64,000 bases of DNA from NCBI RefSeq assembly GCF_018362975.1, contig NZ_CP074371.1, positions 6,138,001-6,202,000 on the forward strand, written 5' to 3'. The DNA comes from Nocardia tengchongensis (GTDB taxonomy: Bacteria > Actinomycetota > Actinomycetes > Mycobacteriales > Mycobacteriaceae). Of this stretch, positions 1 to 64,000 are shown piece after piece. The notes beneath the pieces were generated by a model. It had not been told where the DNA came from. It saw only the letters and a program-made list of their open reading frames with translations, and made no database searches. Position 1 is the first letter of the stretch. Every line of letters starts with the position of its first letter. The translations under genes and the position numbers were made by a program.

Positions 1-1641
1 TTGCTCGCCCGCGGCCACGATCTGCGGGCCCAGGTCGGCGTGCTGGTCGGCCTGGAAGCGCCCCTCGCTGCCGAGGCTGCGGAAGCCGGGTTCGGCGGCC
101 AGGATCCGCGCCACGTAGGGCCGGGTCTCGGTGTAGTGCCGCGAGATCTGGTTGGGCATGCCGCCCGAGGCCAGCACCGCGCCCTCACCCGCGTTGTAGG
201 CGGCGATGGTGAGCGCGGTCAGGTCACCGGACACCTTGCCCGCGGCCATCCAGCCCTCGATGGTCTTGGCGATGGCGCACATGTAGCGGCCCTGCCCGAT
301 GATGGCGTCGGCCGGATCCAGCACGCTGGCGTAGCCCTTGCCGTCGGCGTCGATGACGTAGGGCTGTCCGTCGGGTGCGAGGGCCCGCGCGGTGCCGGGC
401 ATGAACTGGGCGATGCCCTGCGCGCCGTCCGGGGAGACCGCGTCAGTGCGGAACCCGGACTCGGCCTGCCCCTGGGCGGCGAGCAGGGACGCGCCGATCT
501 CCGGGCACAGCGAGCCCGCGCGGCGGTACCAGACCTCGAGTTCGGCGGGCACCTTCCCGGCGGCGAGATTGCCGCCCGCGGTGCCGAATCCGTTCTCGCA
601 GTAGGGTCCTCCGGGCGCGGGGATGCTGCCGCCGGCCAGCCACGGCATCGGGTCGACCTGACGCCCGCCGGTCAGCCGTCCGCCCGGCACCAGCTCGAAA
701 TGCAGGTGCGGGCCCGAGGATTCGCCATTGCTGCCGACATCGGCGATGTGGCGGCCCATCTGCACGATGTCGCCGGTGCGCACGAAGATGCCGTTCTCGT
801 ACATGTGGCCGTACACGGTGGAATAGCGGCGGCCACTGGCGTCGAGGGAGTCGATCACGACCCAGTCGCCGAACCCGGAGGCCGCACCCGAAGCCACCAC
901 CAGACCGTCGGCGGCCGCGTAGATCGGGGTGCCCGCGGCGGCGGCCAGATCGACGCCCAGGTGCGTGCCGCCGCGCGCGCCGAAGACGTCGCTGACGGTG
1001 AATGTGCCTGCGGCGAGCGGGTATTGGTGGCGTCCCGCGCCGGTGAGGCTGCCCGCCTCGTTCACGGTCCCGGGTGCGGCGGCCATGGCGGCGTTGGCGG
1101 GCGCGAGCACGGTGGAGGTGGGCGCCGCGTCCTTGACGGTGACCTGCACGCGGTCCAGACGGTTGCGGGCGGCGTCGCCGCGGTCGCCGAGCGGGGACCA
1201 CTGGATGCCGGCGGCCGCGCCGGGAGTCCAGCTGCGCTGCTTCCAGATCAGGTAGTCGACGTGGAAGGCGGCGGCGTTCTCCTGCAGGAACGACACGATG
1301 GCGTCGCCCTTGCCGGAATCGCCGCCGACGATGAATTCGACGGCGCGACCGGCCTTCAGGTCCGGCGTCGCGTCGTCGTCCACCAGCCCGCGCATGTCCA
1401 TCATCCCGAAGCGGGCGACCGTGCAGCGCAGCACGCGCAGCGCACCCTCGGCCAGACCGGCTTCGACGGGCGAGCCGGTGGACGGGCAGCTGGGTTCGGT
1501 GCGCGCGGAGGTGAGGGCGGGCAGCGCCGGTGCGCCGGGACCGCAACTGGTCTCACTGGCGGGCAGAATGATGACCAACAGCAGCGTCATCACACCCAAC
1601 ACCAGGCAGATCGCCCCACCCACGAGGAATTTGGGCTTCAC
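1..1641 (-). CDS. M23 peptidase / lytic transglycosylase, exported (3' end off the window)
   Basis: Predicted cell-wall hydrolase that joins two peptidoglycan-degrading modules. The 547 visible residues start with a short cytoplasmic stretch and one N-terminal membrane segment (about residues 4-24). A LytM/M23 metallopeptidase domain follows, with zinc-ligand motifs THLGVD (near residue 225) and GPHLHFEL (near 313). Next is a soluble lytic transglycosylase-like domain with QAESGF (the likely catalytic Glu, near 390), then GAQGIAQFMPGTA and AAYNAGEGAV. The GTG start at 1641 is preceded by a GGGAG-like sequence and leads straight into the membrane anchor. The stop codon lies beyond position 1, so the C-terminus is missing. 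This pairing of domains is common in actinobacterial exported hydrolases; the exact bonds cleaved cannot be read from sequence. Confidence 0.85.
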   Translation of the reverse strand, partial: MKPKFLVGGAICLVLGVMTLLLVIILPASETSCGPGAPALPALTSARTEPSCPSTGSPVEAGLAEGALRVLRCTVARFGMMDMRGLVDDDATPDLKAGRAVEFIVGGDSGKGDAIVSFLQENAAAFHVDYLIWKQRSWTPGAAAGIQWSPLGDRGDAARNRLDRVQVTVKDAAPTSTVLAPANAAMAAAPGTVNEAGSLTGAGRHQYPLAAGTFTVSDVFGARGGTHLGVDLAAAAGTPIYAAADGLVVASGAASGFGDWVVIDSLDASGRRYSTVYGHMYENGIFVRTGDIVQMGRHIADVGSNGESSGPHLHFELVPGGRLTGGRQVDPMPWLAGGSIPAPGGPYCENGFGTAGGNLAAGKVPAELEVWYRRAGSLCPEIGASLLAAQGQAESGFRTDAVSPDGAQGIAQFMPGTARALAPDGQPYVIDADGKGYASVLDPADAIIGQGRYMCAIAKTIEGWMAAGKVSGDLTALTIAAYNAGEGAVLASGGMPNQISRHYTETRPYVARILAAEPGFRSLGSEGRFQADQHADLGPQIVAAGEQ

Positions 1642-1801
1642 GCCCGAACGCTCCCGGCCACCGCGCTCATCACCGGGACATCATGCCATGGCGGACACGC
1701 GGTTTCACGGACCCGCGCGACTCCCGCCCCGCACCTGCGTGTTTTTCCGAAGCGGACCTCGTGTCGGTTTCAACGGGCATCCGGCGGGCATCCCTGTAGG
1801 T

Positions 1802-2089
1802 ATGCCGTACGTGGCCCGCAATGAAGTCCACGCCGCTCGCATCATCAGCGGCGTCGGCACGCTGTTCGCCCTCATCGAGGGCGTCTACATCCTGATGCTG
1901 GTCCTCAATGCCGACCAGTCGAACAAGTTCTTCGTCTTCATCAAGGGGCTGGCCGAACCACTGGCACTGTTCTTCCCGGGGCTGTTCCACACCGGCAGCG
2001 CCGACTTCGACATCATCCTGGATTACGGTCTGGCGGCGATCTTCTGGCTGATCGTCAGCGGCTTCGTCGCCCGGGTCGTCGCCCGCTGA
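1802..2089 (+). CDS. small hypothetical membrane protein (95 aa)
   Basis: The product is a 95-residue protein with two or three hydrophobic segments (about residues 13-34, 47-62 and 72-92). It probably sits in the cytoplasmic membrane. No catalytic motif is visible and I do not recognise a characterised family. The ATG at 1802 follows a TGTAGG-like ribosome site, and the stop codon lies inside a strong hairpin shared with the convergent apt gene. It stands alone between the divergent cell-wall hydrolase and apt. The high-GC codon use matches the neighbours, so this is likely a real gene, but no function can be assigned. Confidence 0.7.
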   Translation: MPYVARNEVHAARIISGVGTLFALIEGVYILMLVLNADQSNKFFVFIKGLAEPLALFFPGLFHTGSADFDIILDYGLAAIFWLIVSGFVARVVAR

Positions 2090-2109
2090 ACGGCGGGCGA
2101 CGACACCGG
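2071..2109. terminator. bidirectional terminator hairpin between the small membrane gene and apt
   Basis: GTCGTCGCCCGC (2075-2086) pairs perfectly with GCGGGCGACGAC (2093-2104) around a six-base loop. The stem is extended by CCGG on each side across a one-base bulge. It lies between two convergent genes and contains the stop codon of the small membrane gene. There is no clear T-tract, as is usual in high-GC actinobacteria. Confidence 0.6.
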
Positions 2110-2116
2110 GTACGAG

Positions 2117-2689
2117 TCAGAGCTTGACGATGGAGGTCACCGGGTAATCCCCTTGGCGCTCACGGCCATTGAGGAATCCGAGCTCGAGCACCACCGCGGC
2201 CGCGGTCACCTCGGCCCCGGCGGCGATGAACAGCTCGGCCGCCGCGGCGAGGGTGCCGCCGGTGGCGAGCACGTCGTCGAGCAGCAGCACCTTGCGACCC
2301 TTCAGGTCGATGCCGTCGGCGGGGATCTCCAGTGCGGCCGAACCGTATTCGAGGGTGTACTCGCGGGAGATGACCGGCGGCGGCAGCTTGCCGGCCTTGC
2401 GGACCGCGACCACGCCGGTGCCGAGGATGGCGGCCACGCCCGCGCCCAGCAGGAAGCCGCGCGCGTCGACACCGGCGACCAGGTCGGCGTCGGGCGCGCA
2501 GGTGGCGAAGCAGTCGAGCACCGCACGGAAGCCGGCGGGGTCGGCGAACACCGGGGTCAGGTCGGCGAAACGCACACCCGGCGTCGGGAAGTCATCGTGC
2601 CAGCGGGTCAGCCGCTGTACGGCTTCCTCGGCGCGGGCGGCCCGCTCCCCCACCAGTTCGGCCGTCTCCAGCATTTCGTGCTTGCTCAT
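2117..2689 (-). CDS. apt: adenine phosphoribosyltransferase
   Basis: Apt converts adenine and PRPP to AMP in purine salvage, in the cytoplasm. The 190-residue protein shows the type I phosphoribosyltransferase PRPP-binding signature VLLLDDVLATGGT near residue 135, the upstream GVDARGFLLG loop, and the RKAGKLPPPVISREY segment typical of Apt. An N-terminal extension of about 20 residues precedes the family core. The gene lies 38 bp downstream of the lipoprotein gene on the same strand, in the same order as Rv2585c-Rv2584c of M. tuberculosis, where relA follows. Here a hydrolase and a small membrane gene lie next instead. Confidence 0.95.
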   Translation of the reverse strand: MSKHEMLETAELVGERAARAEEAVQRLTRWHDDFPTPGVRFADLTPVFADPAGFRAVLDCFATCAPDADLVAGVDARGFLLGAGVAAILGTGVVAVRKAGKLPPPVISREYTLEYGSAALEIPADGIDLKGRKVLLLDDVLATGGTLAAAAELFIAAGAEVTAAAVVLELGFLNGRERQGDYPVTSIVKL

Positions 2690-2727
2690 TTACACCCACT
2701 CCTCATCACCACGCCGGTCCGGCACAC

Positions 2728-4446
2728 TTACCGTTTCAGTACCCAGCGATCCATATTCCAGCCCGCGCCCGCTTTCGTGGCGCCGGCGATGCCGTTCTCC
2801 ATGCCGTTGCCGAACCCGATGGTGCGGGGGGAGGCGAACAGCGGAACCGACGGCATCTCGCTCCAGAGCAGGTTCTCCTGCTCGTTCAGCAGGTTCAGCA
2901 CGACTGTCGAGTTGTCCTCCGCCGCAAGCTGATCCGCGATGGCATCGTAGCGGCCGTTGCCGAATCGCCCGAAATTCAGGCCCGCGCCGGTGCGCAGCGC
3001 GGCGATGGCGTCGGTCGCGCCCAGGGTTCCCGAGGGTCCCGGCATGGCCGCGGTGCCGCCCAGGATCGCGTCCACCTTGCCCTCGGTGAGCTGCGAGGCG
3101 GTGAAATCCGGTGCGCCCGCGTCGATCACGTTCACCCCACCGGCCTTGCAGGCGTCGGCGATAGCGGCGACCATGGCCGCGCGCGCGTCGTCGGGCTTGA
3201 CGTAGCCGATGCGCACCGTCTGGTTGGCCAGGCTCGAGGACGCGGCGGCCTGCGCGGCGGTGCCGTCGCCCTTGTACTTGTCGCCCGCACCCGAGATCGA
3301 CTGGTAGTACACCGAATCCTGTTGCACGGTCCGCGAATTGAGCGGACCGGAGCCCAGGCCGATCTTCACGGTGTAGTCCGGATGCCCGAACTTCTCGAAC
3401 AGCGCCTGCCGCGGCACGCACGAGGCGAAGGCCCGGCGCGCGTCCGCGCCGCCGAACACGCCGCCGGTGCCGAGCACCAACTGTTCGACGCCGCGACCGG
3501 GCAGGTTCTGCTTGTGGAATCCGCTCAGGCTCACGTCACCGAGCGAGCCCGCGCCGACGTCCAGGACGCCGACAGAGTTATCGGACACCTTGGCCTTCAG
3601 GTCGGAGTGCCGGTCCCACACCACGATCCGCGGCGTCTTGGGCTGATTGCCCCACCACTTCTCGTTCTTGACCAGGACCAGACCGTCCTTGTCACCGAAG
3701 GAGTCGATCCGATACGGCCCCGAGGACGGCAGCACCGTCAGATCCAGCTTGCCGGGGGCGAGAGTCCAGCCGTTGTTCCAGAAGTCGGCGACCCGCTCGA
3801 GGGTGGGCTGATCGCCGGTCTGCACCGGCGTCACCACGTTCGGGACCTTCACCTGGGTGGCGACCACGTGCGCGGGCATCAGCTCGGCGGCGTTGAACAG
3901 CGTCTTCCACGCCGCGTAATGCTTGCCCGGCCGGAACAGGACCGTCGCGTCCTTGGATCCGGGCTGGCAGTCGACGCGTTCGATGTCGCGGTACCCGTCG
4001 GTGCTCGCGGCGTCGAAGAGCGGAACGGGCCCGCCCGGAGCGGGTTTGGTGAATCGCCCGCTGCGAGCGGCCCAGGTCAGCACCAGGTCGTCGCAGGAGC
4101 TGGGGATGCCGTCGGAGTAGACGCCCTCCGGGTTGAGCCGGTACTGGATGGTCTGCGCCTCGCCCGGTACCTCCTTGGCGGTGCCGGTGTCGGTGTCGGC
4201 CACCGGCTGCCCGTCGGGTCCGGTGTAGAAGAACCCGGTCAGCACCCGCGAGAACACCGCGGCCGCACCGCTGTTCGCGCCGAGCGCGCTGCCGCCGTTG
4301 TAGGAGGCGACGACCGCGTCCACGCCGTACCCGATGGAGGGCACCTGGTTCTTGCCGGCGCAACCCGCCAGCGCGCCGGCGGCGAGCGTGCCCGCCATCA
4401 GCGCGACGGCGGTCCGGCGCACGACAACCCTCTGGTCTTGTTTCAC
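2728..4446 (-). CDS. ABC-type solute-binding lipoprotein, family 5 (oligopeptide type)
   Basis: Predicted extracytoplasmic solute-binding lipoprotein (SBP family 5/DppA-OppA fold, about 572 aa). The N-terminus has two Arg, a hydrophobic core and a lipobox ALAGC with the lipidated Cys near residue 29. The mature part contains typical family features such as GVYSDGIPSSCDDLVLTW, SSGPYRIDSF and WWGNQPKTPRI. The GTG at 4446 has AGGGGG upstream and places the signal peptide correctly, so longer upstream frames are not used. It sits 19 bp after secF and before apt, as Rv2585c does in M. tuberculosis. No permease or ATPase is adjacent, so the ligand and transporter partner are unknown. Confidence 0.88.
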   Translation of the reverse strand: MKQDQRVVVRRTAVALMAGTLAAGALAGCAGKNQVPSIGYGVDAVVASYNGGSALGANSGAAAVFSRVLTGFFYTGPDGQPVADTDTGTAKEVPGEAQTIQYRLNPEGVYSDGIPSSCDDLVLTWAARSGRFTKPAPGGPVPLFDAASTDGYRDIERVDCQPGSKDATVLFRPGKHYAAWKTLFNAAELMPAHVVATQVKVPNVVTPVQTGDQPTLERVADFWNNGWTLAPGKLDLTVLPSSGPYRIDSFGDKDGLVLVKNEKWWGNQPKTPRIVVWDRHSDLKAKVSDNSVGVLDVGAGSLGDVSLSGFHKQNLPGRGVEQLVLGTGGVFGGADARRAFASCVPRQALFEKFGHPDYTVKIGLGSGPLNSRTVQQDSVYYQSISGAGDKYKGDGTAAQAAASSSLANQTVRIGYVKPDDARAAMVAAIADACKAGGVNVIDAGAPDFTASQLTEGKVDAILGGTAAMPGPSGTLGATDAIAALRTGAGLNFGRFGNGRYDAIADQLAAEDNSTVVLNLLNEQENLLWSEMPSVPLFASPRTIGFGNGMENGIAGATKAGAGWNMDRWVLKR

Positions 4447-4465
4447 CCGCGAACCCCCTGCGCGC

Positions 4466-5665
4466 TCAGTGCCGTCGATTCTGTCGTTTCCCACTCGGCC
4501 GGGCGCCGGGACGCGGCGCCCCGGAGCTCTGACGCGGTCCGCGCTCACGCGCGATGCCATCAGACGAGGCGACCGCCGCCGCGCCGACCCGCACCTGAGC
4601 GCCACCCGAGCGGCGGTTGAGCACCTTCTTGGTGTGCGCGGCCACCGGACCCCAGGTCTCCTTGATGGACACCAGGATCGGCACGGCGAAGAAGATCGAC
4701 GAGTAGCCACCCACGATCATGCCGACCAGCTGCACCAGCGCCAGGTCCTTCAGGGTGCCGACGCCGAGCAGCCACACCGCGACCACCAGCATGCCGATGA
4801 TCGGCAGGATGCCGATGACGGTGGTGTTGATCGATCGCATCAGCGTCTGGTTGGCCGCCAGGTTCGCCTTCTCCCCGTAGGTGTGCTTGCTCAGGTGCAG
4901 CACGCCCTTGGTGTTCTCCTCGACCTTGTCGAAGACGACGACGTTGTCGTAGAGCACGTAGCCCAGAATCGTGAGCAGACCGATGACCGCGGCCGGCGTC
5001 ACCTCGAAACCGACGATCGAGTAGACGCCGGCGGTCACGATCAGGTTGAAGAACAGCGAGGCGATGGCCGCGAAGGACATGTCCCGTTCGAAGCGAATCG
5101 CGATGTACAGCATGGTCAATGCGACGAACACGACCAGTGCGAGCAGCGCCTTCTGGGTGACCTGGCCACCCCAGGTCTCGCTGATCTCCGCGACGCTGAT
5201 GGCGCTGCGGCTGGGCTGATCGTTGCGGTCCTTCGGCTGGAAGGCATCGAACAGCGCGTTCTGCAGCTTGTCGGCCTGCTCGGCATTCAGCGTGTCCGAA
5301 CGGACCTGGATGGTGGCCGAGGAGCCCGAGCCCACCTTCTGCACGGTCACCGGGTCGTGGCCGAGCGCGGTCCGGTACACGTCCTCCACCTTGGAGGTGG
5401 TGACGTTGTCGGCGGCGGGCAGCTGAATCCGCGAACCGCCCGCGAAGTCGATGCCCAGGGTGAAGCCCTTGAACACCATGCTGGCCATCGCGATGGCGAT
5501 CAGCGCCGCCGCGATGCCGTAGTAGATCTTGCGCTTGCCGACGATCTCGAAGCCACCGGTACCGGTGTAGAGCCGTTCGAACAGGCTGTGCCGCTTGTCC
5601 ATCGGCGCGGACTCGTAATCGAGTTCCGAATCGGAATCCACCATGATGGGTGAGGACTTGGCCAT
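4466..5665 (-). CDS. secF: protein translocase subunit SecF
   Basis: SecF works with SecD and YajC in the membrane to drive the late steps of Sec-dependent export, using the proton motive force. The protein (399 aa) has a first membrane segment near residues 45-65 followed by the SecF hallmark GIDFAGGSRIQL. It then has a periplasmic domain and a cluster of five hydrophobic segments containing GYVLYDNVVVFDKVEEN. The ATG at 5665 is preferred because AAGGAGG lies at proper spacing. An in-frame GTG at 5671 overlapping the secD stop (GTGA) is possible but too close to the ribosome site. The Arg/Pro-rich C-terminal tail is typical of actinobacterial SecF. Confidence 0.96.
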   Translation of the reverse strand: MAKSSPIMVDSDSELDYESAPMDKRHSLFERLYTGTGGFEIVGKRKIYYGIAAALIAIAMASMVFKGFTLGIDFAGGSRIQLPAADNVTTSKVEDVYRTALGHDPVTVQKVGSGSSATIQVRSDTLNAEQADKLQNALFDAFQPKDRNDQPSRSAISVAEISETWGGQVTQKALLALVVFVALTMLYIAIRFERDMSFAAIASLFFNLIVTAGVYSIVGFEVTPAAVIGLLTILGYVLYDNVVVFDKVEENTKGVLHLSKHTYGEKANLAANQTLMRSINTTVIGILPIIGMLVVAVWLLGVGTLKDLALVQLVGMIVGGYSSIFFAVPILVSIKETWGPVAAHTKKVLNRRSGGAQVRVGAAAVASSDGIARERGPRQSSGAPRPGARPSGKRQNRRH

Positions 5666-5667
5666 GA

Positions 5668-7341
5668 TCACGCCTCCTTCACCAGAACGCGGGCCGTGGC
5701 CTTGCGTTCCTGTGCCAGATCTGTAATTGCGCCCAGGCCGTTCACCGACGGCTTGGCCCAGAACGGCGACCGCGAGACCAGCATCATCAGCGGCGCGGTC
5801 ACCAGATACAGGACGATGACGTCGAGCACGGTGGTGACACCGAGGGTGAAGGCGAAGCCCTTCACCTGGCCCGCGGCCAGCACGTACAGCACCGCGGAGG
5901 CGATCAGCGAGACCGTCTTACCCGAGAGGTTGGTGCGCTGTGCGCGCTGCCAGCCGCGCGGCACCGCGGAACGGAAACTGCGGCCCTCGCGCATCTGGTC
6001 CTTGATGCGTTCGAAGAAGACGACGAACGAGTCCGCCGTCATACCAATACCGATGATCAGACCCGCGATACCGGCGAGGTCGAGGGTGAATCCGATCCAG
6101 CGGCCCAGCAGCACGATCAGCGCGTACACCGCCACACCCGCCGCGAGCAGCGAGAAGCCGGCCAGGAAGCCGAGCATGCGGTAGTAGAGCAGGCAGTACA
6201 GCAGCACCGCCACCAAGCCGATCGCGCCCGCGATCAGGCCCGCGCGCAGCGAGGACATGCCCAGCGTCGCCGAAACCGTCTCGGCCTCGGAGGTGGTGAA
6301 CGACAGCGGCAGCGAGCCGTACTTCAGGGAGTTCGCGAGCTCCTTGGAGGTGGTGGCGTTGAAGTTGCCGCTGATCTGGGTGCTACCACCGAACTGGTTA
6401 CCGGACTCGACTCGCGGCGCACTGACCACCTTGGTGTCGAGCGCGAAGGCCAGCTGCTTGCCGACATACTCGTTGGTCAGCTTGCCCCAGGTATCGGAAC
6501 CGCTCGACTTGAACTCGACGTCCACCACCCAGCGGCCCTGACGCGAATCCAGCGTGCCGGAAGCGTTCTTGATCTCCTGGCCGTCCAGCTTGGACTTGTC
6601 GAGCAGGTAGACCTCGGTGCCGTCGCTGCTGCAGGCCACCAGCGGCAGGTTCGGGTCGTCATTGCCCTGCAGCGGATCGGGCTTCGAGCAGTCCATGGTG
6701 GCCATGGCCTGCAACTGCACCGTCTGATCGGTGCTCTGCCGCAACGCCTTCGCGGCCGCGATCTCCTGCTGCAACTGCTGCGGGCTCGGCGCCGGAGCGG
6801 GAGAAGGAGTGGTCGGAGCCTGCTCCGGGAACACCCGGTTCTGCGGGGCCGGCGCCTCGGCCGAGGTGGTCGGCGCGGAGGCGGTGGTGCTGGGCGCGGC
6901 GGGAGCGGTGCTCGGCGTGGCCGCCGGAGTCGGCTGCGGCTGGGCCTGCTTGCCGACCTGCGGCGCGGTGACGTTGAGCACCGGGCGCACGTACAGCTTG
7001 GCGGTGGTGGCCAGCGACTTCGCCTGCCCGCCGTCCTCGCCGGGCACCGTGATCACCAGGTTGTCACCCTCGATGACGACTTCGGACCCGGCGACGCCGA
7101 GTCCGTTGACGCGCTTCTCGATGATGTCCTGGGCCTTCTTCAGGCTGTCCTGGCTGGGCTTACCGCCGTCCGGGGTGCGGGCGGTCAGGGTGACCCGGGT
7201 ACCGCCCTGCAGATCGATGCCGAGCTTCGGCGTGTGGTGCTTGTCGCCGGTGAAGAAGATCAGGCCGAACATCAAAGCCACCAGCGCGGCGTATACACCG
7301 AGCAAACGCAGCGGATGCGCCGTTCCCTGAGAAGGTGGCAC
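5668..7341 (-). CDS. secD: protein translocase subunit SecD
   Basis: SecD is the partner of SecF in the accessory translocon complex. The 557-residue protein has an N-terminal membrane segment (about 12-30), then the signature KLGIDLQGGTRVTL, a P1 head domain, and a low-complexity Pro/Ala/Thr-rich insert (roughly residues 125-190) typical of actinobacterial SecD. The C-terminal six-helix block contains GMTADSFVVFFERIKDQ, the counterpart of the conserved transmembrane motif. The gene is followed by secF within a few bases and preceded by yajC 102 bp upstream, all on the same strand, which is the usual yajC-secD-secF operon. Confidence 0.96.
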   Translation of the reverse strand: MPPSQGTAHPLRLLGVYAALVALMFGLIFFTGDKHHTPKLGIDLQGGTRVTLTARTPDGGKPSQDSLKKAQDIIEKRVNGLGVAGSEVVIEGDNLVITVPGEDGGQAKSLATTAKLYVRPVLNVTAPQVGKQAQPQPTPAATPSTAPAAPSTTASAPTTSAEAPAPQNRVFPEQAPTTPSPAPAPSPQQLQQEIAAAKALRQSTDQTVQLQAMATMDCSKPDPLQGNDDPNLPLVACSSDGTEVYLLDKSKLDGQEIKNASGTLDSRQGRWVVDVEFKSSGSDTWGKLTNEYVGKQLAFALDTKVVSAPRVESGNQFGGSTQISGNFNATTSKELANSLKYGSLPLSFTTSEAETVSATLGMSSLRAGLIAGAIGLVAVLLYCLLYYRMLGFLAGFSLLAAGVAVYALIVLLGRWIGFTLDLAGIAGLIIGIGMTADSFVVFFERIKDQMREGRSFRSAVPRGWQRAQRTNLSGKTVSLIASAVLYVLAAGQVKGFAFTLGVTTVLDVIVLYLVTAPLMMLVSRSPFWAKPSVNGLGAITDLAQERKATARVLVKEA

Positions 7342-7443
7342 AGTACTTTTCTCCTAGGCGGGATGGAAGGTGGAACGTGCGGGTACACGCCGCAGCGCCA
7401 CCGGCCGCCGGTCTCCCGGAGCGGCCGATGGCGCTGGATGTGT

Positions 7444-7809
7444 TCAGTCCTTGGTCAGCCGCGGCGCGTCGTCGGCGGCTTCGGCGGGGACGGCGGTGTC
7501 CGCGGGGACGGCGTCCTCGGCCTCGGCCTCGACGGCCTCGGTGTCGGTGGCCTCGTCCTCGTTGCGAACCTCGAGCACCGACTTGCGCAGCCAGGTGGTG
7601 ACGACCTCTTCGGCGATCTCCAGATCGACGGTGCTGTCATCGAGTTCGACCACGGTGCCGAACAGACCCGACGTGGTGACCACCCGGTCGCCGACCTTCA
7701 GGGCGTCCTGCATGTCGGTGACCTTCGCCATCTCCCGTTTCTGTCGGCGCACACCGAGGAACATGGGGATGAGCAGGGCAACCAACAGCAGTGGCAGCAG
7801 AAGATCCAT
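7444..7809 (-). CDS. yajC: preprotein translocase subunit YajC
   Basis: Small single-pass membrane subunit associated with SecDF. The 121-residue protein has one N-terminal membrane helix (residues 2-18, LLLPLLLVALLIPMFLG), the basic RRQKREM cytoplasmic boundary, and the conserved YajC core with LKVGDRVVTTSGLFGTV. The last 40 residues are acidic and Ala/Glu-rich, a variable extension also seen in related actinobacteria. It heads the yajC-secD-secF run. In M. tuberculosis gabT lies upstream; here the accessory block begins instead. Confidence 0.93.
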   Translation of the reverse strand: MDLLLPLLLVALLIPMFLGVRRQKREMAKVTDMQDALKVGDRVVTTSGLFGTVVELDDSTVDLEIAEEVVTTWLRKSVLEVRNEDEATDTEAVEAEAEDAVPADTAVPAEAADDAPRLTKD

Positions 7810-7978
7810 CGTCGAAGTCAGCTCCTGGTCAGTGGTAAGTCAGTACGTTTCCCGACAGTCTGCCAGTAATCCCTGAGAGAACGCGCGCCGACCTGTCCCA
7901 GTGCCTCCAGGTTTTCGCCCAGGGCTGATTCGCCGGCTACCCGGGGTTGCACCGATATTTCCGACCGCACAGTCCGAC

Positions 7979-9505
7979 TCAAACGGTCTGCTGCCCGTAG
8001 CTGTAGTCGTCGAGCGGGAAACTCGACGCCTCGCGGTGGGCGTTCAGGGTGCTTGTCGGGCGCAGCAGCGCGGCCTCACCGTGCTGATTGAAGTAGTAGC
8101 TGCGCGCGGTCGAGCACTCGCCGCCATAGAACACCGACGAGCCGAGCTTGTCGGTGACGCGGTCCAGGAATTCGGTGTTGGCGCGCTCGGTGACCTCGAA
8201 GACCTGCTCGCCGCGGCGGAACATCTCACCGAACAGGCGCGCCATGTGCTTCATCTGCGCCTCGATGGTGGTGAAGTAGGACAGGCCGCTGTACGAGTAG
8301 GGGCTGTTGAGGCTGACGAAGTTGGGAAACTTCGGCACGGTGATGCCCTCGTAGGCCTGGAAACGGTTGTCGCGCCAGAACTTTCCGAGGTTGCGGCCCT
8401 CACGGCCGATGATCTCGATGGCCGGGAAGTTGACGTCCCACAGGTTGAATCCGGTGGCCAGGATGAGCGTGTCGACCTCGGTCTTGTGACCGTCGGCGGT
8501 GACGATGCCGTCGGGTTCGATGCGCTCGATGGAGTTGGTCTCGAGGCGTACGTGCGGCTCATTGAAGGTCTTGAAGTACAGGTTCGAGAAGGTGGGCCGC
8601 TTGCAGCCGAAATCGTAGTCGGGGGGTGAGCTTCTCGCGGGTCTGCTTGTCGCGGACCTGGGTGCGCAGGTGCGCCTTGGCCAGCAGTCCGGCGGCCTTG
8701 TTGAGCGGCTTGGCCTGCTTGAAGTGCAGCACGCCGACCACCATGAGCGCCTCCAGCATGGAGGTGTTGATCAGGCGAGCGGCCTTCTGCGTCACCGGAA
8801 CTCGCTCGAACAGCTTCTGCACGCTCGGCGGGATGGGGGCGTCGACCTTGGGGACGACCCAGATGGGGGTGCGCTGGAAGACGGTGAGCGCCTGGGCTTT
8901 CTTGGCGACCTCGGGGATCAGCTGCACGGCGGTGGCGCCGGTGCCGATGATGGCGGCCTTGGTGCCGGTGAGGTCGAAGCCGTCCTCCCACGCGGTGGTG
9001 TGAATGATCTTGCCCGCGAAGCTGTCGATGCCCGGGAACGGCGGGGTGTAGGGCTGGGACAGGAAGCCGTGGCGGCCATCAGGTAACGCGCGGTGAGGGA
9101 TTCACCGCCCTCGACCGCGACCACCCAGTGCTGCTGTTCCTCGTCCCAGCGCGCGCCGCCGACGGTGGTGCCGAAGCGCATGCGCCGGCGCAGGTCGTAT
9201 TTGTCGGCGACGTGTTCGGCGTACTTCTTGAGCTCCGAACCCGGGGCGAACAGTCGCGACCAGTGCGGGTTGGGCTCGAAGGAGTACGAGTAGGTGACCG
9301 AGGCGATGTCGACGGCCAGGCCCGGGTAGTGGTTGACGTGCCAGGTGCCGCCGAGGTCGTCCTCGCGTTCGAGGATCAGGAAGTTGCCCAGGCCGAGCCG
9401 ATCGAGCTCGATGCCCGCACCCATGCCGCCGAAACCCGCCCCGACCACGATGGCGTCGTACTGAGGTGCCACGCCGAACCTCCCGCTGAGCTGTGTTGAT
9501 GCCAT
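7979..9505 (-). CDS. FAD-dependent Baeyer-Villiger-type monooxygenase (two frameshifts)
   Basis: Likely NADPH/FAD-dependent flavin monooxygenase of the Baeyer-Villiger group (about 508 aa after correction). Reading across two shifts gives VVGAGFGGMGAGIEL (FAD Rossmann motif), GGTWHVNHYPG, the group fingerprint FAGKIIHTTAWED and a second Rossmann motif IGTGATAVQL. The first shift is near 9068, where one C of a short run appears missing. The second is at the G6 run 8621-8626, where one base is extra. The two compensate, so the start and end share a frame. Either these are consensus errors or the gene is inactivated. I use the ATG at 9505; a GTG at 9517 would touch the operator. It is divergent from a TetR gene that probably represses it. 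The substrate is unknown. Confidence 0.8.
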
Positions 9506-9522
9506 GAACTGATTCACATGTC

Positions 9523-9544
9523 ACGGAATGACATCTCATTCCGT
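9523..9544. promoter_or_regulatory. palindromic operator, likely TetR-family site
   Basis: ACGGAATGA (9523-9531) and TCATTCCGT (9536-9544) form a perfect 9-bp inverted repeat around a 4-bp spacer. It lies in the short gap between the divergent monooxygenase (start 9505) and the TetR gene (start 9570), where it could control both. Assignment to the adjacent TetR protein is inferred from position and symmetry. Confidence 0.65.
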
Positions 9545-9569
9545 TTGTGATCACCGTATCATCGGGCTC

Positions 9570-10193
9570 GTGACGAAGCCATCCTCGAGAATCGAACGAC
9601 GCAAGGCCGAACTCCGCCGGGAGATCATCGACACCGCGTTCGCGTGTTTCGCCGAGAAGGGCTATCACGCCACCGGCATCGCCGACATCGCCGCCGAGCT
9701 GGGCATCGGGCACGGCACCTTCTACCGGTACTTCGAGAACAAGCGCGACATCATCGACCACGTCATCGACGACCTGGCCGCGCGGATCATCGAATCGCTG
9801 GGCACCGACAACGCCCCCGACGCCGCGGACAGTCTCGAGGAGTACCGGGCGCAGGTGGACCGCATCGGTGACGCGCTCAACCGGATCTTCCTCGAGGATC
9901 GGCGGGTGGCGCAGCTGCTGCTGTTCCAGGCCACCGGCGTCGACTCCGAACTCACCGCGCGGCTCTACGGCCTGCTCGACACCGCCGACTCACTGACCGC
10001 CGGCTACCTCGAGCACGGGGTCGAACGCGGTTATCTGCGTGCGGATCTCGACACCGTCAATACCGCGCGCGCGGTCACCGGCATGCTGCTGGCCGCCATC
10101 GTGCACGGCATCCGCACCCCCGACGAACAGGCGGTCGACAATCTCAGCCACGCCATCCGGCATCTGCTCATCGACGGCGTGCGCAAGCACTGA
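9570..10193 (+). CDS. TetR/AcrR-family transcriptional regulator
   Basis: One-component repressor of about 207 aa. The N-terminal helix-turn-helix is clear: REIIDTAFACFAEKGYHATG, then IADIAAELGIGHGTFYRYF and ENKRDIIDHVIDDL. The rest is an all-helical ligand-binding and dimerisation domain without recognisable ligand residues. The GTG at 9570 gives a conventional basic N-terminus (TKPSSRIERRKAEL); an earlier start at 9528 would run through the operator. It is divergent from the monooxygenase and very likely regulates it through the palindrome at 9523-9544, with autoregulation possible. Confidence 0.9.
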   Translation: MTKPSSRIERRKAELRREIIDTAFACFAEKGYHATGIADIAAELGIGHGTFYRYFENKRDIIDHVIDDLAARIIESLGTDNAPDAADSLEEYRAQVDRIGDALNRIFLEDRRVAQLLLFQATGVDSELTARLYGLLDTADSLTAGYLEHGVERGYLRADLDTVNTARAVTGMLLAAIVHGIRTPDEQAVDNLSHAIRHLLIDGVRKH

Positions 10194-10289
10194 CCGCGGC
10201 GTGACCACCGTGCACAAACGGACCCGTTTGTCCGGTGCGGCTGGATTCGCAAGGGGCGGAAGTAATTCGGACACCACCCTCTTGGCACA

Positions 10290-11189
10290 ATGACCCGGGT
10301 GACCCCCGAGGACGTCCGCCGCCGCCGGTTCGGCCCCGCCCCGTTCGGGCCCCACGGCTACCACCCCGCCCAGGTGGACGCCTTCTGCGCGCGCATCGCC
10401 GACACCATGGCCGGACTCGACCGCCTCACCGTCGCCGACATCCGGCTCGTCGAATTCGACGGGCCCCCACCCGGACACCGCGGTTACGACATCGAACAGG
10501 TCGACGATTTCCTCGACCATCTGTGCATGGAGCTGGAGTACTTACGCCTCGGCCGCAGCCGCCTACCCGCGGGCCGCACCCACGACCCGTTGACCCACGA
10601 CGACGTGCTGCGCATCCAATTCTCCGCTCCCCCATACGGTTTCCCCGGCTACATGGCCGACGAGGTAGCCGTCTTCCTGGACCGCCTGGCCGCCACCCTG
10701 GCCCACCACGGCCCCAACGGCCTCACCCCCGAGGACGTTCGGGCCATCACCTTCAACCTCGCCCCCGACGGTGTACCCGCCTACCACCGCGACGAGGTCG
10801 ACGCCTTCCTCGACCTCGTCGTCCAGCAACTGTCCACGGCCTGCGCGGAACCCCATCAGCCCCCGCCCATTCCTAGCCGCCTGCCCGTCGCGCATCTCCG
10901 GGACTGTCAGCCCTGCTGCTTCAAACCCTTCGCCGGGTCGATGAATTCGTTGGTGACCAAATCCTTGGCGGTCAGGTTGTCGGGGACTTCCCGGCCCTTG
11001 GCTCGCAACAGCGGGGTGACCTGGGCGATGGAGCGGGTGACGCGGTCGAGGTCGAAGTTGCCGAGAGTGTTGCCGGGTCCGTTGGCGATGATCTTCTCCT
11101 TCAACTGCACCTTGACCGAGTCGGCGTTGCCGCCGGCGGTGATGGGCGGGCCGTCCGGGATGCCCTGGGCGATCTTCAGCAGGGCCTGA
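10290..11189 (+). CDS. protein with four tandem DivIVA-type motifs; 3' end uncertain
   Basis: The first 185 residues consist of four repeats of about 45 residues. Each matches the N-terminal DivIVA/Wag31 motif of the form LTPEDVR..F...P.G..GY...EVD.FLD (starts near residues 4, 50, 105 and 150). That motif binds membrane and dimerises in DivIVA; here no long coiled coil follows. The repeats end near 10840. The open frame then continues to 11189, running 283 bp antisense into the convergent solute-binding gene, with no recognisable protein features. A one-base indel would instead end it at a TAG at 10874-10876. The N-terminal part is well supported and the tail is not. Function is unknown; a role at membranes or in polar growth is only a guess. 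Confidence 0.7.
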   Translation: MTRVTPEDVRRRRFGPAPFGPHGYHPAQVDAFCARIADTMAGLDRLTVADIRLVEFDGPPPGHRGYDIEQVDDFLDHLCMELEYLRLGRSRLPAGRTHDPLTHDDVLRIQFSAPPYGFPGYMADEVAVFLDRLAATLAHHGPNGLTPEDVRAITFNLAPDGVPAYHRDEVDAFLDLVVQQLSTACAEPHQPPPIPSRLPVAHLRDCQPCCFKPFAGSMNSLVTKSLAVRLSGTSRPLARNSGVTWAMERVTRSRSKLPRVLPGPLAMIFSFNCTLTESALPPAVMGGPSGMPWAIFSRA

Positions 11190-12039
11190 TTGGTGGGTTC
11201 GGGGTTGGTGGCGTAGTCGATCTGGGCCTGCTGCAGCATGGGGACGAGCTTCTGCAGGCAGGGGCGCAGCTTGTCGAGTTCACCGGATCGGACCGACCAG
11301 GCATGCGGGTAGGCCTCGTAGCCGCGTCGGCGACCAGCAGGTGACCGGTCGGCTTGAGCCAGCCCTTGACGTCGTGCTCCCAGCGGTAGGGCTCGTTGGA
11401 GACGTAGCCCTGCTGCATGACCCGCCCGTGTTCGGCGACGAACCGGCTCGGCGTGCCGTCGTAGGAGGCGTCGGCCTGTTCCTTCTTCACATCGCCGTTG
11501 GCGATCAGGTAGTCCATGTAGATCTTGCCCTCGGAGTACAGGATCGGGGCGCCGGTGGCGGCCACGTCCTTCCACGAGTTGACCGTGTAGGTGGCGGGAT
11601 CCCACATGACGATCTGCGGGTTCTTCTGCAGGGACGCGAAGACGCCGGTGAGCGGGAACTTGGCCCGTGCCCGCACCTGCTCGTCGGTGGGCACCAGGCC
11701 CAGGGTGATGGAGTTGTCCTGGTACATCTGCGCCGCCACCGGCTGGCCGCCCAGGAACGGACCACCCAGCCGCACTTCGACATTCACGCCGGTGTCACCC
11801 AGCGGGCCGGAGTAGGCGCCCTTCTTGGCGTCGACGGTGCCGTTCGGCCCGACCAGCTGATAGGCGGCCGCGCGTTCCGGTGTGGCGAACCAGTCGGTTT
11901 GGATGACGACGGTGGCCGGACAGACACCGGCCAGTGCGCCCTGTCCGGTGGGTTTCGGGGTGGACGCCCCTCCCCCGCAGGCGGCGGTGAGCAGGACACT
12001 CCCGGCGAGAGCGGCAGCGGCGAGGACACGATTCTTCAC
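10907..12039 (-). CDS. ABC transporter solute-binding lipoprotein (one frameshift)
   Basis: Predicted substrate-binding lipoprotein of an importer (about 377 aa after correction). The GTG at 12039, with AAGGA six bases upstream, starts a signal peptide with lipobox LLTAAC. The mature protein begins with a pattern seen in NMT1/SsuA/THI5-like binding proteins (VVIQTDWFATPE). One base seems missing near 11323: upstream frame ends VADAATRP, while the continuation YEAYPHAWSVRSGELDKLRP lies one frame over. The gene follows the ATPase and permease genes on the same strand, separated from the permease by a short tandem-repeat tract. Substrate is not known; the two nearby deaminase-like amidohydrolases suggest a nitrogen heterocycle. 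Confidence 0.8.
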
Positions 12040-12053
12040 GAGCATTCCTTGGG

Positions 12054-12125
12054 GGTGAGACACAGTGGTTGAGACACGGTGGGGTTCAGACACAGCGGGG
12101 TTGAGACACAGTTGGGGTTGAGATG
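12054..12125. repeat. imperfect 16-17 bp tandem repeat (about four copies)
   Basis: The unit GTTGAGACACAGTGGGG and variants recur head to tail about four times between the permease stop (12149) and the start of the solute-binding gene (12039). It would be transcribed between two cistrons of the ABC operon. It is a minisatellite-like tract; copy number could vary between strains. Confidence 0.75.
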
Positions 12126-12148
12126 AGCTGCGGGAGCGGCGGTTCCGG

Positions 12149-13126
12149 CTACCGACCGGCGCGCTTACCGTGCGCGCGATCCACGCGCCCGGCCAGGAAG
12201 TCGAAGATCCAGAACAGGATCAGCCCGACCAGAGACGACAGCAGCAGCGAAGTGAGCAGTTCCTCGGTGGCCAGCCGCTGTCGGTACACATCGATCATGC
12301 GACCGATGCCCGGGTTGCCCTGCCGGAAGAAGAAGTCGGCGACGATCGAGCCGATCACGGCCATGCCAGCCGAGATCTTGAAGCCGGAGATCATGGCCGG
12401 AAGTGCTGCCGGAAGTTGCAGTTTCAGCAGGCGCTGCCAGCGATTGGCACCGTGCAGGGTGAATAGATCGTGCTCGGAGGCCTGCACCGACTTCAGGCCG
12501 AACAGCGTGTTGGTGATGACCGGGAACAGCGACACCATGACGCACACGATGACGCGACTGCCGAACTCGTAGCCGAACCAGAACCCGAACAGCGGCACCA
12601 CGGCCAGCACCGGAATCGTCTGCAGGATCACGGCATACGGGTAGAGCGAGTACTCCGCCCAGCGGGCCTGGCTCATGATCACCGCGAACGCCACGCCCAG
12701 CACGATCGCGATCACCAGCCCGACCAGCGCGATCTGCACGGTCGCGCCCAGCGCCTGCAGGATCTCGGCGCGAGTCGCGGCATCGAGCAGACCCTTGGAC
12801 ACCACCGCTTCCGGTGGCGGCAGCAGGAATCGCGATTCCGGCGCGATCAGCAGGTGACTCGCGATCGACCACGCGGACATGACCAGCACGAACACGAAGA
12901 CCGGCGCGAAGACCCGGACCGGCGCGATCGCGAAGGGCCAGCGCAGTTTCAGGGTGGGACGCCGGCGTTCGCCGCCTTCCTCGGGCGCGGCGGCCCCGCC
13001 ACCGACCTCGGGCACAGTAGTCACCTCGCCAACCTCCGGCACAGTAGTCACCTCGCCAACCTCGGGCACCGCGGTCGCTCTGCCTGCCTCGACCACGGCG
13101 GTTTCGCTCTCAGTGGCGGCGGTCAT
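12149..13126 (-). CDS. ABC transporter permease (SsuC/TauC/ThiX type)
   Basis: Inner-membrane permease of about 325 aa with the BPD_transp_1 domain. After a Glu/Val/Pro-rich cytoplasmic N-terminus (residues 1-60), at least six hydrophobic segments follow. The EAA-type loop (ASEHDLFTLHGANRWQRLLK..LPAALPAMISGFK) marks the ATPase contact. The ATG at 13126 overlaps the ATPase stop (ATGA), indicating translational coupling. The N-terminus contains a 27-bp DNA tandem repeat that gives repeated PEVGEVTTV. It is the second gene of the ATPase-permease-binding protein operon. Confidence 0.88.
   Translation of the reverse strand: MTAATESETAVVEAGRATAVPEVGEVTTVPEVGEVTTVPEVGGGAAAPEEGGERRRPTLKLRWPFAIAPVRVFAPVFVFVLVMSAWSIASHLLIAPESRFLLPPPEAVVSKGLLDAATRAEILQALGATVQIALVGLVIAIVLGVAFAVIMSQARWAEYSLYPYAVILQTIPVLAVVPLFGFWFGYEFGSRVIVCVMVSLFPVITNTLFGLKSVQASEHDLFTLHGANRWQRLLKLQLPAALPAMISGFKISAGMAVIGSIVADFFFRQGNPGIGRMIDVYRQRLATEELLTSLLLSSLVGLILFWIFDFLAGRVDRAHGKRAGR
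13005..13076. repeat. 27-bp in-frame tandem repeat in the permease N-terminus
   Basis: Two full copies (13005-13031 and 13032-13058) and a partial third copy (13059-13076) of a 27-bp unit encode repeats of the nonapeptide VPEVGEVTT ahead of the first membrane segment. Unit length is a multiple of three, so copy changes would keep the frame. Confidence 0.8.
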
Positions 13127-13975
13127 GCTGCCCTCCCCAGCGGCTGAGCAGTGCCCCGTTCGGCGTCGTGCAACGCCGCCGAGACCTCCGCCGCGACGGC
13201 CCCGAACTCGGCCGAGTACCGCAGCTCCGGTGAGCGCGGAAAGTCCAGCGGCACAGTGATATCGGCCGCCACGCGTCCGGGCCGCCCGGTCAGCACGACG
13301 ACCCGGGTCGACATGAACACCGCTTCGGCGACCGAGTGGGTCACGAACACCCCGGTGAATCCGGATCGCCGATACAGCCCGCTCACCTCCTCGTTCAAAC
13401 CGCTGCCGGGTGATCTCGTCGAGGGCGCCGAAGGGTTCGTCGAACAGGAACAGTTCCGGCTCGCCGGTGAGGGCGCGTGCGATCGACGTGCGCATCCGCA
13501 TGCCGCCGGAGAGCTGCGCCGGCTTGTGGTTCTCGAATCCGGTGAGCCCGACCAACTCCAGGGCTGCTCTAGCCGCGGCCCGCCGCGTCGCCTTGTCCAC
13601 GCCCGCGAGTTCGGCGGGCAGTTCCACATTCCGCAGCACCGACCGCCACGGCAGCAGGGTCGCCTCCTGGAAGACGTATCCCAGCTTGCCGGTGGCGACG
13701 GAAATCGTTCCGGCGGTGGGCTTCTCGAATCCGGCGGCCAGTCGCAGCAGCGTGGACTTGCCGCAACCGGAGGGCCCGACCAGGGAGACGAATTCCCCCG
13801 GCCGGATGGCGATATCGATGCCGTCGAGCGCGTGGGTGCCGTTCTCGAAGGTCAGGCCGACATGATGAAAGGCCAAGGCCGGATCGGTGTATACGTTACC
13901 GCCCGCTGCGGTGTCCGTATCCCCGTCCGGGCCTTGACCTTTGACGGTGTTTGAGGCGGTGGTGCGCATGTCCAC
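13123..13975 (-). CDS. ABC transporter ATP-binding protein (one frameshift)
   Basis: Cytoplasmic ATPase energising the importer (about 283 aa after correction). Walker A GPSGCGKST, Q-loop VFQEATLLPW, signature LSGGMRMR, Walker B LFLFDEPFGALDE and the H-loop VTHS are all present, a pattern typical of SsuB/TauB-type nitrate/sulfonate/taurine-class importers. One extra base near 13396 (AAA on the + strand) shifts the frame after DEITRQR; the continuation LNEEVSGLYRRSGFTGVF is in the next frame and stops at 13123. Uncorrected, the first frame runs on into the permease and would wrongly suggest a fusion. The promoter region carries a TCGTATACAA site 54 bp upstream. Confidence 0.85.
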
Positions 13976-14366
13976 AGTTCTATCGGCCCCTCATTGCCGA
14001 ACGCGGTCCACCCGATTACACCCTTGTTTCGTATACAATCTTTTTGGGGAGGCAGGGATTTCATCCCTCGAGGCCGGGCACCCCCGGCCTCGCAGCGGAC
14101 AGGCAAAGGCACCGAACGAACCGCAGGATCAGGCGTCGAACCAACTGGCCCGCGAAACGCTCACCCACGACCGAGATCTCGGCACACCGCACCGCCGACC
14201 TCGGGACCGGACCCGATCACCACCTCATGTGGAACGCCGTGGCGCCCGCGCCGCACTGCGCGGGTGGTGAGGATCAGGCGACTGACGTTCAGCACCGCTG
14301 CGCTGCTGATCGCATCGGATGCCGGCTGCGGGACCTGCTGGAACGGCACGAGACCCTGCGGACCGT
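13976..14366. other. 391-bp intergenic region: ABC operon promoter and gene debris
   Basis: No intact gene is present. The half next to the ATPase gene holds the promoter region with the TCGTATACAA site (14029-14038) followed by a T-rich tract. The half next to the amidohydrolase contains part of the NRPS-like fragment described separately (14323-14452). The stretch between about 14045 and 14320 has high GC and no recognisable protein on either strand. Confidence 0.6.
14029..14038. promoter_or_regulatory. GntR-type operator TCGTATACAA, copy 1
   Basis: TCGTATACAA with palindromic core GTATAC, upstream of the ABC ATPase gene that starts at 13975 on the minus strand. Three related copies lie in the other promoters of the cluster. 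Assignment to the GntR/FCD regulator at 16662 is inferred. Confidence 0.6.
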
Positions 14367-14452
14367 CTACCCCGAGGATGGCGGGAACGGCTGCCAGGAC
14401 ATTCGTTCGGCGGCCGAGGTCCCCTTCGACCCGGCGCCGGTCGAGACCAGCG
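14323..14452 (+). pseudogene. fragment resembling an NRPS condensation domain
   Basis: The + strand reads RLRDLLERHETLRTVYPE, then a short spacer and IRSAAEVPFDPAPVE. This closely resembles the start of a non-ribosomal peptide synthetase condensation domain (ALRDLVERHE.LRT.YPE). Only about 43 residues are recognisable and there is no start, no HHxxxDG motif and no downstream domain. The fragment lies antisense over the last ~85 bp of the amidohydrolase gene, whose last ~25 residues look unrelated to its family. This is probably a scar of a rearrangement that joined the cluster to a former NRPS gene. Recognition is from memory of the motif, so a profile search is needed to confirm it. Confidence 0.5.
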
Positions 14453-15635
14453 AGCCGTGCCGTGCAACCACGCGTCCACGCTTGACCACCAGCGCACGCG
14501 GGGGCACGGAAACCACCGCTGCCGCGGGTGTTTCGGCGTCCACCGTGAACAGATCGGCAGCCGCTCCCACGCGCAACCCGTAGTCCTCGATTCCGAGCAA
14601 CGCCGCGCCGCCGTAGGTGCCCGCGGCCAGCGCCAGCTCGATCTCCGCATCGGCGACCAGCCGATCCCGGAACGCGACCTGCATGATCCGTCGCAGCATG
14701 TCGCCGTCACCGTAGGGCGTCCACAGGTCCCGGATGCCGTCGTTCCCAAGCGCCAGCCCGGCCCCGGCCGCGGCCATCACCCGCACCGGCACCACCGGTG
14801 AACTGCCGACCGCGCAGGTCACCATGGAAACCCCTGCGCCGGCGAGGCTTTCCGCGATCCTGCGCTGTTCACCGGGCTCGACCTCGCCCATCGCGTAGGC
14901 GTGGCTGATGGTCACCCGCCCCGCCAGCCCCGTCGCCTTGGTGCGCGCCGCGATCAGGTCGTACTGCCAGGCGCCCAGCGCGCCGCGATCGTGCAGATGG
15001 ATATCGATGCCCGCGCCGTACTTCTCGGCGAGGTCGAACAGCACATCGAGCTGCCCGTTCGGATTCCCGTCGTAGCCGGCGGGATCCAGCCCGCCGATCA
15101 CCTCCACCCCGTCGGCCAACGCCGCTTCCAGCAGTTCGGCGGTCCCGGGCCGGGACAGCAGCCCGCCCTGCGGAAACGCCACGAGCTGCACGTCGACGCG
15201 ATCCGCGTGCCGGGCGGCGGCCGCACGCACGGCTTCCACCCCGCGCAACCCCACCTCCGGATCGATGTCGATGTGGCTGCGCACGTGCGCGGTTCCCCCG
15301 GACACCATGGCTCCGAGCAGGTTCGACGCGTAGTCGGCGCTGGGCAGCCCCAGCTCGTCGCGGCGGCCCTCACCGTTGGCGATCCGCCCGGCCAGCGTGC
15401 GGCCTCCGGTGTTGGGCACCCATGGTCCGCCGTACATCGTCTTGTCGAGATGGCAGTGCGCGTCGACCAGTCCTGGAAGCACCAGTGCACCGGCCAGATC
15501 CACGGCCTCCACGCCGTCCGCGCTGAGCGCGGGTCCGATCGCGGCGATCCGCCCGTCGCGAATCAGGATGTCGGCCACGGTGAGCGGGGCGCCGGGAGTC
15601 CAGGGCCGTCCGCCGTGCAGTAGGAGATCGTTCAT
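14367..15635 (-). CDS. amidohydrolase, cytosine-deaminase-like
   Basis: Predicted metal-dependent hydrolase of the amidohydrolase superfamily, CodA-like group (422 aa). Metal-site motifs are in order: PGLVDAHCHLDKT near residue 55, DIHLHDRG, ISHAYAMG, and GNDGIRDLWTPYGDGD with the expected Asp. Family members deaminate or hydrolyse cytosine, creatinine-like or other N-heterocycles, so the substrate is open. The ATG at 15635 has GAGGTGG upstream at good spacing. The C-terminal ~25 residues (from about 14445) read antisense through an NRPS-like fragment and are probably not native. It follows the TSUP gene on the same strand and is likely co-transcribed with it under a TCGTATACAA site. Confidence 0.82.
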   Translation of the reverse strand: MNDLLLHGGRPWTPGAPLTVADILIRDGRIAAIGPALSADGVEAVDLAGALVLPGLVDAHCHLDKTMYGGPWVPNTGGRTLAGRIANGEGRRDELGLPSADYASNLLGAMVSGGTAHVRSHIDIDPEVGLRGVEAVRAAAARHADRVDVQLVAFPQGGLLSRPGTAELLEAALADGVEVIGGLDPAGYDGNPNGQLDVLFDLAEKYGAGIDIHLHDRGALGAWQYDLIAARTKATGLAGRVTISHAYAMGEVEPGEQRRIAESLAGAGVSMVTCAVGSSPVVPVRVMAAAGAGLALGNDGIRDLWTPYGDGDMLRRIMQVAFRDRLVADAEIELALAAGTYGGAALLGIEDYGLRVGAAADLFTVDAETPAAAVVSVPPRALVVKRGRVVARHGSLVSTGAGSKGTSAAERMSWQPFPPSSG

Positions 15636-15659
15636 GGGATTCACCACCTCTGTCGTTGG

Positions 15660-15704
15660 GAGAGCTGTTTCGTAGAGAGCTGTTTCGTAGAGAGCTGAGT
15701 CGTA
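15660..15704. repeat. 15-bp tandem repeat, three copies
   Basis: GAGAGCTGTTTCGTA occurs at 15660-15674 and 15675-15689, with a two-base variant at 15690-15704. It lies between the TSUP stop and the amidohydrolase start in the presumed operon. Function unknown. Confidence 0.8.
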
Positions 15705-15709
15705 GCGCG

Positions 15710-16452
15710 TCAGGACAGCAGCATGGCCGTGCCCGCGCCGACGCCGAACACGATCACCACCGCCCGGAAAGCGCCCGGCCGCAGCCGGTCCGCGATCCGC
15801 GCGCCGACGACCCCGCCCAGCAGGCAGGCCGGAGCCAGTACCGCGACCGCCGACCACTGCACCGGCCCGAACAGTGCGACCGCGATCACGGCCGTACTCG
15901 AAACCGTCAGTGTGAGCAGGCTTTTCAATCCGTTGAGCCGGGTGATCGAGGCGTCGATGCCCAGGGCCAGCGCGGTCAGCAGCACGATTCCCATGCCGCC
16001 GTTGAAGTACGCGCCGTAGGCCGCACCGAGGAACACGCCCGCGAACAGCCGAATCCGTGAGTCCGCGCCGTGCTCGGAGAGCTTGCGCGACACCAGCGGC
16101 TGCGCCGCGAACAGCGCGGTGGCGGCCAGAATCAGATACGGCACCAACGCCGCGAACACTTTCGGCGGCGCGGCCAGCAGGGCGATTACGCCACCGGTGG
16201 CGCCCGCGACTCCGGTGAGGATCAACCCCGGTACCAGGGTGCGATGTTCGTCGAGCCGCTTGCGCAGCGCCGCGGCCCCGCCGAGGTAGCCGGGCCACAC
16301 CGAGACCGAGTTGGTGACGGTCGCGGTGACCGGCGGCAGCCCGGTGGCCAGCAGCGCGGGGAACGAGAGCAGGCTGCCTCCCCCGGCGATGGCGTTGCAG
16401 ATGCCGGCCCCCACCCGGCGGCGAACAGGAGCACGAGATGCGCGGTATCCAT
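15710..16452 (-). CDS. TSUP (TauE/SafE-type) membrane permease (one frameshift)
   Basis: Predicted sulfite-exporter TauE/SafE family permease (about 247 aa after correction) with eight or so hydrophobic segments. The N-terminal MDTAHLVLLFAAG starts at an ATG (16452) with AAGGAA upstream. One G appears missing near 16412, after which the frame continues as VGAGICNAIAGGGSLLSFPALLATG, the conserved TSUP repeat motif, and GAAYGAYFNGGMGIVLL is its second-half counterpart. Members carry sulfur-containing or small organic anions; the cargo here is unknown. It is the first gene of the minus-strand unit with the amidohydrolase, and a TCGTATACAA site lies 28 bp upstream. Confidence 0.82.
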
Positions 16453-16479
16453 GAATTCCTTCCGGACAAGATGGCCGCA

Positions 16480-16489
16480 TCGTATACAA
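16480..16489. promoter_or_regulatory. GntR-type operator TCGTATACAA, copy 2
   Basis: Exact copy of the 10-mer, 28 bp upstream of the TSUP start at 16452 on the minus strand. A position this close to the gene suggests repression by blocking transcription. Confidence 0.6.
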
Positions 16490-16617
16490 AGCCGCGGGCG
16501 GGGGCGACCCGAAACCGCTGTGACACAGCCGGACCCACGAATGCCACATGGCTGTTCAGTAGATTTCACGACCGTGCAGTAGATTTGCGGCATCCCGTCG
16601 GCCCAGGCCACGATGGA

Positions 16618-16627
16618 TCGTATGCAA
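16618..16627. promoter_or_regulatory. GntR-type operator, copy 3 (TCGTATGCAA)
   Basis: One-base variant of the shared 10-mer, 35 bp upstream of the GntR gene at 16662. It suggests autoregulation. It faces copy 2 across the divergent promoter region between the TSUP and regulator genes. Confidence 0.55.
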
Positions 16628-16661
16628 ACCTCTGTTCCACCGACTTCCTGATGAGGCCGTA

Positions 16662-17348
16662 GTGACCAGTACCGCCGGGCGCATGACACCGCACCAGCTG
16701 TGTCGCGCCATCCGCGACGACATCATCCGCGGCGCATACGCCCCCGGCCAGCGACTCACCGAGGATGCGCTGGCCGAGCATTACGGGGTGTCGCGCGTTC
16801 CCGTCCGGGAAGCGTTGCGCACGCTGGAAGCCGAGGGTTTCGCCTCGTCACGCCCGTATGCGGGGGTCTTCGTGGCGGCCCTCACCGAGGACGAGGCCGC
16901 CGACCTGCTGGAGATCCGAGCCCGCCTGGAACCCCTGTGCGCCTCGCGTGCCGCGGTCCGCCGCACCCCCGAGCAGCTCGGCCGGCTCAAGGAACTCACC
17001 GCTCTCGGCCAGGATGCCGTCCGGGCGGGCCGCCTCGACGAGCTGGCCCGCCTCAACAGTCGTTTCCACGAGGTGCTCGCCGAGGCGTCCGGCAGCACCT
17101 TGCTCGCGCAGCTGATCATGCAGCTGAGCTGGAAGATCGCCTGGGTCTACTCGGTCGAACTCCCCCGCCGCGCCAGCGATTCCTGGCACGAGCACGAACA
17201 GATCTGCGCGGCCCTGGAGGCGGGAGACCCCGAGCGCGCGGGCGCCGTCGTCACTGCCCACATCGCGCACGCGGCCTCCGCGTACCGGTTCCGGCAGCGC
17301 ACCGAAGACACTGCGCCGCAGGACGGTTCGGCGTCGCGCGCTTCGTAA
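16662..17348 (+). CDS. GntR-family regulator, FCD type
   Basis: Transcription factor of 228 aa. The N-terminal winged HTH reads AIRDDIIRGAYAPGQRLTED, LAEHYGVSRVPVREALRTLEAEGF and the wing ASSRPYAGVFVA. The C-terminal FCD domain has DEAADLLEIRARLEPLC and metal- or ligand-pocket His residues in NSRFHEVL and HEHEQICAALEAGD. The GTG at 16662 follows GAGG; an ATG at 16683 is a possible alternative. It lies between divergent TSUP and convergently useful genes and just ahead of the second amidohydrolase. Four TCGTATACAA-like sites in the surrounding promoters are its likely targets, making it the local regulator. The effector is unknown, perhaps the transported substrate. Confidence 0.9.
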   Translation: MTSTAGRMTPHQLCRAIRDDIIRGAYAPGQRLTEDALAEHYGVSRVPVREALRTLEAEGFASSRPYAGVFVAALTEDEAADLLEIRARLEPLCASRAAVRRTPEQLGRLKELTALGQDAVRAGRLDELARLNSRFHEVLAEASGSTLLAQLIMQLSWKIAWVYSVELPRRASDSWHEHEQICAALEAGDPERAGAVVTAHIAHAASAYRFRQRTEDTAPQDGSASRAS

Positions 17349-17389
17349 CATCGGGGAAGCAAATACCACCCCCGTACGAAACACGGCCC

Positions 17390-17399
17390 TCGTATACAA
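17390..17399. promoter_or_regulatory. GntR-type operator TCGTATACAA, copy 4
   Basis: Exact copy of the 10-mer, 32 bp upstream of the second amidohydrolase start (17431) and 42 bp after the GntR stop. It suggests that this gene has its own regulated promoter. Confidence 0.6.
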
Positions 17400-17430
17400 A
17401 ACTGAGTCACTTCGTCTCAGGGAGGTAGCC

Positions 17431-18714
17431 GTGACGGATTCGTTTCCGCCGAGTGTGGATCTGGTCTTGCGGGCCGCCCGCATCGCCGACGACACGGACC
17501 TGGTCGATATCGCGATCGCTGGGGGCGTGATCGTCGCGATCGGCCACCGGCTGCCCGAGCGCGGCGCCGACGAGATCGACTGCGCCGGGCGCGTAGTCAT
17601 CCCCGGTCTCGTCGAAGCCCATCTCCACCTGGACAAAGCCCTGCTGGACTCCGAGAAGTCCAACCCCGACGGCACCCTCGCCGGGGCGATCAGCGTGACC
17701 GCCGAACTCAAGCGCGGCTTCACCGTCCCCGCCATACGCGACCGCGCCCGCCGCGTGCTCGACATGGCGATCACCAACGGCACCACCGCCATCCGCGCCC
17801 ATCCCGACGTCGACCCGATCGTCGGACTCCGCGGCGTCACCGCCCTGCTCGACCTCCGCGAGGAGTACCGCGACCGCCTCGATCTCCAGATCGTCGCCTT
17901 CCCTCAGGAAGGAATCCTCCGGTCCCCCGGCACCCTGGATCTGCTCCGTGAAAGCCTCTACGCGGGTGCCGACGTCCTCGGCGGGTGCGCCTACAACGAG
18001 AGCACCGTCGACGACTCCCGTCGCCATGTCGACCTCATCTTCGACCTGGCCGCCGAATTCGATGTTCCCCTGGACATTCACGCCGACTTCGCCGACGACG
18101 CCTGCGATCCCCGCTACGCGATGGCCGACTACATCGCGGAACTCACCGAGCTCACCGGACGCCATGGGCGGGTCACGCTGGGGCACATGACGTCTCTCGC
18201 CGGCCGTTCGCCTGCTGACCGGGCTCGCACCCTTGAACGTCTGGCGTCTGCGGGGATCTCGGTCGTTCCGCTGCCTGCCACCGATATGCATCTTGGTGGG
18301 CGATCTGATGCCGTCAATGTGCGCCGGGGTATCGCGCCCGTTCGTGAGCTTTGGGAAGCGGGGGTTACTACCGCGTACTCGTCCAATAACGTTCGGAATG
18401 CCTTCACTCCGTTTGGGAATGCTGACATGCTCGATATCGGGTTGTTTCTGGCTCAGACCGGGCATCTGTCGGGGCCGGAGGATTTGACTCGTGTTCTTGC
18501 GATGGCTACGACCGAAGCTGCGCGGACTATTGGGATCGCCGACAGGTACGGGGTGAAGGTGGGTGCGTGCGCGGATCTGGTTGTGCTATCCAGCTATCGG
18601 CTCGGGGACGCGCTGCTTGATCGGCCCGACAGGAACTATGTTTTCAAAGGCGGTCGGGTGACTGCTCGGACTACCCGGACGCAGGAACTGATTGGGCCTG
18701 GGGCCAAGGGCTAA
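17431..18714 (+). CDS. amidohydrolase, cytosine-deaminase-like, second copy
   Basis: Amidohydrolase-superfamily protein of 427 aa, homologous in layout to the one at 14367-15635. Motifs: PGLVEAHLHLDKA, DIHADFADD and LGHMTSLAG. At the position of the usual catalytic Asp (GNDGIRD in the neighbour) it has SNNVRN, so Asn replaces Asp; the activity may be altered or belong to another subgroup. GTG at 17431 follows GGGAGGTAG. From about 18190 to the stop, codon choice changes sharply: many T-ending codons (gtt, ctt, gat, act) replace the C/G-ending codons of the first two thirds, suggesting a mosaic gene. It lies directly after the GntR gene with its own operator-like site. Confidence 0.85.
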   Translation: MTDSFPPSVDLVLRAARIADDTDLVDIAIAGGVIVAIGHRLPERGADEIDCAGRVVIPGLVEAHLHLDKALLDSEKSNPDGTLAGAISVTAELKRGFTVPAIRDRARRVLDMAITNGTTAIRAHPDVDPIVGLRGVTALLDLREEYRDRLDLQIVAFPQEGILRSPGTLDLLRESLYAGADVLGGCAYNESTVDDSRRHVDLIFDLAAEFDVPLDIHADFADDACDPRYAMADYIAELTELTGRHGRVTLGHMTSLAGRSPADRARTLERLASAGISVVPLPATDMHLGGRSDAVNVRRGIAPVRELWEAGVTTAYSSNNVRNAFTPFGNADMLDIGLFLAQTGHLSGPEDLTRVLAMATTEAARTIGIADRYGVKVGACADLVVLSSYRLGDALLDRPDRNYVFKGGRVTARTTRTQELIGPGAKG

Positions 18715-19084
18715 AAGAAGGACTAAAAGATAAAAGACGCCTGGAGAAGGGAGAGGGCTGGCTGGGTTGGGAGGCTCGCTCGCCTTCCAGCCTCATTACG
18801 GCTCGGCCGTGGATCGGGCCCGGTGTGGGGGTACAAGCACTCTGAAGTTGTCGAGGAACACGCACCGTGAGGTGTGCTGAGAGGGAAGGGCTGGGGTCGT
18901 CTCGAGCCCTCAAGTCTTTGGGTCTTTGGTCTTTGGCTCGAGAAGGTGATCCGTGCAGTCCGTGGGCCGGGATCGGCGGCTCACGGCTCCCAACTCGGCG
19001 TCAGCCCAAGTGCGGTAGGGCAGGCGAGGCGACCACACTCTATGTAGTTTTGCGCACGCCAGCAGGACACGAGCAGCACTGGAT
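18715..19084. other. 370-bp intergenic region, atypical composition
   Basis: No gene recognised on either strand. The first part is purine-rich (around 18714-18760). A short direct repeat of GTCTTTGG (three times, about 18913-18935) is bracketed by two CTCGAG hexamers. Composition is less GC-rich than the core genes, like the end of the preceding amidohydrolase, and it borders the DUF222/HNH gene. It may be part of the same acquired segment. Confidence 0.5.
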
Positions 19085-20536
19085 TCACGCAGCCCGTGAG
19101 CGCCACTTTCGGCAACTCGAATCGATCGCAGCCGCGATCGCCTGCCCCACGTGATGGCGATCGTTCACGCGCGGCGTGCCGGTGGGATCAACACTCTTCG
19201 GTGCAATCCACCCCGTTCGGCCTCGATGGGGTGAGTCCTTGCCCATCACAACGGTTTTCCAACCATCGGGCCCGTCATTGACGAGCGCGTGGCAGTGATC
19301 GCACGCCAGAGTCAGGTTCTTGATATCGGTCGGTCCGCCCTTGGCCCAATCGGTGACGTGGTGGGCGGCGCACATCGAGGCGGGTTGTTCACAACCCGGA
19401 CGGGTACATCCCTTGTCGCGGGCGATGAGTGCGAGCCGTTGGGCTCGGTTGGCGGTGCGGCGGGACCGCTGCAGGTACAGCGGCATCCCGTCCCCGTCGA
19501 GGACCGCGATCACCGGGTGGGTTCCCTCGGCCATCTTCAGTGCCTCGTTGATGGAGATCTGGGTGCCGGTGTTGGTGGTGGCCACCCCGGTCCCGTTCTC
19601 GAGGTCGGTCAGGCTCATGGTGAGAACAACCTCGACCGGCAGGCCCCGGTGCATGCCGAGCGCGCGCATGTTCACACCCGGCTGCACCAGAGCCATCAGC
19701 GCGTCGTGGGTGCGCTGCCCGGCATCACGCCGATCCCGGCCCGCGGCGGCGTCGAGAACGCTGTCGGCGATGAACCCACCAGACGCAGAAGGGCTTTCCG
19801 GGTCCTCCACGTTGCACATGCCCGGGCGGGCGAGCTTGGCGAACACAGCATCCAGGCACGCACGCAGTTCCGGGGTGATCCACCCTTCGATCCGTGACAT
19901 GCCATCCACGCCGGGGCGGCACAGGGTGATCCCACGCCGACGCCGACGGTCGGCATCAGAAACAACCTTCCCATCGGGATCGAGCCGCGCCAGAATGTCC
20001 CGGCCGATCTTCGGCAGATCATCGGGCCAGCCTTCACGCGAGTAGTCGACGAGGATCTCCTCGGCTTCCGTACGTGCTTCGGTGGGGATGTCGGTCGGGA
20101 GGTGGTCCATCACATCCATGATGTTGCGGACGTGATCCCGCGAAATATCCCCCGCGGCAAACGCTTCCGCCATAACAGGGAGCACCGCAGGACGGAGATG
20201 GCCGCTCGGTTCGAAGAATTCCCCGCAGTGGTGTGTCACCTTCACGCGCAGTGCCGCGTCATACCGCGACAGGCCGAGGGTGTGGCGCAGAAACGGCACC
20301 ATCTTCCCCGCACCAGAACGTGCATGCAGCGACCGCTCGCCAGCTTCGATGATCAGGCGCGTATCCAATGCGGCCAGTTGCCGCTTGCAGCCTTCGAGCT
20401 GCTGCATCAACGCCACGACATCCTCATCGGAGAACTGCGTCAACGTGGAGTTCTGAACGGATTCGCTCAGGGTCGAGACCGCGGCCGCCAGTTCAGCGAT
20501 ACCGCAGTCGTCGAGTGTCACCCCATTCGAATCCAT
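19085..20536 (-). CDS. DUF222 domain / HNH endonuclease protein (13E12 repeat family type)
   Basis: A 483-residue protein with an N-terminal DUF222 domain (about residues 30-330) and a C-terminal HNH nuclease motif: CTRPGCEQPASMCAAHHVTDW, GGPTDIKNLTLACDHCHALV. The Cys pairs and His residues for a zinc-bound HNH fold are present. Such proteins occur in many copies in Mycobacterium, Nocardia and relatives, and include the REP13E12 family of M. tuberculosis, which can carry phage attachment sites. The natural role is not established; a selfish or DNA-mobility role is often suspected. No flanking inverted repeats were found by eye. Its surroundings have altered codon use, consistent with acquisition. 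Confidence 0.85.
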   Translation of the reverse strand: MDSNGVTLDDCGIAELAAAVSTLSESVQNSTLTQFSDEDVVALMQQLEGCKRQLAALDTRLIIEAGERSLHARSGAGKMVPFLRHTLGLSRYDAALRVKVTHHCGEFFEPSGHLRPAVLPVMAEAFAAGDISRDHVRNIMDVMDHLPTDIPTEARTEAEEILVDYSREGWPDDLPKIGRDILARLDPDGKVVSDADRRRRRGITLCRPGVDGMSRIEGWITPELRACLDAVFAKLARPGMCNVEDPESPSASGGFIADSVLDAAAGRDRRDAGQRTHDALMALVQPGVNMRALGMHRGLPVEVVLTMSLTDLENGTGVATTNTGTQISINEALKMAEGTHPVIAVLDGDGMPLYLQRSRRTANRAQRLALIARDKGCTRPGCEQPASMCAAHHVTDWAKGGPTDIKNLTLACDHCHALVNDGPDGWKTVVMGKDSPHRGRTGWIAPKSVDPTGTPRVNDRHHVGQAIAAAIDSSCRKWRSRAA

Positions 20537-20559
20537 GTGCTAATTCTACGCCCGCGCGA

Positions 20560-21750
20560 TCACCATGGGAACCCGAAATGTCCAGTATCGCAACCCTTTT
20601 CAGCAATTGTTGAGAGCAAACTCCGATCCATACCGGCCGCCCCAACCAAACACAAACCACTCGGAATTCCCCGCACCCCAGGCAATGGAAAACTAACCGC
20701 CGGCCCCCCAACTATCGAAGCCAAACACGTCAAATGCAAAGTCCGCGCCCGCCCGGATTCCAACGCCCCCGCCAAAGCCGTCCGAGGCGGCGCCAGCGTA
20801 GCGGTGGTCGGCAACACAAGGATCCGCCCGCTCAATGCGGCCCGAAGCGCATCCGCCGCTTCGCGCAGCACTCCCCGCGCATCATTCGCTTGTTCTGTCG
20901 TTACCGTCGAGGCCACCTCGAAGCGCTGCGCCACTTCGGATTCCAGCGCACCGGGGTGCAGCGTGATCCACTCACCATGGTTCCTCCAAGCCTCGAAGGC
21001 CTGGACCACCCGGAAGGCACTGAACCAGCCGTCGAGGTCGGCGTTCATGTCGTGGTCGACAGCACCGAGCCGAGCCGCCGCGTCGAGGCTCACGGCCGCA
21101 AGCTCGTCGTCGGCCACCGCGCACAGGCTGCGATCGACCACGAGCTCGGCCGGAGCCGCATCCTGTTCGGGGAGCAGGCATTCGGCGACAGCCCGCAGCG
21201 TCTCCAGGTCACGGGTGATCCATCCCACGGTGTCGAAGGACTCCGCCAGCGGCAGCACCCCCGTGGTCGAGATACACCCGTGTGAGGTCCGAATCCCCCA
21301 CAGCCCTTGGTAGGCGGCAGGTACTCGAATAGATCCCGCAGTGTCGGTTCCCAATCCGATCGTGGCCTCACCCCCTGCGACCGCCACGGCGGAGCCACTG
21401 GATGATCCACCCGGAATCCGTTGCGGAGCAGCAGGATTGATCGGCATCCCGTAGCGCCCGTTGCCGCCCGTGATGCTGTACGCGAATTCATCGGTGTGCG
21501 CGATCCCGGCGACATCAGCTCCCGACGCCAGCAGCTGAGAGACGACCGCGGCATGCACATGCTCCGGCTCCCCCAAGAACTCCGGAACCCCACCTCCCAG
21601 CGGATATCCGGCGACCGCGTAGAGGTCCTTCACCGCCACGGTATGACCAGAAAGCGGACCGTCACCCGAAGCGGGAACCAGCGGCGTACCCCGCTCTCGC
21701 CATACTCGGTTGTCAGCCACCGGATCCGGCATCGCCCGTGCCGCCGTCAT
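20560..21750 (-). CDS. amidase, amidase-signature family
   Basis: Predicted serine amidase of 396 aa hydrolysing a carboxamide to acid plus ammonia. The Ser-cisSer-Lys site is visible: Lys in HTVAVKDLY near residue 38, and the glycine/serine-rich signature GGSSSGSAVAVAGG followed by GLGTDTAGSIRVPAA with the nucleophilic Ser. Length is short for the family (usually 430-520), closer to indole-acetamide- or AtzE-like forms. The ATG at 21750 overlaps the stop of the upstream formamidase by one base (TGATG), so the two are translationally coupled. Codon use in the last third is less GC-rich. The substrate is unknown. Confidence 0.85.
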   Translation of the reverse strand: MTAARAMPDPVADNRVWRERGTPLVPASGDGPLSGHTVAVKDLYAVAGYPLGGGVPEFLGEPEHVHAAVVSQLLASGADVAGIAHTDEFAYSITGGNGRYGMPINPAAPQRIPGGSSSGSAVAVAGGEATIGLGTDTAGSIRVPAAYQGLWGIRTSHGCISTTGVLPLAESFDTVGWITRDLETLRAVAECLLPEQDAAPAELVVDRSLCAVADDELAAVSLDAAARLGAVDHDMNADLDGWFSAFRVVQAFEAWRNHGEWITLHPGALESEVAQRFEVASTVTTEQANDARGVLREAADALRAALSGRILVLPTTATLAPPRTALAGALESGRARTLHLTCLASIVGGPAVSFPLPGVRGIPSGLCLVGAAGMDRSLLSTIAEKGCDTGHFGFPW

Positions 21751-22889
21751 CACGCCCGCTCGAGCACGTGCTTGGCCAGCTCGGTGGCGGCATGTCCGGC
21801 AAAGTCCGCGACCCGCACTTCCCCATGCACCCCCCGAACCTGGTCCACAGCCTGCGAGATATTGAAATCCGCTGCGGCACTGAGATACAGGTACGCATGC
21901 TGCGGGTCGGCGTCGAACAGCGAGACCACCAGCTCGATGGCGTTGCGCACACACAGCTCGAGCGCCTTGTTCAGGTCTTCACTCAAGCCCGTGGGAATCA
22001 GCAGCCCATGAGATGCCGCGAATGGCCCAATACCCCGCCCGAGTCCGGCCGAGACCTGCGCGGCCGGAATGACGTCGACCGTCAAGGTGGCCCGCAACGG
22101 CGCTTCCAAAGCCGTGAGCGCCACTTCCCCATTCCCCTGGGCGAAGTGGGGATCACCTATGTAGAAGAGCGCGTCCGGCACCTGCACCGGCAGGAACAGC
22201 GTCGCCCCGGCCGTCAACCGCCGGATGTCGATATTGCCTCCGTGCAGTCCCGGCGGCACCGAGGACACCCGGCTGTCCGTGTCCGTCGCGACACCGATGA
22301 TGCCCAGGAACGGATTCAATGGAAAGCTGGCCTGCCGCATCCGATCCGGATGCATCGGCATCGTTCCGTACCATGCCCCGTCCCGCTCTTCGACGGCACA
22401 GAACTGCCCGTAGTTGCCGTCGAATCCGACCTTGTTCGCCAGTACACCCCGCGCGTGCCGAGTGGATACGACGCCGTAGGGCGCGCGCATGGACAGTGCG
22501 TCGATGCGGATGGCGAGCAGGTCTCCGGGTTGCGCTCCGGCCACCGCGACTGGGCCGGTGATGATGTGCGGACCGGCCAGCGAGTCACGGCGGCGGGTTC
22601 CCGCCACGTCGATGGCGTCGGCGAGGACCTGGTCGCGTTCGACGCCGTGCCGCCCGAAGTACGCCACCGGGTCCGAGCCCTGGTCGTCGAGAATGCCTTC
22701 GTGGCTGACGGTGTCGATCACGATGGTCGCGCCCGGCGCGATGGTCGCGACGGGGCGGTCGCCGGTGCGGGGCAGGCGGCCCCACAGCACCGCCGCCGGA
22801 TCGACCGGCAGATAGTCAGCGCCGCCGATTCCCTCACCCTGTTGCAGTACCGGAAACGCCGGGGCGAACCCCCGCACGATCGACGTCAC
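21750..22889 (-). CDS. acetamidase/formamidase family protein
   Basis: Predicted FmdA/AmdA-type amidase of 379 aa, releasing ammonia from formamide, acetamide or similar small amides in the cytoplasm. Family features: PGATIVIDTVSHEG with DQGSDPVAYFG, ITGPVAVAGAQPGDLLAIRI, LHGGNIDIRRLTAGATLFLPV, and ALFYIGDPHFAQGNGEV, which hold the conserved Asp/His metal-site residues. The GTG at 22889 is preceded by GGAAGG. It is first in a two-gene unit with the amidase and is divergent from a GntR regulator with operator-like palindromes between them. The pair is likely inducible for amide nitrogen use. Confidence 0.88.
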   Translation of the reverse strand: MTSIVRGFAPAFPVLQQGEGIGGADYLPVDPAAVLWGRLPRTGDRPVATIAPGATIVIDTVSHEGILDDQGSDPVAYFGRHGVERDQVLADAIDVAGTRRRDSLAGPHIITGPVAVAGAQPGDLLAIRIDALSMRAPYGVVSTRHARGVLANKVGFDGNYGQFCAVEERDGAWYGTMPMHPDRMRQASFPLNPFLGIIGVATDTDSRVSSVPPGLHGGNIDIRRLTAGATLFLPVQVPDALFYIGDPHFAQGNGEVALTALEAPLRATLTVDVIPAAQVSAGLGRGIGPFAASHGLLIPTGLSEDLNKALELCVRNAIELVVSLFDADPQHAYLYLSAAADFNISQAVDQVRGVHGEVRVADFAGHAATELAKHVLERA

Positions 22890-22906
22890 GTCGCTACCTT
22901 CCCTCC

Positions 22907-22928
22907 CCGACCAGAATTGGTCGGACCA
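22907..22928. promoter_or_regulatory. overlapping palindromes: candidate GntR/FadR-type operator
   Basis: TGGTCGGACCA (22918-22928) fits the TGGT-N3-ACCA pattern bound by FadR-subfamily GntR regulators such as PdhR. It overlaps a second perfect palindrome, CCGACCA-GAAT-TGGTCGG (22907-22924). The site is 18 bp from the formamidase start and about 118 bp from the GntR start, and probably serves that regulator. Confidence 0.6.
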
Positions 22929-23045
22929 TCCGATGTGCCGACCATAAGTCAGCCGAACGATCGAGGTCGGGCCGCGAAACCTAACGTAACTCGTGTTTTA
23001 CCTCCACGAAATGGCGTGCCCGGGAAGGGATTTAGACTCGGGCTC

Positions 23046-23741
23046 GTGACGGCATCGATTCCGCCGCTCCGTCGGCGGGCACGCAGTGTCAGCGCGGAGG
23101 TGGCGGCGCACCTGGAGGGTTTGATCACCAGCGGTGAGCTTCGCGCGGGCGATCGGTTGCCGCCCGAGCGGGAACTGGCGGCGAGTATGAGCGTGTCTCG
23201 ATCCTCCTTGCGCCAAGCCATGTTCGAGCTGGAATCCAAGAAGCTCATCGAACGCCGGCAGGGGCGGGGCAGCACCGTCATCGACATGCCGCGTCGCGCG
23301 GGCGATCTCGCGGGTGGGCTGGCGGAGCTCGATATCGAGCTCGGTTACGCCACCGAGTTGCGTGATCTGGTGGAGCCGCGCATCGCCGAACTGGCCGCGC
23401 TGCGGGCCGTCGACTCCAACCTGCTGTCCCTCGACGACGTACTGACCCGATCCAGCGACACCCTCTCCCCCGCCGAATCCCTGCGCCTCGACATCGAATT
23501 CCACACCCTGCTCGCGCATGCCGCACAGAACCCGCTGCTGGTCACGCTCTGCACGATGACCACCGACTGGACCCGCCGCACCCGCACCCTGTCCCATCGC
23601 ACCCGGCACGCCCGTCGCCTGTCCTTGGAAGGACACCACCGCATCTACGCGGCCGTCGCGGCCCACGACGGCGCGGCCGCGGCGGCGGCGATGGAACTAC
23701 ACCTGCGCGAGGTCCGTGAGATCAGCGGTCCGCCGCGGTGA
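23046..23741 (+). CDS. GntR-family regulator, FadR/FCD type
   Basis: Transcription factor of 231 aa. Winged HTH: VAAHLEGLITSGELRAGDRL, PPERELAASMSVSRSSLRQAMFELESKKLIERRQGRGSTV in two parts. The C-terminal FCD domain carries ELRDLVEPRIAELAALRA, LDIEFHTLLAHAAQNPLL and HHRIYAAVAAHDG, where the His residues usually bind a metal. The GTG at 23046 is chosen because upstream sequence is the regulatory gap. It is divergent from the formamidase/amidase unit and is its likely regulator. The last 20 bp overlap the convergent AraC-type gene. Confidence 0.88.
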   Translation: MTASIPPLRRRARSVSAEVAAHLEGLITSGELRAGDRLPPERELAASMSVSRSSLRQAMFELESKKLIERRQGRGSTVIDMPRRAGDLAGGLAELDIELGYATELRDLVEPRIAELAALRAVDSNLLSLDDVLTRSSDTLSPAESLRLDIEFHTLLAHAAQNPLLVTLCTMTTDWTRRTRTLSHRTRHARRLSLEGHHRIYAAVAAHDGAAAAAAMELHLREVREISGPPR

Positions 23742-24705
23742 CCGGCGACCCGCTCCGGAAGGTGCGGCGGTAGGCGAGCGGCGCGACACCGATGGCCTCG
23801 TGCAGGTGCTGACGTAGCGAGGCCCCGGTCGCGAAGCCGACCTCGCCGGCGATCCGATCCACCGAAAGCTCGGTGGTTTCCAGCAATTCGCGCGCCCGGA
23901 ACACGCGTTGCCGGATCAGCCACCGGCCCGGGCTCATGCCCACTTCGTCGCGGAAGCGGCGGGCGAAGGTGCGGCCGCTCATCCGCGCACGGTCGGCGAG
24001 ATCGGCCATGGTCAGCGGCCGGTGCAGGTTTTCCAGGGCCCATTGGCGCGCCGCGGCGGTGCCCGCGGCCGACGGCGGCGGCACCGGCTGCTCGATGAAC
24101 TGAGCCTGACCGCCCTCACGCCACGGCGGCACCACGCAGCGACGGGCGACCATATTGGCGACCTCGCTGCCGTGGTCGCGGCGAATCAGGTGCAGGCACA
24201 GGTCGACTCCGGCGGTGGCGCCGGCGGAAGTCAGGATGTCGCCGTCGTCGACGTAGAGCACGTTCGGGTCGACGGCGATTCTCGGGAACGTCCGCTGGAA
24301 CCGGTCGGCGAAGTTCCAGTGCGTGGTGGCGGGCCGGTCGTCGAGCAGCCCGGCCGCGGCGACCACGATCGCACCAGTACAGATCGACACGATCCGCACC
24401 CCGGGCCGGATCGACGCCAGCGCCGACGAAACAGCCTGCGGCAGGCCATGTTCCAGGATCGGGACGACATCGCACGGCGGAATCACCACGGTGTCCGCGG
24501 TTTCCAGCGCCCGCGCGTCATGCGCCACCGCGATGTCGAAGTCCGAGTTGCTGCGCACCGGCCGCCCGTCGAGCGAGCAGGTGATCACCTCGTAGCGTCC
24601 GTCCGCCGTCCCGAACACGCGGTTCGGGATGCCGAGCTCGAACGGATACACCCCGTCGAGAGCCAGTACCACGATGCGATGCGGCTGCATGCCGTCCGAT
24701 TGCAT
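23722..24705 (-). CDS. GlxA-type AraC-family regulator (DJ-1/PfpI plus AraC HTH)
   Basis: A 327-residue transcription factor. Residues 8-175 form a DJ-1/PfpI-like domain: IVVLALDGVYPFELGIP at the start and VSICTGAIVVAAAGLLD with the nucleophile-elbow Cys, then TTHW. Residues 225-320 are an AraC/XylS domain with two HTH motifs (MADLADRARMSGRTFARRFR and VDRIAGEVGFATGASLRQHL). Proteins of this layout respond to small metabolites such as amides, nitriles or arginine derivatives. It is divergent from the oxidoreductase gene at 24776 with a 70-bp gap, so it likely controls it. The 3' end overlaps the convergent GntR gene by 20 bp. Confidence 0.9.
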   Translation of the reverse strand: MQSDGMQPHRIVVLALDGVYPFELGIPNRVFGTADGRYEVITCSLDGRPVRSNSDFDIAVAHDARALETADTVVIPPCDVVPILEHGLPQAVSSALASIRPGVRIVSICTGAIVVAAAGLLDDRPATTHWNFADRFQRTFPRIAVDPNVLYVDDGDILTSAGATAGVDLCLHLIRRDHGSEVANMVARRCVVPPWREGGQAQFIEQPVPPPSAAGTAAARQWALENLHRPLTMADLADRARMSGRTFARRFRDEVGMSPGRWLIRQRVFRARELLETTELSVDRIAGEVGFATGASLRQHLHEAIGVAPLAYRRTFRSGSPVTAADR

Positions 24706-24775
24706 GGCGTAATCCTATCGAATAATGGCGATCGTGCCATTTCCCCGGGCTCCGTCCGGCGGCAGGCTGAGAGGC

Positions 24776-25743
24776 ATGAGCGACAAGGACATCACCGTTC
24801 CCACCACCATGAAGGCGATCAGCCAGGACGTGCTCGGCGGTCCCGACGTGCTGCACGAGGTGGAACTGCCGGTGCCGCAACCCGGTCCCAGCGAGATCCT
24901 GGTCCGGGTCCGCGCCACCGCCCTGAACCCGACCGACTGGAAGCATCGCGCGACCCAGGGCATGTTCCTCCCCGCGCCGCCCTTCGTGCTCGGCTGGGAC
25001 GTCTCCGGCGAGGTCGTGGCCGTCGGCTTCGGCGTCACCCTCTTCCAACCGGGTGACGAGGTGTTCGGCATGCTCCCCTACCCGCACGGCCACGGTGCCG
25101 CCGCCCAGTACGTCACCGCCACCGCGCGCGCCTTCGCCCGCAAGCCCGCCAACCTCGACCACATCCAGGCCGCCGCCCTCCCGCTGACCTCGCTGACCGC
25201 CTACCAGGCCATCGTCGACACGGCGAATGTGCGAGCTGGGCAACGGGTTCTGATCCATGCCGCCGCCGGTGGCGTCGGCCATGTCGCGGTCCAGATCGCC
25301 AAGGCTCGCGGTGCGTACGTGATCGGCACCGCCAGCGCCGCCAATCACGACTTCCTGCGCGGCATCGGTGCCGACGAGGTGCTGGACTACCGGACCACCG
25401 ATTTCGCCGAAACCGTCCGCGATATCGACATGGTGCTCGATCCGATCGACTCCGAGCACGCCCTCCGCTCACTGCGCACGCTGCGGCCCGGCGGCATCGT
25501 GGTCCTCATCCGCCCGACCACCACCGACCAGCTACACACCGAGGCCGAAAGGCTCCGCGTCCGAGCCGTTTCCCTGCTGGTCGAGGCAGACCATGAGGGA
25601 TGAACGCGATCCGGGAACTCGCCGAATCGGGCGCGCTGCGGCCCACGATCGCGGGCGCCTTCCCCCTCGCCGACGCCGCGAAGGCGCACGCCCTGGGCGA
25701 CACCGGCCGCACGGTCGGCAAGCTGGTCCTCACCGTCGACTGA
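24776..25743 (+). CDS. quinone-oxidoreductase-like medium-chain dehydrogenase (one frameshift)
   Basis: NAD(P)H-dependent MDR-superfamily oxidoreductase (about 322 aa after correction). GroES-like N-terminus with ALNPTDWKHR and FVLGWDVSGEVVAVG; nucleotide-binding AAAGGVGHVAVQIAK near residue 160. Zinc-ligand residues are absent, placing it with zeta-crystallin/QOR-type enzymes. The main frame ends at 25603, but the next frame continues as MNAIRELAESGALRPTIA and ends TVGKLVLTVD at 25743, the usual end of the family. One base is therefore missing near 25597. The likely regulator is the divergent GlxA-type gene. Substrate unknown. Confidence 0.85.
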
Positions 25744-25756
25744 CGCCGCGAACACA

Positions 25757-25789
25757 CATCGGCCGTACCCGATACGGGTACGGCCGATG
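25757..25789. terminator. bidirectional terminator hairpin before ruvB
   Basis: CATCGGCCGTACCCG (25757-25771) and CGGGTACGGCCGATG (25775-25789) form a perfect 15-bp stem with a three-base loop. It sits between the convergent oxidoreductase (ends 25743) and ruvB (ends 25802). No T-tract is present. Confidence 0.75.
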
Positions 25790-25801
25790 CGGCACAGTCG
25801 C

Positions 25802-26905
25802 TTACGACTCGAACAGGTCCATTTGCGGTTCGCGGGGCCGCACCTCGATCGAACCGAAAACCAGGTCCGGCGGCGGCACCAGGCCCAGATGCTCCCAGGC
25901 CGCGGACGTGGCGACACGACCGCGGGGGGTGCGGGCCACCAAACCCGCTCGCACCAGGAAGGGTTCGCAGACCTCCTCGACGGTGGTCGCTTCCTCACCG
26001 ACTGCGACGGCGAGGGTGGACACACCGACCGGGCCGCCGTTGAAGCTGCGGATCAGGGCGCTCAGCACCGCGCGGTCGAGGCGGTCCAGGCCGAGCACAT
26101 CGACGTCGTAGACGGCCAGTGCGGCATGCGCGATCTCGACCGTGACCAGGCCGTCGGCCTTGACCTCCGCGTAGTCGCGCACGCGGCGCAACAGCCGGTT
26201 GGCGATACGCGGCGTGCCCCGGGAACGTCCGGCGATCTCGGCGGCGGCGTCGGATTCCAAACGCACGCCCAGGATCCGGGCCGAGCGTTCCAGGATCTGC
26301 TGCAATTCGAGGGGCTCGTAGAAGTCCATGTGCCCGGTGAATCCGAAGCGGTCACGCAGCGGACCGGTCAGCGCGCCGGAACGAGTCGTCGCGCCCACCA
26401 AGGTGAACGGCGCGATGTCGAGGGGAATCGAGGTCGCGCCGGGGCCTTTGCCGACGACCACGTCGACGCGGAAGTCCTCCATCGCCAGGTACAGCATTTC
26501 CTCGGCGGGCCGGGCCATGCGGTGGATCTCGTCGATGAACAGGACGTCGCCCTCGACCAGGTTGCTGAGCATGGCGGCCAGGTCGCCGGCGCGTTCCAGG
26601 GCGGGGCCGGAGGTGAGGCGCAGGGCGGTGCCCAGTTCACCGGCGATGATCATGGCCATCGACGTCTTGCCCAGACCCGGTGGGCCCGACAGCAACACGT
26701 GGTCGGGGGTGCCGCCGCGCATCTTCGCGCCGCGCAGCACCAGGGCCAGCTGTTCCCGCACGCGTGGCTGGCCGATGAAGTCGTCGAGCGACTTCGGGCG
26801 CAGGCTGGCCTCGATCTCGCCGTCGGACTGCAGATAGCTTGCGGTGACGCTGGATTCGGCATCGTCGAACCCGGCCTCGTCGAAGTCGTCGAAATCCTCG
26901 CTCAT
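25802..26905 (-). CDS. ruvB: Holliday junction branch migration helicase RuvB
   Basis: AAA+ motor that with RuvA drives branch migration of Holliday junctions in recombinational repair. The 367-residue protein has an acidic N-terminal extension ([15 protein letters not shown]), Walker [10 protein letters not shown] near residue 74, Walker B LFIDEIHR near 122, sensor [17 protein letters not shown] and a C-terminal winged helix with GRVAT. The length is slightly greater than in E. coli (336) because of the N-terminus. It is last in the ruvC-ruvA-ruvB operon, 6 bp after ruvA, and is closed by a strong hairpin. Confidence 0.97.
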
Positions 26906-26911
26906 CAGCGG

Positions 26912-27517
26912 CTATCGATTCTTGCCCAGCAGGCCGAGCGCGGTGCGCAGCGCCTGCGAGGTGCCGATGCCGGGCTCGTCGGCGAGCACGGCGTCCACCG
27001 CACCCTCGGCTTGACGCGCCGGGAAACCCAGCCCGATGAGCGCGTCCACCACCTGATCGCGCACCGGGGTGACCATGGGCGCGGGCCCCGATCCGGGCGG
27101 ACCCGACTGCACCGGAACCAGATTCACCTTGTCGCGCAGCTCCACCACCATGCGCTCGGCGCCCCGCTTGCCGACGCCGGGCACCCGGGTCAGCGCGGCC
27201 ACGTTCGACTCCGCCAGCGCCTTGCGCAGCGCCTCGGGTTCGAGCACCGCCAGCACCGCCATGGCCAGTTTCGGGCCCACCCCCGACACGGTCTGCAACA
27301 GCCCGAACAGTTCTCGCGCCTCGGTGTCGGCGAAGCCGAACAGGGTCATCGAGTCCTCGCGCACGATCATGGTCGTGTAGAGGCGGGAATCCTCGCCGCG
27401 GGTCAGTCCGGCCAGGGTCGCCGGGGTGGCGTTGAGCCGATAGCCGACTCCCGCCGCCTCGATGACCACATGGTCGAGCCCGATCTCGAGCACTTCGCCG
27501 CGTACCGACGCGATCAC
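26912..27517 (-). CDS. ruvA: Holliday junction branch migration protein RuvA
   Basis: DNA-binding subunit that tetramerises on Holliday junctions and recruits RuvB. The 201-residue protein starts [20 protein letters not shown] (OB-fold domain I), has two helix-hairpin-helix motifs in domain II ([14 protein letters not shown] and [14 protein letters not shown]), and a C-terminal RuvB-contact domain with [21 protein letters not shown]. The start codon is a GTG at 27517 overlapping the ruvC stop (GTGA), so the genes are coupled. Confidence 0.96.
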
Positions 27518-28130
27518 CGCGTTACCGCCTTCCGAATCGGAGAATCACCACGCTGGGAACCAGCGGCACGGCCGTTACCGCGTTGCTGGGCAAGCTTTTC
27601 CTCGTACAGTCGCCGTTGCCGTTGCACCATCTCCTCCGCCTTGGCCATGCGGTCCAGCATGGGGGCACGCCAGCAATGGCAGATGGCCAGGGCGAGCGCG
27701 TCGGCGGCGTCGGCGGGTTTGGGCGCGACGGCCAGCCCGAGGATACGGGTCACCATCGCGGTCACTTGCGCCTTGTCCGCCGTTCCGTTGCCGGTGACGG
27801 CCGCCTTCACCTGAGACGGGTGTGGAAGTGCACCGGGATCTTGCGCCGCGCGGCCGCGAGCGCGATCACGCCGCCCGCCTGCGCGGTGGCCATGGCGGTG
27901 CGCACATTGTTCTGGGAGAAGACCCGTTCGATGGCGACGACTTCGGGCTTGTGATTGTCCATCCAGGCTTCGGCGGCATCGGAGACCAGCAGAAGTCGTT
28001 GCGCCAGATCCATTTCCGGCGGCGTGCGCACCACGCCGACCTCCAGCATGGACACCTGCCGGCCCAGACTGCCGACCACCATGGACAGACCGCACCGGGT
28101 GAGCCCGGGGTCGACGCCCATCACCCGCAC
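27514..28130 (-). CDS. ruvC: crossover junction endodeoxyribonuclease RuvC (one frameshift)
   Basis: Holliday junction resolvase (about 205 aa after correction). The N-terminus [18 protein letters not shown] holds the first catalytic Asp; [10 protein letters not shown] holds the catalytic Glu; the C-terminal part has [19 protein letters not shown] and [15 protein letters not shown] with the last acidic residues. The two parts are in different frames: near 27818 one C of CACACC(C)CGTCT is missing, producing an early stop at 27807. Because all catalytic motifs remain on both sides, a consensus error is more likely than gene loss. GTG at 28130 has GAGAGGGG upstream. The first gene of ruvCAB. Confidence 0.92.
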
Positions 28131-28252
28131 CGAAACCCCTCTCACCGTGAACGAACAACTGTTCGAGAGTCTAACGGACCCCCGCCGCGACATTGTCCAT
28201 CGACACGGCCGGTCGGGCGCCGATTCCGGGCACTCGGCCCCACCGACAACGC

Positions 28253-28280
28253 GGGCCGCCTCCCCGAGGGAAGGCGGCCC
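28253..28280. terminator. terminator hairpin downstream of the YebC-type gene
   Basis: GGGCCGCC..CCC and GGG.AGGCGGCCC form a 12-bp stem with one bulge and a short loop, 18-45 bp beyond the YebC stop (28298) on the minus strand. No T-tract. Confidence 0.55.
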
Positions 28281-28297
28281 GGCGTCATCGGCTCGGC

Positions 28298-29053
28298 TCA
28301 GTCGTTTTCGAGCTGGGCCCCGACCTCGTCGGAGATGTCGACATTGGTGAAGACGTTCTGCACGTCGTCACTGTCCTCGAGGGCGTCGACCAGCTTGAAC
28401 ACCTTGCGCGCGGTGTCGGCGTCGACCGGGACCGACATCGACGGCTGGAAGCCGGACTCGGCGGACTCGTAGTCCATGCCCGCGGCCTGCAGGGCGGAAC
28501 GCACCGCGATCAGGTCGGTCGGCTCGGAGATGATCTCGAACGAGTCACCCAGGTCGTTGACCTCTTCGGCGCCGGCGTCGAGCACCGCCATCAGCACGTC
28601 GTCCTCGGAGAGACCGTTCTTCTCCAGATTGACGATGCCCTTGCGGTGGAACAGGTACGACACCGAACCCGGGTCGGCCATGCTGCCGCCGTTGCGGGTC
28701 ATGGCGACACGCACCTCGCCCGCGGCGCGGTTGCGGTTGTCGGTGAGGCACTCGATCAGGACGGCGACACCGTTGGGGCCGTAGCCCTCGTACATGATGG
28801 TCTGCCAGTCCGCGCCGCCCGCTTCTTCACCGCCGCCGCGCTTGCGCGCGCGCTCGATGTTGTCGTTGGGCACCGACGACTTCTTCGCCTTCTGGATGGC
28901 GTCGTACAGGGTCGGGTTGCCGTCCGGGTCACTACCACCGGTGCGGGCCGCCACCTCGATGTTCTTGATCAACTTCGCGAAGAGCTTGCCGCGCTTCGCG
29001 TCGATCCCGGCCTTCTTGTGCTTGGTGGTGGCCCATTTGGAGTGGCCGCTCAT
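28298..29053 (-). CDS. YebC/PmpR family transcriptional/translation regulator
   Basis: Conserved cytoplasmic protein of 251 aa. It begins with the family signature [25 protein letters not shown] and contains [22 protein letters not shown] and [13 protein letters not shown]. Members were described as DNA-binding regulators and, more recently, as factors that help ribosomes through proline stretches; which applies here is unknown. The same gene lies next to pdxT in M. tuberculosis (Rv2603c). It is 53 bp downstream of pdxT on the same strand. Confidence 0.95.
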
Positions 29054-29106
29054 TCCCTACTTCCTCGTTTCAGGGGGCTGAATGGTTTCCGACATTCGAG
29101 CGTACG

Positions 29107-29730
29107 TCAGACACCGGCGCGCGGGCGCACCGCGGTGTCGACGAACAGCTTGTGGACCCGCAGATCCCCGGTTACCTCCGGATGGAAGGAGGTGGCGATG
29201 ACATTGCCCTGGCGCACCGCGACGATCTGCCCCGCGGCCGGACCCGAAGGCACCCGGGCCAGCACCTCGACGCCGTCACCGGCGCGTTCCACCCACGGCG
29301 CGCGGATGAAGACCGCGCGCACCGGGCCGTCGGTGATCCCGGCGAAGTCCAGATCGGTCTCGAACGAATCGACCTGCCGGCCGAAGGCATTGCGCCGCAC
29401 CGTCATATCGATACCGTGCAGGGCCTGCATGTCCGGACGGGTGTCGAGCACCTCCGACGCCAGCAGGATCATGCCGGCGCAGGAACCGTAGGCGGGCAGG
29501 CCATCACGCAGTCGCTGCCGCAGCGGCTCCAGCAGTTCGAAGACTTCCAGGAGTTTGCTGATGGTGGTGGATTCGCCACCGGGGATGACCAGTCCGTCGA
29601 CGGCGGCGAGCTCGGATTCCCGGCGCACCGGGACCGCCTGCGCACCACAGGCCTCGAGAGCGTGCAGGTGTTCGCGCACATCGCCCTGCAGGGCCAGCAC
29701 ACCAATCGTCGGTTTCACGCCGTCGAGCAT
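29107..29730 (-). CDS. pdxT: pyridoxal 5'-phosphate synthase glutaminase subunit PdxT
   Basis: Class I glutaminase that supplies ammonia to PdxS for de novo PLP synthesis. The 207-residue protein has [13 protein letters not shown], the oxyanion-hole region VIPGGESTT, the nucleophile in [12 protein letters not shown] and the catalytic His-Glu in [10 protein letters not shown]. The ATG at 29730 is used; a GTG a few codons on (29718) is possible because the upstream ribosome site is weak. Unlike many bacteria, pdxS is not adjacent but about 17 kb away at 46629; in M. tuberculosis only tesB2 lies between them. Confidence 0.95.
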
Positions 29731-29824
29731 ACGTTTGCCGGGGTGTGTGGCCCTGCTCACCCAGGGCGTCAGGGAAACGTTAGGAGGGGTGTCCACAAGG
29801 TCGTTTCGGTGAACACTGCCCGAT

Positions 29825-31630
29825 GTGACTGATTTGCTTCCGCAAACCTCGCCCGGGCCGCGTGGCGGAGTCGACGCGCCGCCCCCGCGGCACGGGCTGA
29901 CCGTCGCGACCGGGCTGGCCGGACTCTCCCTGGACGCCATGGCCTCGGTCGCCTACGGCCCCGAGGCGATCGTGCTGGTCCTGGCCGCCGCCGGTGCGGT
30001 CGGCCTGGGCTTCACACTGCCGGTGACGCTGGCGATCGTGGTGCTGCTGGCCGTCCTGATCGCGTCCTACCGGCAGGTCATCGCCGCCTTCCCGAACGGC
30101 GGCGGGGCATACGCGGTGGCCAAGGCCCGGCTCGGGCGGCGGACCAGTCTGGTGGCGGCGGCTTCGCTGATCGTGGATTACGTCCTCAATGTCGCCGTCT
30201 CCATCGCCGCGGGCGTGGCGGCGCTGACCTCCGCGTTCCCGCAGCTGTTCCCGTACACGATGTGGATCTGCCTGGCGGTGCTGGCCGGGATCACCGTGCT
30301 CAACCTCTACGGCATCCGCGAAAGCGCCCGCGCCTTCATGGCGCCCACCATCGTGTTCGTGCTCGGCATTCTCACCGTGATCGTCGCGGGTCTGCTGCGG
30401 TCGGAACCGGCCACCGTGGCCACCGGCGCGGCGGTCGCCGAGAACGCGCGCACCATCGGAATCCTGTTGCTGCTCAAGGCCTTCTCCAGCGGATGCGCGG
30501 CGCTGACCGGCGTCGAGGCGATCGCCAACGCGGTGCCCAGCTTCGCGCAGCCGAAGGTCAAGCGCGCACAGCGGGCCGAGGTGGCGCTGGGTGTGCTGCT
30601 GGGCGTCATGCTCATCGGATTGGCCACTCTGATCGGCAAATTCGCCATCCACCCGATCGAGGGCACCACGGTCCTGTCACAGCTGACCGAGGCCGCGCTC
30701 GGCCACGGCATCGCCTACTACATCGTCCAATTCGCGACGGTCATCCTGCTGGCCCTGGCCGCCAACACCTCCTACGGCGGCCTGCCGACCCTGACCAAGA
30801 TCCTGGCCGACGACAACTGCCTGCCGCACCGGTTCGCGGTGAGCTCGCAGCGGCAGGTGTATCGCTTCGGCGTGGTCACGCTGGGGATCTCGGCGGCGGT
30901 ACTGCTGGCCGCGTCCGGCGGCGATATGAACGCCCTGGTGCCGCTGTTCGCGATCGGCGTGTTCGTGGGCTTCACCATCGCCCAGGTCGGCATGGTCCGG
31001 CATTGGCTGGCTGCGCGCACCCCCGGCTGGCAGTGGCGGGCGGCGTTGAACGGATTCGGCGCGGTGCTCACTTTCGTGGCGCTGATCGTCACCACCGCAA
31101 TGAAATTCACCGAGGGCGCCTGGCTGATCGTGGTGGTGCTGCCGCTGCTGGTCGCGGCGATGGAGCGAATCCGCACCGTATACACCCGCATCGACGGCTG
31201 CCGGGGCGCGGGCTGCGTGCCCGCCGTGCCCAAGGCCACCGAGACCGCCATCGTGGTCCCGGTGTCGGAGGTGTCCGAACTCAGCCGCGAGGCGCTCTCG
31301 GCGGCTATGTCACTGGGCCGGGACGTGATCGCGGTGCACGTGTGCCTGCCGGGCGAGAACATCACGGTCTTCACCAAGGAATGGGAGACCTGGCATCCGG
31401 ACGTGCGCCTGGTCCTGCTCGAGGACGGCGACGCGACCGTGGGCGGTCCGGTCGCGCGCTATGTCGCCGACAACTTCCCCGGCCGCCGCAAGGTGGTGGT
31501 GATCGCCGAGATCGAGCCGCCCGCCGGCTGGAATCACGTGCTGCCCAGCCATCGCAGTGACGAGCTGGAACGGGTGCTGCGCAAGATGAACGACACCGTG
31601 GTGTGTCACCTGCGGGTACAGACCGCCTGA
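29825..31630 (+). CDS. KimA-like potassium / amino-acid-polyamine-organocation transporter
   Basis: Membrane transporter of 601 aa: about twelve hydrophobic segments (residues 25-455) and a soluble C-terminal domain of roughly 130 residues with a USP-like pattern ([28 protein letters not shown]). The start of the membrane part, [22 protein letters not shown], closely resembles B. subtilis KimA (YdaO), a proton-coupled high-affinity potassium importer of similar length, and [20 protein letters not shown] also fits. I infer a K+ importer; a general amino-acid permease is the alternative. It starts at a GTG (29825), divergent from pdxT with a 94-bp gap, and is closed by a strong hairpin. Confidence 0.75.
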
Positions 31631-31642
31631 CCCTCGAAACCA

Positions 31643-31678
31643 CGAGCGCGCCGCCGGAATCCACCGGCGGCGCGCTCG
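31643..31678. terminator. bidirectional terminator hairpin between KimA-like gene and tesB
   Basis: CGAGCGCGCCGCCGG (31643-31657) pairs perfectly with CCGGCGGCGCGCTCG (31664-31678) around a six-base loop, followed by ATTCGTTT. The two neighbouring genes converge on it. Confidence 0.8.
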
Positions 31679-31691
31679 ATTCGTTTGCGGC

Positions 31692-32543
31692 TCAGGCGGT
31701 TCCGGGCGGGTACGACCCCGCCTCCGGGTCGCGCAGGGTACGGATCAGGCCCTCCTGCATGACCACCGCCACCAGTTCCCCGGCCTGATTCCAGATCCGC
31801 CCGCCGGTCAGCGCGCGGCCCGCGCCCGCCGAGGGCGACTGCTGGTCGTAGAGCAGCCAGTCGTCGGCGCGGAACGGGCGCAGGAACCACATGGCGTGGT
31901 CGAGCGAGGCGTTCTGGGTGGGCTCGTCGGCGTGGATGACCTTGGAGGAGCCGAGCAGGGTCATATCGCTCATGTAGGCGAGCGTGCAGACGTGGAACAG
32001 CGGGTCGTCGGGCAGCGCGTGCCGGTAGCGGAACCACACCTGCTGCTGGGCGGCCAGGCCGCCGCGGCGGTCCACCTCGTCCTGCGGGATAGTGCGAATG
32101 TCCCAGTGCTCCCATTCACGCATGGCCCACAGCCGTTCCGGGCTCATGGATTCCTTGGCGTCGGGCAGCTCCAGCGGCGGCCGCACGGTTGGCATCTCGT
32201 CCTGATGCTCCGGCCCGTCGTCACCGACATGGAAGGAGGCCGACATGGTGAAGATGGCCTCGCCGTTCTGCACCCCCGTCACCCGGCGGGTGCAGAAGGA
32301 CCGGCCCTCCCGGATGCGTTCCACCATGTAGACGGTGGGCCGCTCCGGATTGCCCGGCCGCAGGAAGTACCCGTGCAGCGAATGCACCTGATAGCACGGA
32401 TCCACCGTGCGCACCGCCGCCACCAGCGCCTGTCCGGCCACCTGCCCGCCGAATGTGCGGGGCAGCTGCGTCTTGGTGGACGCGCCGCGGAAGATATCGC
32501 GTTCGAGTTGCTCGATTTCGAGCGCCTCTTCGATCGTCGCCAT
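31692..32543 (-). CDS. tesB: acyl-CoA thioesterase II (TesB type)
   Basis: Cytoplasmic double-hotdog thioesterase of 283 aa that hydrolyses fatty acyl-CoA to free acid and CoA. Typical features: LEQ-like start IEQLERDIFRG, RTFGGQVAGQALVAA, VHSLHGYFLRPGNP, and in the C-terminal half SLDHAMWFLRPFRADDWLLYDQ with the catalytic Asp region, then GRIWNQAGELVAVVMQEGL. In M. tuberculosis the equivalent tesB2 (Rv2605c) lies next to pdxT; here the KimA-like gene separates them. Confidence 0.93.
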   Translation of the reverse strand: MATIEEALEIEQLERDIFRGASTKTQLPRTFGGQVAGQALVAAVRTVDPCYQVHSLHGYFLRPGNPERPTVYMVERIREGRSFCTRRVTGVQNGEAIFTMSASFHVGDDGPEHQDEMPTVRPPLELPDAKESMSPERLWAMREWEHWDIRTIPQDEVDRRGGLAAQQQVWFRYRHALPDDPLFHVCTLAYMSDMTLLGSSKVIHADEPTQNASLDHAMWFLRPFRADDWLLYDQQSPSAGAGRALTGGRIWNQAGELVAVVMQEGLIRTLRDPEAGSYPPGTA

Positions 32544-32632
32544 GCACCCGTCCCTTCACGTGTGTCCCGCTCAGGCTAACAACCTGGCTAATCTATCGAC
32601 TGCGCCACGATCGTTTTGTGTATGATAGTTTC

Positions 32633-33654
32633 ATGTCTTGGAAACGACGGCTCCTGATCGCCTCGAGTTGCGTTGCCGCCCTGGTCGTGTCGGCGGGCGG
32701 ATGGGTGATCACGCAGCACGATTTCGACATTCGTGAGCAGCGGGTCGCCATCACCGGGGCATGCAACCCCTGCAGGGCACCCTGGCGCTGCCGAAGCAGG
32801 GCGACGGCCCGTTCGGACTCGTCGTCTTCGTCCACGGGGACGGGGCGGCGACCGCCGACCGTGACGAGTTCTACCGGCCGATCTGGGAGAGCTTCGCCGC
32901 CGCCGGGTACGCGTCGCTGTCCTGGGACAAGCCGGGAGTCGCCGGGGCACAAGGCAATTGGCTGGACCAGACCATGCACGATCGGGCCGTCGAGACCGAG
33001 GCGGCGATCGCGTGGGCGCGCGGACGGTCCGAGATCGACGCGGGCCGGATCGGCCTGTGGGGCATCAGCCAGGCCGGGTGGGTGATGCCCGAGGTGGCGG
33101 TCCGGCATCCGGAGCTGCGGTTCATGATCGCGGTCGGCACGGCGGTCGACTGGATCAGGCAGGGCGAGTACAACCTGCGCGCCGAACTGCGCGAGCGGCA
33201 CGCCACCGACGACGAGCTGTCCGCGCAGCTGCGGCGGCGCGAAGCCGACCTTGCCCTGTTGCGCGAGGGCGCGAGCTACGACCGATACCGGGCGACCACC
33301 ACCGATTCCCCGCCCATGTCGGAGGATCGCTGGCGGTTCGTGAGCAAGAACTACCAGTCCGATATCACTGAAATCCTTCCGCAACTCGAGGTTCCGACCT
33401 TGCTGCTGCTCGGCGAGCGTGACCTCAATGTCGATGTCGCCGAAACCGCGCGCGTATACCGCCAATCGGTGCCCGCGAATCTGCTGACCGTCAAGACCTT
33501 CCCCGACGCCTCGCACAACATCGTGAAGTTCGACCTCGACAAACCCGACGGCCTGCGACCAATGCTCGTCGCGCTGTTCGCACCCCGATCCCTCTACGCC
33601 CCGGGCTATCTCGACACACTGCGCGAGTACGTCGCCCATCCCCCGAACCACTGA
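32633..33654 (+). CDS. secreted or membrane-anchored alpha/beta hydrolase (one frameshift)
   Basis: Alpha/beta-hydrolase (about 340 aa after correction) with an N-terminal hydrophobic anchor (LLIASSCVAALVVSAGGWVI). The hydrolase part has FVHGDG as the oxyanion strand, GLWGISQAGWV as the nucleophile elbow (G-I-S-Q-A), LLLLGERDLNVDV with the acid and DASHNIV with the His. One G of the run at 32756-32759 appears missing; upstream the frame reads REQRVAITG, and the rest resumes as MQPLQGTLALPKQG. The ATG at 32633 is just after an AT-rich TGTATGATAG promoter region. It is followed at 21 bp by a dehydrogenase-like gene and then a PaaX-type regulator, probably one unit. Substrate unknown. Confidence 0.8.
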
Positions 33655-33675
33655 TTCGCACCACAGGAGAACCCC

Positions 33676-34875
33676 ATGAAAGTCCTCGCATTGGGCGCCG
33701 CGGGCGCGATGGGCGCGGCCGCCGTCGAGACCGCCACCCACCTGCTGGGCGTCGAGGGCATCGTGATCGCCGACCGCGACGGCCGGGCCGCCGAGACGGT
33801 GGCCCGGCGCTTCGCCGCCGCGCCGATACCGGTGACCGCGCGCCCGCTCGACGTCACCGACGCCCCCGCACTGCGCGACGCGCTCTCGAGCGTCGACCTG
33901 GTGCTCAACACCGTCGGCCCCTACTACCGATTCGGCCGCACCGTGCTGGAGGCCGCCATCGACACCGGCACGCACTATCTCGACATCTGCGACGACTGGG
34001 AGCCGACGCTCGACATGCTCGGCCTCGATGACGCGGCACGGGCGGCCGGGGTGTGCGCGATCGTGGGGATGGGCGCCAGTCCCGGGATCAGCAATCTGCT
34101 GGCGGCGCTCGCGGCCGCCGAGCTCGACACCGTCCACGACGCGTATACCGCGTGGCCGGTGGATGTTCCGGGCGCGGGCGAAGACGAGTCTCTGCTCACC
34201 GACGGGCAGCCGACCGCCGCGGCCGTGCATTGGATGCAGCAGAGCAGCGGCACCATCTCGGCGGTCGCGGCGGGCCGGCTGGTCTCCCAGCGCCCCCTGC
34301 GCCCGGTCGAGCTCACCTTGCCCGGCGGCCGGCACGGCACCGCCTACACCGTCGGCCATCCCGAGCCGATCACCTTGCAGCGCAGCCTGAAACCGATCGG
34401 CGACGCCGCCAATCTGATGGTGGTGACGCCGACGACACTGGCCTATCTGGAAGTGCTGCGCCGCGATATCGACGCGGGCGCCCTCACCAACGAGGCCGCC
34501 GCACGGGAGCTGACACGCCCGACCTTGGGACGGATCGCCCGCTCGGTGCCGACGGCCCTGCGTACCCGCGGGCCCGGGAATCTGCCGCCGTTCTTCGCCG
34601 CCCTGTCGGGCCGGCGCGCGGGCCGCGACCATCGGGTGCTGGCGCACCTGGACCCGTCGATCGCCGGTGGCATCGATAAACTGTTCGGCGATATGGCGCG
34701 GGCGACCGGGATTCCCTTGGCACTGGGCATGTCCCAGGTCATCGACGGCCGCGCCCGCCGGCCGGGGGTGCATCCACCGGAGTCCGTCATCGACGCGCCG
34801 AGCTTCTTCACGGATCTGGGCCGCGAGTTCGGCGGCGGCTCACCGGTCGTCATCGAACAGGAACCGGTCGGGTAG
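33676..34875 (+). CDS. saccharopine dehydrogenase-like NAD(P)-binding protein
   Basis: A 399-residue protein of the saccharopine dehydrogenase superfamily. It begins MKVLALGAAGAMGAAAVETA, a Rossmann dinucleotide-binding motif, followed by IADRDGRAAETV, VDLVLNTVGPYYRFG and YLDICDDWEPT, all typical of the N-terminal domain. The C-terminal half is the family substrate domain, ending before a short tail. Members range from true lysine-pathway enzymes to uncharacterised oxidoreductases; nothing here points to lysine metabolism. It lies between the hydrolase and the PaaX-type regulator, with CAGGAGA as a good ribosome site. Confidence 0.85.
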   Translation: MKVLALGAAGAMGAAAVETATHLLGVEGIVIADRDGRAAETVARRFAAAPIPVTARPLDVTDAPALRDALSSVDLVLNTVGPYYRFGRTVLEAAIDTGTHYLDICDDWEPTLDMLGLDDAARAAGVCAIVGMGASPGISNLLAALAAAELDTVHDAYTAWPVDVPGAGEDESLLTDGQPTAAAVHWMQQSSGTISAVAAGRLVSQRPLRPVELTLPGGRHGTAYTVGHPEPITLQRSLKPIGDAANLMVVTPTTLAYLEVLRRDIDAGALTNEAAARELTRPTLGRIARSVPTALRTRGPGNLPPFFAALSGRRAGRDHRVLAHLDPSIAGGIDKLFGDMARATGIPLALGMSQVIDGRARRPGVHPPESVIDAPSFFTDLGREFGGGSPVVIEQEPVG

Positions 34876-34893
34876 CGCAGTGAGGAGTACACC

Positions 34894-35787
34894 GTGGACG
34901 ATCTGATTCCGGCCACCGAGATTCCGACCCGGACGTTGGTGGAGAGCATGATCCGCGAGGACGCCACCATCGACGCCGGCGAGCTCTACGACGTCGCGGC
35001 CGCCCTCGGCATGACCGATCAGCAGGTGCGGTTGTGCATCAAAAGGGTCGTCGCCGAAGGGCTGTTCACGCACGAGGGCCGCGGCCGCAAGGCGGTCCTG
35101 CGCGCCACCGAGGACACCCGCGCGGCGCTCGCCCCCGAACTCGACTACCTGCGGTTGATGTACGCCCAGGATCGTCGGCAGGTGAGCTGGGACGGGACCT
35201 GGCATCTCGCGGCGTTCGCGGTGCCCGAAACCGACCGGACCGCACGGGATGCCATGCGGAACACCCTGGTCGAACTCGGCGGCGCACCCATCCAAGGCGG
35301 GCTGTACGTGTCGGCGCACCCGTGGGAGGAGCGAATCAGCGCGGCGGCAAGCGAATTCGGGATCGCCGGGAACCTCACCACGCTCCACACCGGCGATCTG
35401 GCCGTCGGAGGTTTCACCGAGGCACGAGAGCTCGCGGCGCACCTGTGGCCGCTGGACCGGCTCGCGGCCGGGCACGAACGCTTGCTCGGGATCGCCGAGC
35501 ACGTGCGGTCGGCATTACCGGCGGCCGATGCGACGGAACGGATCACGCTCGCCATCACCCTGGTGGCCGAATTCGACCGCGCCCACGACCCGGACCCGCT
35601 GCTACCGCCCGAGCTGCTCCCCCAACCGTGGGCCGGCGCCGCCGCACGCGCGGTGGTCGCCGAATGCTGGGCGGCGCTGGACGCCACTCCCCTGCCGCCG
35701 ATCCGACTGTTCCGCTGGTACGCGGAGGCGGTCGCCGAAATCACCACCGGGGATCAGACCGAACACCGTCTTCCTGCCACGCCGTGA
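34894..35787 (+). CDS. PaaX-family transcriptional regulator
   Basis: A 297-residue regulator with PaaX-type architecture: an N-terminal winged HTH (ELYDVAAALGMTDQQVRLCIKRVVAEGLF), a middle domain with WDGTWHLAAFAVPETDRTARD and the C-terminal domain with PELLPQPWAG. Family members repress phenylacetate or other aromatic degradation genes and bind acyl-CoA ligands. GTG at 34894 has GAGGAG upstream. It is 18 bp after the dehydrogenase-like gene, suggesting that it regulates its own three-gene unit. Confidence 0.85.
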   Translation: MDDLIPATEIPTRTLVESMIREDATIDAGELYDVAAALGMTDQQVRLCIKRVVAEGLFTHEGRGRKAVLRATEDTRAALAPELDYLRLMYAQDRRQVSWDGTWHLAAFAVPETDRTARDAMRNTLVELGGAPIQGGLYVSAHPWEERISAAASEFGIAGNLTTLHTGDLAVGGFTEARELAAHLWPLDRLAAGHERLLGIAEHVRSALPAADATERITLAITLVAEFDRAHDPDPLLPPELLPQPWAGAAARAVVAECWAALDATPLPPIRLFRWYAEAVAEITTGDQTEHRLPATP

Positions 35788-35897
35788 CCGTGGTCCGAAA
35801 GCCGGAAAATCCCTACGGTTTCCATACGCTCACTGGTGGCAGCATGTGCTGACGGGCTTACGCCCGATGAGGGACATCGCTGCTAGGGGGTAGGCCA

Positions 35898-36275
35898 GTG
35901 CTGGCAATCGCCGAGGTCGATCAGGCCTTGGCCCGGCTCGACGCCGACCGTGGGGAGATCGCCGCGAATCTCGCGGAGCTGGAACACCATCCGGGGGTGC
36001 GGTTCCTCGACGAGGTGCCGCCGACCGGCGTGAGCGCCGCCCGGTGGGCCGCGGCCCGGGCCCGGCTGGATCGGCTGTGGGCCGAGTTACGAATGTTCGA
36101 GGGTGTTGTCGCACAGGCGCACCGGATACGGGCGCGCCCTGGGGTGCCGGAGCTCACCGAATTGCTGCGATACCGCCGCGCCCACGAGCTGTTGCATTCC
36201 ACGCCTTGCGATCTCGCGGCCGCCACCGGAGCGGTGACCGAGTATCAGCGGGCCATCACCGAGAAGACGGCATGA
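35898..36275 (+). CDS. small helical protein of unknown function, coupled to the kinase gene
   Basis: A 125-residue soluble protein rich in Ala, Arg, Glu and Leu, predicted almost entirely helical. There are heptad-like stretches such as VDQALARLDADRGEIAANLA and ARARLDRLWAELRMFEGVVA. It has no signal peptide or membrane segment. GTG at 35898 has AGGGGGT upstream. Its stop codon overlaps the start of the PknG-like kinase (ATGA), so it belongs to the signalling operon and is presumably its first gene. I do not recognise a family. An adaptor or coiled-coil partner of the kinase is a reasonable guess only. Confidence 0.7.
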   Translation: MLAIAEVDQALARLDADRGEIAANLAELEHHPGVRFLDEVPPTGVSAARWAAARARLDRLWAELRMFEGVVAQAHRIRARPGVPELTELLRYRRAHELLHSTPCDLAAATGAVTEYQRAITEKTA

Positions 36276-38546
36276 CCATGACCCACTGTCTGCGGCCCGA
36301 CTGCGGCGGCACGATCGACGACGGCTTCTGTGACGAGTGCGGGCTGGCCCCCGCGCCGCCGTCCGCCTCCGCCGGGCCGACGGCCCTCGTCGCGGCCGTC
36401 GCGACGTCCAACGGGCACGCGATGTCCGCCGCGCAGTCGATGACTGCCGCGGGTTCGTCGCGGTCGGGCCGCCAGAGCCGGCGCGGGTCGAGCCGCTCCT
36501 CCTCCCGCTCTACCCGCACCGCGCGGTCGAGCCGGGGTCGACTCGGCGCGGGTCTCGTGTCGATTCCCCAAGTCCCGTACCGGGATCCGTCGACAGCGGT
36601 GATGACCGACCCGCAGGTGCCCGAGAACGAGCGCTTCTGCAGCAACTGCGGCCAGCGGGTGGGGCGCGGGCGCGAGGGCGCGTCCGGCCGCACCGAGGGA
36701 TTCTGCCGCCAGTGCGGCACCGCCTACTCCTTCACCCCGAAGCTGGCCGCGGGCGATCTGGTGGCCGGACAGTACGAGGTGCTGGGCTGCCTGGCCCACG
36801 GCGGTCTGGGCTGGATCTATCTGGCGCGGGACCGCAATGTCAGCGACCGCTGGGTGGTGCTCAAGGGCCTGCTCGACACCGGCGACGCCGACGCCATGGC
36901 GGCGGCCGTCGCCGAGCGGCAGTTCCTGGCATCGGTGGAACACCCCAATATCGTCAAGATCTTCAACTTCGTGAAGCACCCCGACCCGCGCACCGGGGAG
37001 CCGGTCGGCTACATCGTCATGGAATACGTGGGCGGTGCCTCACTGAAAGAGCTGCGCTCCCAGCGGGATTCGGCCGGGCGACTGCAGCCGCTGCCGCTGG
37101 ACCAGGGGCTGGCCTACATTCTCGAGATCCTGCCCGCGCTGGGCTATCTGCACAGCATGGATCTGCTCTACTGCGATTTCAAACCCGACAACATGATCCA
37201 GACCGAGGAGCAGCTCAAGCTCATCGACCTGGGCGCGGTCCGCCATCGCGACGACGAGGAGAGCGCCGGATTCAAGACCGACGGCTACTGCGCACCGGAA
37301 CTGGAAGACGAAGGCGCGTCGGTCGAATCGGATCTGTTCACCGTCGCGCGCACGCTGGCGGTGCTGACCTTCGGCTTCGACTATCGCGGGGCCTACCGGT
37401 ACACGGTGCCGCCCGCGACCGAAGTGCCGCTGCTGGCGCAGTTCCCGTCGTTCCGGCGGCTGCTCGAGCGCGCCACCGCCACCGACCCCAGCGAGCGCTT
37501 CGGATCCGCCTCGGAAATGGCCGAGCAGGTCACCGGTGTGCTGCGCGAGGTGGTGGCCACCCAGGACGGACAGCCGCGACCGGCGTTGTCGACCGTATTC
37601 AGCGGCGAGCGTGCCGCCTTCGGCGCCAACCCCGAACAGTGGCCCGCCACCCCGGATCCGTCCGTGATCGCGGCGGCGCTGCCGGTGCCGATGGTGGACC
37701 CGGCCGATCCGGCCGCGGGCTTTCTCCCCCACCACCTCCATCGGCGATCCCCGGCAGCTGGTGACCGCGTTGGAGGCCGCGCCGGTGTCCTCGCCGGAGG
37801 TGACCCTCGCACTGGTCCGCGCCCGCATCGAGTGCGGGGACCTCGATGCGGCGCTCGCCGATCTCGACGCGCTGGAGGAGTCCGAGGACGCCGACTGGCG
37901 GATCACCTGGTACCGCGGGCTGGCCGCGCTGGCCGGCCATGATTTCGGCACCGCGCGAGTCCGTTTCGACGCCGTCTACGACATGTTGCCCGGTGAGGCC
38001 GCACCCAAGCTCGCGCTGGCCGCGGCCGCCGAGCGCGCGGGCGAACCCGGCCCGGCCGCCCAGCTGTACCTGCAGGTGTGGCGCACCGATCAGGGCTACC
38101 CCAGCGCCGCGTTCGGGGTGGCGCGCACGCGATTGCGGGAGCGCGACATCGACGGCGCGATCACCGCCGCCGACTCGGTGCCGGCCACTTCCAGCCATCA
38201 CGGCGCCGCCCAGCTGGCCGCACTCCGCGCACAACTGGCCGGCGCGACCGGATCGGGAGCGCACGCCTACCTGGTGGCCGCGGGCCATCGGCTCGAGGCG
38301 CTGCCCCTCGATCCCGAACGCAAGGCCCGCCACGGCATCGCGGTCCTCGACGCCGCCCGCACCATCACGGTCGCGCAGCCGGCCGAACCGGGGGCGACGG
38401 TGCTGGGTTGCCGTTTCGTCGACCGCGAGCTGCGGCGCGCGCTCGAAGCCCGGTACCGGGAGCTGGCGCGCCTGTCCTCGGACAAGCTCGCGCGGCGGGA
38501 TCTGGTGAACCGGGCCAATGCGATTCGACCGGTCAGTTGGGTGTGA
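36272..38546 (+). CDS. PknG-like serine/threonine protein kinase with zinc ribbons and TPR domain (one frameshift)
   Basis: Soluble Ser/Thr kinase of the PknG type (about 757 aa after correction). N-terminal CLRPDCGGTI..FCDECG zinc ribbon (residues 6-23), a Ser/Arg-rich linker, and a rubredoxin-like motif FCSNCGQ...GFCRQCGT (about 120-148). The kinase domain runs from about 163, with CLAHGGLGWIYLARD, the ATP-anchoring Lys in WVVLKGLL, catalytic YCDFKPDNMI and IDLGAV, matching PknG (Asp-Leu-Gly in place of Asp-Phe-Gly). The TPR-rich C-terminus reads SPEVTLALVRARIECGDLDA. The C5 run at 37726-37730 has one extra base, so the second half is in the next frame. In mycobacteria PknG phosphorylates the FHA protein GarA to control glutamate metabolism; here an FHA gene is in the same operon. 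Confidence 0.9.
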
Positions 38547-38563
38547 GGGGTATGAGAGGGTCC

Positions 38564-39550
38564 ATGACGGCCACCACGGAAGAGACCGCCGGCTGTCCGG
38601 CGTGCGGGGCGCGGGTTCTGGCCGCTGATCGCTTCTGCGAGGACTGCGGCGCGGGGCTTGGTACGCACGACACCGAATCCGTTGCGGCACAGTGTCTGTC
38701 GTGTGCGACCGGAACGCTGGACGCGAACGGCTGCTGCCGGGTGTGCGGCAGGCAACCGGCCGTCGCGGACCGGCGCAAACTCGACCTCGGCGCGCTCGCC
38801 GCGGTCACCGACCGCGGAAAACGGCACGCGCACAACGAGGACGCGACGGCACTGCGGGTACTGGACGCCACCCGGATCCTGGTGGTGTGCGACGGTGTGT
38901 CCAGCTCCGATCACGCCGCGACCGCGGCCGACCGCGCCGCCGCGACCGCGGCCGATCGGCTCACCACCGAGCTGAGCAGGGGCGTCGGATCGGAGGCCGC
39001 GACCATTCGGGCCATCGGCGCCGCCGCGGATGCCGTTGCGGCACTGGGTGAGAGCGGTGACCGCACGCCCTCCTGCACGATCGTCACCGCGGTGGTGACC
39101 CCGAGCGCGGTCACCGTCGGATCGATCGGCGACAGTCGCGCCTACTGGCTGAGCACCGACCCGGCCGCGCTCCCGCCCCGCCGCGTGAGCATCGACGATT
39201 CGGTCGCGGCCGGGCTGATGGAGCTGGGCGTCGACGAGACAACCGCGATGTCCATGCCGACGGCGCACACCCTCACCGCCTGGCTGGGCGCGGACGCGGA
39301 CGCCGTGCGGCCGCACATCCTCACCTTCGCCCCGGACGGTCCCGGCGCGGTCCTGCTGTGCAGTGACGGCCTGTGGAACTACTTCCCCACCGCGGCCGCG
39401 CTGACCGAGCTCGCCTTCCCCGACGCCCGCGCCGCTCCGCTCGCCACGGCGCACCGACTGGCCGACCTGGCCCTGGCCGCCGGCGGCAGCGACAACATCA
39501 CGGTGGCCGTCGCACCGTTTCCCTCACCTTCGAGGAGCCCCCGACCATGA
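38564..39550 (+). CDS. PP2C-family Ser/Thr protein phosphatase with N-terminal zinc ribbons
   Basis: Metal-dependent phosphatase of 328 aa. Two zinc ribbons come first: GCPACGARV..FCEDCG and QCLSCATGTL..CCRVCGRQ. The PP2C domain starts near residue 78 with TDRGKRHAHNEDA (metal-binding and Arg/Asp motif), LVVCDGVSSSDHAA, GSIGDSRAYWL, LLCSDGLWNY and GGSDNITVAV, giving all core acidic residues. ATG at 38564 is preferred (GAGAGGG upstream); 38552 is also possible. Its stop overlaps the VWA gene start (ATGA). It probably reverses phosphorylation by the adjacent PknG-like kinase. Confidence 0.93.
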   Translation: MTATTEETAGCPACGARVLAADRFCEDCGAGLGTHDTESVAAQCLSCATGTLDANGCCRVCGRQPAVADRRKLDLGALAAVTDRGKRHAHNEDATALRVLDATRILVVCDGVSSSDHAATAADRAAATAADRLTTELSRGVGSEAATIRAIGAAADAVAALGESGDRTPSCTIVTAVVTPSAVTVGSIGDSRAYWLSTDPAALPPRRVSIDDSVAAGLMELGVDETTAMSMPTAHTLTAWLGADADAVRPHILTFAPDGPGAVLLCSDGLWNYFPTAAALTELAFPDARAAPLATAHRLADLALAAGGSDNITVAVAPFPSPSRSPRP

Positions 39551-40838
39551 ACGCCCCCTTGGGTTTCCGGATCGACACCTTCCAGAACGAGTACCTGCCC
39601 GCGGACGCCACCCGCGTCGACGCGGTGGTCACGGTGACCGCCACGGGCGGCGGCGCGGCACCCGCGAGCGGCGGGGCCGCCGAGGTCATCATCGTCGACT
39701 GCTCGGGCAGCATGGATCACGCCCACGGCAAGCTGACCGCCGCCAAGAACGCCACCGCGGCAGCCATTTCCGCGGTCCGCGACGGCGTCGACTTCGCTGT
39801 CGTCGCGGGCACCGAGAAGGCCCGCATGGTGTATCCCACGACCCCGACGCTGATCACCGCGACCACCGCGAACAAGGCCGATGCCATTGCCGCCGTGGGG
39901 CAATTGCGGGCGGGCGGCGGCACCGCCATCGGCGCCTGGCTGCGGCTGGCCCGGCAGCTGTTCGGCAACCGCGGCGGGCTGCGGCACGCCATCCTGCTCA
40001 CCGACGGCCGCGACGAACACGAGACCCCGCAGCAGCTCGACGCCGAAATCGCCGCCAGCACCGGGGTGCACGTCTGCGACTGCCGCGGCGTGGGCACCGA
40101 CTGGCAGATCGCCGAACTGCGCAAGATCTCCACCGCCCTGCTCGGCACCTGCGATATCGTCGCCGACCCCGCGGACCTGGTGGCCGACTTCCAGGCCATG
40201 ACCGCCACCGCCATGGGCAAGTCGGTCGCCGATGTGGCGCTGCGGTTGTGGACCCCGCGCGGGGCGACGGTCGAGTTCGTCAAGCAGGTCGCGCCCGAAC
40301 TGCTGGATCTGACCGGACGGCGCACCGAAACCGGTACGCAGACCGGCGAATACCCGACCGGCGCCTGGGGCGGGGCGGAGAGCCGCGACTATCACATCTG
40401 CATCGAGGTGACCCCGCGGGCGTCGGCGACGTCATGCTCGCCGGGCGGGTCGCGCTGGTGCGTGGCAGCGGTGATCGGACCGAGGTGCTCGGTCAAGGCT
40501 TGATCAAAGCCGTGTGGACCGACGACGTGACACAGTCCAGCAAGATCAGCCCGGAAGTGGCCCACTACACCGGTCAGGCCGAGCTGGCCGAGGTCATCCA
40601 GGAAGGGCTGACCGCGCGCCGCGACGGCGACCTCGACACCGCCACCCGGAAACTCGGACGCGCGGTGCAGATCGCCGCCGCGTCCGGGAACACCGACACC
40701 GCCACACTGCTCGAGGGCGTGGTGGACGTGCTCGATGCCCGCACCGGCACGGTGCGGCTGAAGTCCGCGGTGCGCAAGGCCGATGAGATGACCCTGGATA
40801 CGCGATCCACCAAGACCTCTCGCGTGCACAAGCGGTGA
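39547..40838 (+). CDS. VWA-domain protein (one frameshift)
   Basis: Cytoplasmic von Willebrand factor A-domain protein (about 430 aa after correction). The MIDAS metal site is complete: DCSGSMD near residue 51, GGGTAIGAWL for the Thr and LLTDGRDEHE for the Asp. The C-terminal half has TPRGATVEFVKQVAPELLDLTG and, after the shift, GRVALVRGSGDRTEVLGQG, and ends in a helical region. One base is missing near 40414 (ACCCCGCGGG), so the last third is one frame over; its stop is at 40838. Such VWA proteins scaffold signalling complexes with kinases and FHA proteins; that role here is inferred from the operon. Confidence 0.87.
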
Positions 40839-40848
40839 GGTGACCGAG

Positions 40849-41529
40849 ATGCACACCTGCCCGGCCGGACACGACTCCGCGGCCACCGACTACTGCGACG
40901 TCTGCGGCCTGCTCATGGAATCGGGCCGACCGACCGCACCCGCACCGGAACCCCCGGCCGCGCCCTGCCCGGTCTGCGGGGAGCCGCGAACCGGACGCTT
41001 CTGTGAGGGCTGCAGTTACGACTTCGTGGCGGGCTCCGCGCCCACCCGGGTCGCGGCCGTACCCGATCCCGCACTCGCCGCCTCCGCCCCCACGGTGATC
41101 GCGCCTACGATCGCCGCGCCTACCGAAAGCGCCTGGACAGCAACGGTCTTCGCCGACCGCGAGTACTTCGACACCATGCGCAGCGAGGACGACGACGTCG
41201 AATTCCCCGCCTACTGCCCCGAACGCACCTTCGTCCTGCACCGCAGGCAGGTACGGGTCGGACGCTACAGCGCCTCGAAGGGGATCGACCCGGAGATCGA
41301 CCTGACCGGTCCCCCGCAGGATCCGGGCGTCTCGCACCTGCACGTGCTGCTCGTCGCCCAGCCCGAGAACGGCTGGGCTGTCATCGATCTCGGTTCCACC
41401 AACGGCACCCGGGTCAACGCGGCCATCGACCCGATCCCGCACGGCACCGCCGTGCCGGTGGGCTCCGGCGACCGTATTCACCTGGGCGCCTGGACCACTC
41501 TCACCCTGAAACAGGACAACGCGTCATGA
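40849..41529 (+). CDS. FHA-domain protein with N-terminal zinc ribbons
   Basis: Phosphothreonine-binding protein of 226 aa. Two zinc ribbons (HTCPAGHDS..YCDVCG and PCPVCGEPR..FCEGCS) are followed by an Ala/Pro-rich linker with several Thr residues (about 66-105) and an FHA domain with VRVGRYSASKG, VSHLHVLLV and VIDLGSTNGTRVN, which hold the Arg, Ser-His and Asn of the phospho-Thr site. ATG at 40849 has GAGG eight bases upstream; GTG at 40840 is an alternative. The arrangement parallels GarA, the FHA substrate of mycobacterial PknG, but the GarA N-terminal Thr motif is not obvious. Its stop overlaps the GlnX-like start. Confidence 0.9.
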   Translation: MHTCPAGHDSAATDYCDVCGLLMESGRPTAPAPEPPAAPCPVCGEPRTGRFCEGCSYDFVAGSAPTRVAAVPDPALAASAPTVIAPTIAAPTESAWTATVFADREYFDTMRSEDDDVEFPAYCPERTFVLHRRQVRVGRYSASKGIDPEIDLTGPPQDPGVSHLHVLLVAQPENGWAVIDLGSTNGTRVNAAIDPIPHGTAVPVGSGDRIHLGAWTTLTLKQDNAS

Positions 41530-42989
41530 CGACGACCCTCGCCCACACCCCGGCGGCGCGCACCGAGACCCGCCCGGACACCGGTGCGCTCGCCCGGGTG
41601 CGCGCCCTGCTGCCCGGCCGGGCGGACACCCCGCGCTGGATTCGACTGCTGGCCATCGCGGCCGTGCTGCTCACCGCGGTGACGGCACTGGCGATGGCCG
41701 CCGACGCCCGAGCCACCCGCACCGGCGTCAACGTCATCGGCCACCACACCGCGCCGACCGTGACCGCCACCGAGGATCTGTACTTCGCGCTCGCCGACAT
41801 GGACGCGCAAGTGGCGAATGTGCTGCTCGCCGGGAGCGATTCGACACTGGCGACGGTGCGCTCCACGGCGCTGGCCACCTACGAGCAGCGGCGGGAACAG
41901 GCCGACGCGGACCTGCAGCAGGCCATGACCATCGCCACCAACGACGATGCCGCGCGACAGATCCGGGAACTGCTCGACAAGTTCGGTCAGTACGAGGCGC
42001 TGGCGGCGGACACCCTGCAGCTCAGCGACATCGACCACGGGACCGCCGGGCAGCCGTCGGCGCGCACGCTCGACGCCTACCGCGCGGCCACCGGCCTGGT
42101 GCCGGATCTGCTGTCGCGCGCGCAGCGACTGGCCGACCGCAACAGCGGTGTGCTGAGTCAGGCCTACCAGGACAGCGAACACACCACGGTCGCCGCGCGC
42201 ACCCGCATCGCCGGGCTCGGGACGCTCGTGCTCGGTGTGCTGATCGGACTGCAGATCGTGTTGCGGGTGACGCTGCGCCGGCGGATCAACCCGGCGCTCG
42301 CGGCCGCCACCGTGCTGGCCGCGGTGGTACTCGCCGGCGGCTTCGCCGCGAATGCCGCGGCGGCACATCAGCTCACGACCGCAAAGGAGGATGCCTTCGA
42401 CTCGCTGCTGGCGCTGCGGCAGGCCCGGGCGCTCAGTTACGACGGCAATGCCGACGAGAGCCGGTACCTGCTCGATCCGGCGCATGCGGCGGGATATCAG
42501 CAGAGCTTCTTCGACAAGTCGCAGCGGCTGGCGCGGGTGCAGGCGCGCGGCGCCGACGACTACTCGGGCGCGCTCGACAAGGCCCTGGCCACGCATCCCG
42601 GTGATCCGCAGCAGGCCGTCGGCGCCGACTCCTTCCTCGGACAGGAGCTGCGCAACATCACCTTCGGCGGCGAGCAGCAGGCTGCCACCCAGACCCTGGC
42701 CGCCTACCAGGTCTACCAGCGCGACGACCACGCGCTGCGCGGGCTGGCGGGCACCGACCTGCGCGCGGCCATCGCGCTGAACACCGGCGCCTCCAACGAT
42801 CATTTCGCCGCCTACGACAAGGCCCTGGTCGCGACCATCGACATCAACCAGCACGCCTTCGACGCGGCGATCGCCCAGGGCGAGAACGAACTCGCCGGGT
42901 GGACCGCGCGGGTGCCCTACGGAGCGGCGATGGTCGTCGCGATCCTCGTGCTCCTCGGTGTCCGGCCCCGCCTGGCCGAATATCGCTGA
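41526..42989 (+). CDS. GlnX-like four-TM sensor protein
   Basis: Membrane protein of 487 aa with four hydrophobic segments (about residues 40-58, 227-246, 257-276 and 464-478). Two helical extracytoplasmic domains lie between TM1-TM2 and TM3-TM4, resembling four-helix-bundle sensor domains. This is the layout of mycobacterial GlnX, which with the binding protein GlnH passes an extracellular amino-acid signal to PknG. Basic loops (RVTLRRRIN) fit a cytoplasmic side between TM2 and TM3. It overlaps the FHA gene by four bases (ATGA) and ends the signalling operon. No GlnH-like gene is adjacent. Confidence 0.82.
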   Translation: MTTTLAHTPAARTETRPDTGALARVRALLPGRADTPRWIRLLAIAAVLLTAVTALAMAADARATRTGVNVIGHHTAPTVTATEDLYFALADMDAQVANVLLAGSDSTLATVRSTALATYEQRREQADADLQQAMTIATNDDAARQIRELLDKFGQYEALAADTLQLSDIDHGTAGQPSARTLDAYRAATGLVPDLLSRAQRLADRNSGVLSQAYQDSEHTTVAARTRIAGLGTLVLGVLIGLQIVLRVTLRRRINPALAAATVLAAVVLAGGFAANAAAAHQLTTAKEDAFDSLLALRQARALSYDGNADESRYLLDPAHAAGYQQSFFDKSQRLARVQARGADDYSGALDKALATHPGDPQQAVGADSFLGQELRNITFGGEQQAATQTLAAYQVYQRDDHALRGLAGTDLRAAIALNTGASNDHFAAYDKALVATIDINQHAFDAAIAQGENELAGWTARVPYGAAMVVAILVLLGVRPRLAEYR

Positions 42990-43031
42990 CCCCGGGGTAA
43001 GCGAGCACGCGACCTCCAGGAAGATTGTGTC

Positions 43032-43644
43032 GTGCCCGAATTCACCGCCCTCAGCCCCGGCGCGCTGCTCGAACTGATCGCCGAGCGCGCCGCGGCGCTG
43101 CCGGGATACGTGGTTGTCGGGTTGGATGGCGCGGACGCGGCCGAACCGCTGACCGTGGCGCGCGGTGCCGCCGAACTACTGCGCGCGGGCGGACGCCCGG
43201 CCGACGTGGTGTCCCTGCACGATTTCGTGCGGCCCGCCTCGGTGCGCCTGGAATACGATCGCGACAGCGAATTCACCTATCGCACAGCCTGGTTCGACTT
43301 CGAGGCGGTGAACCGTGAAGTCCTCAAACCCCTCCGGGACAGCGGGCGATTCCTGCCCGCGCTGTGGAACGAGCAGACCGATCGCTCCGCGCGGGCCCGC
43401 ATTCGCACCGCGGCCGCGGGCACGGTGCTGTTTCTTGTTGGGCCGATGCTGCTGGGCCGCGGGCTGGACTTCGATCTGACCGTGGCCCTGCGCATGTCGG
43501 AGGGCGCGCTGCGGCGGCGGACCGACCCGGCTCAGGGGTTCACCGTCGACGGACTCCTCGAATTCGAGCGGGACCGAACGGAATCGGCCGACATCCTGGT
43601 CGCCTGGGACCACACCCGACCGACCGGCCGTGCAAGGCCGTTGA
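43032..43644 (+). CDS. uridine kinase-like protein without a P-loop; 3' end uncertain
   Basis: A roughly 200-residue protein resembling the uridine kinase/phosphoribulokinase-like proteins of actinobacteria: RPADVVSLHDFVRPASVRLEY, AWFDFEAVNREVLKPL and GTVLFLVGPMLLGRGLDFDLTVALR. The expected ATP-binding P-loop (GxxxxGK[S/T]) is replaced by GLDGADAAEPLTVA, so kinase activity is doubtful. The open frame runs on to 43841, through a strong terminator and into the convergent gene, which is implausible. A stop at 43642-43644 in another frame would follow if the tandem GACC at 43618-43625 or a base nearby is an error. I end it there. It is 43 bp after the GlnX-like gene. Confidence 0.65.
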
Positions 43645-43680
43645 GCCCGGCGCTCGCCTCGAGCCCGGTCACGACGGCCG

Positions 43681-43718
43681 CGGCCCGGGTGGCGTCGTCG
43701 CTGACGCCACCCGGGCCG
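43681..43718. terminator. bidirectional terminator hairpin
   Basis: CGGCCCGGGTGGCGTC (43681-43696) pairs perfectly with GACGCCACCCGGGCCG (43703-43718) around a six-base loop, giving a 16-bp stem. It separates the convergent kinase-like and ParB-like genes and terminates both. Confidence 0.85.
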
Positions 43719-43746
43719 GTCGATCACCTGATGTGGCGAGCCGCGC

Positions 43747-44771
43747 TCAGTGCGCGGCCTTGTAGGCCAGCATGTAGGCGAGCTTGCCGGGCTTGGCGTC
43801 GGAGTACGGCTTCGACAGCTTCGCGAACTCCTTGTCGCTGAACGCGGGCAGCGCGCCCAGCTGGCCGGCGGTGAAGCCGCCGCTGACCTGGGTGTTCTGG
43901 CCCAGCGCCACCATGGCCTGGGAGACGTTCTTGGTCAGCGTCAGGTACGAGGCCAGGTCGCCCATGTGGCCGGCCAGGGTCAGGTTCGGGTCGTTCTGGT
44001 GGGCGCGCAGCCAACGGCCCCAGTAGAACTCGTCGAATCCGGGAGCGTGGTCGGTGGCGTAGCCGACGTCCTTGGCGAAGTAGAGCATGCCGCGGAACTG
44101 GTCGTTCTTCATGTCCTTCAGCGAGAAGTGGAGGGCAGCTGGCGCGGCTTGATCGGCTGATCGTTGTTGTCGTACAGCCACGCCCAGTTCTTCTGCACCA
44201 TCGTGTCCCAGAAGCCCGACGGGTTCAGGTTCGACAGGTTGCCGACGACCTTCAGCCGGATGTGCATGCCCGGGCCACCGTCGGCGGTCTCCCAGAACGA
44301 GGTCAGCGCGTGGTGCCCGTCGGCCATGTACAGCTTGCCGTGCGGGCCGACGACGACGGTCTTCATGTCGTTGCGCGACGCGTCGGTCTCGGCGCCGGGG
44401 GCCAGCTGGCAGGTGAAGGTCGAGGCGTCCTGCAGGGTCGCGTTCGGCTGGGCCGAGGCGACTGCGACCAGACCGCTGTCGGCGCACCAGTCGTCGAACT
44501 TCTTGTTGATGGCGTCCTTGCCGAGGGTGTACCGGCCGAGCTTGTAATCGATCTCGTCGTAACCGACGGAGGGCTGGGTGGGCGCGACGTCGCCGATCGC
44601 GACATCGACGATGTCACCGACCTTGGCGTTGCAGTAGGCCACGTCCTTACCGGACGGGTTGCAGGGGAAATTGCCATTGTCGTTGTCGGCGGCCGCAACT
44701 CCGGCACTACCGGCCACGATCGCCGCGATCGCCAACGCGGATCCGATGATCCGTTTCACGGGGTGGTTCAT
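43747..44771 (-). CDS. secreted ParB-like (PF08857-type) protein (one frameshift)
   Basis: Predicted exported protein (about 341 aa after correction) with a clean signal peptide: basic HPVKR, hydrophobic IIGSALAIAAIVAGSAGVAA and an AAA-D cleavage site. The mature part has VGYDEIDYKLGRYTL and KTVVVGPHGKLYMADGHHALTS, the DGHH motif that marks the ParB-like putative nuclease family PF08857. One base is missing from the G3 at 44133-44135; the rest (LHFSLKDMKNDQFRGMLYFA) is in the next frame and ends at 43747. Eukaryotic and bacterial secreted relatives exist, with unknown function. The ATG at 44771 has GGAGGG close upstream. It stands alone between a terminator and an unrelated gene. Confidence 0.7.
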
Positions 44772-44909
44772 GACCCTCCGAGGTGTCCGACGCCGAATAC
44801 CTGGCGTCACATCCGGATCATCCGGATGCCGGGCGGACGGTACGAGCCTCGGATTACCAACGGGCCACCTGACATTGGTGCCCGCATGAACGTCGCGCTA
44901 CGAGACGCT

Positions 44910-45347
44910 CTACGCCACCCCGGTCTCGAGCAGCGTCCTGGCGCGGTCCAGACCCGAAACCTCTGCGGTCATGGTCTTTTGGACCGGCCCGTTCATCAGC
45001 AGCTTCTTCAATCCGGAAAGTTCGGCGGCCAAGGAGAAGGTCACCTGGGTGCCTTCGGGCACGGCGGCGAAAGTGTAGGTGACGGTGGGGCGCAGCGGTC
45101 CCGCGATGCCGTTCAGGACCACCTTCTCGTTCGGCACGTACTCGGTGATCCGGACGTCGGCGGGAATGCCGCGCCCGCCCGGACCGGAGACCGTCTGCCG
45201 GTAGACGGTGCCCACCGCCGGAACGCCTTCGGCGGTGATCGTTTTGACGCCGGTGCGCCAGCGCGCGCTGTTGGTGGCGTCGGCGAAGAACGCGAAGACC
45301 TCGTCGAGGGGGCGGGCGATGATCACCGTGCGGGAGGCGGCGGGCAT
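44910..45347 (-). CDS. SRPBCC-superfamily (polyketide cyclase/dehydrase-like) protein
   Basis: A 145-residue protein with the START/Bet v1-like SRPBCC pattern: ASRTVIIARPLDEVFAFFADATNSARWR at the N-terminus in two parts, GTVYRQTVSGPGGRG, ITEYVPNEKVVLNGI and a long C-terminal helix LKKLLMNGPVQKTM. These are small hydrophobic-ligand-binding or cyclase-like proteins; the ligand is unknown. It is a lone gene between two unrelated genes on the same strand, with an ATG at 45347. Confidence 0.85.
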   Translation of the reverse strand: MPAASRTVIIARPLDEVFAFFADATNSARWRTGVKTITAEGVPAVGTVYRQTVSGPGGRGIPADVRITEYVPNEKVVLNGIAGPLRPTVTYTFAAVPEGTQVTFSLAAELSGLKKLLMNGPVQKTMTAEVSGLDRARTLLETGVA

Positions 45348-45439
45348 GACGATCCTTTCACCGGGGTGTGCGGAGCGATGCTGGCGTTCATGACACCAGC
45401 ATCGCGACCCTCAGACCACCACCGCCGCGGTGTGTCCGC

Positions 45440-46285
45440 TCACCGCTGCTGCCGGTGCCGGGCCTCGAAGGTGTCGGTGGGATAGTCGTCGGTGCCCGGC
45501 TCGCTGCCGGCGCGGCGGGCGGGCCAGAACCGGCTGGCGTACTGGCCGCGGATGCGACTCAGATCCGGCTCGTCGATCTCGGTGATGCCGACCTGGAACA
45601 GCAGGATCATCGTCGCCATGCTGACCGCGATGATCAGCGGCGTGAGTAGTTGCGCCGGCTGCGCCCCCGACGGCGAATGCATGTGCGCGGCCATGTGGGC
45701 GTGCATGGCGAACATGCCCGTGTAATGCATGCCGCACACCGCGACTCCCATGATGAGCGCGGCGGCGATGGTCGAGAGAATGCCGCTCACGTGCAGCGTG
45801 AACCACAACGCCGCGGTGGCCGCGACGACGGCGATCACCAAGGACAGCAACACGACCCACGGGTCGTACTGCACCATGGCATCGGTCTTCATGGCATACA
45901 TGCCCGAATAGTGCATGGCCCCCACCCCGAGCCCGGTGATGGTGCCGCCGGTGATCAACGCGAACGCCTCACCGTGCTGATGCACCACGATGTAGAGCCC
46001 CAGCCACACCACCCCCATGGCGATGGCCGCACTCAACAGGGTGATCGGCACGTTGTACCGAATGGTGCTGTCCTGCACCGAGAACCCGAGCATCGCGATG
46101 AAATGCATCACCCAGATCCCGGTCCCGCCCAGCGCGATGGCCCCGGTGACGATCCAGCCCCCGTGCCCCTGCTGATTGCGCGCCCGCACCATGCACCGCA
46201 GCGCCAGCAACGAGCCGGTGACGGACATGACATAGGCCAGAACGGGAGTCAGCCAGCCATAGGTGAAATGGTCGATCGCCAGCAT
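45440..46285 (-). CDS. MHYT-domain integral membrane protein
   Basis: A 281-residue membrane protein with seven hydrophobic segments and three MHYT-type motifs: WVMHFIAMLGF, GAMHYSGMYAM and CGMHYTGMFAMHAHM. In other bacteria the MHYT domain is proposed to bind copper through Met/His and sense O2, CO or NO, usually attached to a GGDEF/EAL or kinase domain. Here the C-terminus is only a short cytoplasmic tail, with no output domain. The ATG at 46285 with AAGGAG upstream is chosen over longer frames. Lone gene. Confidence 0.88.
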   Translation of the reverse strand: MLAIDHFTYGWLTPVLAYVMSVTGSLLALRCMVRARNQQGHGGWIVTGAIALGGTGIWVMHFIAMLGFSVQDSTIRYNVPITLLSAAIAMGVVWLGLYIVVHQHGEAFALITGGTITGLGVGAMHYSGMYAMKTDAMVQYDPWVVLLSLVIAVVAATAALWFTLHVSGILSTIAAALIMGVAVCGMHYTGMFAMHAHMAAHMHSPSGAQPAQLLTPLIIAVSMATMILLFQVGITEIDEPDLSRIRGQYASRFWPARRAGSEPGTDDYPTDTFEARHRQQR

Positions 46286-46628
46286 GCGGGCTCCTTGCCA
46301 GATACGCGATATTTGACTGTTCACCGATGACTGAGCCGAACAGTAGCGAGGAAACACCAGGTAGTAAATTTGCCGCAGCCCAGCGCAAAAAAAGTAGCTG
46401 GAGTTTGCTGAACGGTATGCACGCAGGTAGCCGCCGGTATGGCCCGCCCGACGGCCCACTACACCTCACGTCTCCGACCCTTGACATCTAGCACCCACCC
46501 GGCAACCTCAATAGGGCCGAAAGCCCCTCGCGCACAATGAAAAAACCGCCGGGCGGTCACGAGGACCACCCGGCGGTGTGAATCAGACTGCGCCCGAGCC
46601 GATTACCGGCCGCGCGCGGTGGGGCCGA
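46286..46628. other. 343-bp intergenic region: MHYT promoter and pdxS terminator
   Basis: The part next to the MHYT gene (46286-46420) is less GC-rich and has A-tracts (AAAAAAA near 46385), consistent with a promoter region. The pdxS terminator is at 46540-46577. No gene is recognised between them. Confidence 0.6.
46540..46577 (-). terminator. intrinsic terminator of pdxS
   Basis: On the minus strand ACCGCCGGGTGGTC, a short loop, and GACCGCCCGGCGGT form a 14-bp stem with one G-T pair, directly followed by TTTTTT. This is a classic intrinsic terminator with a U-tract, rare in this window. It lies 52-89 bp beyond the pdxS stop. Confidence 0.85.
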
Positions 46629-47531
46629 TTACCAGCCGCGCTCGGCGAGGCGGTGGGGCTGGGGGATGTCTTCGACGTTGATGCCGACCATGGCCTCGCC
46701 CAGGCCGCGGGAGACCTTGGCCAGGACGTCGGGGTCGTCGTGGAAGGTGGTGGCCTTGACGATGGCGGCGGCGCGCTGTTCGGGGTTGCCGGACTTGAAG
46801 ATGCCGGAGCCGACGAAGACGCCCTCGGCGCCGAGCTGCATCATCATGGCGGCGTCGGCGGGGGTGGCGATGCCGCCGGCGGTGAACATCACGACGGGGA
46901 GCTTGCCGGTCTCGGCGACCTCGACGACCAGGTCGTAGGGAGCCTGCAGTTCCTTGGCGGCCACGTAGAGCTCGTCCTTGGACAGCGAAGTCAGGCGACG
47001 GATCTCGGCACGGATGGTGCGCATGTGGGTGGTGGCGTTGGAGACGTCGCCGGTGCCGGCCTCACCCTTGGAACGAATCATGGCCGCGCCCTCGGTGATC
47101 CGGCGCAGCGCCTCACCCAGGTTGGTCGCGCCACACACGAACGGCACGGTGAAATCGAACTTGTCGATGTGGTTGGCGTAGTCCGCGGGGGTAAGCACCT
47201 CGGACTCGTCGATGTAGTCGACACCGAGCGACTGCAGGATCTGCGCCTCGACGAAGTGGCCGATACGAGCCTTGGCCATCACCGGGATGGAGACGGCGTT
47301 GATGATGCTGTCGATCATGTCCGGGTCCGACATGCGGGACACGCCACCCTGGGCGCGGATGTCGGCCGGAACCCGCTCGAGCGCCATGACGGCCACCGCG
47401 CCGGCGTCCTCGGCGATCTTGGCCTGCTCCGCCGTGACGACATCCATGATCACACCGCCCTTCAGCATCTCGGCCATGCCGCGCTTGACGCGGGCGGTAC
47501 CGATGGTGGGGTTGGTGTCGGGCGTGGTCAC
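46629..47531 (-). CDS. pdxS: pyridoxal 5'-phosphate synthase subunit PdxS
   Basis: PdxS condenses ribose 5-phosphate, glyceraldehyde 3-phosphate and ammonia from PdxT into PLP. The 300-residue protein has [20 protein letters not shown] with the Schiff-base Lys, [37 protein letters not shown], the phosphate site [16 protein letters not shown] and [12 protein letters not shown] choose the GTG at 47531 because CAGGAG lies six bases upstream and the N-terminus then matches the family; ATG 47549 is an alternative. Its partner pdxT is at 29107, separated by the KimA-like and kinase loci. Confidence 0.95.
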
Positions 47532-47718
47532 GGCAAACTCCTGGGTCATGTGGGCCAATCGGATCGTTTGAATCGAACACCGAGCTCGGAATCGAACATG
47601 ACGATTCTAGGCTGCGCGTTCAGGCCACTTCATAGCCAGTCCGACACGACTGGACTGCCCGCCTCCGACAGGATGACGGGCGTCACAGACCCCGGGGTTA
47701 CCGTCTCGCTACGGCGGG

Positions 47719-48387
47719 TCAGCCCAGCGTGAAGAAGTAGCGGCTCGTCGGCACCAGATCCAGGTTCAGGTGGGCGCCGAAACGAACCACGCTCTCCATC
47801 ATCGCCGTGACCCGTCGCTGCAGCTCAGCGTCGTCGCCGCCGCTGCCGTAGAAGGCGTGGGCACTGGTCATCGCCGCCATCGGGAACAGCTCCTCGACGA
47901 GCGCGTCGACGGGCTTGCCGTCGGTGATCGCCGCGGTGACCGTGTTCTGGACATAGCCGAACGTGTCCTGCGTCTCAATGGCCACCGGCGTGTGCAGGAC
48001 ATGCCAGCGATGCAGCCACTCCTCCCGGGTGAGGTCCTCGGGAATCCGCAGGATCGCGATATTGGCCAGCGCCTCGGTCCGCTCGCCGTCGGCGACCACG
48101 GGCGGCTCGATGGGCCGGCGTTCGTCGACGATCCAGCCGTTCACCTCGTCGGCCACCGACCGCAGGGCCGCGGTCACGGACTCGTGCTCGCCCTCGGTCC
48201 ACACGCTCACGATCGCGTCGATCGGCGCGTCATAGGTGGTGTGCCGGACCTGCGCGGCCTCGACGTCGGCGTCACGGACGTTCACCTGGAAGGCGCTCAC
48301 CCCCAGCCCGGTCAGCTCTTTGCGCAGCTCCTCGCCCCGCAGCCGCTCCCCCAGCCCAGCTCCCCACAACGCGTACATCAGCTTCAT
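47719..48387 (-). CDS. EthD-domain-containing protein
   Basis: A 222-residue protein probably made of two dimeric alpha-beta barrel repeats of the EthD type. N-terminal MKLMYALWGAGLGERLRGEE and SVWTEGEHESVTAAL fit the first, and REEWLHRWHVLHTPVAIETQ followed by FGYVQNTVT fits the EthD signature of the second. EthD is associated with degradation of ethers and other xenobiotics but its role is unclear. The ATG at 48387 has AAGGA upstream; a GTG at 48405 is possible. Lone gene between pdxS and the PIM operon. Confidence 0.65.
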   Translation of the reverse strand: MKLMYALWGAGLGERLRGEELRKELTGLGVSAFQVNVRDADVEAAQVRHTTYDAPIDAIVSVWTEGEHESVTAALRSVADEVNGWIVDERRPIEPPVVADGERTEALANIAILRIPEDLTREEWLHRWHVLHTPVAIETQDTFGYVQNTVTAAITDGKPVDALVEELFPMAAMTSAHAFYGSGGDDAELQRRVTAMMESVVRFGAHLNLDLVPTSRYFFTLG

Positions 48388-48496
48388 GCCGTAAGTCCTT
48401 GCCACCGATCACCATTGATCGGCCCACCGTAACGGCGCGGCGGCCGCCGCGGACAGCGTTTGCGCGGTCGATCCCACCCACCGGACGGCCCCGGGG

Positions 48497-49540
48497 TCAG
48501 CGAATGGAGCGGACCTCGGGATCGATGTCGGAGTCCGCGGCGGTGATCGCCTCGGCGAGCAGATTATCCAGGTGATACGGGTACACGGTCTCGCCCGAGT
48601 GATCCAGGTGCGCGATGTCGGTCGGGGTGCACCACTTGTTGCCGGTGATCGAACGGCGTTCGACGAAATCCAGATTGGTGGCGACCGGGTCGAAACTCTT
48701 GGCCCGCAGGGCGAAGAAGAGCTCCTCGGACCGGATCAGCTCGCCGTTGAACGGGAAGACCGCCACCCGCCGCCACAGCGGGCCGCGCAGCGCGGAGGAG
48801 TCCGCGCTGTGACCGGTCTCCTCGTAGAGTTCCCGGATCGCGGCCTCGCGCAACGTCTCTCCCGGATTGACGCCACCGCCGATGGTGAACCAGAAGGGCA
48901 CGTCGGGAACCTGCGGATCCACGCCCTGCAACAGCAGAACGCGATCGTGCTCGTCGACCAGGACGACACGCGCCGAAGTGCGCACGGTGTCGACGTCCAG
49001 ACCGGTCGAGGCGGCCGCGGTGACGCGTTCGGCGATCTCGAAGTACACCGGCAGCGGCGCGGTACCACCGAGGTGCAGCCACCGGACCAGACGACGGTTG
49101 CGCAGCGCCAGGGTGTCGCGGACCGCGTCGTTGTGGAAGCGGCGGGCGATCAGCACCCGCGCCTCGGCGTCGGCCAGCTCGGCCACCAGCTGCGGCGGCA
49201 GCAGCCCGATGTCCACCGCGGACAGCGCTGCGGCGAGCTGATTCTCGACGGTCTCGCGGTCACGCCAGTTGGAGCGTTCGGCGCGGTCGGCCAGCGCGGT
49301 CAACCGGCGGGCCTGCTCGACCAGCGCCGGATCGTAGAGTCCGGCCAGGATGGTGGCCACCGAACGCGCGACGACCGAGCGGCGAGCCAGCGCCGCGTCC
49401 AGCGCGTGCCGCGCCTGGTCGGTGCGCACATGCAGCCGGTCGAGGCGGTTGGCGGTGGTGTAGGCCCAGACCGCGGCGGTGATGACCGCCGCCGCGACGA
49501 GCGCGAGAACCAGGATCGTTGTTGCGGAGAATGTGATCAT
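48497..49540 (-). CDS. NUDIX hydrolase with N-terminal LemA-like domain
   Basis: A 347-residue protein. An N-terminal membrane helix (residues 5-27) leads into a helical region (NRLDRLHVRTDQARHALDAA, RRSVVARSVATILAG) that looks like the LemA family. From about residue 190 there is a NUDIX hydrolase domain with the full box GGGVNPGETLREAAIRELYEETGH. It is membrane-anchored and hydrolyses an unknown nucleoside-diphosphate derivative. Its ATG at 49540 overlaps the pimA stop (ATGA). The equivalent position in M. tuberculosis is Rv2609c. Last gene of the thrS-pgsA1-pimA operon. Confidence 0.9.
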   Translation of the reverse strand: MITFSATTILVLALVAAAVITAAVWAYTTANRLDRLHVRTDQARHALDAALARRSVVARSVATILAGLYDPALVEQARRLTALADRAERSNWRDRETVENQLAAALSAVDIGLLPPQLVAELADAEARVLIARRFHNDAVRDTLALRNRRLVRWLHLGGTAPLPVYFEIAERVTAAASTGLDVDTVRTSARVVLVDEHDRVLLLQGVDPQVPDVPFWFTIGGGVNPGETLREAAIRELYEETGHSADSSALRGPLWRRVAVFPFNGELIRSEELFFALRAKSFDPVATNLDFVERRSITGNKWCTPTDIAHLDHSGETVYPYHLDNLLAEAITAADSDIDPEVRSIR

Positions 49541-50661
49541 CCGGCGGTCCTGACGCGCACGTCGCCGACCGTGACGGTCTCGTAGACCCGCAGGATCTGC
49601 TCGGCCACCACCGGCCAGTCGTATTCACCGACAACCTGATTGGCGGTGCGGATGTAGTCCTCGCGCCGGCCGTCGTCGGTGAGCATGGCGCTGATCGCCT
49701 CCGACAGCAGCGCCGAGTCACCGACCGGCACCAGCATGCCCGCGGTCCCGTCGCGCAGCACCCGCCGGAAGGCGTCCAGATCGCTGGCGACCACGGCGGT
49801 TCCGGCGGCCATCGCCTCCACCAGCACGATGCCGAAGCTCTCCCCGCCCAGGTTCGGCGCCACATAGACGTCGGCGCTGCGCATGGCCGAGGCCTTCTCG
49901 GCGTCGGTCACCTGCCCCAGGAAGCGCAGATGCCCGGCGTTCTCCCCGGCTTCGCGGCGCAGCCGGTCCTCGTCACCGCGCCCGACGATCAGCACTTCGA
50001 GATCCGGGTGCTTGCGCACCAATTCGGGCAGCGCGCCCAGCAGCACGTCCATGCCCTTGCGCGGTTCGTCGAACCGGCCCAGGAACAGCACCGACTTGCC
50101 GGGCTTCGGGTAGCCGTCCAGCAGCGGCGCGTGCGCGAACGCGGGCACGTCCACCCCGTTCGGGATTTCGACCGCGTCCCCGCCGAGCGCCTCCACCTGC
50201 CAGCGCCGCGCCAGTTCGCTCACCGCGATCCGGCCGCTGATCTTCTCGTGATACGGCCGCAGCACGCCCTGAAAAGTACTGAGCACCAACGACTTCGTGG
50301 TCGAGGTGTGGAAGGTGGCCACGATCGGCCCCTCCGCGATCTTCAACGCCAGCATGGAAAGGCTGGGCGCGTTGGGTTCGTGGATGTGCAGGACGTCGAA
50401 GTCGTTGTCGGCGATCCAGCGCCGGATGCGGGTGTAGGCGGTGGGCCCGAACGACAGGCGCGCGACCGACCCGTTGTAGGGGATCGCGACGGCCTTGCCC
50501 GCGGAGACCACGAAGTCGGGCAGCGGTGTGTCGTCGGCGGCGGGCGCGAGCACGCTGACCTTGTGGCCGCGTTCGATGAGCACCTGCGCCAGTTCCACGA
50601 CATGCGACTGCACCCCGCCCGGCACGTCGAACGAGTACGGGCAGACCATGCCGATCCTCAT
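49537..50661 (-). CDS. pimA: phosphatidyl-myo-inositol mannosyltransferase PimA
   Basis: GT-B glycosyltransferase (374 aa) that transfers the first mannose from GDP-mannose to phosphatidylinositol on the inner face of the membrane, starting PIM/LM/LAM synthesis. Conserved features: MRIGMVCPYSFDVPGGVQSHV with the flexible Gly loop, ATFHTS with the active-site His, FLGRFDEPRKGMDVLL with Arg and Lys of the GDP site, and PNLGGESFGIVLVEAM with the catalytic-domain Glu. It overlaps patA upstream and the NUDIX gene downstream, four bases each. Gene order is as in M. tuberculosis (Rv2610c). Confidence 0.96.
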   Translation of the reverse strand: MRIGMVCPYSFDVPGGVQSHVVELAQVLIERGHKVSVLAPAADDTPLPDFVVSAGKAVAIPYNGSVARLSFGPTAYTRIRRWIADNDFDVLHIHEPNAPSLSMLALKIAEGPIVATFHTSTTKSLVLSTFQGVLRPYHEKISGRIAVSELARRWQVEALGGDAVEIPNGVDVPAFAHAPLLDGYPKPGKSVLFLGRFDEPRKGMDVLLGALPELVRKHPDLEVLIVGRGDEDRLRREAGENAGHLRFLGQVTDAEKASAMRSADVYVAPNLGGESFGIVLVEAMAAGTAVVASDLDAFRRVLRDGTAGMLVPVGDSALLSEAISAMLTDDGRREDYIRTANQVVGEYDWPVVAEQILRVYETVTVGDVRVRTAG

Positions 50662-51638
50662 AGCGCCCCTGTTCCCGGCTCCCGATACCCCAGAGCTGCC
50701 TGCGCGGCCGCGATGCGTTCCAGCCGGGCCTGCGATAGATCACTCTTCCACAGCGGCTGCAACATGTGCCAGTCGGCGGGATGGGCGGCGATATTGGCGG
50801 CGAACACGTCGGCCAGCGCCTGGGTGGCGGGAACGACGCCGCCGGAGAGGTCCAGCGCCTCGAAGATCTCCATGCCCCAGTCCTCCTCACCGTCGGCGTC
50901 GGTGGTGAACCACAGGTGCGTCGGCAGCAGCGCCGCTCCGGTCTCCGCGGCCAGCTTCGCCGCGCCGGCGGGCAGCCAGCTGGGTTCGCCGAAGAAGGTG
51001 ACCGGCACCCCCTTGCCGGTGATGTCGCGCTCGCCCATCAGGCAGACCACCTGATTGCTCCGCAAGCGATCCGCCAGCTGCGGGAACGGCGGCTGTTCAC
51101 CGCCGGTGAGCGGGAAGACCTCGAAGCCGAGGCTCTCCCGGTACTCGACGAACCGCTCGAACAGCTTCTCCGGGTTCAAACGTTCGGCGACCGTGGCGAA
51201 CTGACCGTAGTTCTGCGCCAGCCAGACACCGGCCATATCCCAATTGCCCGAATGCGGCAGCACACAGACCACGCCCTTGCCCTGCGCCAGCGCGGCATCG
51301 AGGTGCTCGAATCCGGCCACCCGCAGCGACTTGCCCAGCGCCACATGGTCCATCGACGGCAGCCGGAACGCCTCGCGCCAATACCGCGCGTAGGAGCGCA
51401 TGCTGTCGCGAATCAGGCTGTCGGGCACCAGCTCCGGCGTGGTGCCCAGCACCCGCGCCAGGTTCTTGCGCAACTGGTTCGGCTGTCCGCGCCGCGCGGC
51501 CCTGTTCGCCTTGCGGGCGGCCAGATCCGCGCCGCGGTCGAACAGCCGGCGGGCCGTGCCATCGGGCAGGGCACGGACCAGCCGCCAGCCGGCCGCGTAT
51601 GCCTTGTCGGTCATCGCGGACGTGAAATCGGTTGTCAC
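50658..51638 (-). CDS. patA: phosphatidylinositol mannoside acyltransferase PatA-like
   Basis: Membrane-associated acyltransferase (326 aa) that acylates the mannose of PIM1/PIM2. It belongs to the HtrB/LpxL-like family with the HX4D/E motif in CVLPHSGNWDMAGVWLA and a second motif CLMGERDITGKGVPVTFFG. GTG at 51638 overlaps the pgsA1 stop (GTGA); longer upstream frames would run through pgsA1. It lies between pgsA1 and pimA, as Rv2611c does in M. tuberculosis. Substrate specificity is inferred from synteny. Confidence 0.93.
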   Translation of the reverse strand: MTTDFTSAMTDKAYAAGWRLVRALPDGTARRLFDRGADLAARKANRAARRGQPNQLRKNLARVLGTTPELVPDSLIRDSMRSYARYWREAFRLPSMDHVALGKSLRVAGFEHLDAALAQGKGVVCVLPHSGNWDMAGVWLAQNYGQFATVAERLNPEKLFERFVEYRESLGFEVFPLTGGEQPPFPQLADRLRSNQVVCLMGERDITGKGVPVTFFGEPSWLPAGAAKLAAETGAALLPTHLWFTTDADGEEDWGMEIFEALDLSGGVVPATQALADVFAANIAAHPADWHMLQPLWKSDLSQARLERIAAAQAALGYREPGTGAL

Positions 51639-52306
51639 CGCTGCGGATCCTCCGGAGCCTTCACCGTGGGGGCGAGAATGTCGCGGGCGCCGGGCGAATT
51701 GCGGACCGCCAGCACCCGCTGGAAGACGGTGATGATGCTGAGCACGGCCAGCGCGTACATGGCGGCGTACACCGCGTACGACAGCCACTCGATGTCGAAA
51801 TGCCCGCCGATGCCCGACAATCCGGCGCCGACCAGCACGATGACCAGCCGGTCGGGCCGCTCGATCAGACCGCCGTCCGCCGACAGGCCGCTGGCCTCGG
51901 CGCGCGCCTTGGCGTAGGAGATGACCTGCGAGGTCACCAGCACCACCAGCGTCGCCACGAACAAATGCTTGGAGTGCGCGTGGTACACCGACCACCAGGC
52001 CAGGCCCGCGAAGATCGCGCCGTCGGCCACCCGGTCACAGGTGGCGTCGAGCACCGCACCGTATTTCGTGCCACCGCCGCGGGCGCGGGCCATGGCCCCG
52101 TCGAGCATGTCGAACATGACGAACAGCCAGATCACCATGGTTCCCCAGAACAGGTGACCGGCCGGGAACAGCGTCACCGCCGCGGCGATCGAGGCGGTGG
52201 TGCCGATGAGCGTCATCGCATCGGGGGTGAGCCCGGTGCTCACCAGCGCTTTGCCCAGGGGCGCGGTCGCTTTGGCGAACGTCTCGCGACCGAAGAAGCT
52301 CAGCAC
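51635..52306 (-). CDS. pgsA1: phosphatidylinositol phosphate synthase (CDP-alcohol phosphatidyltransferase)
   Basis: Integral membrane enzyme (223 aa) making phosphatidylinositol phosphate from CDP-diacylglycerol and inositol phosphate. It carries the CDP-alcohol phosphotransferase motif DG-AMAR...G...D...D: MLDGAMARARGGGTKYGAVLDATCDRV, split here as DGAMAR, KYG, LDATCD. Around six hydrophobic segments follow the usual pattern. GTG start at 52306. It is 100 bp downstream of the HIT gene, with an inverted repeat in the gap. It supplies the lipid acceptor for PimA. Confidence 0.94.
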   Translation of the reverse strand: MLSFFGRETFAKATAPLGKALVSTGLTPDAMTLIGTTASIAAAVTLFPAGHLFWGTMVIWLFVMFDMLDGAMARARGGGTKYGAVLDATCDRVADGAIFAGLAWWSVYHAHSKHLFVATLVVLVTSQVISYAKARAEASGLSADGGLIERPDRLVIVLVGAGLSGIGGHFDIEWLSYAVYAAMYALAVLSIITVFQRVLAVRNSPGARDILAPTVKAPEDPQR

Positions 52307-52328
52307 GCTACAAACTCCCGGCCACTAC

Positions 52329-52360
52329 CGCTCATGCGGGGCCCTCCGGGCATGAGCGGG
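52329..52360. repeat. inverted repeat CCGCTCATGC in the thrS operon
   Basis: CCGCTCATGC (52329-52338) and GCATGAGCGG (52351-52360) are perfect inverted copies around GGGGCCCTCCGG. A third partial copy lies at the end of the HIT gene (52403-52412). The hairpin lies between the HIT gene and pgsA1 inside the presumed operon, so it could attenuate or process the transcript. Confidence 0.6.
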
Positions 52361-52406
52361 GGCCCTCCATGGTCACGCTTCGCTACCGCTTCCGGGCCTG
52401 ACCCGC

Positions 52407-52978
52407 TCATGCCGTATCCGCTTCCTTCCACGCCTGTGCCAGCAGCGCCCGGGTCTCCCGGAGCAGCTGCGGCATCACCTTCACTCCGCCGACGACGGTA
52501 ATGAAGTTCGCGTCCCCACTCCAGCGCGGCACGATATGTTGATGCAGATGATCGGCGAGTGAACCTCCGGCAACGCCACCGAGATTCAGCCCGACATTGA
52601 AGCCCTCGGGCCGCGACACCTGCTTCATCACCCGGATCGCCTGCTGGGTGAACGCCATCAGTTCGGCGCTCTCCGCGGCGGTCAGGTCCTCCAGGTTGGC
52701 GACGCGACGGTAGGGCACCACCATCATGTGGCCGGGGTTGTACGGGTACAGGTTCAGTACCGCGTACACCGTTTCACCGCGCGCGACGATCAGGCCGTCC
52801 TCGTCCGACATCTCGGGGATGTCGGTGAAGGGGTGCCCGGTCTTCTTGGGCGCGTCGACCTTTCGTTCCTCCGCCTCACCGGTGATGTAGGACATCCGGT
52901 ATGGGGTCCACAGCCGCTGCAAGCGGTCGGGATCACCGGCTCCGGTGTCCACGATCGGCGCGGGTACGGTCGCTTCGC

Positions 52979-52982
<4 letters not shown>
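52407..52982 (-). CDS. HIT-family protein (AP4A phosphorylase/hydrolase type)
   Basis: Cytoplasmic 191-residue nucleotide-binding protein. The histidine triad is [10 protein letters not shown] near residue 140, with upstream [16 protein letters not shown]. The orthologue at the same position in M. tuberculosis (Rv2613c) is a diadenosine tetraphosphate phosphorylase; the same reaction is likely. Its start overlaps the thrS stop by four bases, so it is translationally coupled to thrS, a source of Ap4A. It is followed by pgsA1. Confidence 0.92.
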
Positions 52983-55036
<2,054 letters not shown>

Positions 55037-55194
55037 GGCTGGACACTCCTAGGCGTTTCACGGCGGTGATCCATCCGCCGTATGTAATTGGACATGACGA
55101 CCGGGCACCCCCCGAAGAAAGAGCGGAGCCCCGGCGGCCACCACTCTATCGGCACCGCTGTCACCGCGCGTCGATGGACCGGCGGGCCGGGTCG

Positions 55195-55983
55195 TCAGCC
55201 GCGTGCGGCGACCTCGGCGAGCAGAACCTCGCGCTCGGCTGCGGGGCGTTTGGGGCAGCTGGTGCACATGGTGCAGCCGGGGACCTCGAAGACCAGGCAG
55301 CAGGAGATGCGGCGGACGAAGGTGCGGCCGCCGACGTCCTGGAAGCGGGGTACCGGCAGGCGGCCGGCGACGTCGCGGGCCAGGCGGGCGCCTGCTTCCT
55401 CGGCTCCGATGTCGAGGGCGCGGTTGCCGATGGCGTCGGCGACGATCGCCCACAGCGAGGCCACGCCCGCACCGGACACCTCGGCCACCACGGGTATCAC
55501 GCGCGACAAGGTGTGGCGCAGCGAATGCCCGACCGATGCTGCCGTACAACAGCTTTCGGTTACCGCAGCGCAACTGCCGGGTTCGTCGACCGCGACCGTC
55601 ATCGGGTCGGCGGCGCCCTCTTGGACCGGAGGAATCGCGGCCCCCGACGTCGCAGCCGATCCGAGCGCAAGAAGATGCGCGGCAATCCGGTAGCCGTGCG
55701 GTTCGGGCAGGACCCGCTCCACGCCGCCGTCGGGCCGCATCTCGAGGGTGATGTGTTCCAGGGCCGGGTCGAAGGGGGGCTCGTCGGCCGCGATGGCGGC
55801 GACGAGCGGGTCCACCAGGGAGGACGCGGCCATGCACCACCACAGGGTGCCAGACACCCGCGAGTCGGCAGTCCCCCAGGAGATGCCCATGTCGGCGATC
55901 CGTTCGGCCAGCCATTGCGCGCGTAGCAGCTCGGTGCCCGGCACGAGGGCCCGTGAAACGGGGGGCTGCGCAACCATTTCCAT
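55195..55983 (-). CDS. FhuF-like (2Fe-2S) protein
   Basis: A 262-residue protein whose C-terminus holds the cysteine pattern of ferric-siderophore reductases: ISCCLVFEVPGCTMCTSCPKRP (given as SCC, nine residues, C-x2-C), which ligates a [2Fe-2S] cluster in FhuF. The remainder is helical and weakly conserved, with WWCMAASSLVDPL and GNRALDIG. It likely reduces iron released from siderophores in the cytoplasm. The ATG at 55983 is used. No siderophore transport or synthesis genes are next to it, so the partner is not known. Confidence 0.75.
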   Translation of the reverse strand: MEMVAQPPVSRALVPGTELLRAQWLAERIADMGISWGTADSRVSGTLWWCMAASSLVDPLVAAIAADEPPFDPALEHITLEMRPDGGVERVLPEPHGYRIAAHLLALGSAATSGAAIPPVQEGAADPMTVAVDEPGSCAAVTESCCTAASVGHSLRHTLSRVIPVVAEVSGAGVASLWAIVADAIGNRALDIGAEEAGARLARDVAGRLPVPRFQDVGGRTFVRRISCCLVFEVPGCTMCTSCPKRPAAEREVLLAEVAARG

Positions 55984-56293
55984 TCGACTCCGATCCGGCC
56001 GGTTCACGGTGATTACTACCCACGATGTCACGTTTCCGCGCCGAAGTGGACGGCTCCCCCGCGGCCTCCGGCGCACCCGATCAACTCGCGGATTCCGCGA
56101 GGCGGGCTCAGCGTATGCCGCGCACCCTCCCCCGCCCCGCCGACGCGCCCGGCGGGCACATGCGGGCCCGGGGTTTCGACCCGCCACTGAACTCTCGGGC
56201 CCGCCGGTCCGGTCGGCAGGCCGCATCGAAAACCGTGACGGCGCGGGCATTCCCGGCAGGGATGCCTGCGCCGTCACACGTCATGTGGATCGA
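55984..56293. other. 310-bp intergenic region
   Basis: It holds the promoter side of the FhuF-like gene and the terminator of the first SulP-carbonic anhydrase gene (56235-56277). The rest is very GC-rich, and the short open frames on both strands have no recognisable protein features. Confidence 0.55.
56235..56277 (-). terminator. terminator hairpin of the first SulP-carbonic anhydrase gene
   Basis: GTGACGGCGC-GGGCAT and its near-perfect complement ATGCC-GCGCCGTCAC form a stem of about 19 bp with two mismatches and a four-base loop, followed on the minus strand by GGTTTTCG. It starts 17 bp past the stop at 56294. Confidence 0.7.
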
Positions 56294-58501
56294 TCAGTGG
56301 GTGTGCGCCAAGGCCGATAGCTCGGGGGCGTCGATTTCCCGAATACCGGCCGAGGTCACCTCCAGTACCCGAGCGGTGCCGATGTCGAAGAACAGGCCCG
56401 AGACTCGCAGGCCGTGTTCGAGCATGGCGCGCCGGACCACGGGGTGGGAGCGCAGGGTGTCCACCTGGACGGCCACGTTCACGATGGACAGCTGGTCGTG
56501 GACGCCGTATCCGGCTGCGGCGGCCGCTGCGGCGACCGGGTCGTCGGGATGGAAGCGGTCCAGGCTGGCTCGGCCGTGGACCAGCCAGTTGCCCAGGCCG
56601 GGGCCGGTGGGTCCGCCGGCGACCAGGGCTTTCATCGCACCGCAGGCGGAGTGGCCGCAGACCACGACATTGTCGACGCGCAGTTCGTCGATGGCGAAGG
56701 CCAGGGCCGCCTCGATGGAGGTGTCGCGCCCGCCCGGGACCACGAAGTTGCCGACGTTGCGGATGGTGAACAGGTCACCGGGGCCGGTATTGGTGATGAC
56801 GTTGGGCACGATCCGCGAATCCGCGCAGGTCAGGAAGAGCGAGTGCGGGTTCTGGACGTCGCGCAGCTCGTCGAGGTGCGGGCGCACCACGTGGGCGTTG
56901 CGGCGGTGGAAGGCGGCCACGCCCTGGGTGATCTGGTTGCCCTCGTCCTCCCGCCAGGGGCGCAGCACGTCGTCGAGCAGGGTGCGGGCGCGGCCGCGGA
57001 CCGGCGGGCCGGTCAGGGCGTGCGCCATGCGGGCGGTGCCCAGTTCCACGTATTCGACTGTGCCGCCGGTGTTCTCGTGCTGGTTGGCCCAGTCGTGGAT
57101 GGCCTCGTAGGCGGCGTGGTCGAGGAAGTCGACGCTCAGCTCGATCAGGACGTCGGCGCGCGCCGGCACCTTGGCCAGCTCCGAGGATAGTTTCGGCAGC
57201 GCCAGGAAGGTGCAGGTGCCGTCGATGCTGACCAGCCAGCGGTCGGTTCCGGCCACCTCGCCGGCGGTCACCGACACCCGCACGACCCGCCACAACAGCA
57301 GGCCGAAGGCCAGGGCCAGGCCGATGATGACGCCCTCGAGCAGGTTCAGGAACACCACGCCGAGCACGGTCACCAGATAAACCAGCAGGTCTCCGGTGCG
57401 CCGGGCCATTTTGATGTGCGCGAGCTTGACCAGCTGGATGCCGACCACGATGAGCAGACCGGCCAGCGCCGATTTCGGAATCTGCTGCACCACCCCGACC
57501 AGCGCGACCGAGAACACCAGGATCCACACGCCGTGCAGCAGGGCCGAGGCGCGCGAGCGGGCGCCGGCCTGCACATTGGTGGCGCTGCGGACGATCACGC
57601 CGGTGACGGGCAGACCGCCCAGGCCGCCGGAGATCATGTTGGCCGCACCCTGCCCGATCAGTTCCCGATCGAAGTTGGTGCGCGGACCGGTGTGCATCTT
57701 GTCGACGGCGACCGCCGACAGCAGGCTCTCCACGCTGGCGATCAGCGCGATAGTCAGGGCGGCGAGCACCACCGCGCCCCAGTTGCCGGACGGCAGCCCG
57801 GGCAGCCCGATGGCGTCGAACAGCGAGCCGCTCAACACGATTCGCTCCGGAGCGCCGGGCAATACCAGCGACAGTCCGGTGCCGACGACCACGGCGACCA
57901 ACGGGCCGGGCAGCACCTTCAGCTTGCCGGGCACGTACTTCCAGCCGAACATGATGGCCATCACGACGACGCCGACCAGGAAATCGTCACCGTGGATGCT
58001 GGACAGCTCACCGGGTAGCTGAATCAGGTTCTGCCAGGCCGAACTGTGCGACGACCCGCCCAGCAGCACGTGCAGCTGTTGCAGCGCGATGGTGATGCCG
58101 ATGCCGGCGAGCATGGCGTGCACCACGACCGGTGCGATGGCCAGCGCGGCGCGGGCGATGCGGCTGAGTCCGAACAGAATCTGGAGCAGACCGGCCAGCA
58201 CGGTAATGAAACATGCCGTCTTCCAACCGAATTGGTTGATGGTTTCGGCGACGACGACGGTCAGTCCGGCCGCGGGACCGCTGACCTGGAGTGGGGATCC
58301 TCCGAGGAGGCCGACCACGATGCCGCCGACGACGGCGGCGATGAGTCCGGCCGCGATGGGCGCGCCGGAGGCGACCGCAATGCCGAGCGAGAGCGGCAGT
58401 GCGACGAGAAAGACAACGAGGGATGCAGGTAGATCGTGGCGCAGCAGGCTGTCGAGCCGGCTGACGGTTCTACCTGGCGGTGAATCGGTGTCGCGAGACA
58501 T
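56294..58501 (-). CDS. SulP transporter-STAS-beta carbonic anhydrase fusion, copy 1
   Basis: Large membrane protein (735 aa). Residues 15-410 form a SulP-type anion transporter with VSGPAAGLTVVVAE, ALTIALIASVESLLSA and GGLGGLPVTGVIVRSATNV. A STAS-like domain (about 415-485) includes CTFLALPKLSSEL and VLIELSVDFLDHAAY. The C-terminal 220 residues are a beta carbonic anhydrase with zinc ligands in FLTCADSRIV (near 558) and VVCGHSACGAM (near 615). Likely function: bicarbonate uptake coupled to CO2/bicarbonate exchange. The ATG at 58501 has GAGGAG upstream. A paralogue follows upstream at 58686-60929. Confidence 0.93.
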   Translation of the reverse strand: MSRDTDSPPGRTVSRLDSLLRHDLPASLVVFLVALPLSLGIAVASGAPIAAGLIAAVVGGIVVGLLGGSPLQVSGPAAGLTVVVAETINQFGWKTACFITVLAGLLQILFGLSRIARAALAIAPVVVHAMLAGIGITIALQQLHVLLGGSSHSSAWQNLIQLPGELSSIHGDDFLVGVVVMAIMFGWKYVPGKLKVLPGPLVAVVVGTGLSLVLPGAPERIVLSGSLFDAIGLPGLPSGNWGAVVLAALTIALIASVESLLSAVAVDKMHTGPRTNFDRELIGQGAANMISGGLGGLPVTGVIVRSATNVQAGARSRASALLHGVWILVFSVALVGVVQQIPKSALAGLLIVVGIQLVKLAHIKMARRTGDLLVYLVTVLGVVFLNLLEGVIIGLALAFGLLLWRVVRVSVTAGEVAGTDRWLVSIDGTCTFLALPKLSSELAKVPARADVLIELSVDFLDHAAYEAIHDWANQHENTGGTVEYVELGTARMAHALTGPPVRGRARTLLDDVLRPWREDEGNQITQGVAAFHRRNAHVVRPHLDELRDVQNPHSLFLTCADSRIVPNVITNTGPGDLFTIRNVGNFVVPGGRDTSIEAALAFAIDELRVDNVVVCGHSACGAMKALVAGGPTGPGLGNWLVHGRASLDRFHPDDPVAAAAAAAGYGVHDQLSIVNVAVQVDTLRSHPVVRRAMLEHGLRVSGLFFDIGTARVLEVTSAGIREIDAPELSALAHTH

Positions 58502-58641
58502 ATCGCTCCTCAGCGAGCATGTGCAGGGGCATCGAATAAAAGCTGCGGACGGCATTGGCCGCGCACTCACCGGACGAGCAGAATCAAGGCTAAAGGTAAA
58601 GCCTTAGCAAAGTCTGAGAAAAATTGCCCCGCAACGTTAAA

Positions 58642-58671
58642 GGGGCGTGAATCCTGCCGGATCCACGCCCC
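58642..58671 (-). terminator. terminator hairpin of the second SulP-carbonic anhydrase gene
   Basis: GGGGCGTGAATCC (58642-58654) and GGATCCACGCCCC (58659-58671) form a 13-bp stem with one mismatch and a four-base loop. On the minus strand it is followed by TTTAACG. Upstream of copy 1 there is also a small AAGGCT...AGCCTT inverted repeat (58586-58605) in an A-rich promoter-like stretch. Confidence 0.7.
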
Positions 58672-58685
58672 GAATGCCCGAAATG

Positions 58686-60929
58686 TCACGCTAACTGCGC
58701 CACCCGCCCGACTCCGTCGATCTCGGCGATCCCGTCGACGGTGACCTCCACGACCCGCGCGGTGGCGATGTCGAAGAACAATCCGGAGAGCACCACGCCA
58801 CGCTCCTGCACGCCGCGCCGCACCACCGGATGCGCGTACAGCGTCTCCAGCTGGACCGCCACATTCACCATGCCGAGCTGATCGACCGGCCCGAATCCGG
58901 CTGCGGCAGCGGCGATTCCAACGGGATGCCCGAGCCGGAACCGGTCCAGGCTGGGCCGGGCGTGCGCGAGCCAGTCGTCGAGCTGGGAGCCGGTGACCAG
59001 TTCGCTGTGCAGCGCGCCCATCGCGCCGCACCCGGAGTGCCCGCACACGACCACCGAGCGCACATCGAGCTTGTCGAGCGCGTAGATGAGCGCGGCTTCC
59101 ATCGACGAGTCCTGGGCGTCGCGCGGAATCAGGTTGCCCACATTGCGGACGGTAAAGAGATCACCCGGTCCACTGTTGGTGATCACGTTCGGCACGATGC
59201 GTGAGTCGGCACACGTGACGAAAAGCGAATCCGGTTCCTGCCCGTCACGCAGCACACCCAGGTGTGGCCGCACCACGTGCGCATGGCTGCGGTGGTAGGC
59301 GGCCACGCCCGCGACGACGGGGTCGACATCGGTGGCCGTGCGCCGCCAGGGCCCGAGCACGTCGTCGAGCAGATGCCGGGAGTGGCCGCGCGCCGAGGGA
59401 CCGGCGGCGGCGTCGGCCATGCGGACCGCGCCGACTTCCACGAATTCCACGGCGCCACCCTCCTCGCGGTGGTGATCGGCCCATTCCCGCAACGCGTCGT
59501 AGGCGGCGTGGTCCATGAAGTCGACGGTCATCTCGACCACGACGTCCGCGTCGGCTGGCACCTTGGCGAGCTCACCGGTCAGCTTGGGCAGGGCCAGGAA
59601 GGTGAAGCTGCCGTCCACGGTGACCCGCCAGCGGGCGCGGTTCGACGGCCCCATACCGGACTCCTCGGCCACCACCGAGACCCGCACCACCCGCCACAGC
59701 AGCAGTGCGAACACCAGCGCGAGCCCGACCAGCATGCCCAGCAACAGATTCCAGAACACCACCACCAGCACGGTGGCCGCGTACACCACCAGGTCGCCGG
59801 TGCGCTGGGCGCGCCGAATGTGGGCGAGCTTGATCAGCTGGATGCCGACCACGATGAGCAGTCCGGCCAGCGCCGCCTTGGGAATCGAGCGCACCACGTC
59901 GACCAGCGCCACCGAGAACAGCAGGATCCACAGGCCGTGCAGCATGGTAGAGGCCTTGGTGCGGGCCCCGGCGTTGACGTTGGCGATGCTGCGCACGATC
60001 ACCGCCGCCACCGGCAGGCCTCCGATCAGACCGGAGACCATGTTGGCCGCACCCTGGCCTAGTAACTCCCGATCCAAATCCGTTCGGCGCGCGGCGTTCT
60101 GGCGCATCCGGTCGACCGCCACAGCCGATAGTAGAGTCTCCACGCTGGCGATGAGCGCGATGGTCAGCGCCATCAGCGCCACCGTCGCCCAACTCCCGTG
60201 CGGCACCTGCGGCAGCCGAAGTTCGTTCAGCAGTGAGCCGTTGAGGGTGATGCGTTCGACCCGCACCGGCAGCACGCGCGCCAGCAGGGTGGCCACCACC
60301 ACGGCCACCAGCGGTGCGGGCACCTGACGCACGGGGTCGGGCAGCCGCCGCCAGCCGACCAGGATGGCGATCACGACCAGTCCGATGCACAGATCTCCGG
60401 GGTGCACCGAGGCCAGTTGGTGCGGCAGCGCGGTGATGCTGCCCCAGGACGAGCTCAGCGAGTTGCCGCCCAGCATCACGTGGACCTGCTGCAGCGCGAT
60501 GACGATGCCGATCCCGGCGAGCATGGCGTGCACCACGACCGGCGCGATGGCCAGCACGCCGCGTGCGATCCGGCTGAGCCCGAACAGAATTTGCAGTCCA
60601 CCCGCGAGCATGGTGATGAAACAGGTGGCCGTCCAGCCGAATTGGCTGATGGATTCGGCGACGACCACGGTGAGCGAGGCGGTGGGCCCGCTGACCTGCA
60701 GGGTGGAGCCGCCGAGCAGTCCGGCGACCACACCGCCCACCACCGCGGCGATGAGGCCCGCGGCGACCGGGGCGCCGACGGCCACGGCGATGCCGATGGA
60801 CAGCGGCAGGGAGACCAGGAAGACGACGAGTGAAGCCGGTAGATCGTGGCGCACCAGGGCGGCCCAGGGATCCCGACGCGCAGGGCCGGGAAGCGACGTC
60901 CGTGGAGGCTGATCGGTGTCGGTGGACAT
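58686..60929 (-). CDS. SulP transporter-STAS-beta carbonic anhydrase fusion, copy 2
   Basis: Paralogue of copy 1 with the same three-domain layout (747 aa). SulP core (about 25-420) with VSGPTASLTVVVAES, ALIASVETLLSAVAV and GLIGGLPVAAVIVRSIANV; a STAS-like domain near 430; and beta carbonic anhydrase with FVTCADSRIV (near 572) and VVCGHSGCGAM (near 630), all zinc ligands kept. ATG at 60929 with AAGGAGAG. The two copies share strand and order but each has its own terminator and promoter-like region, so they are probably separate transcripts arising from a tandem duplication. Neither has a visible defect. Confidence 0.93.
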   Translation of the reverse strand: MSTDTDQPPRTSLPGPARRDPWAALVRHDLPASLVVFLVSLPLSIGIAVAVGAPVAAGLIAAVVGGVVAGLLGGSTLQVSGPTASLTVVVAESISQFGWTATCFITMLAGGLQILFGLSRIARGVLAIAPVVVHAMLAGIGIVIALQQVHVMLGGNSLSSSWGSITALPHQLASVHPGDLCIGLVVIAILVGWRRLPDPVRQVPAPLVAVVVATLLARVLPVRVERITLNGSLLNELRLPQVPHGSWATVALMALTIALIASVETLLSAVAVDRMRQNAARRTDLDRELLGQGAANMVSGLIGGLPVAAVIVRSIANVNAGARTKASTMLHGLWILLFSVALVDVVRSIPKAALAGLLIVVGIQLIKLAHIRRAQRTGDLVVYAATVLVVVFWNLLLGMLVGLALVFALLLWRVVRVSVVAEESGMGPSNRARWRVTVDGSFTFLALPKLTGELAKVPADADVVVEMTVDFMDHAAYDALREWADHHREEGGAVEFVEVGAVRMADAAAGPSARGHSRHLLDDVLGPWRRTATDVDPVVAGVAAYHRSHAHVVRPHLGVLRDGQEPDSLFVTCADSRIVPNVITNSGPGDLFTVRNVGNLIPRDAQDSSMEAALIYALDKLDVRSVVVCGHSGCGAMGALHSELVTGSQLDDWLAHARPSLDRFRLGHPVGIAAAAAGFGPVDQLGMVNVAVQLETLYAHPVVRRGVQERGVVLSGLFFDIATARVVEVTVDGIAEIDGVGRVAQLA

Positions 60930-61290
60930 ATCTCTCCTTCGCCGGCACGGCGCGGCCGCCCGGTTCATCGGTCAACATGTACTGGCATCGAGAGGCAGCG
61001 GCGGGCGAGGCTGGAGAACCACGACGCTTGGCAGATCGCGGGTAAGCGTAAAGACAAGGCAAAGGAAACGAAAAACGTTTGCGGCAATTGATGCGAACCG
61101 CTACCAAACTGTGACACAGCTCACTTTGCCGGGCGCGTGGGACAAGACGACTCCGACCTGGCGGAAACCGCGCGAAATCTCCGTCTGTTCACCGAAAAGA
61201 CCCTCCCGGTTCGCCGACGCTGCCTATTCTGCGCGCGAGATAGGTGTGGAACCCGGTTGAGACGGGGTCCTTCGGAAAGGATCCCGCGGA
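60930..61290. other. 361-bp divergent promoter region
   Basis: Divergent region between the second SulP-carbonic anhydrase gene and the solute-binding lipoprotein. The centre (61030-61130) is A-rich for this genome and contains the CRP-like site described separately, plus GAAAAACGTTTGCGG. No gene seen. Confidence 0.6.
61110..61125. promoter_or_regulatory. candidate CRP/GlxR-type cAMP-receptor site
   Basis: TGTGACACAGCTCACT matches TGTGA-N6-TCACA with one change in the last base. It lies 181 bp upstream of copy 2 and 166 bp upstream of the lipoprotein gene. Assignment to a CRP-family protein is inferred from sequence only. Confidence 0.5.
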
Positions 61291-62337
61291 ATGTCACTAC
61301 CCCGCCGTGTCTTCATCGCGGCCGTCGTCTCGGCGCTGCTCGCCGCCACCGCCTGCGGCCGGCACGGCACCCCGGATACCGTTCCGGCGGTGACCAGTTC
61401 GTGGACCCCGCCGCCCGGGCTGCACGGCGAACTGACGCTGTACTCGGCCAATCCCGCGGACCTCACCGACGAACTGGTCGCCGCGTTCACCAAGGCGTCC
61501 GGGGTGAAGGTCACCGTCTTCAGCGCCGAGACCGGCAAGATCACCGCCAAACTCGACAAGGAGGGTCCGCACCCCGTCGCCGACGTGGTGTACCTGGCCT
61601 CCTGGACGCCCGCCGCGCAATACGACCTGGACGGCCGGACCCTGCCCTACTCACCGCGCGGCATCGACCGCGTGCACGCCGGCTGGATCGCCAAGAACCA
61701 CGGCTTCCTGGGCCGGGACGGCTCGGCGCTGACCATGGTGGTCAACACCAAAGTCGCCCCGCGCCTGCCCAACGACTGGGCCGACCTGGCCGCACCGGAG
61801 TTCCGCGGCAAGGTGATCATGCCGGACCCGCGCGAATCCGGCACCGCCCGTGACCTGCTGGCCGCCATGGTCAGCGCCTGGGGCAAGGACGACGCGTGGG
61901 CGGTGTTCGACTCGCTGTTCGCCAACAGCATGGCGGTCCGCGGCGGCAACGGGCCCGCCCTGGACGAAGTCACCGCGGGCACCTCCGCGGTGATCCTCGG
62001 CGGCGTCGACTACGCCGCCTACGACGCGGCCGCCAAAGGCGTTCCGCTGCGGGTCATCTCCCCCACCTCGGGCACCATCATCACCCCGCGCCCGGTGTTC
62101 ATCCTGAACACCACCAAGAATCCGGCCGCCGCGAAAGCGCTGGTGGACTACATGTTCACGCCCGAGGCCCAGCAGATCTCCGCGGCCCACAAGATGATTC
62201 CCGCCCGCACCGACATCGCTGTGGCGCCAGGCACCCGCACCTACGACGAGGTCAAGCAGCTGCCCTTCTCCTGGGACCAGATCAAGGGCAACGGCGCGGC
62301 GATCCTCACCGAATTCACCCAGCGCTACCTGCACTGA
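61291..62337 (+). CDS. ABC-type solute-binding lipoprotein (family 1, iron/thiamine type)
   Basis: Exported binding protein (348 aa). The signal peptide reads PRRVFIAAVVSALLAATAC with a lipobox LAATAC. The mature part resembles AfuA/FutA-like proteins: GELTLYSANPADLTDELVAAF, FTKASGVKVTVFSAETGKI, LAAPEFRGKVIMPDPRESGTA and VFILNTTKNPAAAKALVDYM. Family ligands are ferric iron, thiamine, putrescine or phosphonates. GAAAGGA lies before the ATG. No permease or ATPase gene is adjacent, so the partner transporter must be elsewhere. Confidence 0.85.
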   Translation: MSLPRRVFIAAVVSALLAATACGRHGTPDTVPAVTSSWTPPPGLHGELTLYSANPADLTDELVAAFTKASGVKVTVFSAETGKITAKLDKEGPHPVADVVYLASWTPAAQYDLDGRTLPYSPRGIDRVHAGWIAKNHGFLGRDGSALTMVVNTKVAPRLPNDWADLAAPEFRGKVIMPDPRESGTARDLLAAMVSAWGKDDAWAVFDSLFANSMAVRGGNGPALDEVTAGTSAVILGGVDYAAYDAAAKGVPLRVISPTSGTIITPRPVFILNTTKNPAAAKALVDYMFTPEAQQISAAHKMIPARTDIAVAPGTRTYDEVKQLPFSWDQIKGNGAAILTEFTQRYLH

Positions 62338-62346
62338 GCGCCGGAC

Positions 62347-62727
62347 TCAGCCGCGGCCGTGCGCCCGCTCGTAGGCTTCGCGCGCGGCGGCCGCGCGGTC
62401 GCGTTCGCGCTGATCCGCCAACGCCGGATCGAGACCGTGCTTGGCCAGGCGGGCCCGCCGGAACACGTACATGAGCGCGGCCGTGAAGTAGATGAGCGGC
62501 AGATACAGCAGCGCCATCATGGCCAGGCCCATCCACAGCGGACCGGGGATCAGCAGGAACAGGCACAGCGGCGGAATGATCGGAATCAGGATGCGCAGCA
62601 TGTACCGCCGCGCCGCGCCCGGTCCGGTCAGATCGTCGAGGATCCACTGGTTCATCGACGCCGGCAGGGTGCCGCCCGCGATATAGCGCAGGCGCTGCCA
62701 GGGATTCGGGGTGGTCGGCTCGCTCAT
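62347..62727 (-). CDS. DUF5313-type membrane protein
   Basis: A 126-residue membrane protein with two hydrophobic segments (about 45-60 and 66-88) between charged ends. The pattern WQRLRYIAGGTLPASMNQWILDDLTGPGAARRY followed by PGPLWMGLAMMALLYLPLIYFTAALMYVF (quoted in parts) resembles DUF5313 proteins of mycobacteria and Nocardia. Function unknown. Its ATG overlaps the SulP stop by one base (TGATG), so it is probably translated with the third SulP gene. Convergent with the lipoprotein gene, 9 bp away. Confidence 0.75.
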   Translation of the reverse strand: MSEPTTPNPWQRLRYIAGGTLPASMNQWILDDLTGPGAARRYMLRILIPIIPPLCLFLLIPGPLWMGLAMMALLYLPLIYFTAALMYVFRRARLAKHGLDPALADQRERDRAAAAREAYERAHGRG

Positions 62728-64000
62728 CAGTGACTGCTTTCGGCGGGACGGGATACGAGTTCGCGGGCGACCGCGATGGCGTCGGGGGTTTGATCGAACA
62801 GGTGGCCGGGCCCGCTGCCGGGCAACGCGCCGACGGCCGCCAGCGTGCGCAGGTGGTCCTCGCGCAGGCCCGACATCAGCACGGTGATGCCGCGGTGCTC
62901 GAGTTTACCGATGGCGTCGCGCAGGGTGAGCGCACCGGTGGTGTCGAGCGCGGTGAGATGAGACATGCGCAGGATGACTACCCGTACCTGCGATACCTCG
63001 GCCAGTTCCAGCAGGAAGCGGTGCGCGGCGGCGAAGAACAGCGGCCCGTCGAGACGGTAGGCCACGATGTGGTCGTGCAGCAGCTGGTGTTCTTCGTCCA
63101 GATGGTCGGCGTCGTCGAGCGGAATCTGGTGCAGCCGCGCCTCTTTGGCGACCGAACGCAGGGCCAGCAGCACCGCGATACCCACGCCCACCGCGACCGC
63201 GCTGACCAGGTCCATGGCGACGGTGACCCCGAAGGTGATCGTCATGATCGCGGCATCACCGCGGGAGGCGCGGGCGATGGCGGCCAGCGAGGCGGTCTCG
63301 ACCATGCGCACGGTGGTGGCCAGCAGCACCCCGGCAAGGGCGGCCACGGGAATCGCGGCGACCAAACCGGTGGCGAGGAACACGATGGCGGCCAGCACGA
63401 CCGCGTGGATGAGCGCGGCGAGCCGGGTGCGTGCACCGGAGCGCACATTGACCGCGGTGCGCGCGATGGCGCCGGTGGCGGGCACCCCGCCGAACATGGG
63501 CGCGGCGATATTGGCCAGCCCCTGGCCGAACAGCTCGCGGTCGGGATCGTGGCGGCCGCCCACGGCCATGGAATCGGCCGCGGTCGCCGACAGCAGCGAT
63601 TCCAGCGCCGCCAGCGCGGCCACCGCCAGCGCCGGTGCGATCAGCGAACCCAGCTGGTCCAGGTGTACGAAATCCAGTGTGGGCGCCGGTAGTCCGGACG
63701 GGATGGGCCCGATCAGGGTCAGGTCCAAGTGGAAAAGCTTGACTGCCAGCGTCGCCAGCACCACGGTGAGCAGCGCGAACGGCAGCCGCGGCAGGTAGCG
63801 GCCGCCGATCAGGACCACCGCCGCGACCAGCAGCGCCGTCGCCGGCGACACCCAGTTCGGCCCGGAGGCGAACTGCCGCACCGCATCCCAGGCCGACTGC
63901 CACACCTTGTCCCCGTGCGCGTGCGCCACCCCGAGCGCGGACGGGAACTGCTGCAGCGCGATGACCACCGCGATCCCCGCGGTGAAACCCTCGATCACCG
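62727..64000 (-). CDS. SulP-type anion transporter with STAS domain (5' end off the window)
   Basis: C-terminal 424 residues of a SulP-family transporter. The visible part has IEGFTAGIAVVIALQQFPSAL, the core GGVPATGAIARTAVNVRSGA, AALESLLSATAADSMAVGG and several further membrane segments, then a STAS domain (AYRLDGPLFFAAAHRFL, RVVILRMSHLTALDTTGALTL). Unlike the two neighbouring copies it ends after STAS, without a carbonic anhydrase domain, and its sequence is only distantly related to them. It is likely a sulfate or bicarbonate transporter. The start codon lies to the right of position 64000. Coupled to the DUF5313 gene. Confidence 0.9.
   Translation of the reverse strand, partial: VIEGFTAGIAVVIALQQFPSALGVAHAHGDKVWQSAWDAVRQFASGPNWVSPATALLVAAVVLIGGRYLPRLPFALLTVVLATLAVKLFHLDLTLIGPIPSGLPAPTLDFVHLDQLGSLIAPALAVAALAALESLLSATAADSMAVGGRHDPDRELFGQGLANIAAPMFGGVPATGAIARTAVNVRSGARTRLAALIHAVVLAAIVFLATGLVAAIPVAALAGVLLATTVRMVETASLAAIARASRGDAAIMTITFGVTVAMDLVSAVAVGVGIAVLLALRSVAKEARLHQIPLDDADHLDEEHQLLHDHIVAYRLDGPLFFAAAHRFLLELAEVSQVRVVILRMSHLTALDTTGALTLRDAIGKLEHRGITVLMSGLREDHLRTLAAVGALPGSGPGHLFDQTPDAIAVARELVSRPAESSH

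What the first reader, a model, noticed from the sequence alone, without database searches (positions are those of the whole stretch)
35898..42989. PknG-like kinase, PP2C, VWA, FHA and GlnX-like sensor in one coupled operon
Five of the six genes abut by ATGA or short gaps: small helical protein, PknG-like kinase, PP2C phosphatase, VWA protein, FHA protein, GlnX-like four-TM sensor. In mycobacteria GlnH/GlnX sense amino acids and PknG phosphorylates the FHA protein GarA. Here the writer (kinase), eraser (phosphatase), reader (FHA), a VWA scaffold and a sensor are packed together. Inference: a self-contained transmembrane phospho-switch, perhaps for nutrient status, distinct from the housekeeping PknG system. 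I cannot tell whether this arrangement has been described elsewhere.
Basis: partly seen in the sequence, partly recalled or inferred. Interest (0 to 1): 0.8.

Follow-up and report, generated by a model that had tools for sequence, protein, structure and literature searches.

The report
Potassium-linked PknG-type phospho-signalling gene cassette
The six adjacent genes are real and belong to a widespread bacterial signalling cassette (membrane sensor, kinase, phosphatase and partner proteins); this branch lacks the usual amino-acid-binding protein and many of its relatives sit beside potassium-import genes, so it may sense or control potassium, although the copy in this assembly reads as broken in three of its genes.

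Summary
As assembled, three genes are damaged: the helical gene lacks about 285 internal codons, and the kinase and vWA frames are each interrupted once, probably by assembly errors. The genome also holds a canonical GlnX-GlnH-PknG locus, GarA, and an apparently intact seven-gene cassette. The arrangement is not unique: the same order occurs in 34 of 68 related loci, and the cassette kinases separate from canonical PknG with full support. The new point is a split among sensors. One clade (44 of 44 rows) has a GlnH-like binding protein next door. Sensors without it, the window's type, adjoin potassium-transport genes (Kdp, KUP, KimA, TrkA) in 13 of 18 assessable loci outside Nocardia, against 0 of 59 control loci; only 4 of those 13 carry the kinase. 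The window's own neighbour is a KimA-type importer. Twenty sensor positions separate the two types, all in the second periplasmic bundle. The FHA/vWA pair resembles archaeal ArnA/ArnB. Best reading: a new variant of GlnX-PknG signalling, plausibly tied to potassium; function untested.

The parts
29825..31630 (+). KimA-family potassium importer gene; its end is 4.3 kb upstream of the cassette
   Evidence: AA_permease_2; only PDB match is potassium transporter KimA, 6s3k, E 1e-107, residues 25-546
34894..35787 (+). PaaX-like regulator, 110 bp upstream of the helical gene; family also upstream in L026, L034, L036
   Evidence: Pfam PaaX_M; family f30
35898..36275 (+). helical adaptor gene, here 125 aa with an internal in-frame loss of about 285 codons; about 400 aa in relatives
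   Evidence: model of the intact N. terrae homologue is all but wholly helical, pLDDT 91.5, pTM 0.67
36272..38546 (+). PknG-like kinase: rubredoxin, Ser/Thr kinase, TPR. Frame interrupted near 37.72 kb (open frames 36272-37942 and 37761-38546)
   Evidence: intact N. terrae homologue: Pfam, PDB PknG 2pzi E 5e-160
38564..39550 (+). PP2C phosphatase with N-terminal zinc-ribbon-like cysteines; catalytic motifs present
39547..40838 (+). vWA protein (MIDAS motifs present) with VWA_3_C tail. Frame interrupted near 40.41 kb (open frames 39547-40503 and 40248-40838)
   Evidence: family profile: 4fx5 E 3e-177, ArnB of 8s05 E 1e-12
40840..41529 (+). two zinc-ribbon-like motifs plus FHA domain with the pThr-binding residues
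41526..42989 (+). GlnX-type sensor: four TM-like segments, two periplasmic helical bundles, C-terminal PRLAEYR motif; SBP-less type
   Evidence: (pLDDT 91.8)
43032..43841 (+). P-loop (uridine-kinase-like) gene 42 bp downstream; family also next to the sensor in the Nocardia loci L026, L027, L034, L035, L036
   Evidence: family f17; weak NCBIfam kinase match below cut-off

Best explanation
The locus is a variant of the actinobacterial GlnX-PknG signalling cassette. Shown: a GlnX-type membrane sensor without a binding-protein partner is encoded with a PknG-family kinase of a separate clade, a PP2C phosphatase, a zinc-ribbon/FHA protein, a vWA protein of the ArnB/4fx5 family and a helical protein; many relatives of this sensor type sit beside potassium-transport genes. 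Inferred: the second periplasmic bundle of the sensor detects an ionic or osmotic cue directly (potassium, ionic strength or turgor) and acts on the kinase through its TPR domain; the kinase phosphorylates the threonine-bearing tail of the vWA protein; the FHA protein, tethered through its zinc ribbons, closes on the phospho-tail as archaeal ArnA does on ArnB; PP2C resets the switch; the output tunes potassium uptake. In this assembly the copy may not be intact.
For: Conserved order in 34 of 68 loci, with complete permutations in Dactylosporangium L041 and Undibacterium L098. Kinases: 44 cassette rows against 11 canonical rows, split at 100% SH-aLRT. Potassium-transport genes within the fetched flank: 13 of 18 assessable SBP-less loci outside Nocardia, 0 of 59 SBP loci (Pfam checks; KimA checks). 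They belong to different importer families: Kdp, KUP, KimA. In L041 the whole cassette lies between KdpDE and KdpCB; in L069 KUP is the next gene after vWA-FHA. Window KimA. 20 discriminating sensor columns, all in the second periplasmic bundle. FHA and vWA profiles match ArnA and ArnB of entry 8s05, and the ArnAB mechanism is published (PMC12852372, passages and Discussion read). One Thr of the vWA tail is invariant in 14 aligned proteins.
Against: The potassium link was noticed after looking at neighbours, and the seed list was extended (KUP) after inspection; related species are not independent. 5 of 18 SBP-less loci lack such genes (L079, L095, L097, L098, L101); L057 and L066 count only through KdpD plus a CPA1 antiporter, and L080 only through a KdpB-like ATPase that Pfam does not specify further. 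Only 4 of the 13 (L038, L039, L041, L069) carry a cassette kinase, so the link is one of the sensor more than of the whole cassette. In Nocardia a KimA gene is in the fetched stretch of the window, L026, L034, L035 and L036 but not of L027, L029 and L037; in G011 it is 13 kb away and in G043 and G006 far off. KimA orthologues also occur in 13 of 52 Nocardia genomes without this sensor. A second survey of 246 genomes gave, besides the window, only 13 SBP-type loci and one Frankia locus, so it did not repeat the link. No ligand, phosphorylation or transcript data exist here.
Confidence: 0.5

Rival explanations
1. It is simply an amino-acid or nitrogen-sensing paralogue of GlnX-PknG that has lost or borrows its binding protein (for example the GlnH-like protein of another locus); the potassium genes are bystanders.
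For: GlnX-family sequence; canonical GlnH/GlnX/PknG senses Asp/Glu (PMC6069109, passages); the genome's other cassette has its own SBP and lies beside an ammonium transporter; GlnH-like genes are present at L032 and L033 of this genome, though that of L032 reads as interrupted.
Against: 20 columns of the second bundle are kept in SBP-less sensors but not in SBP-type ones, which suggests a different input; 13 of 18 against 0 of 59 potassium neighbours; the ammonium-transporter adjacency was seen in 2 of 9 Nocardia SBP cassettes with long flanks (L033, L145).
Confidence: 0.3
2. The window copy is a decaying pseudo-locus: three of six genes are damaged and nothing works in this strain.
For: Internal loss in the helical gene and two frame interruptions; remnant sensor and kinase in G036; the sensor type is rare in the genus (7 of 59 genomes at E below 1e-25). 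Mean ORF length in this genome (322-366 aa) is not below that of the comparison genomes (317-458 aa).
Against: The same assembly also interrupts ruvC, a hydrolase gene and glnH and shows 26 same-strand phase switches in 262 kb against 5 in 240 kb of three other complete genomes. All eight pieces compared, also those after the interruptions, have dN/dS of 0.08 to 0.35 against G025 and no internal stop codons.
Confidence: 0.2
3. Potassium genes and these sensors share genomic hot spots without functional connection.
For: In Nocardia the site between tesB and pdxS holds the cassette or only part of it (L035; gene names recalled); 9 of the 13 potassium-linked sensors have no cassette kinase beside them.
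Against: Different importer families (Kdp, KUP, KimA) in several families of organisms; none beside 59 SBP-type loci, and no hit with such seeds in the loci screened.
Confidence: 0.25

Closest known systems
GlnH-GlnX-PknG-GarA/OdhI amino-acid sensing pathway (Mycobacterium, Corynebacterium)
   Same: GlnX-type sensor with four TM segments and two four-helix bundles, PknG-family kinase with rubredoxin and TPR, an FHA partner protein
   Different: No GlnH found here; kinase outside the canonical clade; FHA protein carries zinc ribbons and has no GarA-type ETT motif; PP2C, vWA and helical genes added; potassium neighbours
Seven-gene GlnX-SBP-helical-PknG-PP2C-vWA-FHA cassette (Nocardia, Streptosporangiales and others; seen here, no name found)
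   Same: All six proteins are homologous and in the same order or a permutation
   Different: That version has a GlnH-like SBP and no potassium genes in the stretches seen; its sensor lacks the conserved second-bundle residues
Archaeal ArnA/ArnB switch with kinase ArnC and phosphatase PP2A (Sulfolobus)
   Same: Zinc-ribbon/FHA protein paired with a vWA protein carrying a C-terminal helical/threonine region, a TPR-containing kinase and a phosphatase
   Different: PP2C not PP2A; encoded together with a membrane sensor; archaellum output absent; phosphorylation untested
4fx5 vWA protein of Catenulispora acidiphila (uncharacterised structure)
   Same: Full-length profile match, E 3e-177
   Different: Its gene context was not examined
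KdpDE and c-di-AMP control of potassium uptake
   Same: Regulatory genes next to potassium importers
   Different: Ser/Thr kinase-FHA chemistry and GlnX-type sensor; no Rfam hit, so no c-di-AMP riboswitch, in the window, L038, L039 and L041

Membership tests
Canonical GlnX-GlnH-PknG-GarA pathway | PknG domain architecture rubredoxin-kinase-TPR | tested here: met
   in the window split over two frames; intact homologue
Canonical GlnX-GlnH-PknG-GarA pathway | Kinase falls in the canonical PknG clade | tested here: not met
   11 canonical and 44 cassette rows separate at 100%; for 2 of the 11 (L156, L158) no GlnX or GlnH was found in the fetched stretch
Canonical GlnX-GlnH-PknG-GarA pathway | GlnX equivalog cut-off | tested here: not met
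   NF041460 35.8 of 780 bits; family model NF058618 229 of 250
Canonical GlnX-GlnH-PknG-GarA pathway | GlnH solute-binding lipoprotein in the operon | tested here: not met
   No match in the window to two SBP seeds at E 1e-3; present in own L032 and L033
Canonical GlnX-GlnH-PknG-GarA pathway | FHA substrate with N-terminal ETT motif (motif recalled) | tested here: not met
   Not seen in the A3 alignment; the genome's GarA-like protein near 4533556 has it
ArnAB-type FHA/vWA switch | Zinc-ribbon plus FHA protein with pThr residues | tested here: met
ArnAB-type FHA/vWA switch | vWA protein of ArnB architecture with MIDAS | tested here: met
   By profile match; architecture of 4fx5 likened to vWA2 (ArnE) in PMC6509490 (passages)
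ArnAB-type FHA/vWA switch | Kinase-dependent phosphorylation of the vWA C-terminal region and FHA binding to it | not testable with these tools
   Only a conserved Thr in the tail
Potassium-regulatory system | Adjacent potassium-transport gene | tested here: inconclusive
   Met in the window (KimA, 4.3 kb away) and in 13 of 18 relatives; in Nocardia only at one insertion site, and no intact operon link
Potassium-regulatory system | Response to potassium or osmolarity | not testable with these tools
   No expression or binding data
TerY-P triad (vWA, PP2C, kinase; recalled) | TerY-type vWA and Ter genes nearby | not tested
   Considered from memory only; one paper search brought no closer description

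The most novel reading that the evidence does not exclude
SBP-less GlnX-type sensors are direct receptors for potassium or ionic strength that drive a PknG-family kinase and an ArnAB-like FHA/vWA switch, giving bacteria a Ser/Thr-kinase potassium-control system built from the same cassette that, with a binding protein added, senses amino acids.
Probability: 0.3. Interest if true: 0.82.

Novelty: new variant of a known kind. Interest (0 to 1): 0.6.

Why it matters
PknG signalling is known as an amino-acid sensor. If one branch of the same cassette is wired to potassium uptake, it would show how a kinase module is re-used by swapping its input, link potassium with glutamate metabolism (its usual counter-ion; established knowledge), and give bacteria a counterpart of the archaeal ArnAB switch with sensor, kinase and phosphatase encoded together. 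The split between SBP and SBP-less sensors makes direct tests easy.

Tried and rejected
Rfam scan of the window, L038, L039 and L041: no hits. Structure search with the helical protein: no useful match. Structure search with the sensor: no E below 0.001; the sensible matches are four-helix-bundle receptor domains 6s1a and 4z9h at probability 0.90-0.95, and the top-ranked long alignments have rmsd above 20 and were ignored. Ammonium-transporter link of the second cassette: 2 of 9 cassettes with long flanks, dropped. An early hit counted as KdpB in L090 is probably a heavy-metal ATPase by its start and falls below the stricter threshold; the potassium gene of L090 is KUP. The sensor tree used the earlier labels, with L090 as potassium-linked and L069 and L093 as other. 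My first PP2C profile had taken in out-of-frame ORFs of the kinase gene; with a profile from ten stand-alone genes the exact order falls from 37 to 34 of 68 loci, five more lacking only a PP2C match. A strict pattern for the vWA tail fitted 31 of 87 proteins; a loose one (S or G, T/V/Q, any, T in the last 60 residues) fits 84 of 87, but it is loose enough to match by chance. L047 and L049 were left out of the 18 because their contigs are too short.

Papers: searches (titles and abstract starts seen in listings); passages read of PMC9769921, PMC1262709, PMC8546545, PMC6069109 and PMC6509490; passages and Discussion of PMC12852372. None of what I saw describes the PP2C-vWA-FHA cassette with PknG or a potassium link; PMC6069109 does call the three-gene pknG operon widely conserved. 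Most subscription papers are not in the library and supplements were not read.
Full report
What is there. The window lies in an 8.0-Mb single-contig genome; the best matches of the sensor among named genomes are Nocardia species. Between 35898 and 42989 six plus-strand genes follow each other with three ATGA overlaps and two short gaps: a helical protein, a PknG-like kinase, PP2C, a vWA protein, a zinc-ribbon/FHA protein and a GlnX-like sensor. Catalytic motifs of kinase and PP2C, the vWA MIDAS and the FHA phosphate-binding residues are present in the translated pieces (motif meanings recalled).

Damage. The kinase frame changes near 37.72 kb and the vWA frame near 40.41 kb; the helical protein keeps only its N-terminal part and C-terminal end, about 285 internal residues being absent in frame. 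In the same assembly ruvC (27.82 kb), a hydrolase (32.77 kb) and the canonical glnH also read as interrupted (gene names recalled). Same-strand coding-phase switches number 26 in 262 kb of this genome against 5 in 240 kb of three other complete genomes of the genus. This is a crude measure: it did not itself flag the two shifts in the cassette, and mean ORF lengths do not differ clearly. All eight pieces compared show dN/dS of 0.08-0.35 against G025. I read the two frame shifts as probable assembly errors; the helical deletion may be real.

Not the housekeeping system. The genome has three PknG_rubred genes. L032 is a canonical GlnX-GlnH-PknG locus. L033 is an apparently intact seven-gene cassette, GlnX-SBP-helical-kinase-PP2C-vWA-FHA, divergent from an ammonium transporter (transporter named by recall). 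A GarA-like protein is encoded separately. VWA_3_C occurs twice in the genome, once per cassette. A tree of 55 kinases separates 11 canonical from 44 cassette kinases at 100% SH-aLRT; the window's piece before the frame shift falls among eight Nocardia kinases of the SBP-less type.

A widespread cassette. A scan of genome contigs with the sensor gave 68 loci: 34 carry the exact order on one strand, five more the same without a PP2C match, and L041 and L098 are complete permutations. Hosts include Actinomadura, Nonomuraea, Sphaerisporangium and Dactylosporangium, an Armatimonadota bin and Undibacterium. The VWA_3_C marker is in 54 of 246 class genomes (52 over its cut-off) and in 0 of 14 control genomes. 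Of 15 such loci fetched, 8 hold sensor, SBP, helical, kinase, PP2C, vWA and FHA; 4 lack a helical match; 3 (L185, L187, L192) show only PP2C, vWA and FHA in the fetched stretch. In 59 genomes of the genus the window's sensor type occurs in 7 (E below 1e-25), G036 being a remnant; 12 more have weak matches, E 2e-8 to 1e-3.

Two kinds of sensor. In the sensor tree all 44 rows with an adjacent binding protein form one branch at 100%. The SBP-less rows, the window among them, lie outside; deeper order is unresolved. Twenty columns are at least 85% conserved in 29 SBP-less rows and at most 30% in the 44 SBP rows; all lie at residues 290-441, within the second periplasmic bundle (276-460 by hydropathy), none in the first. 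The model is confident (pLDDT 91.8, pTM 0.85) and helical, with four-helix-bundle receptor domains among its weak matches. The C-terminal PRLxEYR/F motif is shared with canonical GlnX, so the output side is probably kept while the input side differs.

Potassium neighbours. With seeds for KdpA, B, C, D, TrkA, KimA (two), CPA1 and KUP, 13 of 18 assessable SBP-less loci outside Nocardia have at least one hit: 11 an importer protein (Kdp subunit, KUP or KimA), and L057 and L066 KdpD plus CPA1. 0 of 59 SBP loci do; the 59 include two loci of this genome and four repeats of the same places. Fisher's test gives 5e-11, but relatedness and post-hoc seeds make that number optimistic. Pfam confirms K_trans (L069, L090), KdpA (L046), KdpD (L042, L057, L066) and TrkA (L038) domains; L080 shows only a general P-type ATPase. 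KimA identity was confirmed for L064 and L038. Misses are L079, L095, L097, L098 and L101. Dactylosporangium L041 has the complete cassette between KdpDE and CPA1-KdpCB. Only 4 of the 13 (L038, L039, L041, L069) carry a cassette kinase. In the window a permease whose only PDB match is the potassium importer KimA starts 6 kb upstream, separated by tesB, a hydrolase, a dehydrogenase-like gene and a PaaX-like regulator (names partly recalled); a closely similar layout recurs in L026 and L036, and a KimA homologue also lies upstream in L034 and L035. It is absent from the fetched stretches of L027, L029 and L037. All 7 genomes of the genus with this sensor have the KimA orthologue, against 13 of 52 without (Fisher 2e-4), but it is unlinked in G006 and G043. 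A second survey with a profile of SBP-less sensors hit 15 of 246 genomes: the window, 13 SBP-type loci (four seen before) and a Frankia locus already known.

FHA and vWA proteins. The FHA profile matches OdhI/GarA and ArnA, and the vWA profile matches 4fx5 over its full length and ArnB of 8s05. In Sulfolobus, ArnA binds ArnB loosely through its zinc ribbon and tightly through FHA-phosphothreonine after ArnC phosphorylates the C-terminal region of ArnB, and PP2A reverses this (PMC12852372). The cassette's vWA proteins end in a tail with one Thr invariant in 14 aligned members (tails). This makes phospho-tail capture by the FHA partner the most likely core mechanism; it is an inference.

Judgement. 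The finding is a new variant of a known kind. The best-supported parts are the cassette, its separation from canonical PknG and the two sensor types. The potassium role rests on gene neighbourhood alone, and on the sensor more than on the whole cassette.

Noticed in passing
window 27724-28205 (-) and 32633-33654 (+); L032 about 7.9-9.0 kb: ruvC, a hydrolase gene and the canonical glnH read as frame-interrupted, pointing to an indel-rich assembly
   Followed up: partly
L033 4957-15674: Second, apparently intact seven-gene SBP cassette of the same genome, divergent from an ammonium transporter; the same adjacency in G011 (L145) but not in seven other Nocardia SBP cassettes with long flanks
   Followed up: partly
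L098 and L079: Complete cassettes outside Actinobacteria: Undibacterium jejuense (order vWA-FHA-sensor-helical-kinase-PP2C) and an Armatimonadota bin, both without an SBP hit
   Followed up: no
L069 7813-18484: Streptomyces sp. STR69: two divergent sensors, then kinase, vWA, FHA and a KUP potassium transporter, with no helical or PP2C match
   Followed up: partly
L037 5868-11431: Nocardia stercoris: sensor-kinase-sensor triplet
   Followed up: no
window 43032-43841: Uridine-kinase-like gene 42 bp after the sensor, kept next to it in five related Nocardia loci
   Followed up: no
window 56294-60968: Two tandem minus-strand transporter-like genes of about 760 aa with similar N-termini (SulP-like by eye, not tested)
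   Followed up: no
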